From: Opisthocomus hoazin
Lineage: Eukaryota; Chordata; Aves; Opisthocomiformes; Opisthocomidae
DNA length: 64,000 bases
Direction of reading: 5' to 3'
Assembly (NCBI RefSeq): GCF_030867145.1
Contig: NC_134439.1
Location: 7,539,379-7,603,378, forward strand
The notes under the pieces: model-generated
What the model was told of the DNA's origin: nothing
Database searches by the model: none
What the model saw: only the letters and a program-made list of their open reading frames with translations
Shown: piece by piece, positions 1 to 64,000 of the stretch
Numbering within the stretch: position 1 is the stretch's first letter
How the letters are laid out: every line of letters begins with the position of its first letter
Translations under genes and position numbers: made by a program

Positions 1-1169
1 TGGGCCTCCGAGTCCTTCTTTTTCTGAGTCACGTCTTCCAATCTGCTCAGGAAAGAAGGAGGCTTTTTGGAGAGGGTTAGGGTGGGCACAAAAGAAGACC
101 CTTCATCTATCCCAGAGGAAAGAGAGGGGAGGCCCCAGTGCACTGGGTTGCCTGCTGTGCCCCGTCCCTTGGAGCTGAAGAAGATATTCCTGGCTACTCC
201 ACAGGCAACGGCCAACAGTCAGCCTTGCTGCATGTGTTTCCAGATGGGCCTGGAGCACTGGGCCCTGGAGCATGTTCTGTCAATGGGGAGCCCAACAAGT
301 GCTGTCCTGGAGTGAGGAGCCCATGGTGGCAGGAGGCCAAGGGATGATGTCAGCAGCCCCTCTGGCTCTTGGAGAAGGGACGTCCTCTAGGCCTGGATGG
401 AGCTGTGCTGGGGGAGAAGGCTCAAGCAGACAATGGCTCCAAAGGGTGGCAGAAGTGGGGATATGGAGAAAATAATACCTGGGGACAGCCCACAGCCTCA
501 TCCCCCCTTGCCTACCTTTCCATTGGCTGATCTCGGGTCCACAGCCAGCACGCACAAGCACAGGCACATGAGAGAGGTACCTCATACGGTCCTGGAGCGC
601 CTGGCAGGGCCCAGCTGCTGTCCAGACTGGCAGGGCTGAGGCAATTCACCAGTTAGTACTGGTATCGGCCACACAAATGGACTCACCACTCCCTGTGAAT
701 CCAACAGCCCCATGGGCCACTGCAGCTCCAGGACAGCATCCAGCGCCCAGAGACGCATTTCTGCTCTCTGGTCCTTGGTCTCCTCCAAGCCTGGGGCAGC
801 TTGCCTCGGCTTCTGAGGCGGCACCACTGCCAGGCTCCAGCTCTGATCCAGAAAGGCTCTGTGCAAGTGTAGTTACCCCCTTTGCGACATTAGCAATAGT
901 CTACCATAGAAAGAACAGAGATTCTGACAGATGACTGCATATTTTTGAGGAAAAAATCTCGTCCCCTCACCCAGCAAGCAGTTCCCGAGGACTACTGCAA
1001 GCATGGCCCTGATCACAAGCACATCTCCTGCTTGGTTCGCACCCTTTTCAGTGCTGCACAGCTGAAGATGCAATTTGGGGTGTGTGGAAAGGCTTTTAGC
1101 CTATGCGGAGATTGACACGTGCCTTGGGAGCTGTAAGAAGCTCGTCCTAGGAGCGAGGATGCTGGCTTC
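1..1169. repeat. Keratin intergenic spacer, downstream part
   Basis: This spacer follows the 3' end of a keratin gene. It matches 14800-15967 closely and the start of every short unit (for example 29347-30225 and 31385-31680) more loosely. The short units carry about 1.15 kb of extra sequence between the two matching parts, corresponding to a point near base 875 here. Open frames in it are short and on both strands. I see no gene. Confidence 0.8.
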
Positions 1170-1574
1170 GCAAGTAGGGATGCTCAGGCTGTATGGGATG
1201 TGGATTATTGCCAAAGACTGATGGATATTTTGAAGGACCCTCAGCTCAGTGATAGCCAGCAAGGAAGGGGAAGACGACTGTGCCAGTCAGCAGGCAACGC
1301 CAATGGTCTTCCTGGTGGCAAGGAAAGTCTGCCTCATTTTTGGCACACCGGTGGTGGGGTAGCAAATCGCCACAAAGGAAGCCTGACGAGGAAGAAATGC
1401 GGTAAGGTGTGGAGGTGCTTATTGCTCCACGCAGTGACAATAGGAGGTGGTTCCCATCAGGTTTAGAAGATACATGGAGAAGATAATGGCACCTGGGGCC
1501 ACGTGCACACCCAGGGAGGTCAGGAAGCCCAGCAGAAAGAGATCAGTTACAAGCGTCCTGCTCTCCTTTGCCAT
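1170..1574 (-). pseudogene. Olfactory receptor remnant, N-terminal part (L1 copy)
   Basis: Read on the minus strand from an ATG at 1574, this resembles the start of an olfactory receptor, a seven-helix odorant GPCR. The N-terminus MAKESRTLVTD is followed by FLLGF and a first helix containing GN. After these come a degenerate LHTPMYFFL-type motif (LHTLPHFFL) and, in another frame, ICYPTTGVPKM and TFLATRKTIGVAC, the helix 2 region and following loop. A shift in frame after the FFL motif and a stop after TIGVAC break it. This copy has also lost one base near 1441 compared with the second copy. Similarity fades near 1170, exactly where keratin spacer resumes, so only about the first third of a receptor (usually about 310 residues) is present. 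The receptor subfamily is not assigned. Confidence 0.78.
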
Positions 1575-4539
1575 GGCTCTAAATATTAGAAAGGAGGTTA
1601 TTGGAAAGTGGAAAATTATTCTGTCCGAAGGAAGACCCTAACTAATAAAAATGTCACCCAGAGATTGCAAATAATCACCTGCATGATCGTCCGCTCTAAG
1701 CTTTTCTGTCCCCACAATGCGCTCGCTTAGAACAAAAGTGAACATAAATGGATTATTAGGATGCTAGAAAAATGAAAAAGCACGGTGGGTTTTCTTCCAC
1801 TTCATCTACTCCCAACCTGCAGCTCTCGACAGTTTAAAGAAGACCATGGGAAATGTTTTTCAGATGTGATCCTTTTTGACCCTGAGCCATGCTATTCTCC
1901 CTTGGGTGCTTTTATTCTCGCCAAGAATAATTGCAATTACCCAGTTCTCAGAAAGGTGTCAGATGGGAGTCTTGTCCATGTTCTTTCTTGGCTGTGTTCC
2001 TGGTCCCGTCCTCCATCTTCTTGTTTCTTCCTTATGGTCATGTTTCTCAAAGGCTTCCTGTTGTCCTGTTTGGAGTAGCTTTGTCATGTCCTCTGGTGGG
2101 TTTGTCCTGGGCTGGCTGCCAGATGCCCACTCACTCTTTCTCAAGCCCCTCCTCAATAAGGCAGGAGGAGAAAATAAGGTGAAAAGACTCATGGGTCAAG
2201 ACAAAGACAGGGAGATCAAATACCAGGTACCCTCACCGGCAAAACAGACTCAGCCTGGGGAAGATGCATGTCAATTATTAACACTCAAAAACAAAATAAG
2301 ATGGTGAGAAACAAAGACAAAAAACAAGATCAAAAAAACCCAAAACCACTTTCAGGTATTTAGGTATGCTTTTCAACCATACTTGGCAATTTCTTTGACC
2401 TCTACCCTCAGCTCCAGGTAGCGAGTTAGACACTGGTCACCTTCAGGCAATCACCATCTCCCAGGTGCAGAGGAGGGTCTCCTGAAGGCACCGCTGGGCT
2501 TGAAAGCAGGCAATGCTCCCCACATTCTCCTCCTGCCTGCACTTCCAGGCACATTCACTGTGCATACTCATCATCTAGGCAGTGGGCACCTTCTTGCTGT
2601 CCCCAGAGACCAAGGCTTCACTTCTTCCTCACTGAAACTCGCAAGCAGTGGCACTGGGTGGTTCACCAGTGCACTGAATGGTTTGGCCGTGCCAGGGCAT
2701 GTCCATCTCCTCATCCTTCCTGGGATACCAGAGCCTTGTTTCAGGCACAGTCTGTCTGCCAACAGACCTCACACACCAACAGGATCTGCAGCCAAATAGC
2801 GGAGGGCAGATCAGTGCCACCAAGGTAGGAAAACTTGCCCTGTGCTAAGCTTTGCTGGCCAAAGCTGCTAGGCTGGGTGGAATGAAGGCAGAGCCGCTGA
2901 GGGAGTCCTCAGGGACCCAGGAGCCAGCCAAGATGACGGGGAATCAGAAGGAGAATGTCACGTTCTCAGAGAGGCTGCAGTTAGTTTCATCTCAGGGGGT
3001 TGGATGGAGCCTGGTGACATTCTGGTGGCATCCCTCAACAGCTCTCCCGCAAGTCCAGGCACTGCGTGAACCTGACGGTTTGATTGGGCTATTTTGCCCC
3101 TTGCTCAAGACCCTGGGTCTGATCTCAGACACAAAAGTCACACCAGCATGCTGTTAATGACAGTTTTCTTTGCTGCACAGGCTGCGGAGCCAGAGACCCA
3201 GCCTCACCACAACCGCAACACGCTACTGCTGGACAAGCTGAGGGAAATACTCCACAGGGAACACACACCCTTTTTCTGTGTGATGCTGCATGCGGTGGGT
3301 AACCATGTGGCCTCAGGAGAGGGACACCTGGTGCCGTCCTGCAGCTTGGCATCCCGCACATAGAAAAGCATCTGGGAGTTCTCCACAGACAGCACAGAGG
3401 AGAACCTCTCTGAGTTTACCCAAGGTTTCCATTTACCCATGCACAGCAGCATCGCAGAGGCCTGTGTCAGCACCTCCTCTTGCTCCAATCCTTGCTAGCC
3501 TCAAAGACGCATCTCACCAAAGTCTACAAGTCCCACCAGGACTGCCAGAAAATACAGGAGTGCGTCATGCTTTCCCTGTCACAGGTTGCCCACAGACTTC
3601 CGAGAAAGAGGGTGTTGGTGCTTGCAGGTTCCTATCTTCTCCTTCCTCTGCCACCTGAAAACAGCCTCCCAACCTCCCTGTGGGGAGTGGAGAAAATCTC
3701 TTCAGCTGCTGCTCCAGACAGACCTCCTCACATCCCCACGCTGCTGACCCAGGGAGGCTCTCTAGAGAGATGACAGACTGGTGCTCGTCCCAAGGAGAGG
3801 AATCAAGTTGCAATCTTTGCTACACCACAGTTTCCATAGGGCCAGGGCCAGGTTTTTCAGCACTTGAAGATTCTTACTTGAGCAGTGCGGCAGCAGCTGG
3901 GCTTTTAACAGCCCCCAAAGTCAGAAGGTGTTTGAGCATCCCCTCAGGCAGACACACCTGCTGGAGAAGTGCTGCCTCCAAACTCACCGTCACACGGTCA
4001 AAGGGGCCTTGGCCACCTCAGAATTTATGTAGTAGGCAAAGGAACAGATCATGCAGTCCACTGTCAGGCAACAGAACGCTGCCAAGAACCTTCCAGCATC
4101 TTGCGTCTCACGGTGATCTCAGTGAGCCCAACCATTCCCCATTTAGGGAGGTGTCCGTGACCATTTTCTCTGGCCGTGTGGTACCCAGCTGGGCACAAGG
4201 TCTGCATCCTGGGAGTGGAAAAGGCCCCCTTCAAGCCCACTCCTGTTCACCTCTGCTATAGGTACAGTCTGAACTGATAGAGGACCAGGCAGAGACAAAA
4301 CATCCCCAGGGTCTGGCTGGACCCAGGACTCTCTTCCCAAAGGCCTCTTTCCAGCTGTGACAAAGCTCTGCTCTTCAACACCTCATCTCTGCTTGGCAAA
4401 TTTCATAGCGATTGACTCCTGCATATGAACTTGACTTCCTCTGAGCCTCCCCAAAGTGTCTTTAGAGCAAGTGTCTGCTTCAGGCACTCGTTCAGTCTCC
4501 AGGACCTCACATCATCCACACTGACAGAATCGGACTCAT
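1575..4539. other. Long-unit-specific block, no gene recognised
   Basis: This 3 kb stretch occurs only in the long units (second copy about 16375-19339). I searched both strands and found no convincing gene. Frames of 60-220 residues exist but none shows a known family pattern. Near 3160-3180 a pyrimidine-rich stretch ends in CAG before an open frame, resembling a splice acceptor. On the minus strand at 3488-3330, GKWKPWVNSE and SVLSVENSQMLFYVRD faintly recall the end of a ubiquitin-specific protease catalytic domain. I do not call a gene from that. The block may be flanking DNA that travelled with the olfactory-receptor remnant. Confidence 0.5.
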
Positions 4540-4989
4540 ACACCCTGGGGAAAAAAAACAGGCCCCAGGCATGCTCCTGGTGACCTGCAGTGCTTGCACA
4601 GGGAGAGAATGCGGCAAATGCGCCCAGCAAAATGTTCCCAACAGCATTGTTAGTGTTGCAGTAGGGTCCAATACTCCCAGCAGAAGCACACCTGAGTGCA
4701 ACAAGGAGCAACCACCAGAGAGAGGTGGGAGGAGCAAGAGAAAAGGGTGTGGCATGTCCTCTCACATGGGAGTCCTTAGGCATGTGGACGAGAAGCAGGA
4801 GAGCGGTGCCTATTTCCTGACAACTTTGCCACAAACAAGCCCACAGGAATGACCCAGGTGCACATCACCTGCCCGCACAGGGTGCCACCAGCACTTGAGC
4901 TGAGTCTTCTGCCTGCAATGATGTCTTTCTGTCCTGGAAATTCAACAGACTCTCATTCTGGAAATTACAGAAGCCTTCCTACGGGGAAG
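4540..4989 (+). repeat. Keratin 5' flank shared by all units (upstream of gene 1)
   Basis: From about 4540 the sequence again matches the flank upstream of the other keratin genes (for example 13290-13629 and 27790-28236). It includes two CTGGAAATT motifs about 20 bp apart, near 4936 and 4959, just before the CACGTG at 4990. The first of these motifs is altered upstream of gene 2; the second is kept in all nine copies. No coding sequence is apparent. Confidence 0.75.
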
Positions 4990-5154
4990 CACGTGGCATC
5001 AGCCAGGAAATGAAAAGGCAGCAGTGCAGGAAGCCAGGACACAGCCCATGCCATTAGCTGAGACACTCGGCATTTGACGTGAACTTGTCTAGAAAATTAT
5101 TACTTCCTCAAAGGCTGCCTCTGGGCCTGGGGCAGTGCAGGACTACTATAAAAG
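4990..5154 (+). promoter_or_regulatory. Gene 1 proximal promoter
   Basis: It runs from an E-box CACGTG (4990-4995) to a TATAAAAG box (5147-5154). Transcription would start about 25-30 bp after the TATA box, near 5177. Exon 1 then ends at 5213 with CAG before a strong GTGAGT donor. The block between E-box and TATA is nearly identical in all nine copies, as expected for a co-regulated array. Confidence 0.8.
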
Positions 5155-5521
5155 GCAGCCCAACTCTCGGCTCTCTCATCCGCTTCTCTCGCCTCCTTCT
5201 CATAGGGAATCAGGTGAGTGTGAAGCCTCTTCTCCTTCAAGACCAGTTCTTTCCCCAATGTCTGTCTCAGCTGACAGGGGCTGTCCTAGCCCAGGCCTGG
5301 GAGCTGTTTCTCATGGGAGACGGAAGGGGAGAGAAGGTCTTCCCCTAAGAGAGCCTGGGATTTAGTTGTTGTTGTTTCTTTTGGGCTTTCAGCCGGACAG
5401 CCTGCACTGGGCCTGCAGGGGCCATGGCTTTCCCATGGTTGGGTGCAGTTCTACTTCTCATGTTTTTCTGTTTTCTGCTTCCCCCTTCCCTTTCTCCCAG
5501 GTGCCCCTCCAGCCCAGAGAC

Positions 5522-5818
5522 ATGTCCTGCTGCAACCCGTGCCTGCCATGCCAGCCCTGCGGCCCGACCCCGCTGGCCAACAGCTGCAATGAGCCCTGTG
5601 TCAGGCAGTGCCAGAGCTCCAATGTCGTCATCCAGCCCTCCGCCGTGGTGGTGACCCTGCCCGGACCCATCCTCAGCTCCTTCCCACAGAACACCGTTGT
5701 GGGATCCTCCACCTCTGCTGCTGTTGGCAGCATCCTCAGCTGTGATGGAGTGCCCATCTCCTCCGGAGGCTTTGACCTCTCCTGCATCACCAGCCGCTAC
5801 AGATGTCAACCCTGCTAA
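5522..5818 (+). CDS. Feather beta-keratin, gene 1 (98 aa)
   Basis: This is a structural corneous beta-protein of feather barb and barbule cells. It polymerises into beta-sheet filaments that are cross-linked through disulphides. The Cys-rich head (Cys 3, 4, 7, 10, 13, 22, 26, 30) carries the family signature [19 protein letters not shown]. The beta-sheet core at about residues 35-69 includes [16 protein letters not shown], and the Gly/Ser segment [11 protein letters not shown] follows. The tail ends SRYRCQPC. It lacks the three residues (Cys-Gly-Asn/Ser) found after SRY in the 101-residue copies, so it has 12 cysteines instead of 13. The start is the first ATG after the acceptor CCCAG at 5500. 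The non-coding exon 1 (about 5177-5213) is joined across a 287 bp intron (5214-5500). The frame is open upstream in the intron, but no ATG precedes 5522 in the spliced message. The protein is identical to that of gene 3. Confidence 0.97.
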
Positions 5819-6105
5819 AGCTGCTGGCAACTTCTTTGGACAAGAACCTCCAATAGCTCAGAACATGGTGCTGGACAGAAGATAAATCTTTAGGACATTG
5901 CGTTTAGAGTTTTGGGCCATTGTTTCCTTCTTCCACTCTCCTCTCTCCTTTGCTGTCACTGTCTCCTAACACCACCCTAGCAGGGACTTTTTTGCTCCCC
6001 TCTCCCTGCAGGGCAGGCAGATGGACACCCTGCAGGAGCTCCACTGCATCTCAGTGGCTGCCCCTGGTGCTCCCTATGAGCCAACTCCTCTTCATTTTCA
6101 GACTC

Positions 6106-6111
6106 ATTAAA
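6106..6111 (+). promoter_or_regulatory. Gene 1 poly(A) signal ATTAAA
   Basis: ATTAAA lies about 290 bp after the stop codon in the context GACTCATTAAAG, which is conserved in all nine copies. Cleavage is expected near 6130. Confidence 0.75.
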
Positions 6112-6130
6112 GTTGTGCTGCATCCAAACC

Positions 6131-6335
6131 TGGGCCGCTGAGTCCTCCTCTCCTCTGAGAGAAGTCTGAGTCCTTCCCTCTTCCAACGCAAGTCTTCCAG
6201 TCTGCTCAGGAAAAGAGTGGCTTTTTGGAGAGGATCAGGTTAGGCGCGAGTGAAGGCACTTCCTTGGTCCCAGAGGAAAAAAGGGTAGGACTCAGTGCAC
6301 TGGGTGCCCCGTGTCTTGCAGCTGAGGAAGATATG
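6131..6335. repeat. Short keratin spacer before the V-bearing block
   Basis: It aligns with the start of the other spacers (compare 1-200) up to the GAGGAAGATA stretch near 6335. Beyond that point the resemblance stops and the V-bearing block begins. The second copy is 20930-21134. Confidence 0.65.
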
Positions 6336-6807
6336 CTGTAAATACAGAGTGAGAGGCGCTGCTTCTCTCTGGCAGATGGACATCCCACACAACCCTCTTT
6401 ACCACAGTGTTCTCACTAGCCCTCAGGGTACTATGATCGACAGCTTGTCTGGGGAGGACACCTCCCAGAAGGGTGAGGTGATCATCTTATAAACTCAGGG
6501 CTGTTTCTGCCTGTGGGGGATCGGGCTCGTTAGGAGTTGCAGTGCAAAATATTTGGGGCTGGTGCAAGACATGGGATGTTTTGGAGAAGGAGCAGAGACA
6601 AGAAAAGGGCAGGATCAAGGCTGTGGGGGAACGGGCTGCAGGGCCTCGACGGGTCCGATGCCAGTGCCGAGCGGCGGGGCCCGGCGGGGCGAAGCGGGGC
6701 CGGGCGGCGCCAGGCGGAACCGGCGGGCGGAGCGGCAGCGCCCCCTGGCGGGCCCGGCCGGGGCTGCCCCCCCGCCCCCGACACACACGCCCGGCCCCGC
6801 CCGTGCC
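6336..6807. other. V-block left part with GC-rich island
   Basis: The first 300 bp is ordinary sequence without a recognised gene. From about 6640 the DNA becomes very GC- and CpG-rich and stays so into the V exon. Long open frames on both strands here come from base composition. The second copy is 21135-21606. Confidence 0.55.
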
Positions 6808-6846
6808 GGTTCGTGCCCGGCCGCAGCCCCGGCTCCTCTCCCCGTG
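6808..6846 (-). promoter_or_regulatory. 23-bp-spacer recombination signal (RSS) of the V segment, L1
   Basis: Reading the minus strand after TGC GCC GTG GGA GA comes a heptamer CACGGGG (6840-6846), then exactly 23 bp, then a nonamer GCACGAACC (6808-6816). Against the consensus the heptamer matches 5 of 7 with CAC kept, and the nonamer matches 6 of 9 with the AACC end kept. A 23-bp spacer is what TCR alpha and delta V segments carry. The mismatches suggest a weak signal. Confidence 0.68.
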
Positions 6847-7461
6847 TCTCCCACGGCGCAGTAATACACCGCCGCGTCCCCGCGCCGGGGCCGGGCGAGC
6901 CACAGGGCGCTGGACCGGCGGTCTGCCGCCACCGACAGCCGCCCCGGAGGGGCCGGCACATCCTTGGACCCTTTGTGAACAAGTGTGATCAACGCGGGGC
7001 CTCGGCCCGGTAGCTGGCGGAACCAGTAGATGTAGTCGGTAGACTTGATATTGGCGTGTGAGCAGTTGATGCTGATGCCGGTGCCCTCGGTGGTCTCTGC
7101 CGATGGCTCCTGCTGCACCTGGGCTCCTCTCACAGCTGCTGCTGGAAAGCAGAAGGAAAGAACAAAGATTGTCAAGATCGCCCAGTTCTGATGGCTCATT
7201 ACCAGACAAAGAGTAAAGAGCAGTGGCAGAGCCAGCGGACAGGAAGAGATGGGAAAATGTGCCTGTGATGGAGAGTGATCCTGGTGTGAGTACGTGGTGT
7301 GTGGAGTGATGGGAGAACAGTGGGAGCGAGTCTGAAATTCAGGCATGCAGATATTAGATGAAAGTCAGGTCCATGAATGGATGGAGAGAGCAAGAGTAGG
7401 GAGAGAGGTTCTTACCGTGAACAACAGCTAAAATCAGTGCAGTAATAATGACTTCACGCAC
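6847..7461 (-). CDS. T-cell receptor alpha/delta-type V segment, leader plus V exon (L1 copy)
   Basis: It encodes a variable immunoglobulin domain that could be joined to D/J by RAG. The V exon is 6847-7141. It begins after a CTTTCCAG acceptor, with AQVQQEPSAETTEGTG, the first conserved Cys in ISINCSH, the core Trp in YWFRQLPGRGP, then DRRSSALWLARPRRGDAAVYYCAV with the second Cys, and an RSS directly after. The frame is uninterrupted. An upstream leader exon (7416-7461, - strand) reads REVIITALILAVVHG and ends at a good GTAAGA donor. The 274 bp phase-1 intron fits TCR V genes and keeps the frame. The leader begins with GTG where ATG is expected, and the nearby ATG (7480) is in another frame that soon stops. 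The segment may therefore be untranslatable but otherwise intact. TRAV versus TRDV cannot be settled from sequence alone. Confidence 0.85.
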
Positions 7462-8272
7462 AGGGAAAAGAGACAGCACATGGAAATATAGGTGTACAGG
7501 CAAGCAGGGTCATAGCGACAGAGGTGGTAGAGAAATGGGGAGAATGGGAAGAGGAGACTCGGAGGGCTTGGAAAGGGGGAGGAGAGCTGGCAGAGGGGCA
7601 GGGACGGGGAAAGACACCCCGAAGATGGAGAGGGAAGAGCTCGTGCTGGGCTGCCTGGGGAGCAGCCCGGGCACAGCCCCGGCCCCCGCCCACCGCCGCC
7701 AGCCCCGCGCACCCAGCAGCACCGCGGCCAGCCCCGCCAGCCCCGCGCCCCGGCACCGCCGCATCCCGCCGCTCCGCCGCTCCGCCGCCCGCGCCTCGCT
7801 GCCCCCCGCCAGCCCCGGCTCTCTGCTCCGCCCGCGCCGCCTCCTCTCCGCCGCCTCCTCCCCTCGCCGCCGCCGCCAGCTCCGCCCCGGGGCTCAGCCC
7901 GGCGCCGGCGCCGCTCGGGCTCTCGCCCGGCCTCGCAGCGCTCGCTGGCTCTGCCCGGCCACGACTTGGTCTCCTGGGAAATGGACTCTCGCCGTCCGCC
8001 AGCGAGAATCAGCCTGCACAGAGCCAGCTGCAGTTCGGGCAGCGGCAGGGCCTTGACCCAGGAGCTGGACCGGCTTCCCCGAGCTGTGCCTGAGCTCAGG
8101 GGCTGGAAGCAGCAGCCACTGATTCCCTGCAGGTGGCAGTGAGGAGCCCGAGAGCCTTCAGCTGCCTGCGTGTGGCCCCAGCACAATGTCTAAAAGTTGT
8201 GTTGTGGTAAATGGGGTGTGAGGACAAATGCGCCCATGGGTGTGCAGACATCAGGGAGGGCGGGGGAAAGAA
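7462..8272. other. Second GC-rich island and unassigned DNA beside the V segment
   Basis: Between about 7640 and 7960 the sequence is very GC- and CpG-rich, like a CpG-island promoter. On the minus strand an ATG at 7764 opens a frame starting MRRCRGAGLAGLAAVLLGAR, which looks like a signal peptide. No recognisable domain follows, and the composition alone could produce it. I do not call a gene. The second copy is about 22261-23063. Confidence 0.45.
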
Positions 8273-8935
8273 GTCAGAATCACAGAATCAGACTGTAGGT
8301 GTGAAGGGACCTCCAGGGGTCATCTCCCCCTGGTTCAGAATAGATCCCATTTGATCAGATTGCCCGAAGTCACATTCAGTCCAGCCTTGAACACCTCTCA
8401 GGGTGGAGATTGCACAGCCTCGATGGGAAACAGATTCCTGTTCTCATTGGTTGTGTTTAGCCTGTTGCTTGTGTAGAATTCCCCATGTTTCAGCAGCTGT
8501 TCCTCGCCTCTACTCCTGTCGCAGAGTACTCCCACAGCCTAGTCCATCTTCTCGGTTTTCTCTGGACAGGTTGTTCGTGGACCTGCTGGGAACAACTTGT
8601 CTAATGGAGATCAGTGCGCCGTCTGTTCTCTGTCTGTGGCTGGGTGTCATCTCCAAACTTGCAGGAAGTGCCGTCCTTCCCATTAAACATGGTGTTTATG
8701 AAAACATAAAAGACTGTTGGTCCTACTGCTGATCCCTGAGGCACCCCACTGGTAAGTGTCTTGGGCTTTGCACCACTTGGCACAACTCTTTGAGCCTGGT
8801 AGTCCAGCCAGTTTTCCAGCCACCTTAGCATCCTCTTAGTGAACCCATTCATCTCCAATTTGGTCATAAAGGAAGTTCGAGGGAGGCTGTCAAAGGCACT
8901 GCTAACCTCCAGGTACACACATCCGCTGCCCTTTG
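8273..8935 (-). mobile_element. CR1 LINE, 3' portion with reverse transcriptase fragment (L1 copy)
   Basis: The 3' end is marked by the AGAATCACAGAATCA repeat near 8277, typical of CR1 tails read in reverse. On the minus strand 8918-8601 encodes part of the reverse transcriptase: a SSAFDSLPRTSF segment (from the KAFD motif), then LENWLDYQAQRVV, TSGVPQGSAVGP, and FGDDT, the variant of the catalytic YADDT/FADDT box. The thumb region and ORF2 end are largely missing before the tail. Homology stops near 8935. The element is dead and can be read as a host-neutral insertion duplicated with the long unit. Confidence 0.85.
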
Positions 8936-9545
8936 CTTGTCCACAGTGCCCGTTACCTTATGAGAAACGAGTGAGGTTTGCCCTCAACTGCAGTAGACTC
9001 TGAGTTCAGCAGCAGCTCCATGGAGAATGGAAGCAGCCCTGGCCGAGCTCTCCCAGCAGAGGCCATGATGTCAGCAAAGGTCACTGACAGAGAGGGGGTA
9101 AGGCTGGCTGCCCTGTGTCCAAGCTGGACCTTAGCTCAGGCAGTCAAATATCTGGGAGAGGAGATGGGCTTAGAAAATCTATCCAGTGTGCACAGTCCTT
9201 GTCGGAAAGAAGGTCTATACTGAACACCCTGTGGGACAGCAGCAGGCTATGGAGGGTGTGGTCTCGAATCCAATTTCCTTCCCCTCCCAGGGGCAGTTGC
9301 TGGGCACCCAGACAAAGATTCCAATGTGGGGCATGAAGTTCCTGGGGACTGAAGACAAAAGCACACATCAGTTCTTTCGCTTTCCTGTGCAAGCCACAGG
9401 TTCTGTCCTTTCCCTCACAGCACAGTGACATCAGGCTTCGTGGTCCTTTCTTTCAGTACCTGTTTGGTGCAAAGTCTCAGCCCCTGCCTGATGCAGCACC
9501 AGGCCAGTGGGCTGCATGAGTACATTTGGAGTTGGGTCGATCAAA
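8936..9545. repeat. Keratin-spacer-like island between two CR1 pieces
   Basis: This stretch does not match CR1. Parts resemble keratin 5' flank on the same strand. The region 9000-9080 (with CTCTCCCAGCAGAGG and GTCAGCAAAGG) aligns with about 12476-12560. The region 9455-9525 (with TTTGGTGCAAAGTCTCAGCC) aligns with about 12690-12750. Divergence is much greater than between array units. The second copy is about 23731-24339. Confidence 0.5.
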
Positions 9546-11660
9546 GCCCCCTCCTTGGTGGTGAGAACAAGGTGCAGCATTGCACCACTCCTTGTGGGCT
9601 CCTCTATCACTTGGATGAGTAAGTTGTCCTCAATGCATTCCAGGAACCTCCTGGATTGCCTGTGCCCTGCTGTGTTGTCCCTCCAACAGATGTCGGGGTG
9701 ATTGCAGTCCCCCATGAGGACCAGGGCTTTTGAACGTGAGGCTTCTCCTATCTGCTTATAGAGGGCCTCATCTGCTTGCTCACCCTTGTCAGGTGGCCTG
9801 TAGCAGACTCCCACTGTAATGTCGCCTGTTCCTGCCCTGTCTTGAATCTTGACCCATAAGCTCTCCGTGGGCTCCTCATCCAATCCCAGGTGGAGCTCCA
9901 TGCAATCCAGCTGATCTTTGATATAGAGGGCGACACCCCCTCCTTGTTTCCCCTGCCTGTCTTTCCTAAAGAGCCTGTATCCTCCCATCCCAATAATTCT
10001 TTCATAGGAGCTGTCCCACCATGTCGCTGTGATGCCGATGATATCTTAGCCCCGCAGATGTGCGCGCATCTCTAGCTCCTTTTGTTTATTCCCCATGCTA
10101 TGTGCATTTGCATAAAGGCATTTGAGCTGAGCTCCCAATGAAGCTGCACCGTTGCTGATGCACAGCTCCCTGTTCCGTACCCTCACTGACACAGGAGAGT
10201 GAAGGTCCTTGCTAGCGCACCGTCCACTAACAGCTGAGTTGCCACCCCCAGCCTTTTCACTAGCCAGATTGGTTTTATTTCTTTCCCCCTTCAAATCTAG
10301 TTTAAAGCCCTATCAATGAGCTCTGCTAACTCCTGAGCTAGGATCCTCTTCCCCTTTTGTGACAGGTGTACCCCATCTGTTGCCAGCAGGCCTGGTGCCA
10401 TGTAAACTGATCCATGATCAACGAACCCCAAATTTTGCCTATGACACCAGGCTTGGAGCCAGGTATTGATCTGTTGACTCCTGCTGTTTCTTCCCCCATC
10501 TTCCCCTGCAACTGGAGAGGTAGAGGAGAACACTACTTGTGCTCCTGATCCCTTAACCTGTCACCCCAGAGCCCTGAAGTCCCTTTTGATTACCTGTGTG
10601 CATTTGTCCCTAACCTGGTCACTGCCAACCTCAAGAAAGAAGAGTAGTAATAGTCAGTGGGCCTGACCAGACCAGGGAGTTTCCTAGTGATATCTCTCAC
10701 CCAGGCCCCAGGGAGGCAGCAGAATTCCCTGTGGGCTGGGTCTAGTCGGCATATCGGGCCCTCTGTTCTTCTCAGAAGGGAGTCACCTATGACAATTACC
10801 CTTCTTTTTGTTTTCGTGGAGGCAGTCGTGATGCGTGGGGCTGACTGCCTAGCTCTGGGCAACCTCGTGCGCGGGCCTTCATCCACTCTGTCATTTGCCT
10901 GGCCCTCCGGTTCTAGAGCCTCATACCTATTGTGTAAGAGCACCTGGGGTGGAGAGGGAGGACAGGAGGGGATTCGCCTGCCGCCCCCAGCTAGGACCCA
11001 TTTCCATTCTCCTCTGTCTCTCATGTCCTCTCCTTCTGCCTTGTGGCGAGAGGGCAGGGGATCTTCTGCTTCTTGTGGAGCGTCCATCTTCTGCGCTTAT
11101 TTCGGGGATGGCAGGGCATGGCTCCACCAGTCTATTTCCCACTCGCACTCCCTGATGCTCCTTAACCTTTCTCCCTCCTCTTTGAGCTCTGCCACCAGGG
11201 TGAGCAGATCATCCACCCGGTCACAGCGCACACAGACGTACTGTCTGCTGCCCTCCAATACCAGTGACAGGCTCAGGCACTCCTTGTAGCCAGAGAACTG
11301 CACAGCTGCCTGTTTATGAGGGAGCTCTGAATGGGTCACCACATTCTGCCTGGTGACGGCTTTCAGCCAAATGGAGACCATAGCTCGGTGTCTCCTAGCT
11401 GAGCAAGCAATGACCACCAGTTGAATTTACCCGGGGAGCTGGCTGAGGCTCGGGGCCCTGCCTGCCTGCCCTGCCTGCGCGAACTGCTGCGCAAACTGCC
11501 GTGCCACACCTTGGCTGCTGTGCCATGCCCTGTTTGCCCGTCCTGTTCGCTTGCACTCCCCAGGGGCTGATTTTGCCAGGGGGAGGGTACAGCGGTCAGT
11601 CTGGACCCCGCACACGCTGAGTCAGGGCCGCCGCTTGTCAGGGCTCAGCACTTCCCGCTT
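9546..11660 (-). mobile_element. CR1 LINE, 5' portion: ORF1 and endonuclease (L1 copy)
   Basis: The minus strand reads in CR1 order. First, an ORF1 N-terminus (about 11417-11097) with CVRCDRVDDLLTLVAELKEE, a Cys pair plus coiled coil. Second, an ORF1 esterase-like domain (11087-10297) with VIVIGDSLLRR (GDSL-type nucleophile) and, at its end, TDGVHLSQKGKRILA with the catalytic Asp-x-x-His. Third, the start of ORF2 with CLYANAHSMGNKQKE and the AP-type endonuclease with [29 protein letters not shown] and [10 protein letters not shown]. Several stops and frame changes interrupt it. Homology ends near 9546, before the reverse transcriptase. The 5' end, in GC-rich leader sequence near 11.66 kb, is approximate. 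A CR1 piece with a 5' end but no 3' tail is unusual. Confidence 0.85.
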
Positions 11661-12528
11661 GGGGGGTGGGGGGGGAGAGGGGCACAATCTCTCTCTCCCG
11701 GTGCCTGTCTCAGCAGTTCTGCATCTAAGAAAAGGTTCCCCCGGGGTGATCCCTCGCTCCGGAGCCCTTCACCATGCGGTCATGATGGAGAGCAGCAGGC
11801 TGCAGATCACGTGAGAAGACTTCAGTTCTGGCAGTCAAGCCATATCTGGCAGATACATCCTGTGGATCTTCATCTATAGATTTCTTGCCATTCTCCTGGG
11901 CCCATGACTTGAGTCCACCCCAGACCTTACAGAATGTTCCACTAGCCCAGCAGATAACTGCTGATAACAGTCTTGAATAGTCAGTGCATTGCCGTGCTAA
12001 AGACACTATCATCGGATTCGAACATCTGTATTTCACATTATTCTCTCTGGACTCTTTGACCGCCCAGGGCACTTTCCCCAAAAATTCTGTCTGGCAGATC
12101 CCCAAGGGGACAAAAATCTTCTCTTATGAAGTGCAGGGTTACAGCTTTGTCTTCTGTTTTGCAAAGCCGCTGCAAACTCCAGACACGAGAGCTATCCCAG
12201 CTTTTCTCCAAAACCCCAACAAGATTATAGCTCTGCAAGAGTGCACAGACTTTTAGGTTGACAGTCAGTCTGCGTTCAGGATGAGGTCTCCTGATAGTAA
12301 TCGGGGTTCTGCAAAGTCCAGAGATCACCAGGTGTGTTCATAGAGATGAGGAAGGTCTCAGGTCAAGCTGGGAAGTCACCCACATGTCAGGGTCCAAAGT
12401 GGGATCAGTGGTGTCCATGTCCAGACACAGGCACAGATGTGTCACCACTGGAGCTGTAACTCCGGGTGGAGCCAAACACTCGAACTTCAGATTGAAAGCT
12501 GCTCCCATGGGAAGGGGAGTCAGTCCTG
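11661..12528. other. Unassigned block right of CR1
   Basis: It holds a G-rich run near 11660-11680, then about 800 bp that I cannot assign. Minus-strand frames (12105-11725, 126 residues) show no domain I recognise. The second long unit lacks about 255 bp of it (roughly 11993-12247 here), so the two long units are not identical in content. Confidence 0.5.
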
Positions 12529-13629
12529 GCTGAAGTCTCCCAGCAGCACTACCTGGGAATGATCTCAGCAAGTCCAACAAAGGGCAGCCCTCAGCTAAGC
12601 TACCTGTGAATTGGATCCGTCCAACTGTCCTGTATCTCAAAGCCAAGCAACATCTGCACCCCTGTCCCTTTAGTCCAATACCCATTTGGTGTGAGGTCTT
12701 AGCCCTTGCCTAGCTCAGCAGCAGGCTGATGAGCTGCAGCAGCGCATCTGGCATTGGCATGTACATGAGGAGCCTGTGTCCCAGCCCAGTGACCAGCAGC
12801 ACTGCCCCCTAAGGGGCTCCACTCAGTGACACAGGTCTACATGAAGTGGGCAGGCTTGCTTGGCCTTTCTCCCTTCACAAAGCAAGAAATGATGGGTGCA
12901 GGAGGCAGACACTGCATTTCATTGCTAGTTCTCAGTGAACCTCCGTACCAGGGTGAAGCCATAACCAGTCAGCTGTAGATTCCATTCAGCCACCATTTGT
13001 TATGTCAGGAGGAACCTGCTACTCTGTGTATCTTGTCAACACACCAAGGAAAAGTCTCCCAACTATGACAGCAACATGCTCTCATGGAGGGCCACACAAG
13101 TACAGACAGACACACATGTGCTCATACACACCTGCACGGAATAATGCAAAAGTCTGTGTGCTCACATAAAGCCAGCCTAGAGTCCAGCACTAACGCACAT
13201 AAAAGCAGGAAAATATCAGCGAGAGTGGACTCTGCTGAGGACATGCTGGGGACACACGGACAGAACAAGGCTCAAATGCCCTGGGTAAAAATCAGACCCC
13301 AGACATGCTCCTGGTGACCTGCAGGGACTGAACATGGAGGGAAAGAGGCCAATGAGCCCAGCAAAATTTTCCCAAGAGCATTGTGAGTGTTGCTATAGGA
13401 TCCAACATGGGATCCTTGGGCATGCAGACAAGAAGCGGGAGAGCAGTGCCCATTTCCTGACAACTTTGCCACAAACAAGCCCACAAGAATGACCCAGGTG
13501 CACATCACCTGCCAGCACGGGATGCCACCAGCACTTGAGCTGAGTCTTCTGCCTGCGATGATGTCTTTCTGCCCCGGAAAGCCAAGGGACTCTCATTCTG
13601 GAAATTACAGAAGCCTTCCTATGGGGAAG
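12529..13629 (+). repeat. Keratin 5' flank upstream of gene 2
   Basis: Keratin flank resumes at GGCTGAAG near 12529 and runs to the gene 2 promoter. It aligns with 27047-28236 and with each short unit (for example 32952-34164). A CA-rich stretch lies near 13096-13140. Near 13408 this copy lacks roughly 115 bp that the other units have (compare 27922-28010). No coding sequence is seen. Confidence 0.7.
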
Positions 13630-13793
13630 CACGTGGCGTCAGCCAGGAAATGAAAAGGCAGCAGTGCAGGAAACCCGGACACAGCCCATGCCATTAGCTG
13701 AGACACTCTGCATTTGACGTGAACTTGTCAGAAAATTATTACTTCCCCAAAGGCTGCCTCTGGGCCTGAGGCAGTGCAGGACTACTACAAAAG
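13630..13793 (+). promoter_or_regulatory. Gene 2 proximal promoter with TACAAAAG
   Basis: E-box CACGTG lies at 13630-13635. The TATA position reads TACAAAAG (13786-13793), a T-to-C change in the third base of the box, which is expected to weaken TBP binding. Exon 1 ends at 13852 before GTGAGT. Confidence 0.75.
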
Positions 13794-14163
13794 GCAGCCC
13801 AACTCTCGGCTCTCTCATCCGCTTCTCTCACCTCCTTGTCGTTGGGAATCAGGTGAGTGTGAAGCCTTTTCTCTTCCTCCTGCAAGATCAGGTCTTTCCC
13901 CAATGTCTGTCTCAGCTGACAGGGGCTGTCCCAGCCCCGGGCCGGGAGCTGTTTCTCATAGGAGAGGGAAGGGCAGAGAATGTCTTCCACTGGTAGAGCC
14001 TGGCACTTAGCTGAAGTGACTCTTCAGCTTTCAGCTGGACAGCCTGTGCTGGGCCTGTAGGGGCCTTGGCTTCCCCAAGGTTGGGTGCAGTTCTGCGTCT
14101 CATGTGTTCCCGTTTTCTTTTTCCCCCTGCACTCTGTCCCAGGTGCCCCTCCAGCCCAGAGAC

Positions 14164-14469
14164 ATGTCCTGCTGCAACCCATGCCTGCCATGCCAGCCCT
14201 GCGGCCCGACCCCGCTGGCCAACAGCTGCAATGAGCCCTGTTTCAGGCAGTGCCAGAGCTCCAATGTTGTCATCCAGCCCTCCGCCGTGGTGGTGACTCT
14301 GCCCGGACCCATCCTCAGCTCCTTCCCACAGAACACCGTTGTGGGATCCTCCACCTCTGCTGCTGTTGGCAGCATCCTCAGCTGTGATGGAGTGCCCATT
14401 TCCTCCGGAGGCTTTGACCTCTCCTGCATTACCAGCCGCTACTGTGGGAACAGATGTCAGCCCTGCTAA
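14164..14469 (+). CDS. Feather beta-keratin, gene 2 (101 aa)
   Basis: This is the full 101-residue form, with tail [11 protein letters not shown] and 13 cysteines. It differs from all other copies by Phe at residue 27 (EPCFRQC for EPCVRQC), a change inside the strongly conserved head signature. Exon 1 ends at 13852, the intron is 13853-14142, and the coding exon begins after the acceptor CCCAG. The ATG follows 21 bp of 5' leader in exon 2. It ends long unit L1 and is the only copy with this tail type (CGN...Q), so it stands apart from both the 98-residue pair and the short-unit genes. The frame is intact. Its altered TATA position may make it less active. Confidence 0.96.
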
Positions 14470-14774
14470 AGCTGTTGGCGATGTTCCCGGGCAAGAACCT
14501 CCAAGAACTCAGAACATGGTCCTCGACAGAAGATAGAGCTTTGGAGCATTGCATTTAGAGCTTTGGGCCATTATTCTGCTTCTGCTTCTTCTTCTACTCT
14601 CCTCTCTCTCTCCTTCCTATGCTGTTGCTGTCTCCCAGTGCCAGTCTGGCGGGGACGTGTTCGCCTCCCTCCTGCTGCAGGGCAAGCAGACGGAACCCCT
14701 GCAGAAGCTCCAGCACATCTCAGTGCCTGCCCCTGGCGCTCCCTGTGAGCCATCTCCTCTTCAATTTCAGACTC

Positions 14775-14780
14775 ATTAAA
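14775..14780 (+). promoter_or_regulatory. Gene 2 poly(A) signal ATTAAA
   Basis: ATTAAA lies about 305 bp past the stop codon, just before the start of long unit L2. Confidence 0.75.
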
Positions 14781-15969
14781 GTTGTGCTGCATCCAAGCCT
14801 GGGCCTCCGAGTCCTTCTTTTTCTGAGTCACGTCTTCCAATCTGCTCAGGAAAGAAGGAGGCTTTTTGGAGAGGGTTAGGGTGGGCACAAAAGAAGACCC
14901 TTCATCTATCCCAGAGGAAAGAGAGGGGAGGCCCCAGTGCACTGGGTTGCCTGCTGTGCCCCGTCCCTTGGAGCTGAAGAAGATATTCCTGGCTACTCCA
15001 CAGGCAACGGCCAACAGTCAGCCTTGCTGCATGTGTTTCCAGATGGGCCTGGAGCACTGGGCCCTGGAGCATGTTCTGTCAATGGGGAGCCCAACAAGTG
15101 CTGTCCTGGAGTGAGGAGCCCATGGTGGCAGGAGGCCAAGGGATGATGTCAGCAGCCCCTCTGGCTCTTGGAGAAGGGACGTCCTCTAGGCCTGGATGGA
15201 GCTGTGCTGGGGGAGAAGGCTCAAGCAGACAATGGCTCCAAAGGGTGGCAGAAGTGGGGATATGGAGAAAATAATACCTGGGGACAGCCCACAGCCTCAT
15301 CCCCCCTTGCCTACCTTTCCATTGGCTGATCTCAGGTCCACAGCCAGCACGCACAAGCACAGGCACATGAGAGAGGTACCTCATACGGTCCTGGAGCGCC
15401 TGGCAGGGCCCAGCTGCTGTCCAGACTGGCAGGGCTGAGGCAATTCACCAATTAGTACTGGTATCGGCCACACAAATGGACTCACCACTCCCTGTGAATC
15501 CAACAGCCCCATGGGCACTGCAGCTCCAGGACAGCATCCAGCGCCCAGAGACGCATTTCTGCTCTCTGGTCCTTGGTCTCCTCCAAGCCTGGGGCAGCTT
15601 GCCTCGGCTTCTGAGGCGGCACCACTGCCAGGCTCCAGCTCTGATCCAGAAAGGCTCTGTGCAAGTGCAGTTACCCCCTTTGCGACATTAGCAATAGTCT
15701 ACCATAGAAAGAACAGAGATTCTGACAGACGACTGCATATTTTTGAGGAAAAAATCTCGTCCCCTCACCCAGCAAGCAGTTCCCGAGGACTACTGCAAGC
15801 ATGGCCCTGATCACAAGCACATCTCCTGCTTGGTTCCCACCCTTTTCAGTGCTGCACAGCTGAAGATGCAATTTGGGGTGTGTGGAAAGGCTTTTAGCCT
15901 ATGCGGAGATTGACACGTGCCTTGGGAGCTGTAAGAAGCTCGTCCTAGGAGCGAGGATGCTGGCTTCGC

Positions 15970-16374
15970 AAGTAGGGATGCTCAGGCTGTATGGGATGTG
16001 GATTATTGCCAAAGACTGATGGATATTTTGAAGGACCCTCAGCTCAGTGATAGCCAGCAAGGAAGGGGAAGACGACTGTGCCAGTCAGCAGGCAACGCCA
16101 ATGGTCTTCCTGGTGGCAAGGAAAGTCTGCCTCATTTTTGGCACACCGGTGGTGGGGTAGCAAATCGCCACAAAGGAAGCCTGACGAGGAAGAAATGCGG
16201 TAAGGTGTGGAGGTACTTATTGCTCCACGCAGTGACAATGAGGAGGTGGTTCCCCATCAGGGTTAGAAGATACATGGAGAAGATAATGGCACCTGGGGTC
16301 ACGTGCACACCCAGGGAGGTCAGGAAGCCCAGCAGAAAGAGATCAGTTACAAGCGTCCTGCTCTCCTTTGCCAT
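15970..16374 (-). pseudogene. Olfactory receptor remnant, N-terminal part (L2 copy)
   Basis: This is the better preserved copy. From the ATG at 16374 an 80-codon frame runs through FLLGF, the helix 1 stretch MYLLTLMGNHLLIVTAW and the LHTLPHFFL motif. It then loses the family frame, and ICYPTTGVPKM continues in another frame. A stop follows TIGVAC. Weak resemblance to the LLAVMALDRYLAICHPLHY region (here LLAIT and SLAIIHIPYSL) can be followed to about 15970, where keratin spacer begins. It is certainly not functional. It lies on the same strand as the V segment. Confidence 0.8.
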
Positions 16375-19339
16375 GGCTCTAAATATTAGAAAGGAGGTTA
16401 TTGGAAAGTGGAAAATTATTCTGTCCGAAGGAAGACCCTAACTAATAAAAATGTCACCCAGAGATTGCAAATAATCACCTGCATGATCGTCCGCTCTAAG
16501 CTTTTCTGTCCCCACAATGCGCTCGCTTAGAACAAAAGTGAACATAAATGGATTATTAGGATGCTAGAAAAATGAAAAAGCACGGTGGGTTTTCTTCCAC
16601 TTCATCTACTCCCAACCTGCAGCTCTCGACAGTTTAAAGAAGACCATGGGAAATGTTTTTCAGATGTGATCCTTTTTGACCCTGAGCCATGCTATTCTCC
16701 CTTGGGTGCTTTTATTCTCGCCAAGAATAATTGCAATTACCCAGTTCTCAGAAAGGTGTCAGATGGGAGTCTTGTCCATGTTCTTTCTTGGCTGTGCTCC
16801 TGGTCCCGTCCTCCATCTTCTTGTTTCTTCCTTATGGTCATGTTTCTCAAAGGCTTCCTGTTGTCCTGTTTGGAGTAGCTTTGTCATGTCCTCTGGTGGG
16901 TTTGTCCTGGGCTGGCTGCCAGACGCCCACTCACTCTTTCTCAAGCCCCTCCTCAATAAGGCAGGAGGAGAAAATAAGGTGAAAAGACTCATGGGTCAAG
17001 ACAAAGACAGGGAGATCAAATACCAGGTACCCTCACCGGCAAAACAGACTCAGCCTGGGGAAGATGCATGTCAACTATTAACACTCAAAAACAAAATAAG
17101 ATGGTGAGAAACAAAGACAAAAAACAAGATCAAAAAAACCCAAAACCACTTTCAGGTATTTAGGTATGCTTTTCAACCATACTTGGCAATTTCTTTGACC
17201 TCTACCCTCAGCTCCAGGTAGCGAGTTAGACACTGGTCACCTTCAGGCAATCACCATCTCCCAGGTGCAGAGGAGGGTCTCCTGAAGGCACCGCTGGGCT
17301 TGAAAGCAGGCAATGCTCCCCACATTCTCCTCCTGCCTGCACTTCCAGGCACATTCACTGTGCATACTCATCATCTAGGCAGTGGGCACCTTCTTGCTGT
17401 CCCCAGAGACCAAGGCTTCACTTCTTCCTCACTGAAACTCGCAAGCAGTGGCACTGGGTGGTTCACCAGTGCACTGAATGGTTTGGCCGTGCCAGGGCAT
17501 GTCCATCTCCTCATCCTTCCTGGGATACCAGAGCCTTGTTTCAGGCACAGTCTGTCTGCCAACAGACCTCACACACCAACAGGATCTGCAGCCAAATAGC
17601 GGAGGGCAGATCAGTGCCACCAAGGTAGGAAAACTTGCCCTGTGCTAAGCTTTGCTGGCCAAAGCTGCTAGGCTGGGTGGAATGAAGGCAGAGCCGCTGA
17701 GGGAGTCCTCAGGGACCCAGGAGCCAGCCAAGATGACGGGGAATCAGAAGGAGGATGTCACGTTCTCAGAGAGGCTGCAGTTAGTTTCATCTCAGGGGGT
17801 TGGATGGAGCCTGGTGACATTCTGGTGGCATCCCTCAACAGCTCTCCCGCAAGTCCAGGCACTGCGTGAACCTGACGGTTTGATTGGGCTATTTTGCCCC
17901 TTGCTCAAGACCCTGGGTCTGATCTCAGACACAAAAGTCACACCAGCATGCTGTTAATGACAGTTTTCTTTGCTGCACAGGCTGCGGAGCCAGAGACCCA
18001 GCCTCACCACAACCGCAACACGCTACTGCTGGACAAGCTGAGGGAAATACTCCACAGGGAACACACACCCTTTTTCTGTGTGATGCTGCATGCGGTGGGT
18101 AACCATGTGGCCTCAGGAGAGGGACACCTGGTGCCGTCCTGCAGCTTGGCATCCCGCACATAGAAAAGCATCTGGGAGTTCTCCACAGACAGCACAGAGG
18201 AGAACCTCTCTGAGTTTACCCAAGGTTTCCATTTACCCATGCACAGCAGCATCGCAGAGGCCTGTGTCAGCACCTCCTCTTGCTCCAATCCTTGCTAGCC
18301 TCAAAGACGCATCTCACCAAAGTCTACAAGTCCCACCAGGACTGCCAGAAAATACAGGAGTGCGTCATGCTTTCCCTGTCACAGGTTGCCCACAGACTTC
18401 CGAGAAAGAGGGTGTTGGTGCTTGCAGGTTCCTATCTTCTCCTTCCTCTGCCACCTGAAAACAGCCTCCCAACCTCCCTGTGGGGAGTGGAGAAAATCTC
18501 TTCAGCTGCTGCTCCAACAGACCTCCTCACATCCCCACGCTGCTGACCCAGGGAGGCTCTCTAGAGAGATGACAGACTGGTGCTCGTCCCAAGGAGAGGA
18601 ATCAAGTTGCAATCTTTGCTACACCACAGTTTCCATAGGGCCAGGGCCAGGTTTTTCAGCACTTGAAGATTCTTACTTGAGCAGTGCGGCAGCAGCTGGG
18701 CTTTTAACAGCCCCCAAAGTCAGAAGGTGTTTGAGCATCCCCTCAGGCAGACACACCTGCTGGAGAAGTGCTGCCTCCAAACTCACCGTCACACGGTCAA
18801 AGGGGCCTTGGCCACCTCAGAATTTATGTAGTAGGCAAAGGAACAGATCATGCAGTCCACTGTCAGGCAACAGAACGCTGCCAAGAACCTTCCAGCATCT
18901 TGCGTCTCACGGTGATCTCAGTGAGCCCAACCATTCCCCATTTAGGGAGGTGTCCGTGACCATTTTCTCTGGCCGTGTGGTACCCAGCTGGGCACAAGGT
19001 CTGCATCCTGGGAGTGGAAAAGGCCCCCTTCAAGCCCACTCCTGTTCACCTCTGCTATAGGTACAGTCTGAACTGATAGAGGACCAGGCAGAGACAAAAC
19101 ATCCCCAGGGTCTGGCTGGACCCAGGACTCTCTTCCCAAAGGCCTCTTTCCAGCTGTGACAAAGCTCTGCTCTTCAACACCTCATCTCTGCTTGGCAAAT
19201 TTCATAGCGATTGACTCCTGCATATGAACTTGACTTCCTCTGAGCCTCCCCAAAGTGTCTTTAGAGCAAGTGTCTGCTTCAGGCACTCGTTCAGTCTCCA
19301 GGACCTCACATCATCCACACTGACAGAATCGGACTCATA
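16375..19339. other. Long-unit-specific block, second copy
   Basis: This is the near-identical counterpart of 1575-4539, differing by a few substitutions and single-base indels (for example near 18515). Nothing recognisable as a gene. Confidence 0.5.
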
Positions 19340-19788
19340 CACCCTGGGGAAAAAAAACAGGCCCCAGGCATGCTCCTGGTGACCTGCAGTGCTTACACAG
19401 GGAGAGAATGCGGCAAATGCGCCCAGCAAAATGTTCCCAACAGCATTGTGAGTGTTGCAGTAGGGTCCAATACTCCCAGCAGAAGCACACCTGAGTGCAA
19501 CAAGGAGCAACCACCAGAGAGAGGTGGGAGGAGCAAGAGAAAAGGGTGTGGCATGTCCTCTCACATGGGAGTCCTTAGGCATGTGGACCAGAAGCAGGAG
19601 AGCGATGCCTATTTCCTGACAGCTTTGCCACAAACAAGCCCACAGGAATGACCCAGGTGCACATCACCTGCCCGCACAGGGTGCCACCAGCACTTGAGCT
19701 GAGTCTTCTGCCTGCAATGATGTCTTTCTGTCCTGGAAATTCAACAGACTCTCATTCTGGAAATTACAGAAGCCTTCCTACGGGGAAG

Positions 19789-19953
19789 CACGTGGCATCA
19801 GCCAGGAAATGAAAAGGCAGCAGTGCAGGAAACCAGGACACAGCCCATGCCATTAGCTGAGACACTTTGCGTTTGACGTGAACTTGTCTAGAAAATTATT
19901 ACTTCCCCAAAGGCTGCCTCTGGGCCTGGGGCAGTGCAGGACTACTATAAAAG
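19789..19953 (+). promoter_or_regulatory. Gene 3 proximal promoter
   Basis: CACGTG lies at 19789-19794 and TATAAAAG at 19946-19953. Exon 1 ends at 20012 before GTGAGT. Confidence 0.8.
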
Positions 19954-20320
19954 GCAGCCCAACTCTCGGCTCTCTCATCCGCTTCGCTCGCCTCCTTCTC
20001 ATAGGGAATCAGGTGAGTGTGAAGCCTCTTCTCCTTCAAGACCAGTTCTTTCCTCAATGTCTGTCTCAGCTGACAGGGGCTGTCCTAGCCCAGGCCTGGG
20101 AGCTGTTTCTCATGGGAGAGGGAAAGGGAGAGAAGGTTTTCCCCTGAGAGAGCCTGGGGCTTAGCTGTTGTTGTTTCTTTTGGGCTTTCAGCCGGACAGC
20201 CTGCACTGGGCCTGCAGGGGCCATGGCTTTCCCATGGTTGGGTGCAGTTCTACTTCTCATGTTTTTCTGTTTTCTGCTTCCCCCTTCCCTTTCTCCCAGG
20301 TGCCCCTCCAGCCCAGAGAC

Positions 20321-20617
20321 ATGTCCTGCTGCAACCCGTGCCTGCCATGCCAGCCCTGCGGCCCGACCCCGCTGGCCAACAGCTGCAATGAGCCCTGTGT
20401 CAGGCAGTGCCAGAGCTCCAATGTCGTCATCCAGCCCTCCGCCGTGGTGGTGACCCTGCCCGGACCCATCCTCAGCTCCTTCCCACAGAACACCGTTGTG
20501 GGATCCTCCACCTCTGCTGCTGTTGGCAGCATCCTCAGCTGTGATGGAGTGCCCATCTCCTCCGGAGGCTTTGACCTCTCCTGCATCACCAGCCGCTACA
20601 GATGTCAACCCTGCTAA
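20321..20617 (+). CDS. Feather beta-keratin, gene 3 (98 aa)
   Basis: This is the L2 counterpart of gene 1, with an identical predicted protein including the shortened tail SRYRCQPC (no Cys-Gly-Asn/Ser). The intron is 20013-20299 (287 bp, the same length as in gene 1), and the acceptor CCCAG precedes exon 2. The only coding ATG in the spliced message is at 20321. The shared 9 bp absence shows that the deletion predates the duplication of the long unit. Confidence 0.97.
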
Positions 20618-20904
20618 AGCTGCTGGCAACTTCTTTGGACAAGAACCTCCAATAGCTCAGAACATGGTGCTGGACAGAAGATAAATCTTTAGGACATTGC
20701 GTTTAGAGTTTTGGGCCATTGTTTCCTTCTTCCACTCTCCTCTCTCCTTTGCTGTCACTGTCTCCTAACACCACCCTAGCAGGGACTTTTTTGCTCCCCT
20801 CTCCCTGCAGGGCAGGCAGATGGACACCCTGCAGGAGCTCCACTGCATCTCAGTGGCTGCCCCTGGTGCTCCCTATGAGCCAACTCCTCTTCATTTTCAG
20901 ACTC

Positions 20905-20910
20905 ATTAAA
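20905..20910 (+). promoter_or_regulatory. Gene 3 poly(A) signal ATTAAA
   Basis: ATTAAA in the conserved GACTCATTAAAG context, about 20 bp before the spacer. Confidence 0.75.
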
Positions 20911-21606
20911 GTTGTGCTGCATCCAAACCTGGGCCGCTGAGTCCTCCTCTCCTCTGAGAGAAGTCTGAGTCCTTCCCTCTTCCAACGCAAGTCTTCCAGT
21001 CTGCTCAGGAAAAGAGTGGCTTTTTGGAGAGGATCAGGTTAGGTGCAAGTGAAGGCACTTCCTTGGTCCCAGAGGAAAAAAGGGTAGGACTCAGTGCACT
21101 GGGTGCCCCGTGTCTTGCAGCTGAGGAAGATATGCTGTAAATACAGAGTGAGAGGCGCTGCTTCTCTCTGGCAGATGGACATCCCACACAACCCTCTTTA
21201 CCACAGTCTTCTCACTAGCCCTCAGGGTACTATGATCGACAGCTTGTCTGGGGAGGACACCTCCCAGAAGGGTGAGGTGATCATCTTATAAACTCAGGGC
21301 TGTTTCTGCCTGTGGGGGATCGGGCTCGTTAGGAGTTGCAGTGCAAAATATTTGGGGCTGGTGCAAGACATGGGATGTTTTGGAGAAGGAGCAGAGACAA
21401 GAAAAGGGCAGGATCAAGGCTGTGGGGGAACGGGCTGCAGGGCCTCGACGGGTCCGATGCCAGTGCCGAGCGGCGGGGCCCGGCGGGGCGAAGCGGGGCC
21501 GGGCGGCGCCAGGCGGAACCGGCGGGCGGAGCGGCAGCGCCCCCTGGCGGGCCCGGCCGGGGCTGCCCCCCCGCCCCCGACACACACGCCCGGCCCCGCC
21601 CGTGCC

Positions 21607-21645
21607 GGTTCGTGCCCGGCCGCAGCCCCGGCTCCTCTCCCCGTG
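21607..21645 (-). promoter_or_regulatory. 23-bp-spacer RSS of the V segment, L2
   Basis: Heptamer CACGGGG (21639-21645) and nonamer GCACGAACC (21607-21615, minus strand) are separated by 23 bp, identical to the L1 copy. Confidence 0.66.
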
Positions 21646-22260
21646 TCTCCCACGGCGCAGTAATACACCGCCGCGTCCCCGCGCCGGGGCCGGGCGAGCC
21701 ACAGGGCGCTGGACCGGCGGTCTGCCGCCACCGACAGCCGCCCCGGAGGGGCCGGAACATCCTTGGACCCTTTGTGAACAAGTGTGATCAACGCGGGGCC
21801 TCGGCCCGGCAGCTGGCGGAACCAGTAGATGTAGTCGGTAGACTTGATATTGGGGTGTGAGCAGTTGATGCTGATGCCGGTGCCCTCGGTGGTCTCTGCC
21901 GATGGCTCCTGCTGCACCTGGGCTCCTCTCACAGCTGCTGCTGGAAAGCAGAAGGAAAGAACAAAGATTGTCAAGATCGCCCAGTTCTGATGGCTCATTA
22001 CCAGACAAAGAGTAAAGAGCAGTGGCAGAGCCAGCGGACAGGAAGAGATGGGAAAATGTGCCTGTGATGGAGAGTGATCCTGGTGTGAGTACGTGGTGTG
22101 TGGAGTGATGGGAGAACAGTGGGAGCGAGTTTGAAATTCAGGCATGCAGATATTAGATGAAAGTCAGGTCCATGAATGGATGGAGAGAGCAAGAGTAGGG
22201 AGAGAGGTTCTTACCGTGAACAACAGCTAAAATCAGTGCAGGAATAATGACTTCACGCAC
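21646..22260 (-). CDS. T-cell receptor alpha/delta-type V segment, leader plus V exon (L2 copy)
   Basis: V exon 21646-21940, intron to 22214, leader exon 22215-22260. Both conserved cysteines, the core Trp and the DAAVYYCAV end are intact, as in the L1 copy. Coding differences include Pro for Ala in the first loop region (SHPNIKSTDY) and Pro for Thr in the leader (IIPALIL). The leader again begins with GTG instead of ATG, so that change predates the long-unit duplication. No stop or frame change is seen in the V exon. It may be an unexpressed V segment or one read from an unrecognised start. Confidence 0.84.
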
Positions 22261-23063
22261 AGGGAAAAGAGACAGCACATGGAAATACAGGTGTACAGGC
22301 AAGCAGGGTCATAGCGACAGAGGTGGTAGAGAAATGGGGAGAATGGGAAGAGGAGACTCGGAGGGCTTGGAAAGGGGGAGGAGAGCTGGCAGAGGGGCAG
22401 GGACGGGGAAAGACACCCCGAAGAAGGAGAGGGAAGAGTTCGTGCTGGGCTCCCTGGGGAGCAGCCCGGGCACAGCCCCGGCCCCCGCCCACCGCCGCCA
22501 GCCCCGCGCACCCAGCAGCACCGCGGCCAGCCCCGCCAGCCCCGCGCCCCGGCACCGCCGCATCCCGCCGCTCCGCCGCCCGCACCTCGCTGCCCCCCGC
22601 CAGCCCCGGCTCTCTGCTCCGCCCGCGCCGCCTCCTCTCCGCCGCCTCCTCCCCTCGCCGCCGCCGCCAGCTCCGCCCCGGGGCTCAGCCCGGCGCCGGC
22701 GCCGCTCGGGCTCTCGCCCGGCCTCGCAGCGCTCTCTGGCTCTGCCCGGCCACGACTTGGTCTCCTGGGAAATGGACTCTCGCCGTCCGCCAGCGAGAAT
22801 CAGCCTGCACAGAGCCAGCTGCAGTGGGGACAGCGGCAGGGCCTTGACCCAGGAGCTGGACCGGCTTCCCCGAGCTGTGCCTGAGCTCAGGGGCTGGAAG
22901 CAGCAGCCACTGATTCCCTGCGGATGGCAGTGAGGAGCCCGAGAGCCTTCAGCTGCCTGCGTGTGGCCCCAGCACAATGTCTAAAAGTTGTGTTGTGGTA
23001 AATGGGGTGTGAGGACAAATGCGCCCATGGGTGTGCAGACATCAGGGAGGGCGGGGGAAAGAA

Positions 23064-23730
23064 GTCAGAATCACAGAATCAGACTGTAGGTGTGAAGGGA
23101 CCTCCAGGGGTCATCTCCCCCTGGTTCAGAATAGATCCCATTTGATCAGATTGCCCGAAGTCACATTCAGTCCAGCCTTGAACACCTCTCAGGATGGAGA
23201 TTGCACAGCCTCGATGGGAAACAGATTCCTGTTCTCATTGGTTGTGTTTAGCCTGTTGCTTGTGTAGAATTCCCCATGTTTCAGCAGCTGTTCCTCGCCT
23301 CTACTCCTGTCGCAGAGTACTCCCACAGCCTAGTCCATCTTCTCGGTTTTCTCTGGACAGGTTGTTCGTGGACCTGCTGGGAACAACTTGTCTAATGGAG
23401 ATCAGTGCGCCGTCTGTTCTCTGTCTGTGGCTGGGTGTCATCTCCAAACTTGCAGGAAGTGCCGTCCTTCCCATTAAACATGGTGTTTACGAAAACATAA
23501 AAGACTGTTGGTCCTACTGCTGATCCCTGAGGCACCCCACTGGTAAGTGTCTTGGGCTTTGCACCACTTGGCACAACTCTTTGAGCCTGGTAGTCCAGCC
23601 AGTTTTCCAGCCACCTTAGCATCCTCTTAGTGAACCCATTCATCTCCAATTTGGTCATAAAGGAAGTTCGAGGGAGGCTGTCAAAGGCACTGCTAACCTC
23701 CAGGTACACACATCCGCTGCCCTTTGCTTG
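23064..23730 (-). mobile_element. CR1 LINE, 3' portion (L2 copy)
   Basis: This is a copy of 8273-8935. The reverse transcriptase fragment is at 23709-23392 with TSGVPQGSAVGP and FGDDT, and the CR1 tail repeat is near 23068. Confidence 0.84.
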
Positions 23731-24339
23731 TCCACAGTGCCCGTTACCTTATGAGAAATGAGTGAGGTTTGCCCTCAACTGCAGTAGACTCTGAGTTCAG
23801 CAGCAGCTCCATGGAGAGGGAAGCAGCCCTGGCCGAGCTCTACCAGCAGAGGCCATGATGTCAGCAAAGGTCACTGACAGAGAGGGGGTAAGGCTGGCTG
23901 CCCTGTGTCCAAGCTGGACCTTAGCTCAGGCAGTCAAATATCTGGGAGAGGAGATGGGCTTAGAAAATCTATCCAGTGTGCACAGTCCTTGTCGGAAAGA
24001 AGGTCTATACTGAACACACCTGTGGGACAGCAGCAGGCTATGGAGGGTGTGGTCTCGAATCCAATTTCCTTCCCCTCCCAGGGGCAGTTGCTGGGCTCCC
24101 AGACAAAGATTCCAATGTGGGGCATGAAGTTCCTGGGGACTGAAGACAAAAGCACACATCAGTTCTTTCGCTTTCCTGTGCAAGCCACAGGGTTTGTCCT
24201 TTCCCTCACAGCACAGTGACATCAGGCTTCGTGGTCCTTTCTTTCAGTACCTGTTTGGTGCAAAGTCTCAGCCCCTGCCTGATGCAGCACCAGGCCAGTG
24301 GGCTGCACGAGTACATTTGGAATTGGGTCGGTCAAAGCC
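23731..24339. repeat. Keratin-spacer-like island, second copy
   Basis: This is a copy of 8936-9545. A 10 bp deletion near 24405, just past its right edge, falls in the flanking CR1 endonuclease frame. Confidence 0.48.
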
Positions 24340-26430
24340 CCCTCCTTGGTGGTGAGAACAAGGTGCAGCATTGCACCACTCCTTGTGGGCTCCTCTATCA
24401 CTTGTTGTCCTCAATGCATTCCAGGAACCTCCTGGATTGCCTGTGCCCTGCTGTGTTGTCCCTCCAACAGATGTCGGGGTGATTGCAGTCCCCCATGAGG
24501 ACCAGGGCTTTTGAACGTGAGGCTTCTCCTATCTGCTTATAGAGGGCCTCATCTGCTTGCTCACCCTTGTCAGGTGGCCTGTAGCAGACTCCCACTGTAA
24601 TGTCGCCTGTTCCTGCCCTGTCTTGAATCTTGACCCATAAGCTCTCCGTGGGCTCCTCATCCAATCCCAGGTGGAGCTCCATGCAATCCAGCTGATCTTT
24701 GATATAGAGGGCGACACCCCCTCCTTGTTTCCCCTGCCTGTCTTTCCTAAAGAGCCTGTATCCTCCCATCCCAATAATTCTTTCATAGGAGCTGTCCCAC
24801 CATGTCTCTGTGATGCCGATGATATCTTAGTCCCGCAGATGTGCGCGCATCTCTAGCTCCTTTTGTTTATTCCCCATGCTATGTGCATTTGCATAAAGGC
24901 ATTTGAGCTGAGCTCCCAATGAAGCTGCACCGTTGCTGATGCACAGCTCCCTGTTCCGTACCCTCACTGACACAGGAGAGTGAAGGTCCTTGCTAGCGCA
25001 CCGTCCACTAACAGCTGAGTTGCCACCCCCAACCTTTTCACTAGCCAGATTGGTTTTATTTCTTTCCCCCTTCAAATCTAGTTTAAAGCCCTATCAATGA
25101 GCTCTGCTAACTCCTGAGCTAGGATCCTCTTCCCCTTTTGTGACAGGTGTACCCCATCTGTTGCCAGCAGGCCTGGTGCCATGTAAACTGATCCATGATC
25201 AACGAACCCCAAATTTTGCCTATGACACCAGGCTTGGAGCCAGGTATTGATCTGTTGACTCCTGCTGTTTCTTCCCCCATCTTCCCCTGCAACTGGAGAG
25301 GTAGAGGAGAACACTACTTGTGCTCCTGATCCCTTAACCTGTCACCCCAGAGCCCTGAAGTCCCTTTTGATTACCTGTGCGCATTTGTCCCTAACCTGGT
25401 CACTGCCAACCTCAAGAAAGAAGAGTAGTAATAGTCAGTGGGCCTGACCAGACCAGGGAGTTTCCTAGTGATATCTCTCACCCAGGCCCCAGGGAGGCAG
25501 CAGAATTCCCTGTGGGCTGGGTCTAGTCGGCATATCGGGCCCTCTGTTCTTCTCAGAAGGGAGTCACCTATGACAATTACCCTTCTTTTTGTTTTCGTGG
25601 AGGCAGTCGTGATGCGTGGGGCTGACTGCCTAGCTCTGGGCAACCTCGTGCGCGGGCCTTCATCCACTCTGTCATTTGCCTGGCCCTCCGGTTCTAGAGC
25701 CTCATACCTATTGTGTAAGAGCACCTGGGGTGGAGAGGGAGGACAGGAGGGGATTCGCCTGCCGCCCCCAGCTAGGACCCATTTCCATTCTCCTCTGTCT
25801 CTCAGGTCCTCTCCTTCTGCCTTGTGGCGAGAGGGCAGGGGATCTTCTGCTTCTTGTGGAGCGTCCATCTTCTGCGCTTATTTCGGGGATGGCAGGGCAT
25901 GGCTCCACCAGTCTATTTCCCACTCGCACTCCCTGATGCTCCTTAACCTTTCTCCCTCCTCTTTGAGCTCTGCCACCAGGGTGAGCAGATCATCCACCCG
26001 GTCACAGCGCACACAGACGTACTGTCTGCTGCCCTCCAATACCAGTGACAGGCTCAGGCACTCCTTGTAGCCAGAGAACTGCACAGCTGCCTGTTTATGA
26101 GGGAGCTCTGAATGGGTCACCACATTCTGCCTGGTGACGGCTTTCAGCCAAATGGAGACCATAGCTCGGTGTCTCCTAGCTGAGCAAGCAATGACCACCA
26201 GTTGAATTTACCCGGGGAGCTGGCTGAGGCTCGGGGCCCTGCCTGCCTGCCCTGCCTGTGCGAACTGCTGCGCAAACTGCCGTGCCACACCTTGGCTGCT
26301 GTGCCATGCCCTGTTTGCCCGTCCTGTTCGCTTGCACTCCCCAGGGGCTGATTTTGCCAGGGGGAGGGTACAGCGGTCAGTCTGGACCCCGCACACGCTG
26401 AGTCAGAGCCGCCGCTTGTCAGGGCTCAGC
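24340..26430 (-). mobile_element. CR1 LINE, 5' portion: ORF1 and endonuclease (L2 copy)
   Basis: ORF1 pieces lie at 26198-25878, 25868-25371 (esterase-like, VIVIGDSLL) and 25314-25078 (TDGVHLSQKG). The endonuclease runs from 24769 to about 24398 with [10 protein letters not shown]. It is slightly more damaged than the L1 copy. Confidence 0.84.
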
Positions 26431-27045
26431 ACTTCCCGCTTGGGGGGTGGGGGGGGAGAGGGGCACAATCTCTCTCCGGGCGCCTGTCTCAGCAGTTCTG
26501 CATCTACGAAAAGGTTCCCCCGGGGCGATCCCTCGCTCCGGAGCCCTTCGCCATGCGGTCATGATGGATAGCAGCAGGCTGCAGATCACGTGAGAAGACT
26601 TCAGTTCTGGCAGTCAAGCCATATCTGGCAGATACATCCTGTGGATCTTCATCTATAGATTTCTTGCCATTCTCCTGGACCCATGACTTGAGTCCACCCC
26701 AGGCCTTTCAGAATGTTCCACTAGCCCAGCAGATAACTGCCGATAACAGTCTTGAATAGTCAGTGCACTGCGACTTTTAGTTTGTCAGTCAGTCTGCGTT
26801 CAGGATGAGGTCTCCTGATAGTAATCGGGGTTCTGCAAAGTCCAGAGATCACCAGGTATGTTCATAGAGATGAGGAAGGTCTCGGGTCAAGCTGGGAAGT
26901 CACGCGCATGTCAGGGTCCGAAGTGGGATCAGTGGTGTCCATGTCCAGACACAGGCACAAATGTGTCACCGCTGGAGCTGTAACTCCGGTTGGAGCCAAA
27001 CACTCGAACTCAAGATTGAAAGCTGCTCCCATGGGAAGGGGAGTC
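26431..27045. other. Unassigned block right of CR1, second copy
   Basis: It corresponds to 11661-12528 but lacks about 255 bp of it. Nothing recognised. Confidence 0.5.
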
Positions 27046-28236
27046 AGTCCTCGCTGAAGCCTCCAAGCAGCACTACCTGGGAATGGTCTCAGCAAGGCCA
27101 ACAAAGGGCAGCCCTCAGCTAAGCTACCTCTGAATTGGATCAGTCCAACTGTCCTGTATCTCAAAGGCAAGCAACATCTGCACCTCTGTCCCTTTAGTCC
27201 AATACCCATTTGGTGTGAGGTCTTGGCCCTTGCCTGACTTAGCAACAGGCTGATGACATGTAGCAGCGCATCTGGCATTGGCATGTACATGAGGAGCCTG
27301 TGTCCTAGCCCAGTGACCAGCAGCACTGCCCCCTAAGGGGCTCCACTCAGTGACACAGGTCTACATGAAGTGGGCAGGCTTGCTTGGCCTTTCTCCCTTC
27401 ACAAAGCAAGAAACGATGGGTGCAGGAGGCAGACACTGCATTTCATTGCTAGTTCTCAGTGAACCTCCGTACCAGGGTGAAGCCATAACCAGTCAGCTGT
27501 AGATTCCATTCATTACGTCAGGAGGAACCTTCTACTCTGTATATCTTGTCAACACACCAAGCAAAAGTCTCCCTACTGTGACCTGAACACGCCCTCTTGG
27601 AGGGTCACACAAGTACAGACAGACACACATGTGCTCATACACACCTGCATGGAATAATGCAAAAGTCTGTGTGCTCACATAAAGCCAGCCTAGAGTCCAG
27701 CACTAAGGCACATAAAAGCAGGAAAATATCAGCGAGAGTGGACTCTGCTGAGGAGATGCTGGGGACACACTGGCAGAACCAGACTCAAATGCCTCAGGGA
27801 AAAACCAGGCCCCAGACATGCTCCTGCTAATGTACAGGGACTGCACAGGGAGGGAAAGAGGCCAATGAGCCCAGAAAAATTTTCCCAACAGCATTGTGAG
27901 TGTTGCAATAGCGTCCAACACACCCAGCAGAAGCCCACCTGCATGCAACAAGGAGCAACCACCAGAGAGAGGTGGGAGGAGCAAGAGAAAAGGGTGTGGC
28001 ATGTCCTCATACATGGGAGTCCTTGGGCATGTGGACGAGAAGCAGGAGAGCGGTGCCTATTTCCTGACAGCTTTGCCACAAACAAGCCCACAGGAATGAC
28101 CCAGGTGTACATCACCTGCCCGCACAGGGTGCCACCAGCACTTGAGCTGAGTCTTCTGCCTGCAATGATGTCTTTCTGTCCTGGAAATTCAACAGACTCT
28201 CATTCTGGAAATTACAGAAGCCTTCCTATGGGGAAG

Positions 28237-28400
28237 CACGTGGCATCAGCCAGGAAATGAAAAGGCAGCAGTGCAGGAAGCCAGGACACAGCCCATGCCA
28301 TTAGCTGAGACACTCGGCATTTGACGTGAACTTGTCAGAAAATTATTACTTCCCCAAAGGCTGCCTCTGGGCCTGAGGCAGTGCAGGACTACTATAAAAG
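28237..28400 (+). promoter_or_regulatory. Gene 4 proximal promoter
   Basis: CACGTG lies at 28237-28242 and TATAAAAG at 28393-28400. Exon 1 ends at 28459 before GTGAGT. Confidence 0.8.
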
Positions 28401-28722
28401 GCAGTACAACTCTCGGCTCTCTCATTCACTTCCCTTGCCTCCTTCTTGTTGGGAATCAGGTGAGTCTGAGGCCTCTTCTCGTCCTCCTTCAAGACCAATT
28501 CTTTCCTTGATATCTGGCTCAGCTGACAGGGGCTGTCCTAGCCCAGGGCTGGTTGCTGAGTCTCACGGGAGAGGGGAAGGGAGAGAAGGTCTTCCCCTGA
28601 GAGAGCCTGGGGCAAGTAGGGGCCTTGGCTTCCCCATGGTTGGGTGCAGTGCTGCTGCTCATGTGTTTCTGTTTTCTGCTTCCCCCTGCCCTCTCTCACA
28701 GGTGCCCCTCCAGCCCCAGAAC

Positions 28723-29028
28723 ATGTCCTGCTGCACCCCGTGCCTGCCATGCCAGCCCTGCGGCCCGACCCCGCTGGCCAACAGCTGCAATGAGCCCTGT
28801 GTCAGGCAGTGCCAGAGCTCCAATGTTGTCATCCAGCCCTCCGCCGTGGTGGTGACCCTGCCTGGACCCATCCTCAGCTCCTTCCCACAGAACACCGTTG
28901 TGGGATCCTCCACCTCCGCCGCTGTTGGCAGCATCCTCAGCTGTGATGGAGTGCCCATCTCTTCTGGAGGCTTTGACCTCTCCTGCATTACCAGCCGCTA
29001 CTGTGGCAGCAGATGTCGACCCTGCTAA
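28723..29028 (+). CDS. Feather beta-keratin, gene 4 (101 aa, short-unit type)
   Basis: It closes L2 but belongs by sequence to the short-unit group: Thr at residue 5 (MSCCTPC), Val27, and the tail [11 protein letters not shown] with a net gain of Arg. Its intron (28460-28701) is only 242 bp, because 49 bp present in the others (compare 34535-34585) is missing between short GGGC repeats. As a result the frame upstream of the ATG is open through the intron and past the TATA box. That is a by-product of the deletion, not an N-terminal extension. The exon 2 leader reads CCCAGAACATG, shared with genes 5-7. Confidence 0.96.
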
Positions 29029-29321
29029 AGCTGCTGGCAGCTTCCTCGGGCAAGAACCTCCAAGACCTCAGAACATGGTGCTCGACAGAAGATAGAGCTT
29101 TGGGGCATTGGATTTAGAGATTCCGGCCAATCTTTCCTGCTTCCACTCTTCTCTGTCTCTTTGCCTTGCTGTCACTGTCTCCCAGCACCAGCTTGGCAGG
29201 GACATGTTGGCCTCCCTCCCTCTGCAGGGCAGGCGGATGGACACCCTGCTGAAGCTCCACCGCATCTCAGTGGCTGCCCCTGGTGCTCCCTATGAGCCAC
29301 CTCCTTTTCTTTTTCAGACTC

Positions 29322-29327
29322 ATTAAA
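29322..29327 (+). promoter_or_regulatory. Gene 4 poly(A) signal ATTAAA
   Basis: ATTAAA in CTCATTAAAGTCGTG, the short-unit variant of the site. Confidence 0.75.
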
Positions 29328-31680
29328 GTCGTGCTGCATCCAAACCTGGGACTCTGACTCCTCCTCTCTTCTGTGGCAGGTCTTCCAGTCCGCTCAGGAA
29401 AAAAGTGATTGTTTGGAGAGGATTAGGTTAGGCGTAAAAGAAGACTCTCCCTTAGTCCCAGAGGAAAAAGAGGGTAGGACTCAGTGCACTGGGTTGCCTG
29501 TTGTGCCCCGTGTCTTGGACCTGAGGAAGACATTCCTGGCTACTCCACAGACAATGGCCATCAGTCAGCCTTGCTGCATCTGTTCCCAGATGGGCCTGGA
29601 GCACTGGGCCCTGGAGCATGTTCTGTCAATGGGGAGCCCAACAACTGCTGTCCTGGAGTGAGGAGCCCATGGCTGTGGGAGGCCAAGGGATGGGGTCAGC
29701 AGCCCCTCTGGCTCTTGGGGAAGGGATGTCCTCTAGGCCTGGATGGAGCTGTGCTGCGGGAGGAGTCTCAAGCAGACAATGGCTCCAAAGGGTGGCAGAA
29801 GTGGGGATATGGAGACAATAACACCTGGAGACAGCCCACAGCCTCATCTCCCCCTCTCCTTCCTTTCCATTGCCTCATCTCGGGTCCATGGCCACCGCAC
29901 ACAGGAGCACAGGTAAATGGTGTAGGTACCTCATATAGTCCCTGAGCGCCTGGCAGGGCCCAACTGCTCTCCAGATCTGCAGGGCTGAGGCACTTCACCA
30001 GCTGGTACTGGTATCAGCCACACAATGGAGTCACCACTCCTTGTGAATCCAACAGCCCCATGGGCCACTGCAGCTCCAGGAGAGTACCCAGTGCCCAGAC
30101 ACCCATGGCTGCTCTCTGGTCCTTGGTCTCCTCCAAGCCTGGGGCAGCTTGCCTGGGCTTCTCAGGCTCCACCACTGCCAGACTCACTACCAACTCCAGA
30201 AAGGCTCTGTGCAAGAGCTGTTGCCCCCTCCATTCCCACTGGGACATTGTGGTGACAGCGGGACCCTTTTCTGTGCTCAGCAGCTTCTCTCATCTCTCTC
30301 TGCTGGACCATTCTCAGCCCTCTTGCTTTGCCTGGTATTCTTGGGCACCAGCTGGACCAAAACACTTTGCATATCACAGGCCTTGGCCAGCTGGGCTCAA
30401 ATCAATGGCTCAGGCACACAGTCCCCCCCAAACCATGTGAAGTTTACCTCACACTTCTCCTCCAGCCTATGGTTTTGGGGCTGAGGCACCATCTTTCTTT
30501 GTCTCACTGGGCACTGGGCACCTTCTTGCTGTGCCCAGAAATCAAGACGTCACCTGCTCCTTGATAAGACCTGCCGTCCCAGCACTGGAGTCAGTTGCCA
30601 GCACCCAGGCATCTCCAGGTCCTCCTCACTGTGTGCGTGACGCTCACAGGTATCCCCACAGGTCGAGAATCGGTCGCGCCCCAGGGACACCAAGGTACAG
30701 GACAGGTACCAACCCAAGCGTAGCACAAACGCTGGGGATGACCTTGCCCATACCAAGCTGCCCAGGCTCCCCAAGTGCTCTGAGCTCTGATCACACCACC
30801 ACTGCTCCTCACATGCAGGCCAGGGCCTTCCCAGCACTGCAGTCCTTGGCTGATGGAGATTGGTCACTGCCCCTTATCTGCTCCACGTGGCTTCTTGTGA
30901 TGAGTGAGCCTCTTTCCTCTTTGCAGCTGCTCTTAAAGCAGCGGACGACTGTGATGCGGTCCCCCTGAGCCTTCTGTTCTTCAGGGAGAAAAGACTGAAC
31001 TCCGTCAGTCTTTCCTCACAGGACAGGTTCTCCAATCCTTTGGTCCTCTTTGACACACACAAGGTGGTGGCAGTAGGCAGCAGATCAGGATCAACAGAGG
31101 CCGAGTCAGAGGACTTGCATCCCAGCAGTGGCAGCCCCCACCTCCAACACATCAGTGACCAGGTCTTCCTAGGTGATTCAGCCTTGGATTCTAATCCATC
31201 TGATCATCCCAGAGCAAGCACAATCTTCCTAGACAAATCTCAAACAGATGTGCCGGACAAGAGGCGGAAGAGCCATATCAACCAAGTTTCTCCTGGGCAG
31301 CTTGCAGAAATATACACCTCACGCTCAACAATATTTGCAGACAGCTGCACAGTCAGTCAACCTAACCTCAGAAGCACAACAAAGTGCGACATTACCAATA
31401 GTCTACCATGAAAAGGACAGAGATTCAGAGAGAGGATTGGATCTTTCTGAGGAAAAATCTCATCCTCTCCCACAGGAAGAAGTTCCGATGGCTACTACAG
31501 GCGTAGCGCTGATCACAAGCGCATCACCTGGTTGGTTCAGACCCGTTTCAGTGCTTCCCAGTTGAAGATGCAATTTGGTGTACTTGGAAAGGCTTATAGT
31601 CTATGTAGAGATTTATATACACCCTAGTAGCTGTAAGGAGAAATTCCTAGGAGCTAGAACGCTGGCTTCTAAAGCAGGGA

Positions 31681-32134
31681 TCATAGAATCACAGAATGGT
31701 GGGGTTTGGAAGGGACCTCTGGGGATTGTCTAGTCCAATCCACATGTCAAAGCAGGTTCAACTAGAGCAGGCTGCACAGGACATCATCCAGGAGGGGTTT
31801 GAATATCTCCAGAGAAGGAGAATCCACGACACCTCTGGGCAGTTTTTTCCAGTGCTCCATCACCCTCAAATTAAGCAAGTTCTTCCTCGTGTTCAGGTGG
31901 AACTTTCTATGCATCAGTCTGTGCTTGTTGCCCCTTGTCCTGTCACTGGGCACCCCGGAAAAGAGTATGGCCACATCCTCTTGATACCCACCCTTAAGAT
32001 ATTTCTAAGCATTTGTGAGATCCCCTCTCAGTCTTCTTCAGGCTAAACAAGCCCAGCTCCCTCAGTATTTTCTCATAAGAAAGATGCTCCCGTGCCCTAA
32101 CCATTTTTGTAGACCTCTGCTGGACTCTCTCTAC
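31681..32134 (-). mobile_element. CR1 3' tail fragment (S1)
   Basis: In reverse orientation it begins with CATAGAATCACAGAATGG, the CR1 tail, and continues through the ORF2 end. The minus frame reads SDRTRGNKHRL, HRKFHLNTRKNLL and PSLEIFKPLLDDVL. It is 5'-truncated at about 32134, as most CR1 copies are. It belongs to a different insertion from the CR1 in the long units. Confidence 0.88.
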
Positions 32135-32277
32135 TAGGTCTAGTTTTCATGGAGATGTTTTGCTTGAGGAGCTCCCTCTGTGCCTGTTCATAATACCAGA
32201 TAGCAGGAGGAGAAGCCCAGCTCCCACTGGAATGTATAATGTCCTCAGTGACACATTAGGGCAATGATCCAGTGGGA

Positions 32278-32589
32278 TGTTGTTGCTTAGCCCCAGCTGG
32301 CAACAAAGAACCATGCAGTCGCTCTGTCGCTCCTCTTCCTGGTGGGGTGGGGAGGAGACTGGCAAGAAAAAGGCAAAACTTGTGGGCTGGCGTAAAGACA
32401 CTTTAACAGAACAGCAAAGAAAGAGAACGGTCACAACAATAATACTGATAAAAAGAATATAGAAAGCAAGAAACACACAGTGCAATTTTCTCACCGCCCA
32501 ATGCCCAGCTAGCTCCGAGCAGTGATTACCCTCCCCTGGCAGCGATTGCCCTCCCCTCCTAGCTTCTTGTGAAAACTAACCCTATCGCA
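32278..32589 (-). mobile_element. Avian endogenous retrovirus LTR fossil (S1)
   Basis: On the minus strand it ends GCTAAGCAACAACA and contains a stretch with CCCACAAGTTTTG and CCCCACCCCACCAGG. That resembles the 3' half of LTRs common in bird genomes (ERVL/ERVK-like; family not settled). No internal viral genes are seen, so it is a solo or partial LTR. Ends are approximate and I saw no clear target-site repeat. It is old relative to the array, being present in all six short units. Confidence 0.62.
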
Positions 32590-34164
32590 GCTGAAGCTGG
32601 GGCAGTGGTGTACATGACACACCTGCTGACACAAGGCTGGGTTCTGTGCTCTCTTGCCACAGAGAACAAGGGAACGATGGGCCATGCATGCCCCATGCAA
32701 GGATCTGCCTCAGTTGAGCTTTTCGTTGCCTGCATTTATTTTGGTTCATTGCCACACCAATAGATAGGAGAAGAAAAGCTACAGCATCCCTTTACATCAA
32801 CTGCTATGGCTGAAGTTCAAGAGCGAAAAAACACAATGGGATTAGTTTTAAGGTGTCTCCCTCTCGAGACAAGACAACCCCAGCTGCTGCCAGAGAGGAT
32901 GAATGTGCCTGCAGTTACTAATAGTGGTCAAGAGGAACAGATTGTTGGCAGGTAAATGAAATGGCTCATGTGGCTGAAGCCTCCCAGCAGCACTAGCTGG
33001 GAACGGTCTCAGCAAGGTCAACAAGGGGAAGAGGGCAGCCCTCAGCTGAACTAACGCTCGGTTGGATCAGTCCAACTGTCCTGTATCTCAAGGCTGAGCA
33101 ACCTCTCTACCCCTCTCCCTTTAGTGCAATACCCATGTGGTGTGAGGTCTCGGCCCTTGCCTGACTTAGCAACAGGCTGACGAGCTGTAAAAGCGCATCC
33201 GGCATTGGCATGTACATGAGGAGCCTGTGTCCTAGCCCAGTGACCAGCAACACTGCCCCCTAAGGGGCTCCACTCAGTGACACAGGTCTACATGAAGTGG
33301 GCAGGCTTGCTTGGCCTTTCTCCCTTCACAAAGCAAGAAACGATGGGTGCAGGAGGCAGACACTGCATTTCATTGCTAGTTCTCAGTGAACCTCCGTACC
33401 AGGGTGAAGCCATAACCAGTCAGCTGTAGATTCCATTCATTACGTCAGGAGGAACCTGCTACTCTGTGTATCTTGTCAACACACCAAGCAAAAGTCTCCC
33501 TACTATGACCTGAACACGCCCTCTTGGAGGGTCACACAAGTACAGACAGACACACATGTGCTCATACACACCTGCACGGAATAATGCAAAAGTCTGTGTG
33601 CTCACATAAAGCCAGCCTAGAGTCCAGCACTAACGCACATAAAAAGCAGGAAAATATCAGCGAGAGTGGACTCTGCTGAGGAGATGCTGGGGACACACTG
33701 GCAGAACCAGACTCAAATGCCTCAGGGAAAAACCAGGCCCCAGACATGCTCCTGCTAATGTACAGGGACTGCACAGGGAGGGAAAGAGGCCAATGAGCCC
33801 AGAAAAATTTTCCCAACAGCATTGTGAGTGTTGCTATAGCGTCCAACACACCCAGCAGAAGCCCACCTGCGTGCAACAAGGAGCAACCACCAGAGAGAGG
33901 TGGGAGGAGCAAGAGAAAAGGGCGTGGCATGTCCTCATACATGGGAGTCCTTGGGCATGTGGACCAGAAGCAGGAGAGCGGTGCCTATTTCCTGACAGCT
34001 TTGCCACAAACAAGCCCACAGGAATGACCCAGGTGCACATCGCCTGCCCGCACAGGGTGCCACCAGCACTTGAGCTGAGTCTTCTGCCTGCAATGATGTC
34101 TTTCTGTCCTGGAAATTCAACAGACTCTCATTCTGGAAATTACAGAAGCCTTCCTATGGGGAAG

Positions 34165-34328
34165 CACGTGGCATCAGCCAGGAAATGAAAAGGCAGCAGT
34201 GCAGGAAGCCAGGACACAGCCCATGCCATTAGCTGAGACATTCTGCATTTGACGTGAACTTGTCAGAAAATTATTGCTTCCCCAAAGGCTGCCTCTGGGC
34301 CTGAGGCAGTGCAGGACTACTATAAAAG
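34165..34328 (+). promoter_or_regulatory. Gene 5 proximal promoter
   Basis: CACGTG lies at 34165-34170 and TATAAAAG at 34321-34328. Exon 1 ends at 34387. Confidence 0.8.
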
Positions 34329-34699
34329 GCAGCCCAACTCTTGGCTCTCTCATTCACTTCCCTTGCCTCCTTCTTGTTGGGAATCAGGTGAGTCTGAGGC
34401 CTCTTCTCGTCCTCCTTCAAGACCAATTCTTTCCTTGATATCTGGCTCAGCTGACAGGGGCTGTCCTAGCCCAGGGCTGGTTGCTGATTCTCATGGGAGA
34501 GGGAAAGGGAGAGAAGGTTTTCCCCTGAGAGAGCCTGGGGCTTAGCTGTTGTTGTTCCTGGGGCTTTCAGCTGGACAGCCTGTGGTGGGCAAGTAGGGGC
34601 CTTGGCTTCCCCAAGGTTGGGTGCAGTGCTGCTGCTCATGTGTTTCTGTTTTCTGCTTCCCCCTGCCCTCTCTCACAGGTGCCCCTCCAGCCCCAGAAC

Positions 34700-35005
34700 A
34701 TGTCCTGCTGCACCCCGTGCCTGCCATGCCAGCCCTGCGGCCCGACCCCGCTGGCCAACAGCTGCAATGAGCCCTGTGTCAGGCAGTGCCAGAGCTCCAA
34801 TGTTGTCATCCAGCCCTCCGCCGTGGTGGTGACCCTGCCTGGACCCATCCTCAGCTCCTTCCCACAGAACACCGTTGTGGGATCCTCCACCTCCGCCGCT
34901 GTTGGCAGCATCCTCAGCTGTGATGGAGTGCCCATCTCTTCTGGAGGCTTTGACCTCTCCTGCATTACCAGCCGCTACTGTGGCAGCAGATGTCGACCCT
35001 GCTAA
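34700..35005 (+). CDS. Feather beta-keratin, gene 5 (101 aa)
   Basis: The protein is identical to gene 4 (Thr5, tail CGSRCRPC). The intron is 34388-34678 (291 bp), the full-length short-unit form that still contains the 49 bp missing from gene 4. The leader CCCAGAACATG gives A at position -3, a favourable start context. The frame is intact and no coding oddity is seen. Confidence 0.97.
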
Positions 35006-35298
35006 AGCTGCTGGCAGCTTCCTCGGGCAAGAACCTCCAAGACCTCAGAACATGGTGCTCGACAGAAGATAGAGATTTGGGGCATTGGATTTAGAGATTC
35101 GGGCCAATCTTTCCTGCTTCCACTCTTCTCTCTCTCTTTGCCTTGCTGTCACTGTCTCCCAGCACCAGCTTGGCAGGGACATGTTGGCCTCCCTCCCTCT
35201 GCAGGGCAGGCAGATGGACACCCTGCTGAAGCTCCACCGCATCTCAGTGGCTGCCCCTGGTGCTCCCTATGAGCCACCTCCTTTTCTTTTTCAGACTC

Positions 35299-35304
35299 AT
35301 TAAA
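35299..35304 (+). promoter_or_regulatory. Gene 5 poly(A) signal ATTAAA
   Basis: ATTAAA just before the unit S2 boundary at 35324. Confidence 0.75.
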
Positions 35305-37657
35305 GTCGTGCTGCATCCAAACCTGGGACTCTGACTCCTCCTCTCTTCTGTGGCAGGTCTTCCAGTCTGCTCAGGAAAAAAGTGATTGTTTGGAGAGGAT
35401 TAGGTTAGGCGTAAAAGAAGACTCTCCCTTAGTCCCAGAGGAAAAGGAGGGTAGGACTCAGTGCACTGGGTTGCCTGGTGTGCCCCGTGTCTTGGACCTG
35501 AGGAAGACATTCCTGGCTACTCCACAGACAATGGCCATCAGTCAGCCTTGCTGCATCTGTTCCCAGATGGGCCTGGAGCACTGGGCCCTGGAGCATGTTC
35601 TGTCAATGGGGAGCCCAACAACTGCTGTCCTGGAGTGAGGAGCCCATGGCTGTGGGAGGCCAAGGGATGGGGTCAGCAGCCCCTCTGGCTCTTGGGGAAG
35701 GGATGTCCTCTAGGCCTGGATGGAGCTGTGCTGCGGGAGGAGTCTCAAGCAGACAATGGCTCCAAAGGGTGGCAGAAGTGGGGATATGGAGACAATAACA
35801 CCTGGAGACAGCCCACAGCCTCATCTCCCCCTCTCCTTCCTTTCCATTGCCTCATCTCGGGTCCATGGCCACCGCACACAGGAGCACAGGTAAATGGTGT
35901 AGGTACCTCATATAGTCCCTGAGCGCCTGGCAGGGCCCAACTGCTCTCCAGATCTGCAGGGCTGAGGCACTTCACCAGCTGGTACTGGTATCAGCCACAC
36001 AATGGAGTCACCACTCCTTGTGAATCCAACAGCCCCATGGGCCACTGCAGCTCCAGGAGAGTACCCAGTGCCCAGACACCCATGGCTGCTCTCTGGTCCT
36101 TGGTCTCCTCCAAGCCTGGGGCAGCTTGCCTGGGCTTCTCAGGCTCCACCACTGCCAGACTCACTACCAACTCCAGAAAGGCTCTGTGCAAGAGCTGTTG
36201 CCCCCTCCATTCCCACTGGGACATTGTGGTGACAGTGGGACCCTTTTCTGTGCTCAGCAGCTTCTCTCATCTCTCTCTGCTGGACCATTCTCAGCCCTCT
36301 TGCTTTGCCTGGTATTCTTGGGCACCAGCTGGACCAAAACACTTTGCATATCACAGGCCTTGGCCAGCTGGGCTCAAATCAATGGCTCAGGCACACAGTC
36401 CCCCCCAAACCATGTGAAGTTTACCTCACACTTCTCCTCCAGCCTATGGTTTTGGGGCTGAGGCACCATCTTTCTTTGTCTCACTGGGCACTGGGCACCT
36501 TCTTGCTGTGCCCAGAAATCAAGACGTCACCTGCTCCTTGATAAGACCTGCCGTCCCAGCACTGGAGTCAGTTGCCAGCACCCAGGCATCTCCAGGTCCT
36601 CCTCACTGTGTGCGTGACGCTCACAGGTATCCCCACAGGTCGAGAATCGGTCGCGCCCCAGGGACACCAAGGTACAGGACAGGTACCAACCCAAGCGTAG
36701 CACAAACGCTGGGGATGACCTTGCCCATACCAAGCTGCCCAGGCTCCCCAAGTGCTCTGAGCTCTGATCACACCACCACTGCTCCTCACATGCAGGCCAG
36801 GGCCTTCCCAGCACTGCAGTCCTTGGCTGATGGAGATTGGTCACTGCCCCTTATCTGCTCCACGTGGCTTCTTGTGATGAGTGAGCCTCTTTCCTCTTTG
36901 CAGCTGCTCTTAAAGCAGCGGACGACTGTGATGCGGTCCCCCTGAGCCTTCTGTTCTTCAGGGAGAAAAGACTGAACTCCGTCAGTCTTTCCTCACAGGA
37001 CAGGTTCTCCAATCCTTTGGTCCTCTTTGACACACACAAGGTGGTGGCAGTAGGCAGCAGATCAGGATCAACAGAGGCCGAGTCAGAGGACTTGCATCCC
37101 AGCAGTGGCAGCCCCCACCTCCAACACATCAGTGACCAGGTCTTCCTAGGTGATTCAGCCTTGGATTCTAATCCATCTGATCATCCCAGAGCAAGCACAA
37201 TCTTCCTAGACAAATCTCAAACAGATGTGCCGGACAAGAGGCGGAAGAGCCATATCAACCAAGTTTCTCCTGGGCAGCTTGCAGAAATATACACCTCACG
37301 CTCAACAATATTTGCAGACAGCTGCACAGTCAGTCAACCTAACCTCAGAAGCACAACAAAGTGCGACATTACCAATAGTCTACCATGAAAAGGACAGAGA
37401 TTCAGAGAGAGGATTGGATCTTTCTGAGGAAAAATCTCATCCTCTCCCACAGGAAGAAGTTCCGATGGCTACTACAGGCGTAGCGCTGATCACAAGCGCA
37501 TCACCTGGTTGGTTCAGACCCGTTTCAGTGCTTCCCAGTTGAAGATGCAATTTGGTGTACTTGGAAAGGCTTATAGTCTATGTAGAGATTTATATACACC
37601 CTAGTAGCTGTAAGGAGAAAGTCCTAGGAGCTAGAACGCTGGCTTCTAAAGCAGGGA

Positions 37658-38111
37658 TCATAGAATCACAGAATGGTGGGGTTTGGAAGGGACCTCTGGG
37701 GATCGTCTAGTCCAATCCACATGTCAAAGCAGGTTCAACTAGAGCAGGCTGCACAGGACATCATCCAGGAGGGGTTTGAATATCTCCAGAGAAGGAGAAT
37801 CCACGACACCTCTGGGCAGTTTTTTCCAGTGCTCCATCACCCTCAAATTAAGCAAGTTCTTCCTCGTGTTCAGGTGGAACTTTCTATGCATCAGTCTGTG
37901 CTTGTTGCCCCTTGTCCTGTCACTGGGCACCCCGGAAAAGAGTATGGCCACATCCTCTTGATACCCACCCTTAAGATATTTCTAAGCATTTGTGAGATCC
38001 CCTCTCAGTCTTCTTCAGGCTAAACAAGCCCAGCTCCCTCAGTATTTTCTCATAAGAAAGATGCTCCCGTGCCCTAACCATTTTTGTAGACCTCTGCTGG
38101 ACTCTCTCTAC
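37658..38111 (-). mobile_element. CR1 3' tail fragment (S2)
   Basis: Copy of 31681-32134 with the same 5' truncation point, showing one insertion duplicated with the unit. Confidence 0.87.
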
Positions 38112-38254
38112 TAGGTCTAGTTTTCATGGAGATGTTTTGCTTGAGGAGCTCCCTCTGTGCCTGTTCATAATACCAGATAGCAGGAGGAGAAGCCCAGCTC
38201 CCACTGGAATGTATAATGTCCTCAGTGACACATTAGGGCAATGATCCAGTGGGA

Positions 38255-38566
38255 TGTTGTTGCTTAGCCCCAGCTGGCAACAAAGAACCATGCAGTCGCT
38301 CTGTTGCTCCTCTTCCTGGTGGGGTGGGGAGGAGACTGGCAAGAAAAAGGCAAAACTTGTGGGCTGGCGTAAAGACACTTTAACAGAACAGCAAAGAAAG
38401 AGAACGGTCACAACAATAATACTGATAAAAAGAATATAGAAAGCAAGAAACACACAGTGCAATTTTCTCACCGCCCAATGCCCAGCTAGCTCCGAGCAGT
38501 GATTACCCTCCCCTGGCAGCGATTGCCCTCCCCTCCTAGCTTCTTGTGAAAACTAACCCTATCGCA
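38255..38566 (-). mobile_element. Avian endogenous retrovirus LTR fossil (S2)
   Basis: Same insertion as at 32278-32589, with identical ends. Confidence 0.6.
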
Positions 38567-40139
38567 GCTGAAGCTGGGGCAGTGGTGTACATGACACACC
38601 TGCTGACACAAGGCTGGGTTCTGTGCTCTCTTGCCACAGAGAACAAGGGAACGATGGGCCATGCATGCCCCATGCAAGGATCTGCCTCAGTTGAGCTTTT
38701 CGTTGCCTGCATTTATTTTGGTTCATTGCCACACCAATAGATAGGAGAAGAAAAGCTACAGCATCCCTTTACATCAACTGCTATGGCTGAAGTTCAGGAG
38801 CGAAAAAACACAATGGGATTAGTTTTAAGGTGTCTCCCTCTCGAGACAAGACAACCCCAGCTGCTGCCAGAGAGGATGAATGTGCCTGCAGTTACTAATA
38901 GTGGTCAAGAGGAACAGATTGTTGGCAGGTAAATGAAATGGCTCATGTGGCTGAAGCCTCCCAGCAGCACTAGCTGGGAATGGTCTCAGCAAGGTCAACA
39001 AGGGGAAGAGGGCAGCCCTCAGCTGAACTAACACTCGGTTGGATCAGTCCAACTGTCCTGTATCTCAAGGCTGAGCAACCTCTGTACCCCTGTCCCTTTA
39101 GTCCAATACCCATGTGGTGTGAGGTCTCGGCCCTTGCCTGACTTAGCAACAGGCTGACGAGCTGTAAAAGCGCATCCGGCATTGGCATGTACATGAGGAG
39201 CCTGTGTCCTAGCCCAGTGACCAGCAACACTGCCCCCTAAGGGGCTCCACTCAGTGACACAGGTCTACATGAAGTGGGCAGGCTTGCTTGGCCTTTCTCC
39301 CTTCACAAAGCAAGAAACGATGGGTGCAGGAGGCAGACACTGCATTTCATTGCTAGTTCTCAGTGAACCTCCGTACCAGGGTGAAGCCATAACCAGTCAG
39401 CTGTAGATTCCATTCATTACGTCAGGAGGAACCTGCTACTCTGTGTATCTTGTCAACACACCAAGGAAAAGTCTCCCTACTATGACCTGAACATGCCCTC
39501 ATGGAGGGTCACACAAGTACAGACAGACACACATGTGCTCAATCACACCTGCACGGAATAATGCAAAAGTCTGTGTGCTCACATAAAGCCAGCCTAGAGT
39601 CCAGCACTAACGCACATAAAAGCAGGAAAATATCAGCGAGAGTGGACTCTGCTGAGGAGATACTGGGGACACACTGGCAGAACCAGACTCAAATGCCTCA
39701 GGGAAAACCAGGCCCCAGACATGCTCCTGCTAATGTACAGGGACTGCACAGGGAGGGAAAGAGGCCAATGAGCCCAGAAAAATTTTCCCAACAGCATTGT
39801 GAGTGTTGCTATAGCGTCCAACACACCCAGCAGAAGCCCACCTGCGTGCAACAAGGAGCAACCACCAGAGAGAGGTGGGAGGAGCAAGAGAAAAGGGCGT
39901 GGCATGTCCTCATACATGGGAGTCCTTGGGCATGTGGACCAGAAGCAGGAGAGCGGTGCCTATTTCCTGACAGCTTTGCCACAAACAAGCCCACAGGAAT
40001 GACCCAGGTGCACATCGCCTGCCCGCACAGGGTGCCACCAGCACTTGAGCTGAGTCTTCTGCCTGCAATGATGTCTTTCTGTCCTGGAAATTCAACAGAC
40101 TCTCATTCTGGAAATTACAGAAGCCTTCCTATGGGGAAG

Positions 40140-40303
40140 CACGTGGCATCAGCCAGGAAATGAAAAGGCAGCAGTGCAGGAAGCCAGGACACAGCCCATG
40201 CCATTAGCTGAGACATTCTGCATTTGACGTGAACTTGTCAGAAAATTATTGCTTCCCCAAAGGCTGCCTCTGGGCCTGAGGCAGTGCAGGACTACTATAA
40301 AAG
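40140..40303 (+). promoter_or_regulatory. Gene 6 proximal promoter
   Basis: CACGTG lies at 40140-40145 and TATAAAAG at 40296-40303. Exon 1 ends at 40362. Confidence 0.8.
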
Positions 40304-40674
40304 GCAGCCCAACTCTTGGCTCTCTCATTCACTTCCCTTGCCTCCTTCTTGTTGGGAATCAGGTGAGTCTGAGGCCTCTTCTCGTCCTCCTTCAAGACCA
40401 ATTCTTTCCTTGATATCTGGCTCAGCTGACAGGGGCTGTCCTAGCCCAGGGCTGGTTGCTGATTCTCATGGGAGAGGGAAAGGGAGAGAAGGTTTTCCCC
40501 TGAGAGAGCCTGGGGCTTAGCTGTTGTTGTTCCTGGGGCTTTCAGCTGGACAGCCTGTGGTGGGCAAGTAGGGGCCTTGGCTTCCCCAAGGTTGGGTGCA
40601 GTGCTGCTGCTCATGTGTTTCTGTTTTCTGCTTCCCCCTGCCCTCTCTCACAGGTGCCCCTCCAGCCCCAGAAC

Positions 40675-40980
40675 ATGTCCTGCTGCACCCCGTGCCTGCC
40701 ATGCCAGCCCTGCGGCCCGACCCCGCTGGCCAACAGCTGCAATGAGCCCTGTGTCAGGCAGTGCCAGAGCTCCAATGTTGTCATCCAGCCCTCCGCCGTG
40801 GTGGTGACCCTGCCTGGACCCATCCTCAGCTCCTTCCCACAGAACACCGTTGTGGGATCCTCCACCTCCGCCGCTGTTGGCAGCATCCTCAGCTGTGATG
40901 GAGTGCCCATCTCTTCTGGAGGCTTTGACCTCTCCTGCATTACCAGCCGCTACTGTGGCAGCAGATGTCGACCCTGCTAA
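40675..40980 (+). CDS. Feather beta-keratin, gene 6 (101 aa)
   Basis: The protein is identical to genes 4, 5 and 8 (Thr5). The intron is 40363-40653. Its promoter, intron and coding exon match gene 5 almost base for base, which makes these two neighbours look like the most recent exchange or duplication in the short-unit part. Confidence 0.97.
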
Positions 40981-41273
40981 AGCTGCTGGCAGCTTCCTCG
41001 GGCAAGAACCTCCAAGACCTCAGAACATGGTGCTCGACAGAAGATAGAGATTTGGGGCATTGGATTTAGAGATTCGGGCCAATCTTTCCTGCTTCCACTC
41101 TTCTCTCTCTCTTTGCCTTGCTGTCACTGTCTCCCAGCACCAGCTTGGCGGGGACATGTTGGCTTCCCTCCCTCTGCAGGGCAGGCAGATGGACACCCTG
41201 CTGAAGCTCCACCGCATCTCAGTGGCTGCCCCTGGTGCTCCCTATGAGCCACCTCCTTTTCTTTTTCAGACTC

Positions 41274-41279
41274 ATTAAA
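41274..41279 (+). promoter_or_regulatory. Gene 6 poly(A) signal ATTAAA
   Basis: ATTAAA, 294 bp past the stop codon. Confidence 0.75.
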
Positions 41280-43636
41280 GTCGTGCTGCATCCAAACCTG
41301 GGACTCTGACTCCTCCTCTCTTCTGTGGCAGGTCTTCCAGTCTGCTCAGGAAAAAAGTGATTGTTTGGAGAGGATTAGGTTAGGCGTAAAAGAAGACTCT
41401 CCCTTAGTCCCAGAGGAAAAGGAGGATAGGACTCAGTGCACTGGGTTGCCTGGTGTGCCCCGTGTCTTGGACCTGAGGAAGACATTCCTGGCTACTCCAC
41501 AGACAATGGCCATCAGTCAGCCTTGCTGCATCTGTTCCCAGATGGGCCTGGAGCACTGGGCCCTGGAGCATGTTCTGTCAATGGGGAGCCCAACAACTGC
41601 TGTCCTGGAGTGAGGAGCCCATGGCTGTGGGAGGCCAAGGGATGGGGTCAGCAGCCCCTCTGGCTCTTGGGGAAGGGATGTCCTCTAGGCCTGGATGGAG
41701 CTGTGCTGCGGGAGGAGTCTCAAGCAGACAATGGCTCCAAAGGGTGGCAGAAGTGGGGATATGGAGACAATAATACCTGGGGACAGCCCACAGCCTCATC
41801 TCCCCCTCTCCTTCCTTTCCATTGCCTCATCTCGGGTCCATGGCCACCGCACACAGGAGCACAGGTAAATGGTGTAGGTACCTCATATAGTCAGTCCCTG
41901 AGCGCCTGGCAGGGCCCAACTGCTCTCCAGATTTGCAGGGCTGAGGCACTTCACCAGCTGGTACTGGTATCAGCCACACAATGGAGTCACCACTCCTTGT
42001 GAATCCAGCAGCCCCATGGGCCACTGCAGCTCCAGGAGAGTACCCAGTGCCCAGACACCCATGGCTGCTCTCTGGTCCTTGGTCTCCTCCAAGCCTGGGG
42101 CAGCTTGCCTGGGCTTCTCAGGCTCCACCACTGCCAGACTCACTACCAACTCCAGAAAGGCTCTGTGCAAGAGCTGTTGCCCCCTCCATTCCCACTGGGA
42201 CATTGTGGTGACAGCGGGACCCTTTTCTGTGCTCAGCAGCTTCTCTCATCTCTCTCTGCTAGACCATTCTCAGCCCTCTTGCTTTGCCTGGTATTCTTGG
42301 GCACCAGCTGGACCAAAACACTTTGCATATCACAGGCCTTGGCCAGCTGGGCTCAAATCAATGGCTCAGGCACACAGTCCCCCCCAAACCATGTGAAGTT
42401 TCACTCACACCTCTCCTCCAGCCTATGGTTTTGGGGCTGAGGCACCATCTTTCTTCGTCTCACTGGGCACTGGGCAACTTCTTGCTGTGCCCAGAAATCA
42501 AGGCGTCACCTTCTCCTTGATAAGACTTGCCGTCCCAGCACTGGAGTCAGTTGCCAGCACCCAGGCATCTCCAGGTCCTCCTCACTGTGTGCGTGACGCT
42601 CACAGGTATCCCCACAGGTCGAGAATCGGTCGCGCCCCAGGGACACCAAGGTACAGGACAGGTACCAACCCAAGCGTAGCACAAACGCTGGGGATGACCT
42701 TGCCCATACCAAGCTGCCCAGGCTCCCCAAGTGCTCTGAGCTCTGATCACACCACCACTGCTCCTCACATGCAGGCCAGGGCCTTCCCAGCACTGCAGTC
42801 CTTGGCTGATGGAGATTGGTCACTGCCCCTTATCTGCTCCATGTGGCTTCTTGTGATGAGTGAGCCTCTTTCCTCTTTGCAGCTGCTCTTAAAGCAGCGG
42901 ACGACTGTGATGCGGTCCCCCTGAGCCTTCTGTTCTTCAGGGAGAAAAGACTGAACTCCGTCAGTCTTTCCTCACAGGACAGGTTCTCCAATCCTTTGGT
43001 CCTCTTTGACACACACAAGGTGGTGGCAGTAGGCAGCAGATCAGGATCAACAGAGGCCGAGTCAGAGGACTTGCATCCCAGCAGTGGCAGCCCCCACCTC
43101 CAACACATCAGTGACCAGGTCTTCCTAGGTGATTCAGCCTTGGATTCTAATCCATCTGATCATCCCAGAGCAAGCACAATCTTCCTAGACAAATCTCAAA
43201 CAGATGTGCCGGACAAGAGGCGGAAGAGCCATATCAACCAAGTTTCTCCTGGGCAGCTTGCAGAAATATACACCTCACGCTCAACAATATTTGCAGACAG
43301 CTGCACAGTCAGTCAACCTAACCTCAGAAGCACAACAAAGTGCGACATTACCAATAGTCTACCATGAAAAGGACAGAGATTCAGAGAGAGGATTGGATCT
43401 TTCTGAGGAAAAATCTCATCCTCTCCCACAGGAAGAAGTTCCGATGGCTACTACAGGCGTAGCGCTGATCACAAGCGCATCACCTGGTTGGTTCAGACCC
43501 GTTTCAGTGCTTCCCAGTTGAAGATGCAATTTGGTGTACTTGGAAAGGCTTATAGTCTATGTAGAGATTTATATACACCCTAGTAGCTGTAAGGAGAAAG
43601 TCCTAGGAGCTAGAACGCTGGCTTCTAAAGCAGGGA

Positions 43637-44090
43637 TCATAGAATCACAGAATGGTGGGGTTTGGAAGGGACCTCTGGGGATCGTCTAGTCCAATCCACA
43701 TGTCAAAGCAGGTTCAACTAGAGCAGGCTGCACAGGACATCATCCAGGAGGGGTTTGAATATCTCCAGAGAAGGAGAATCCACGACACCTCTGGGCAGTT
43801 TTTTCCAGTGCTCCATCACCCTCAAATTAAGCAAGTTCTTCCTTGTGTTCAGGTGGAACTTTCTATGCATCAGTCTGTGCTTGTTGCCCCTTGTCCTGTC
43901 ACTGGGCACCCCGGAAAAGAGTATGGCCACATCCTCTTGATACCCACCCTTAAGATATTTCTAAGCATTTGTGAGATCCCCTCTCAGTCTTCTTCAGGCT
44001 AAACAAGCCCAGCTCCCTCAGTATTTTCTCATAAGAAAGATGCTCCCGTGCCCTAACCATTTTTGTAGACCTCTGCTGGACTCTCTCTAC
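43637..44090 (-). mobile_element. CR1 3' tail fragment (S3)
   Basis: Unit copy of the S1 insertion. Confidence 0.87.
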
Positions 44091-44233
44091 TAGGTCTAGT
44101 TTTCATGGAGATGTTTTGCTTGAGGAGCTCCCTCTGTGCCTGTTCATAATACCAGATAGCAGGAGGAGAAGCCCAGCTCCCACTGGAATGTATAATGTCC
44201 TCAGTGACACATTAGGGCAATGATCCAGTGGGA

Positions 44234-44545
44234 TGTTGTTGCTTAGCCCCAGCTGGCAACAAAGAACCATGCAGTCGCTCTGTTGCTCCTCTTCCTGGTG
44301 GGGTGGGGAGGAGACTGGCAAGAAAAAGGCAAAACTTGTGGGCTGGCGTAAAGACACTTTAACAGAACAGCAAAGAAAGAGAACGGTCACAACAATAATA
44401 CTGATAAAAAGAATATAGAAAGCAAGAAACACACAGTGCAATTTTCTCACCGCCCAATGCCCAGCTAGCTCCGAGCAGTGATTACCCTCCCCTGGCAGCG
44501 ATTGCCCTCCCCTCCTAGCTTCTTGTGAAAACTAACCCTATCGCA
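44234..44545 (-). mobile_element. Avian endogenous retrovirus LTR fossil (S3)
   Basis: Unit copy of the S1 LTR. Confidence 0.6.
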
Positions 44546-46120
44546 GCTGAAGCTGGGGCAGTGGTGTACATGACACACCTGCTGACACAAGGCTGGGTTC
44601 TGTGCTCTCTTGCCACAGAGAACAAGGGAACGATGGGCCATGCATGCCCCATGCAAGGATCTGCCTCAGTTGAGCTTTTCGTTGCCTGCATTTATTTTGG
44701 TTCATTGCCACACCAATAGATAGGAGAAGAAAAGCTACAGCATCCCTTTACATCAACTGCTATGGCTGAAGTTCAGGAGCGAAAAAACACAATGGGATTA
44801 GTTTTAAGGTGTCTCCCTCTCGAGACAAGACAACCCCAGCTGCTGCCAGAGAGGATGAATGTGCCTGCAGTTACTAATAGTGGTCAAGAGGAACAGATTG
44901 TTGGCAGGTAAATGAAATGGCTCATGTGGCTGAAGCCTCCCAGCAGCACTAGCTGGGAATGGTCTCAGCAAGGTCAACAAGGGGAAGAGGGCAGCCCTCA
45001 GCTGAACTAACACTCGGTTGGATCAGTCCAACTGTCCTGTATCTCAAGGCTGAGCAACCTCTGTACCCCTGTCCCTTTAGTCCAATACCCATGTGGTGTG
45101 AGGTCTCGGCCCTTGCCTGACTTAGCAACAGGCTGACGAGCTGTAAAAGCGCATCCGGCATTGGCATGTACATGAGGAGCCTGTGTCCTAGCCCAGTGAC
45201 CAGCAACACTGCCCCCTAAGGGGCTCCACTCAGTGACACAGGTCTACATGAAGTGGGCAGGCTTGCTTGGCCTTTCTCCCTTCACAAAGCAAGAAACGAT
45301 GGGTGCAGGAGGCAGACACTGCATTTCATTGCTAGTTCTCAGTGAACCTCCGTACCAGGGTGAAGCCATAACCAGTCAGCTGTAGATTCCATTCATTACG
45401 TCAGGAGGAACCTTCTACTCTGTGCATCTTGTCAACACACCAAGCAAAAGTCTCCCTACTATGACCTGAACATGCCCTCATGGAGGGTCACACAAGTACA
45501 GACAGACACACATGTGCTCAATCACACCTGCACGGAATAATGCAAAAGTCTGTGTGCTCACATAAAGCCAGCCTAGAGTCCAGCACTAACGCACATAAAA
45601 AGCAGGAAAATATCAGCGAGAGTGGACTCTGCTGAGGAGATGCTGGGGACACACTGGCAGAACCAGACTCAAATGCCTCAGGGAAAAACCAGGCCCCAGA
45701 CATGCTCCTGCTAATGTACAGGGACTGCACAGGGAGGGAAAGAGGCCAATGAGCCCAGAAAAATTTTCCCAACAGCATTGTGAGTGTTGCTATAGCGTCC
45801 AACACACCCAGCAGAAGCCCACCTGCGTGCAACAAGGAGTAACCACCAGAGAGAGGTGGGAGGAGCAAGAGAAAAGGGCGTGGCATGTCCTCATACATGG
45901 GAGTCCTTGGGCATGTGGACCAGAAGCAGGAGAGCGGTGCCTATTTCCTGACAGCTTTGCCACAAACAAGCCCACAGGAATGACCCAGGTGCACATCGCC
46001 TGCCCGCACAGGGTGCCACCAGCACTTGAGCTGAGTCTTCTGCCTGCAATGATGTCTTTCTGTCCTGGAAATTCAACAGACTCTCATTCTGGAAATTACA
46101 GAAGCCTTCCTATGGGGAAG

Positions 46121-46284
46121 CACGTGGCATCAGCCAGGAAATGAAAAGGCAGCAGTGCAGGAAGCCAGGACACAGCCCATGCCATTAGCTGAGACATTCT
46201 GCATTTGACGTGAACTTGTCAGAAAATTATTGCTTCCCCAAAGGCTGCCTCTGGGCCTGAGGCAGTGCAGGACTACTATAAAAG
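46121..46284 (+). promoter_or_regulatory. Gene 7 proximal promoter
   Basis: CACGTG lies at 46121-46126 and TATAAAAG at 46277-46284. Exon 1 ends at 46343. Confidence 0.8.
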
Positions 46285-46655
46285 GCAGCCCAACTCTTGG
46301 CTCTCTCATTCACTTCCCTTGCCTCCTTCTTGTTGGGAATCAGGTGAGTCTGAGGCCTCTTCTCGTCCTCCTTCAAGACCAATTCTTTCCTTGATATCTG
46401 GCTCAGCTGACAGGGGCTGTCCTAGCCCAGGGCTGGTTGCTGATTCTCATGGGAGAGGGAAAGGGAGAGAAGGTTTTCCCCTGAGAGAGCCTGGGGCTTA
46501 GCTGTTGTTGTTCCTGGGGCTTTCAGCTGGACAGCCTGTGGTGGGCAAGTAGGGGCCTTGGCTTCCCCAAGGTTGGGTGCAGTGCTGCTGCTCATGTGTT
46601 TCTGTTTTCTGCTTCCCCCTGCCCTCTCTCACAGGTGCCCCTCCAGCCCCAGAAC

Positions 46656-46961
46656 ATGTCCTGCTGCAACCCGTGCCTGCCATGCCAGCCCTGCGGCCCG
46701 ACCCCGCTGGCCAACAGCTGCAATGAGCCCTGTGTCAGGCAGTGCCAGAGCTCCAATGTTGTCATCCAGCCCTCCGCCGTGGTGGTGACCCTGCCTGGAC
46801 CCATCCTCAGCTCCTTCCCACAGAACACCGTTGTGGGATCCTCCACCTCCGCCGCTGTTGGCAGCATCCTCAGCTGTGATGGAGTGCCCATCTCTTCTGG
46901 AGGCTTTGACCTCTCCTGCATTACCAGCCGCTACTGTGGCAGCAGATGTCGACCCTGCTAA
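46656..46961 (+). CDS. Feather beta-keratin, gene 7 (101 aa)
   Basis: It has Asn at residue 5 (MSCCNPC), as in genes 1-3 and 9, but keeps the exon 2 leader CCCAGAACATG and TATAAAAG of genes 4-6. This combination makes it a mosaic between the two short-unit subtypes. Intron 46344-46634. The rest of the protein equals gene 5. Confidence 0.97.
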
Positions 46962-47254
46962 AGCTGCTGGCAGCTTCCTCGGGCAAGAACCTCCAAGACC
47001 TCAGAACATGGTGCTCGACAGAAGATAGAGATTTGGGGCATTGGATTTAGAGATTCGGGCCAATCTTTCCTGCTTCCACTCTTCTCTCTCTCTTTGCCTT
47101 GCTGTCACTGTCTCCCAGCACCAGCTTGGCGGGGACATGTTGGCTTCCCTCCCTCTGCAGGGCAGGCAGATGGACACCCTGCTGAAGCTCCACCGCATCT
47201 CAGTGGCTGCCCCTGGTGCTCCCTATGAGCCACCTCCTTTTCTTTTTCAGACTC

Positions 47255-47260
47255 ATTAAA
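47255..47260 (+). promoter_or_regulatory. Gene 7 poly(A) signal ATTAAA
   Basis: ATTAAA, 20 bp before unit S4. Confidence 0.75.
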
Positions 47261-49618
47261 GTCGTGCTGCATCCAAACCTGGGACTCTGACTCCTCCTCT
47301 CTTCTGTGGCAGGTCTTCCAGTCTGCTCAGGAAAAAAGTGATTGTTTGGAGAGGATTAGGTTAGGCGTAAAAGAAGACTCTCCCTTAGTCCCAGAGGAAA
47401 AGGAGGATAGGACTCAGTGCACTGGGTTGCCTGGTGTGCCCCGTGTCTTGGACCTGAGGAAGACATTCCTGGCTACTCCACAGACAATGGCCATCAGTCA
47501 GCCTTGCTGCATCTGTTCCCAGATGGGCCTGGAGCACTGGGCCCTGGAGCATGTTCTGTCAATGGGGAGCCCAACAACTGCTGTCCTGGAGTGAGGAGCC
47601 CATGGCTGTGGGAGGCCAAGGGATGGGGTCAGCAGCCCCTCTGGCTCTTGGGGAAGGGATGTCCTCTAGGCCTGGATGGAGCTGTGCTGCGGGAGGAGTC
47701 TCAAGCAGACAATGGCTCCAAAGGGTGGCAGAAGTGGGGATATGGAGACAATAATACCTGGGGACAGCCCACAGCCTCATCTCCCCCTCTCCTTCCTTTC
47801 CATTGCCTCATCTCGGGTCCATGGCCACCGCACACAGGAGCACAGGTAAATGGTGTAGGTACCTCATATAGTCAGTCCCTGAGCGCCTGGCAGGGCCCAA
47901 CTGCTCTCCAGATCTGCAGGGCTGAGGCACTTCACCAGCTGGTACTGGTATCAGCCACACAATGGAGTCACCACTCCTTGTGAATCCAGCAGCCCCATGG
48001 GCCACTGCAGCTCCAGGAGAGTACCCAGTGCCCAGACACCCATGGCTGCTCTCTGGTCCTTGGTCTCCTCCAAGCCTGGGGCAGCTTGCCTGGGCTTCTC
48101 AGGCTCCACCACTGCCAGACTCACTACCAACTCCAGAAAGGCTCTGTGCAAGAGCTGTTGCCCCCTCCATTCCCACTGGGACATTGTGGTGACAGCGGGA
48201 CCCTTTTCTGTGCTCAGCAGCTTCTCTCATCTCTCTCTGCTGGACCATTCTCAGCCCTCTTGCTTTGCCTGGTATTCTTGGGCACCAGCTGGACCAAAAC
48301 ACTTTGCATATCACAGGCCTTGGCCAGCTGGGCTCAAATCAATGGCTCAGGCACACAGTCCCCCCCAAACCATGTGAAGTTTCACTCACACTTCTCCTCC
48401 AGCCTATGGTTTTGGGGCTGAGGCACCATCTTTCTTCGTCTCACTGGGCACTGGGCAACTTCTTGCTGTGCCCAGAAATCAAGGCGTCACCTTCTCCTTG
48501 ATAAGACTTGCCGTCCCAGCACTGGAGTCAGTTGCCAGCACCCAGGCATCTCCAGGTCCTCCTCACTGTGTGCGTGACGCTCACAGGTATCCCCACAGGT
48601 CGAGAATCGGTCGCGCCCCAGGGACACCAAGGTACAGGACAGGTACCAACCCAAGCGTAGCACAAACGCTGGGGATGACCTTGCCCATACCAAGCTGCCC
48701 AGGCTCCCCAAGTGCTCTGAGCTCTGATCACACCACCACTGCTCCTCACATGCAGGCCAGGGCCTTCCCAGCACTGCAGTCCTTGGCTGATGGAGATTGG
48801 TCACTGCCCCTTATCTGCTCCATGTGGCTTCTTGTGATGAGTGAGCCTCTTTCCTCTTTGCAGCTGCTCTTAAAGCAGCGGACGACTGTGATGCGGTCCC
48901 CCTGAGCCTTCTGTTCTTCAGGGAGAAAAGACTGAACTCCGTCAGTCTTTCCTCACAGGACAGGTTCTCCAATCCTTTGGTCCTCTTTGTCACACACAAG
49001 GTGGTGGCAGTAGGCAGCAGATCAGGATCAACAGAGGCCGAGTCAGAGGACTTGCATCCCAGCAGTGGCAGCCCCCACCTCCAACACATCCAGTGACCAG
49101 GTCTTCCTAGGTGATTCAGCCTTGGATTCTAATCCATCTGATCATCCCAGAGCAAGCACAATCTTCCTAGACAAATCTCAAACAGATGTGCCGGACAAGA
49201 GGCGGAAGAGCCATATCAACCAAGTTTCTCCTGGGCAGCTTGCAGAAATATACACCTCACGCTCAACAATATTTGCAGACAGCTGCACAGTCAGTCAACC
49301 TAACCTCAGAAGCACAACAAAGTGCGACATTACCAATAGTCTACCATGAAAAGGACAGAGATTCAGAGAGAGGATTGGATCTTTCTGAGGAAAAATCTCA
49401 TCCTCTCCCACAGGAAGAAGTTCCGATGGCTACTACAGGCGTGGCGCTGATCACAAGCGCATCACCTGGTTGGTTCAGACCCGTTTCAGTGCTTCCCGGT
49501 TGAAGATGCAATTTGGTGTACTTGGAAAGGCTTATAGTCTATGTAGAGATTTATATACACCCTAGTAGCTGTAAGGAGAAAGTCCTAGGAGCTAGAACGC
49601 TGGCTTCTAAAGCAGGGA

Positions 49619-50072
49619 TCATAGAATCACAGAATGGTAGGGTTTGGAAGGGACCTCTGGGGATCATCTAGTCCAATCCACATGTCAAAGCAGGTTCAAC
49701 CAGAGCAGGCTGCACAGGACATCGTCCAGGAGGGGTTTGAATATCTCCAGAGAAGGAGAATCCACGACACCTCTGGGCAGTTTTTTCCAGTGCTCCATCA
49801 CCCTCAAATTAAGCAAGTTCTTCCTCGTGTTCAGGTGGAACTTTCTATGCATCAGTCTGTGCTTGTTGCCCCTTGTCCTGTCACTGGGCACCCCGGAAAA
49901 GAGTATGGCCACATCCTCTTGATACCCACCCTTAAGATATTTCTAAGCATTTGTGAGATCCCCTCTCAGTCTTCTTCAGGCTAAACAAGCCCAGCTCCCT
50001 CAGTATTTTCTCATAAGAAAGATGCTCCCGTGCCCTAACCATTTTTGTAGACCTCTGCTGGACTCTCTCTAC
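49619..50072 (-). mobile_element. CR1 3' tail fragment (S4)
   Basis: Unit copy of the S1 insertion. Confidence 0.87.
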
Positions 50073-50215
50073 TAGGTCTAGTTTTCATGGAGATGTTTTG
50101 CTTGAGGAGCTCCCTCTGTGCCTGTTCATAATACCAGATAGCAGGAGGAGAAGCCCAGCTCCCACTGGAATGTATAATGTCCTCAGTGACACATTAGGGC
50201 AATGATCCAGTGGGA

Positions 50216-50527
50216 TGTTGTTGCTTAGCCCCAGCTGGCAACAAAGAACCATGCAGTCGCTCTGTTGCTCCTCTTCCTGGTGGGGTGGGGAGGAGACTGG
50301 CAAGAAAAAGGCAAAACTTGTGGGCTGGCGTAAAGACACTTTAACAGAACAGCAAAGAAAGAGAACGGTCACAACAATAATACTGATAAAAAGAATATAG
50401 AAAGCAAGAAACACACAGTGCAATTTTCTCACCGCCCAATGCCCAGCTAGCTCCGAGCAGTGATTACCCTCCCCTGGCAGCGATTGCCCTCCCCTCCTAG
50501 CTTCTTGTGAAAACTGACCCTATCGCA
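50216..50527 (-). mobile_element. Avian endogenous retrovirus LTR fossil (S4)
   Basis: Unit copy of the S1 LTR. Confidence 0.6.
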
Positions 50528-52100
50528 GCTGAAGCTGGGGCAGTGGTGTACATGACACACCTGCTGACACAAGGCTGAGTTCTGTGCTCTCTTGCCACAG
50601 AGAACAAGGGAACGATGGGCCATGCATGCCCCATGCAAGGATCTGCCTCAGTTGAGCTTTTCGTTGTCTGCATTTATTTTGGTTCATTGCCACACCAATA
50701 GATAGGAGAAGAAAAGCTACAGCATCCCTTTACATCAACTGCTATGGCTGAAGTTCAAGAGCGAAAAAACACAATGGGATTAGTTTTAAGGTGTCTCCCT
50801 CTCGAGACAAGACAACCCCAGCTGCTGCCAGAGAGGATGAATGTGCCTGCAGTTACTAATAGTGGTCAAGAGGAACAGATTGTTGGCAGGTAAATGAAAT
50901 GGCTCATGTGGCTGAAGCCTCCCAGCAGCACTAGCTGGGAATGGTCTCAGCAAGGTCAACAAGGGGAAGAGGGCAGCCCTCAGCTGAACTAACGCTCGGT
51001 TGGATCAGTCCAACTGTCCTGTATCTCAAGGCTGAGCAACCTCTGTACCCCTCTCCCTTTAGTCCAATACCCATGTGGTGTGAGGTCTCGGCCCTTGCCT
51101 GACTTAGCAACAGGCTGACGAGCTGTAAAAGCGCATCCGGCATTGGCATGTACATGAGGAGCCTGTGTCCTAGCCCAGTGACCAGCAACACTGCCCCCTA
51201 AGGGGCTCCACTCAGTGACACAGGTCTACATGAAGTGGGCAGGCTTGCTTGGCATTTCTCCCTTCACAAAGCAAGAAACGATGGGTGCAGGAGGCAGACA
51301 CTGCATTTCATTGCTAGTTCTCAGTGAACCTCCGTACCAGGGTGAAGCCATAACCAGTCAGCTGTAGATTCCATTCATTACGTCAGGAGGAACCTTCTAC
51401 TCTGTGCATCTTGTCAACACACCAAGCAAAAGTCTCCCTACTATGACCTGAACACGCCCTCTTGGAGGGTCACACAAGTACAGACAGACACGCATGTGCT
51501 CATACACACCTGCACGGAATAATGCAAAAGTCTGTGTGCTCACATAAAGCCAGCCTAGAGTCCAGCACTAACGCACATAAAAGCAGGAAAATATCAGCGA
51601 GAGTGGACTCTGCTGAGGAGATGCTGGGGACACACTGGCAGAACCAGACTCAAATGCCTCAGGGAAAAACCAGGCCCCAGACATGCTCCTGCTAATGTAC
51701 AGGGACTGCACAGGGAGGGAAAGAGGCCAATGGGCCCCAAAAATTTTCCCAACAACATTGTGAGTGTTGCAATAGCGTCCAACACACCCAGCAGAAGCCC
51801 ACCTGCATGCAACAAGGAGTAACCACCAGAGAGAGGTGGGAGGAGCAAGAGAAAAGGGCGTGGCATGTCCTCATACATGGGAGTCCTTGGGCATGTGGAC
51901 CAGAAGCAGGAGAGCGGTGCCTATTTCCTGACAGCTTTGCCACAAACAAGCCCACAGGAATGACCCAGGTGCACATCACCTGCCCGCACAGGGTGCCACC
52001 AACACTTGAGCTGAGTCTTCTGCCTGCAATGATGTCTTTCTGTCCTGGAAATTCAACAGACTCTCATTCTGGAAATTACAGAAGCCTTCCTATGGGGAAG

Positions 52101-52264
52101 CACGTGGCATCAGCCAGGAAATGAAAAGGCAGCAGTGCAGGAAGCCAGGACACAGCCCATGCCATTAGCTGAGACACTCTGCATTTGACGTGAACTTGTC
52201 AGAAAATTATTACTTCCCCAAAGGCTGCCTCTGGGCCTGAGGCAGTGCAGGACTACTACAAAAG
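52101..52264 (+). promoter_or_regulatory. Gene 8 proximal promoter with TACAAAAG
   Basis: CACGTG lies at 52101-52106. The TATA position is TACAAAAG (52257-52264), the same variant as gene 2. Exon 1 ends at 52323. Confidence 0.75.
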
Positions 52265-52635
52265 GCAGCCCAACTCTTGGCTCTCTCATTCACTTCCCTT
52301 GCCTCCCTCTTGTTGGGAATCAGGTGAGTCTGAGGCCTCTTCTCGTCCTCCTCCAAGACCAATTCTTTCCTTGATATCTGGCTCAGCTGACAGGGGCTGT
52401 CCTAGCCCAGGGCTGGTTGCTGATTCTCATGGGAAAGGGAAAGGGAGAGAAGTTTTTCCCCTGAGAGAGCCTGGTGCTTAGCTGTTGTTGTTCCTGGGGC
52501 TTTCAGCTGGACAGCCTGTGGTGGGCAAGTAGGGGCCTTGGCTTCCCCAAGGTTGGGTGCAGTGCTGCTGCTCATGTGTTTCTGTTTTCTGCGTCCCCCT
52601 GCCCTCTCTCACAGGTGCCCCTCCAGCCCAGAGAC

Positions 52636-52941
52636 ATGTCCTGCTGCACCCCGTGCCTGCCATGCCAGCCCTGCGGCCCGACCCCGCTGGCCAACAGCTG
52701 CAATGAGCCCTGTGTCAGGCAGTGCCAGAGCTCCAATGTTGTCATCCAGCCCTCCGCTGTGGTGGTGACCCTGCCCGGACCCATCCTCAGCTCCTTCCCA
52801 CAGAACACCGTTGTGGGATCCTCCACCTCCGCCGCTGTTGGCAGCATCCTCAGCTGTGATGGAGTGCCCATCTCTTCTGGAGGCTTTGACCTCTCCTGCA
52901 TTACCAGTCGCTACTGTGGCAGCAGATGTCGACCCTGCTAA
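52636..52941 (+). CDS. Feather beta-keratin, gene 8 (101 aa)
   Basis: The protein equals genes 4-6 (Thr5), but its surroundings differ. The exon 2 leader is CCAGAGACATG, as in genes 1-3 and 9, and the TATA position is altered. Intron 52324-52614. The frame happens to be open through the second half of the intron (from 52474), but no splice change is implied. It is coding-type I on a type II promoter, the converse of gene 7. Confidence 0.97.
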
Positions 52942-53234
52942 AGCTGCTGGCAGCTTCCTCGGGCAAGAACCTCCAAGACCTCAGAACATGGTGCTCGACA
53001 GAAGATAGAGCTTTGGGGCATTGGATTTAGAGATTCGGGCCGATCTTTCCTGCTTCCACTCTTCTCTCTCTCTTTGCCTTGCTGTCACTGTCTCCCAGCA
53101 CCAGCTTGGTGGGGACATGTTGGCTTCCCTCCCTCTGCAGGGCAGGCAGATGGACACCCTGCTGAATCTCCACCGCATCTCAGTGGCTGCCCCTGGTGCT
53201 CCCTATGAGCCACCTCCTTTTCTTTTTCAGACTC

Positions 53235-53240
53235 ATTAAA
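53235..53240 (+). promoter_or_regulatory. Gene 8 poly(A) signal ATTAAA
   Basis: ATTAAA in the conserved context. Confidence 0.75.
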
Positions 53241-55585
53241 GTCGTGCTGCATCCAAACCTGGGACTCTGACTCCTCCTCTCTTCTGTGGCAGGTCTTCCA
53301 GTCTGCTCAGGAAAAAAGTGATTGTTTGGAGAGGATTAGGTTAGGCGTAAAAGAAGACTCTCCCTTAGTCCCAGAGGAAAAAGAGGATAGGACTCAGTGC
53401 ACTGGGTTGCCTGGTGTGCCCCGTGTCTTGGACCTGAGGAAGACATTCCTGGCTACTCCACAGACAATGGCCATCAGTCAGCCTTGCTGCATCTGTTCCC
53501 AGATGGGCCTGGAGCACTGGGCCCTGGAGCATGTTCTGTCAATGGGGAGCCCAACAACTGCTGTCCTGGAGTGAGGAGCCCATGGCTGTGGGAGGCCAAG
53601 GGATGGGGTCAGCAGCCCCTCTGGCTCTTGGGGAAGGGATGTCCTCTAGGCCTGGATGGAGCTGTGCTGCGGGAGGAGTCTCAAGCAGACAATGGCTCCA
53701 AAGGGTGGCAGAAGTGGGGATATGGAGACAATAATACCTGGGGACAGCCCACAGCCTCATCTCCCCCTCTCCTTCCTTTCCATTGCCTCATCTCGGGTCC
53801 ATGGCCACCGCACACAGGAGCACAGGTAAATGGTGTAGGTACCTCATATAGTCCCTGAGCGCCTGGCAGGGCCCAACTGCTCTCCAGATCTGCAGGGCTG
53901 AGGCACTTCACCAGCTGGTACTGGTATCAGCCACACAATGGAGTCACCACTCCTTGTGAATCCAACAGCCCCATGGGCCACTGCAGCTCCAGGAGAGTAC
54001 CCAGTGCCCAGACACCCATGGCTGCTCTCTGGTCCTTGGTCTCCTCCAAGCCTGGGGCAGCTTGCCTGGGCTTCTCAGGCTCCACCACTGCCAGACTCAC
54101 TACCAACTCCAGAAAGGCTCTGTGCAAGAGCTGTTGCCCCCTCCATTCCCACTGGGACATTGTGGTGACAGTGGGACCCTTTTCTGTGCTCAGCAGCTTC
54201 TCTCATCTCTCTCTGCTGGACCATTCTCAGCCCTCTTGCTTTGCCTGATATTCTTGGGCACCAGCTGGACCAAAATACTTTGCATATCACAGGCCTTGGC
54301 CAGCTGGGCTCAAATCAATGGCTCAGGCACACAGTCCCCCCCAAACCATGTGAAGTTTCACTCACACTTCTCCTCCAGCCTATGGTTTTGGGGCTGAGGC
54401 ACCATCTTTCTTCGTCTCACTGGGCACTGGGCAACTTCTTGCTGTGCCCAGAAATCAAGGCGTCACCTGCTCCTTGATAAGACCTGCCGTCCCAGCACTG
54501 GAGTCAGTTGCCAGCACCCAGGCATCTCCAGGTCCTCCTCACTGTGTGCGTGACGCTCACAGGTATCCCCACAGGTCGAGAATCGGTCGCGCCCCAGGGA
54601 CACCAAGGTACAGGACAGGTACCAACCCAAGCGTAGCACAAATGCTGGGGATGACCTTGCCCATACCAAGCTGCCCAGGCTCCCCAAGTGCTCTGAGCTC
54701 TGATCACACCACCACTGCTCCTCACATGCAGGCCAGGGCCTTCCCAGCACTGCAGTCCTTGGCTGATGGAGATTGGTCACTGCCCCTTATCTGCTCCATG
54801 TGGCTTCTTGTGATGAGTGAGCCTCTTTCCTCTTTGCAGCTGCTCTTAAAGCAGCAGACGACTGTGATGCGGTCCCCCTGAGCCTTCTGTTCTTCAGGGA
54901 GAAAAGACTGAACTCCGTCAGTCTTTCCTCACAGGACAGGTTCTCCAATCCTTTGGTCCTCTTTGACACACACAAGGTGGTGGCAGTAGGCAGCAGATCA
55001 GGATCAACAGAGGCCGAGTCAGAGGACTTGCATCCCAGCAGTGGCAGCCCCCACCTCCAACACATCAGTGACCAGGTCTTCCTAGGTGATTCAGCCTTGG
55101 ATTCTAATCCATCTGATCATCCCAGAGCAAGCACAATCTTCCTAGACAAATCTCAAACAGATGTGCCGGACAAGAGGCGGAAGAGCCATATCAACCAAGT
55201 TTCTCCTGGGCAGCTTGCAGAAATATACACCTCACGCTCAACAATATTTGCAGACAGCTGCACAGTCAGTCAACCTAACCTCAGAAGCACAACAAAGTGC
55301 GACATTACCAATAGTCTACCATGAAAAGGACAGAGATTCAGAGAGAGGATTGGATCTTTCTGAGGAAAAATCTCATCCTCTCCCACAGGAAGAAGTTCCG
55401 ATGGCTACTACAGGCGTAGCGCTGATCACAAGCGCATCACCTGGTTGGTTCAGACCCGTTTCAGTGCTTCCCGGTTGAAGATGCAATTTGGTGTACTTGG
55501 AAAGGCTATGTAGAGATTTATATACACCCTAGTAGCTGTAAGGAGAAAGTCCTAGGAGCTAGAACGCTGGCTTCTAAAGCAGGGA

Positions 55586-56039
55586 TCATAGAATCACAGA
55601 ATGGTAGGGTTTGGAAGGGACCTCTAGGGATCATCTAGTCCAATCCACATGTCAAAGCAGGTTCAACTAGAGCAGGCTGCACAGGACATCGTCCAGGAGG
55701 GGTTTGAATATCTCCAGAGAAGGAGAATCCACGACACCTCTGGGCAGTTTTTTCCAGTGCTCCATCACCCTCAAATTAAGCAAGTTCTTCCTCGTGTTCA
55801 GGTGGAACTTTCTATGCATCAGTCTGTGCTTGTTGCCCCTTGTCCTGTCACTGGGCACCCCGGAAAAGAGTATGGCCACATCCTCTTGATACCCACCCTT
55901 AAGATATTTCTAAGCATTTGTGAGATCCCCTCTCAGTCTTCCTCAGGCTAAACAAGCCCAGCTCCCTCAGTATTTTCTCATAAGAAAGATGCTCCCGTGC
56001 CCTAACCATTTTTGTAGACCTCCGCTGGACTCTCTCTAC
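55586..56039 (-). mobile_element. CR1 3' tail fragment (S5)
   Basis: Unit copy of the S1 insertion. Confidence 0.87.
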
Positions 56040-56182
56040 TAGGTCTAGTTTTCATGGAGATGTTTTGCTTGAGGAGCTCCCTCTGTGCCTGTTCATAATA
56101 CCAGATAGCAGGAGGAGAAGCCCAGCTCCCACTGGAATGTATAATGTCCTCAGTGACACATTAGGGCAATGATCCAGTGGGA

Positions 56183-56494
56183 TGTTGTTGCTTAGCCCCA
56201 GCTGGCAAAAAAGAACCATGCAGTCGCTCTGTCGCTCCTCTTCCTGGTGGGGTGGGGAGGAGACCGGCAAGAAAAAGGCAAAACTTGTGGGCTGGCGCAA
56301 AGACACTTTAACAGAACAGCAAAGAAAGAGAACGGTCACAACAATAATACTGATAAAAAGAATATAGAAAGCAAGAAACACACAGTGCAATTTTCTCACC
56401 GCCCAATGCCCAGCTAGCTCCGAGCAGTGATTACCCTCCCCTGGCAGCGATTGCCCTCCCCTCCTAGCTTCTTGTGAAAACTAACCCTATCGCA
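56183..56494 (-). mobile_element. Avian endogenous retrovirus LTR fossil (S5)
   Basis: Unit copy of the S1 LTR. Confidence 0.6.
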
Positions 56495-58067
56495 GCTGAA
56501 GCTGGGGCAGTGGTGTACATGACACACCTGCTGACACAAGGCTGAGTTCTGTGCTCTCTTGCCACAGAGAACAAGGGAACGATGGGCCATGGATGCCCCA
56601 TGCAAGCATCTGCCTCAGTTGAGCTTTTCGTTGTCTGCATTTATTTTGGTTCATTGCCACACCAATAGATAGGAGAAGAAAAGCTACAGCATCCCTTTAC
56701 ATCAACTGCTATGGCTGAAGTTCAAGAGCGAAAAAACACAATGGGATTAGTTTTAAGGTGTCTCCCTCTCGAGACAAGACAACCCCAGCTGCTGCCAGAG
56801 AGGATGAATGTGCCTGCAGTTACTAATAGTGGTCAAGAGGAACAGATTGTTGGCAGGTAAATGAAATGGCTCATGTGGCTGAAGCCTCCCAGCAGCACTA
56901 GCTGGGAATGGTCTCAGCAAGGCCAACAAGGGGAAGAGGGCAGCCCTCAGCTGAACTAACGCTCGGTTGGATCAGTCCAACTGTCCTGTATCTCAAGGCT
57001 GAGCAACCTCCCTACCCCTCTCCCTTTAGTCCAATACCCATGTGGTGTGAGGTCTCGGCCCTTGCCTGACTTAGCAACAGGCTGACGAGCTGTAAAAGCG
57101 CATCCGGCATTGGCATGTACATGAGCAGCCTGTGTCCTAGCCCAGTGACCAGCAACACTGCCCCCTAAGGGGCTCCACTCAGTGACACAGGTCTACATGA
57201 AGTGGGCAGGCTTGCTTGGCCTTTCTCCCTTCACAAAGCAAGAAACGATGGGTGCAGGACGCAGACACTGCATTTCATTGCTAGTTCTCAGTGAACCTCC
57301 GTACCAGGGTGAAGCCATAACCAGTCAGCTGTAGATTCCATTCATTACGTCAGGAGGAACCTTCTACTCTGTGCATCTTGTCAACACACCAAGCAAAAGT
57401 CTCCCTACTATGACCTGAACACGCCCTCTTGGAGGGTCACACAAGTACAGACAGACACACATGTGCTCATACACACCTGCACGGAATAATGCAAAAGTCT
57501 GTGTGCTCACATAAAGCCAGCCTAGAGTCCAGTACTTATACACATAAAAGCAGGAAAATATCAGCGAGAGTGGACTCTGCTGAGGAGATGCTGGGGACAC
57601 ACTGGCAGAACCAGACTCAAATGCCTCAGGGAAAACCAGGCCCCAGACATGCTCCTGCTAATGTACAGGGACTGCACAGGGAGGGAAAGAGGCCAATGAG
57701 CCCAGAAAAATTTTCCCAACAGCATTGTGAGTGTTGCTATAGCGTCCAACACACCCAGCAGAAGCCCACCTGCGTGCAACAAGGAGTAACCACCAGAGAG
57801 AGGTGGGAGGAGCAAGAGAAAAGGGCGTGGCATGTCCTCATACATGGGAGTCCTTGGGCATGTGGACGAGAAGCAGGAGAGCGGTGCCTATTTCCTGACA
57901 GCTTTGCCACAAACAAGCCCACAGGAATGACCCAGGTGCACATCACCTGCCCGCACAGGGTGCCACCAGCACTTGAGCTGAGTCTTCTGCCTGCAATGAT
58001 GTCTTTCTGTCCTGGAAATTCAACAGACTCTCATTCTGGAAATTACAGAAGCCTTCCTATGGGGAAG

Positions 58068-58231
58068 CACGTGGCATCAGCCAGGAAATGAAAAGGCAGC
58101 AGTGCAGGAAGCCAGGACACAGCCCATGCCATTAGCTGAGACACTCTGCATTTGACGTGAACTTGTCAGAAAATTATTACTTCCCCAAAGGCTGCCTCTG
58201 GGCCTGAGGCAGTGCAGGACTACTACAAAAG
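58068..58231 (+). promoter_or_regulatory. Gene 9 proximal promoter with TACAAAAG
   Basis: CACGTG lies at 58068-58073 and TACAAAAG at 58224-58231. Exon 1 ends at 58290. Confidence 0.75.
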
Positions 58232-58602
58232 GCAGCCCAACTCTTGGCTCTCTCATTCACTTCCCTTGCCTCCTTCTTGTTGGGAATCAGGTGAGTCTGA
58301 GGCCTCTTCTCGTCCTCCTCCAAGACCAATTCTTTCCTTGATATCTGGCTCAGCTGACAGGGGCTGTCCTAGCCCAGGGCTGGTTGCTGATTCTCATGGG
58401 AAAGGGAAAGGGAGAGAAGGTTTTCCCCTGAGAGAGCCTGGGGCTTAGCTGTTGTTGTTCCTGGGGCTTTCAGCTGGACAGCCTGTGGTGGGCAAGTAGG
58501 GGCCTTGGCTTCCCCAAGGTTGGGTGCAGTGCTGCTGCTCATGTGTTTCTGTTTTCTGCTTCCCCCTGCCCTCTCTCACAGGTGCCCCTCCAGCCCAGAG
58601 AC

Positions 58603-58908
58603 ATGTCCTGCTGCAACCCGTGCCTGCCATGCCAGCCCTGCGGCCCGACCCCGCTGGCCAACAGCTGCAATGAGCCCTGTGTCAGGCAGTGCCAGAGCTC
58701 CAATGTTGTCATCCAGCCCTCCGCCGTGGTGGTGACCCTGCCCGGACCCATCCTCAGCTCCTTCCCACAGAACACCGTTGTGGGATCCTCCACCTCCGCC
58801 GCTGTTGGCAGCATCCTCAGCTGTGATGGAGTGCCCATCTCTTCTGGAGGCTTTGACCTCTCCTGCATTACCAGCCGCTACTGTGGCAGCAGATGTCGAC
58901 CCTGCTAA
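58603..58908 (+). CDS. Feather beta-keratin, gene 9 (101 aa)
   Basis: Asn5 and tail CGSRCRPC, so the protein equals gene 7. The leader is CCAGAGACATG with G at -3, and the TATA position is altered as in gene 8. Intron 58291-58581. It is the last complete gene in the window. The next copy would begin near 64.57 kb, outside it. Confidence 0.97.
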
Positions 58909-59201
58909 AGCTGCTGGCAGCTTCCTCGGGCAAGAACCTCCAAGACCTCAGAACATGGTGCTCGACAGAAGATAGAGCTTTGGGGCATTGGATTTAGAGA
59001 TTCGGGCCAATCTTTCCTGCTTCCACTCTTCTCTGTCTCTTTGCCTTGCTGTCACTGTCTCCCAGCACCAGCTTGGTGGGGACATGTTGGCTTCCCTCCC
59101 TCTGCAGGGCAGGCAGATGGACACCCTGCTGAAGCTCCACCGCATCTCAGTGGCTGCCCCTGGTGCTCCCTATGAGCCACCTCCTTTTCTTTTTCAGACT
59201 C

Positions 59202-59207
59202 ATTAAA
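59202..59207 (+). promoter_or_regulatory. Gene 9 poly(A) signal ATTAAA
   Basis: ATTAAA in the conserved context. Confidence 0.75.
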
Positions 59208-61556
59208 GTCGTGCTGCATCCAAACCTGGGACTCTGACTCCTCCTCTCTTCTGTGGCAGGTCTTCCAGTCCGCTCAGGAAAAAAGTGATTGTTTGGAGAG
59301 GATTAGGTTAGGCGTAAAAGAAGACTCTCCCTTAGTCCCAGAGGAAAAAGAGGATAGGACTCAGTGCACTGGGTTGCCTGGTGTGCCCCGTGTCTTGGAC
59401 CTGAGGAAGACATTCCTGGCTACTCCACAGACAATGGCCATCAGTCAGCCTTGCTGCATCTGTTCCCAGATGGGCCTGGAGCACTGGGCCCTGGAGCATG
59501 TTCTGTCAATGGGGAGCCCAACAACTGCTGTCCTGGAGTGAGGAGCCCATGGCTGTGGGAGGCCAAGGGATGGGGTCAGCAGCCCCTCTGGCTCTTGGGG
59601 AAGGGATGTCCTCTAGGCCTGGATGGAGCTGTGCTGCGGGAGGAGTCTCAAGCAGACAATGGCTCCAAAGGGTGGCAGAAGTGGGGATATGGAGACAATA
59701 ATACCTGGGGACAGCCCACAGCCTCATCTCCCCCTCTCCTTCCTTTCCATTGCCTCATCTCGGGTCCATGGCCACCGCACACAGGAGCACAGGTAAATGG
59801 TGTAGGTACCTCATATAGTCAGTCCCTGAGCGCCTGGCAGGGCCCAACTGCTCTCCAGATCTGCAGGGCTGAGGCAATTCACCAGCTGATACTGGTATCA
59901 GGCACACAATGGAGTCACCACTCCTTGTGAATCCAGCAGCCCCATGGGCCACTGCAGCTCCAGGAGAGTACCCAGTGCCCAGACACCCATGGCTGCTCTC
60001 TGGTCCTTGGTCTCCTCCAAGCCTGGGGCAGCTTGCCTGGGCTTCTCAGGCTCCACCACTGCCAGACTCACTACCAACTCCAGAAAGGCTCTGTGCAAGA
60101 GCTGTTGCCCCCTCCATTCCCACTGGGACATTGTGGTGACAGTGGGACCCTTTTCTGTGCTCAGCAGCTTCTCTCATCTCTCTCTGCTGGACCATTCTCA
60201 GCCCTCTTGCTTTGCCTGGTATTCTTGGGCACCAGCTGGACCAAAATACTTTGCATATCACAGGCCTTGGCCAGCTGGGCTCAAATCAGTGGCTCAGGCA
60301 CACAGTCCCCCCCAAACCATGTGAAGTTTCACTCACACTTCTCCTCCAGCCTATGGTTTTGGGGCTGAGGCACCATCTTTCTTCATCTCACTGGGCACTG
60401 GGCACCTTCTTGCTGTGCCCAGAAATCAAGGCGTCACCTTCTCCTTGATAAGACCTGCCGTCCCAGCACTGGAGTCAGTTGCCAGCACCCAGGCATCTCC
60501 AGGTCCTCCTCACTGTGTGCGTGACGCTCACAGGTATCCCCACAGGTCGAGAATCGGTCGCGCCCCAGGGACACCAAGGTACAGGACAGGTACCAACCCA
60601 AGCGTAGCACAAATGCTGGGGATGACCTTGCCCATACCAAGCTGCCCAGGCTCCCCAAGTGCTCTGAGCTCTGATCACACCACCACTGCTCCTCACATGC
60701 AGGCCAGGGCCTTCCCAGCACTGCAGTCCTTGGCTGATGGAGATTGGTCACTGCCCCTTATCTGCTCCACGTGGCTTCTTGTGATGAGTGAGCCTCTTTC
60801 CTCTTTGCAGCTGCTCTTAAAGCAGCGGACGACTGTGATGCGGTCCCCCTGAGCCTTCTGTTCTTCAGGGAGAAAAGACTGAACTCCGTCAGTCTTTCCT
60901 CACAGGACAGGTTCTCCAATCCTTTGGTCCTCTTTGACACACACAAGGTGGTGGCAGTAGGCAGCAGATCAGGATCAACAGAGGCCGAGTCAGAGGACTT
61001 GCATCCCAGCAGTGGCAGCCCCCACCTCCAACACATCAGTGACCAGGTCTTCCTAGGTGATTCAGCCTTGGATTCTAATCCATCTGATCATCCCAGAGCA
61101 AGCACAATCTTCCTAGACAAATCTCAAACAGATGTGCCGGACAAGAGGCGGAAGAGCCATATCAACCAAGTTTCTCCTGGGCAGCTTGCAGAAATATACA
61201 CCTCACGCTCAACAATATTTGCAGACAGCTGCACAGTCAGTCAACCTAACCTCAGAAGCACAACAAAGTGCGACATTACCAATAGTCTACCATGAAAAGG
61301 ACAGAGATTCAGAGAGAGGATTGGATCTTTCTGAGGAAAAATCTCATCCTCTCCCACAGGAAGAAGTTCCGATGGCTACTACAGGCGTGGCGCTGATCAC
61401 AAGCGCATCACCTGGTTGGTTCAGACCCGTTTCAGTGCTTCCCGGTTGAAGATGCAATTTGGTGTACTTGGAAAGGCTATGTAGAGATTTATATACACCC
61501 TAGTAGCTGTAAGGAGAAAGTCCTAGGAGCTAGAACGCTGGCTTCTAAAGCAGGGA

Positions 61557-62010
61557 ACATAGAATCACAGAATGGTAAAGTTTGGAAGGGACCTCTGGGG
61601 ATCATCTAGTCCAATCCACATGTCAAAGCAGGTTCAACTAGAGCAGGCTGCACAGGACATCGTCCAGGAGGCGTTTGAATATCTTCAGAGAAGGAGAATC
61701 CACGACACCTCTGGGCAGTTTTTTCCAGTGCTCCATCACCCTCAAATTAAGCAAGTTCTTCCTCGTGTTCAGGTGGAACTTTCTATGCATCAGTCTGTGC
61801 TTGTTGCCCCTTGTCCTGTCACTGGGCACCCCGGAAAAGAGTATGGCCACATCCTCTTGATACCCACCCTTAAGATATTTCTAAGCATTTGTGAGATCCC
61901 CTCTCAGTCTTCTTCAGGCTAAACAAGCCCAGCTCCCTCAGTATTTTCTCATAAGAAAGATGCTCCCGTGCCCTAACCATTTTTGTAGACCTCTGCTGGA
62001 CTCTCTCTAC
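61557..62010 (-). mobile_element. CR1 3' tail fragment (S6)
   Basis: Unit copy of the S1 insertion, slightly more diverged at its tail end. Confidence 0.86.
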
Positions 62011-62153
62011 TAGGTCTAGTTTTCATGGAGATGTTTTGCTTGAGGAGCTCCCTCTGTGCCTGTTCATAATACCAGATAGCAGGAGGAGAAGCCCAGCTCC
62101 CACTGGAATGTATAATGTCCTCAGTGACACATTAGGGCAATGATCCAGTGGGA

Positions 62154-62464
62154 TGTTGTTGCTTAGCCCCAGCTGGCAACAAAGAACCATGCAGTCGCTC
62201 TATCGCTCCTCTTCTGGTGGGGTGGGGAGGAGACCGGCAAGAAAAAGGCAAAACTTGTGGGCTGGCGTAAAGACACTTTAACAGAACAGCAAAGAAAGAG
62301 AACGGTCACAACAATAATACTGATAAAAAGAATATAGAAAGCAAGAAACACACAGTGCAATTTTCTCACCGCCCAATGGCCAGCTAGCTCCGAGCAGTGA
62401 TTACCCTCCCCTGGCAGCGATTGCCCTCCCCTCCTAGCTTCTTGTGAAAACTAACCCTATCGCA
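62154..62464 (-). mobile_element. Avian endogenous retrovirus LTR fossil (S6)
   Basis: Unit copy of the S1 LTR. Confidence 0.6.
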
Positions 62465-64000
62465 GCTGAAGCTGGGGCAGTGGTGTACATGACACACCTG
62501 CTGACACAAGGCTGAGTTCTGTGCTCTCTTGCCACAGAGAACAAGGGAACGATGGGCCATGCATGCCCCATGCAAGCATCTGCCTCAGTTGAGCTTTTCG
62601 TTGTCTGCATTTATTTTGGTTCATTGCCACACCAATAGATAGGAGAAGAAAAGCTACAGCATCCCTTTACATCAACTGCTATGGCTGAAGTTCAAGAGCG
62701 AAAAAACACAATGGGATTAGTTTTAAGGTGTCTCCCTCTCGAGACAAGACAACCCCAGCTGCTGCCAGAGAGGATGAATGTGCCTGCAGTTACTAATAGT
62801 GGTCAAGAGGAACAGATTGTTGGCAGGTAAATGAAATGGCTCATGTGGCTGAAGCCTCCCAGCAGCACTAGCTGGGAATGGTCTCAGCAAGGCCAACAAG
62901 GGGAAGAGGGCAGCCCTCAGCTGAACTAACACTCGGTTGGATCAGTCCAACTGTCCTGTATCTCAAGGCTGAGCAACCTCTATACCCCTCTCCCTTTAGT
63001 GCAATACCCATGTGGTGTGAGGTCTCGGCCCTTGCCTGACTTAGCAACAGGCTGACGAGCTGTAAAAGCGCATCTGGCATTGGCATGTACATGAGGAGCC
63101 TGTGTCCTAGCCCAGTGACCAGCAACACTGCCCCCTAAGGGGCTCCACTCAGTGACACAGGTCTACATGAAGTGGGCAGGCTTGCTTGGCCTTTCTCCCT
63201 TCACAAAGCAAGAAACGATGGGTGCAGGACGCAGACACTGCATTTCATTGCTAGTTCTCAGTGAATCTCCGTACCAGGGTGAAGCCATAACCAGTCAGCT
63301 GTAGATTCCATTCATTACGTCAGGAGGAACCTTCTACTCTGGGTATCTTGTCAACACACCAAGCAAAAGTCTCCCTACTATGACCTGAACACGCCCTCTT
63401 GGAGGGTCACACAAGTACAGACAGACACACATGTGCTCATACACACCTGCACGGAATAATGCAAAAGTCTGTGTGCTCACATAAAGCCAGCCTAGAGTCC
63501 AGCACTAACGCACATAAAAGCAGGAAAATATCAGCGAGAGTGGACTCTGCTGAGGAGATGCTGGGGACACACTGGCAGAACCAGACTCAAATGCCTCAGG
63601 GAAAACCAGGCCCCAGACATGCTCCTGCTAATGTACAGGGACTGCACAGGGAGGGAAAGAGGCCAATGAGCCCAGAAAAATTTTCCCAACAGCATTGTGA
63701 GTGTTGCTATAGCGTCCAACACACCCAGCAGAAGCCCACCTGCATGCAGCAAGGAGCAACCACCAGAGAGAAGTGGGAGGAGCAAGAGAAAAGGGTGTGG
63801 CATGTCCTCATACATGGGAGTCCTTAGGCATGTGGACGAGAAGCAGGAGAGCGGTGCCTATTTCCTGACAGCTTTGCCACAAACAAGCCCACAGGAATGA
63901 CCCAGGTGCACATCACCTGCCCGCACAGGGTGCCACCAGCACTTGAGCTGAGTCTTCTGCCTGCAATGATGTCTTTCTGTCCTGGAAATTCAACAGACTC

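Follow-up and report, generated by a model that had tools for sequence, protein, structure and literature searches.

The number of V genes in a T-cell receptor locus is usually discussed as a matter of selection on immunity. In the chicken, TRA/TRD lies on the reverse strand of chromosome 27, where it occupies ~970 kb (PMC10972964), and a peak on the same chromosome contains 19 genes of which most are feather-keratin-like (overlap region 1-1.4 Mb; PMC5427493). These two sources bear out a sequence-only reading of the DNA studied here, which had named chicken chromosome 27 as the site of both gene groups. A deletion on chromosome 27 of the blackcap lies within a TRA intron (PMC10693001). Within the chicken locus, the majority of TRAV1 genes are classed either as pseudogenes or, where their signals score low, as ORF, and TRAV2 accounts for >90% of alpha transcripts in spleen; the main text of the article does not mention keratin (PMC10972964). 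In the titles and abstract openings of the literature that we searched, mostly outside subscription journals, we found no description of V genes interleaved with keratins. Here, we analyzed a 64,000-base stretch of hoatzin (Opisthocomus hoazin) DNA, hereafter the window, which is probably where the TRA V region borders on a feather keratin array, on the equivalent of chicken chromosome 27, and which suggests that the two share this border on one small chromosome.

The first part of the window consists of two copies of a mixed stretch of 12 kb, to the right of which the sequence passes into 5.97-kb units with keratin genes only (Table 1). Keratins lie on the plus strand and V genes on the minus strand throughout. 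The keratin content of the 12-kb stretch is keratin a alone, keratin b being placed outside it. Two regions within the first 14.8 kb have no homology to the keratin unit (~1182-4517 and ~6335-12476) and each contains a V, hence V and keratin genes alternate. The two copies mismatch at 79 of 11,969 aligned bases (0.66% divergence), with 3 differences in the 347 bases of the leader and V exons and none in the 297 bases of keratin a. The V portion itself aligns across the copies at 99% (6841-7140 against 21640-21939) and exists in two copies only. The earlier proposal that an immune receptor V segment is being copied as part of the keratin array thus holds in that V was copied along with a keratin gene, and fails in that its two copies belong to the 12-kb stretch rather than to the 6-kb repeats. 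Beside V, in both copies of the stretch, are two open reading frames on the minus strand that are likely LINE in origin, judging from an endonuclease-reverse transcriptase domain (PF14529) in the one at 9431-9988, and which we take to be CR1. The first of these frames is shorter in copy 2 (24398-24769). Rfam models at their gathering thresholds gave zero matches in the window.

Table 1 Features of the window (positions are those of the 64,000-base stretch)
Feature	Positions	Strand	Remarks
Duplicated stretch, copy 1	1-11992		Keratin a, intact V, V relic and LINE-like ORFs
V relic, copy 1	3333-3560	minus	"LQFP" (tentatively TRAV3-like) type; leader-like and FR3 pieces
Keratin a, copy 1	5522-5818	plus	98 aa; between intact V and V relic; PF02422, E 2e-35
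23-spacer signal, copy 1	6808-6846	minus	Heptamer CACGGGG at 6840-6846, 23-bp spacer at 6817-6839, nonamer GCACGAACC at 6808-6816
V exon, copy 1	6847-7141	minus	TRAV1/QVQQ type; phase-1 join after 571-bp intron
Predicted L-PART1 leader exon, copy 1	7713-7764	minus	MRRCRGAGLAGLAAVLL plus 1 base; donor GT at 7711-7712
LINE-like ORFs	9431-9988 and 10590-11087	minus	Beside V, in both copies of the 12-kb stretch
Keratin b	14164-14469	plus	101 aa; between the two duplicated stretches
Duplicated stretch, copy 2	14800-26771		Repeats 1-11992 at a period of 14.8 kb
V relic, copy 2	18133-18360	minus	
Keratin a, copy 2	20321-20617	plus	
23-spacer signal, copy 2	21607-21645	minus	Identical to copy 1 by alignment
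V exon, copy 2	21646-21940	minus	Three codon differences and one amino-acid change from copy 1
Predicted L-PART1 leader exon, copy 2	22512-22563	minus	Identical to copy 1, 14,799 bases to the right
Keratin-only array	27053-64000		~5.97-kb units; six keratin genes on plus; no V found

A divergence of 0.66% is of the order of allelic differences, and it would suit an assembly artefact, in which the tandem copy represents two haplotypes placed end to end or the join between V and keratin is chimeric. We regard such an artefact as very unlikely, because ~12 kb into copy 2 the sequence meets a keratin unit that is only ~93% like that of copy 1, which the stacking of alleles would not yield, and because the V-keratin join is present in both copies. 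Nine open keratin frames are arranged in tandem units, the PF02422 domain having been scored on keratin a only, and keratin a is without three near-terminal residues (CGN or CGS) that the other seven window keratins possess. Stretches of the 5.97-kb array that are shifted against each other are 97-99% alike over tens of kilobases, and this near-identity suggests recent or ongoing homogenisation of the units. For P0122, a keratin that the window is listed as encoding, the longest contig measures 10,902,777 bases.

On the receptor side, the intact V exon was found as the sequence-only reading had described it, on the minus strand and with both cysteines, the core Trp and YYCAV, and it matches Pfam V-set at E 8.3e-9. 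The domain reads QVQQEPSAETTEGTGISINCSHANIKSTDYIYWFRQ...YYCAVG, and near its 5′ end it has the QVQQ motif of TRAV1 (PMC10972964). That reading had also assigned the segment to the T-cell receptors and expected its best matches among them, and the best solved structure is indeed 6lir_A, a Gallus gallus "TCR alpha chain" (E 1.6e-38, 133.8 bits), followed by a next match of 94.9 bits. A search of 5.8 billion proteins gave 351 matches, and among the 120 of these that were listed, most of those with a name are avian TVA4, TVAZ2 or TRAV and others are uncharacterised. Two of the 120 are labelled "Ig lambda chain V-I region WAH", which might point to a V from another receptor family (a second TRD locus, TRG or immunoglobulin). 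Such an origin is extremely improbable, given the bit scores of the chicken TCR alpha chain over the next structure and the TRAV1 motif at the start of the domain. In a tree of 109 V domains, built from 91 columns and with most other forks unresolved, both window copies and a hoatzin protein, P0052 (N306_14115), formed one group (SH-aLRT 99). Sequence comparison therefore supports an assignment to TCR alpha, with a V domain of the QVQQ/TRAV1 type of birds, and taken by itself the V gene seems an unexceptional member of a known family. P0052 equals V copy 2 in 71 of 71 shared columns. Its leader end, ILFFASSAVATSK, is unlike that of the window and its pieces occur in no frame of the window, so that either its gene model is faulty or it may represent an additional copy whose ends were exchanged.

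The leader of this gene probably lies further upstream than had been proposed. The sequence-only reading had given it a phase-1 leader intron, and the phase stands (571 bp), while the exon that it implied at 7413-7461 was rejected, since no Met is in frame between a stop codon and the donor in either copy. The leader exon of V copy 1 is likely the 52-base exon at 7713-7764, with a start codon and predicted splice sites, which would join the V exon in phase 1 to give MRRCRGAGLAGLAAVLLAAAVRGAQVQQ... This exon scored 35.4 bits, against a best of 20.4 in 50 shuffles, and its 17 residues are identical (17/17) to those of the TCR-alpha chains P0255 (Nyctibius), P0268 (Pelecanus) and P0280 (Phalacrocorax). 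The same leader type begins 18 of the 44 TRAC-list proteins of at least 250 aa, and all 18 continue into a QVQQ-like V; that chains of this make-up are found by the TRAC query is a further argument against another receptor family. Around the exon, at 7651-7950, GC reaches 0.85-0.86 with CpG at the expected rate, and a promoter may be situated in this GC-rich block. An unspliced frame is also open in both copies (minus strand, 6615-7346 in copy 1); it begins at an ATG upstream of a leader-like sequence and continues through the latter and the V exon to beyond the signal. Its leader peptide would be MSHQNWAILTIFVLSFCFPAAAVRGAQ, which we did not notice in the proteins retrieved from other birds. 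A single-exon, unspliced leader is a possible alternative because nearly all chicken TRAV1 genes have one (PMC10972964).

Directly after the coding end comes a recombination signal, where the sequence-only reading had placed CACGGGG, a 23-bp spacer and a nonamer. We confirmed all three parts in place, with 5 of 7 heptamer and 6 of 9 nonamer letters matching the textbook consensus; the coding end itself is GTG GGA GA and not GTG-AGA-GA as had been read. Sites as good, with CAC and an exact spacer of 23, number 13 in 127,922 positions on both strands, the two V copies being included by construction, and allowing spacers of 22-24 raises this number to 48. Taken alone the signal is weak, while its position directly 3′ of the V exon is unlikely by chance. 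Read through in one frame, the signal gives TRGEEPGLRPGTN, identical in protein P0045 of Bambusicola (partridge), and in another frame DTGRGAGAAAGHEP, identical in protein P0008 of Strix (owl); these two are the closest among the proteins that run past the signal, and other fowl differ (e.g., PREAKPGLRPGTN). By analogy with these birds and the chicken, a poor signal is apparently normal for the TRAV1 family, and the poor heptamer suggests that V would be used rarely, as is reported for chicken TRAV1.

A second V is present in the same duplicated stretch and on the same strand. It consists of a leader-like piece, LLYFLAVLVGLVDFGE, and a further piece, TQASAMLLCMGKWKPWVNSERFSSVLSVENSQMLFYVRDAKLQD, which resemble the V of the TCR-alpha chains P0257 (Apus) and P0312 (Falco). 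The first half or middle of the domain is missing, YYC is absent, and no complete V exon with both cysteines is left. This relic was detected by a profile of the two LQFP proteins (E 2.1e-14), and it scored 57.0 bits, against a best of 23.9 in 50 shuffles. Neither Pfam nor a profile built from the full set of 148 V domains picked it up, and its assignment rests on two relatives, P0257 and P0312. The label "TRAV3-like" is tentative because these two have LQFP and the chicken TRAV3 motif is LQYP (PMC10972964). As far as its sequence can be read, it is a broken V of another TCR-alpha family and not a usable gene. The relic does not figure in the sequence-only reading. Its place in the same stretch and on the same strand as the intact gene indicates a mixture of V and keratin genes and not one stray V.

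Further receptor segments were sought across the window. Profiles of the 148 V domains and of their sub-families, which families outside this protein set such as TRDV could escape, returned at significant scores only the two V copies and, with the profile of the two LQFP proteins, the two relics, and none within the 6-kb keratin repeats (27053-64000). A motif search for TRAJ found none at the threshold used (TTYGGNNNNGG preceded at 20-49 bases by GTG, and a 12-spacer signal agreeing with the consensus in 11 or more of 16 letters), and protein comparison found no TRAC. A window with V genes and no J or C found would be expected if these were orphons, that is, TRA V genes that were moved into a keratin array far from TRAJ, copied passively and never joined. 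The wrecked state of the second V and the degenerate signal of the first point the same way, as does the fast turnover of keratin arrays (6-kb units near-identical). However, passive copies of this kind do not readily explain why two V families are found on one strand of one stretch, or why frame, leader, splice sites and signal are intact in both copies of the first V, and a degenerate signal is typical of its family.

Evidence from other birds also bears on the orphons. As a proxy for linkage we compared the contig sizes printed per species in the keratin list (120 of 1354) and in the TRAC list (all 98); these sizes belong to protein clusters and the tallies were made by eye, hence the evidence for linkage is indirect. 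No protein named as hoatzin occurs among the 98 TRAC matches. TRAC and a feather keratin were on equal-sized contigs in 13 of the 18 species common to both lists, with 120 of 1354 keratins listed (Gallus gallus, Cyrtonyx montezumae (1.7 Mb), Pelecanus crispus, Spheniscus humboldti, Athene noctua, Phalacrocorax aristotelis, Indicator indicator, Strix uralensis, Anas platyrhynchos, Colius striatus, Hirundo rustica, Acridotheres tristis, and Geothlypis trichas). The sizes were unequal in the other five. Patagioenas fasciata monilis, Bombycilla garrulus and Phainopepla nitens are represented by pieces of <300 kb, and in Mycteria americana a 0.5-Mb piece stands against 8.6 Mb. In Falco biarmicus (P0144, P0164, P0318, P0319), the keratin contig of ~6.8 Mb and the TRAC contig of 113 Mb are both chromosome-sized, which makes this falcon a real counterexample to the linkage unless the clusters mix contigs. 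If keratin and TRAC are separated in falcons, these birds may offer a natural test of whether the linkage matters.

The same comparison for V itself, with 120 of 351 V matches and 120 of 1354 keratins listed, gave equal-sized contigs in one of eight species, the sandgrouse Pterocles burchelli, where V (P0047) and keratin (P0232) are each listed on a contig of 56,082 bases. This match of V and keratin outside the hoatzin is one more observation that an assembly artefact would leave unexplained. In the seven mismatched species (Columbina picui, Galbula dea, Caloenas nicobarica, Rostratula benghalensis, Phaetusa simplex, Colinus virginianus, and Spheniscus humboldti), the V pieces are ≤97 kb. The sequence-only reading had left two choices, an orphon or a keratin array that abuts a TCR locus. 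We favor the abutment because the duplicated stretch contains, on one strand, V genes of two families, together with the TRAC-keratin tally among the listed keratins, and we consider the orphons unlikely, that tally counting against them as well.

If the TRA V region does border on the keratin array here, the following course of events can be proposed. TRA V genes on the minus strand and keratin genes on the plus strand would alternate at the border, and an unequal exchange would have duplicated a mixed stretch of 12 kb at a period of 14.8 kb, so that a V gene was copied as a passenger with a keratin gene. Transcription would start from the GC-rich block around the leader, RAG would recombine the 23-spacer signal with that of a 12-spacer TRAJ, and splicing would connect the transcript to TRAC. 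Both V genes face left, and TRAJ and TRAC should therefore lie beyond the left end of the window, at lower coordinates, in which case joining would take place by deletion.

The unusual part of the window is the mixed stretch of V and keratin genes. A wider idea, which we put forward tentatively and hold to be possible rather than probable, is that many birds have one mixed array, made up of the feather keratins of chromosome 27 and the 5′ edge of the TRA V region, in which rapid turnover in keratin copy number carries V genes along, so that feather evolution would alter the repertoire of T-cell receptors as a side effect. If V and keratin genes share repeat units, growth and loss of the repertoire could partly follow selection on feathers or the instability of the keratin array. 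For those who annotate avian TRA loci, the keratin array is worth inspecting, and short-read assemblies may break there.

Several known systems can be compared with the window. The avian TCR-alpha chains P0255, P0268 and P0280 have the same 17 leader residues and a QVQQ V domain, and they are full V-J-C chains, whereas the window copy is germline only. The chicken TRAV1 family has the QVQQ motif in common with the window V, but its leader is a single exon in all but three genes (PMC10972964), and the window V probably has a leader of the spliced type. Orphon V genes, as a general concept, resemble the window in that a V gene stands among non-receptor genes, and differ in that indirect evidence from related birds points to linkage with TRA. 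A feather keratin array (PF02422; "feather keratin Cos1-2-like") resembles the window in its nine open keratin genes in tandem units, from which the first 26.8 kb depart by having V genes and LINE-like ORFs between the keratins.
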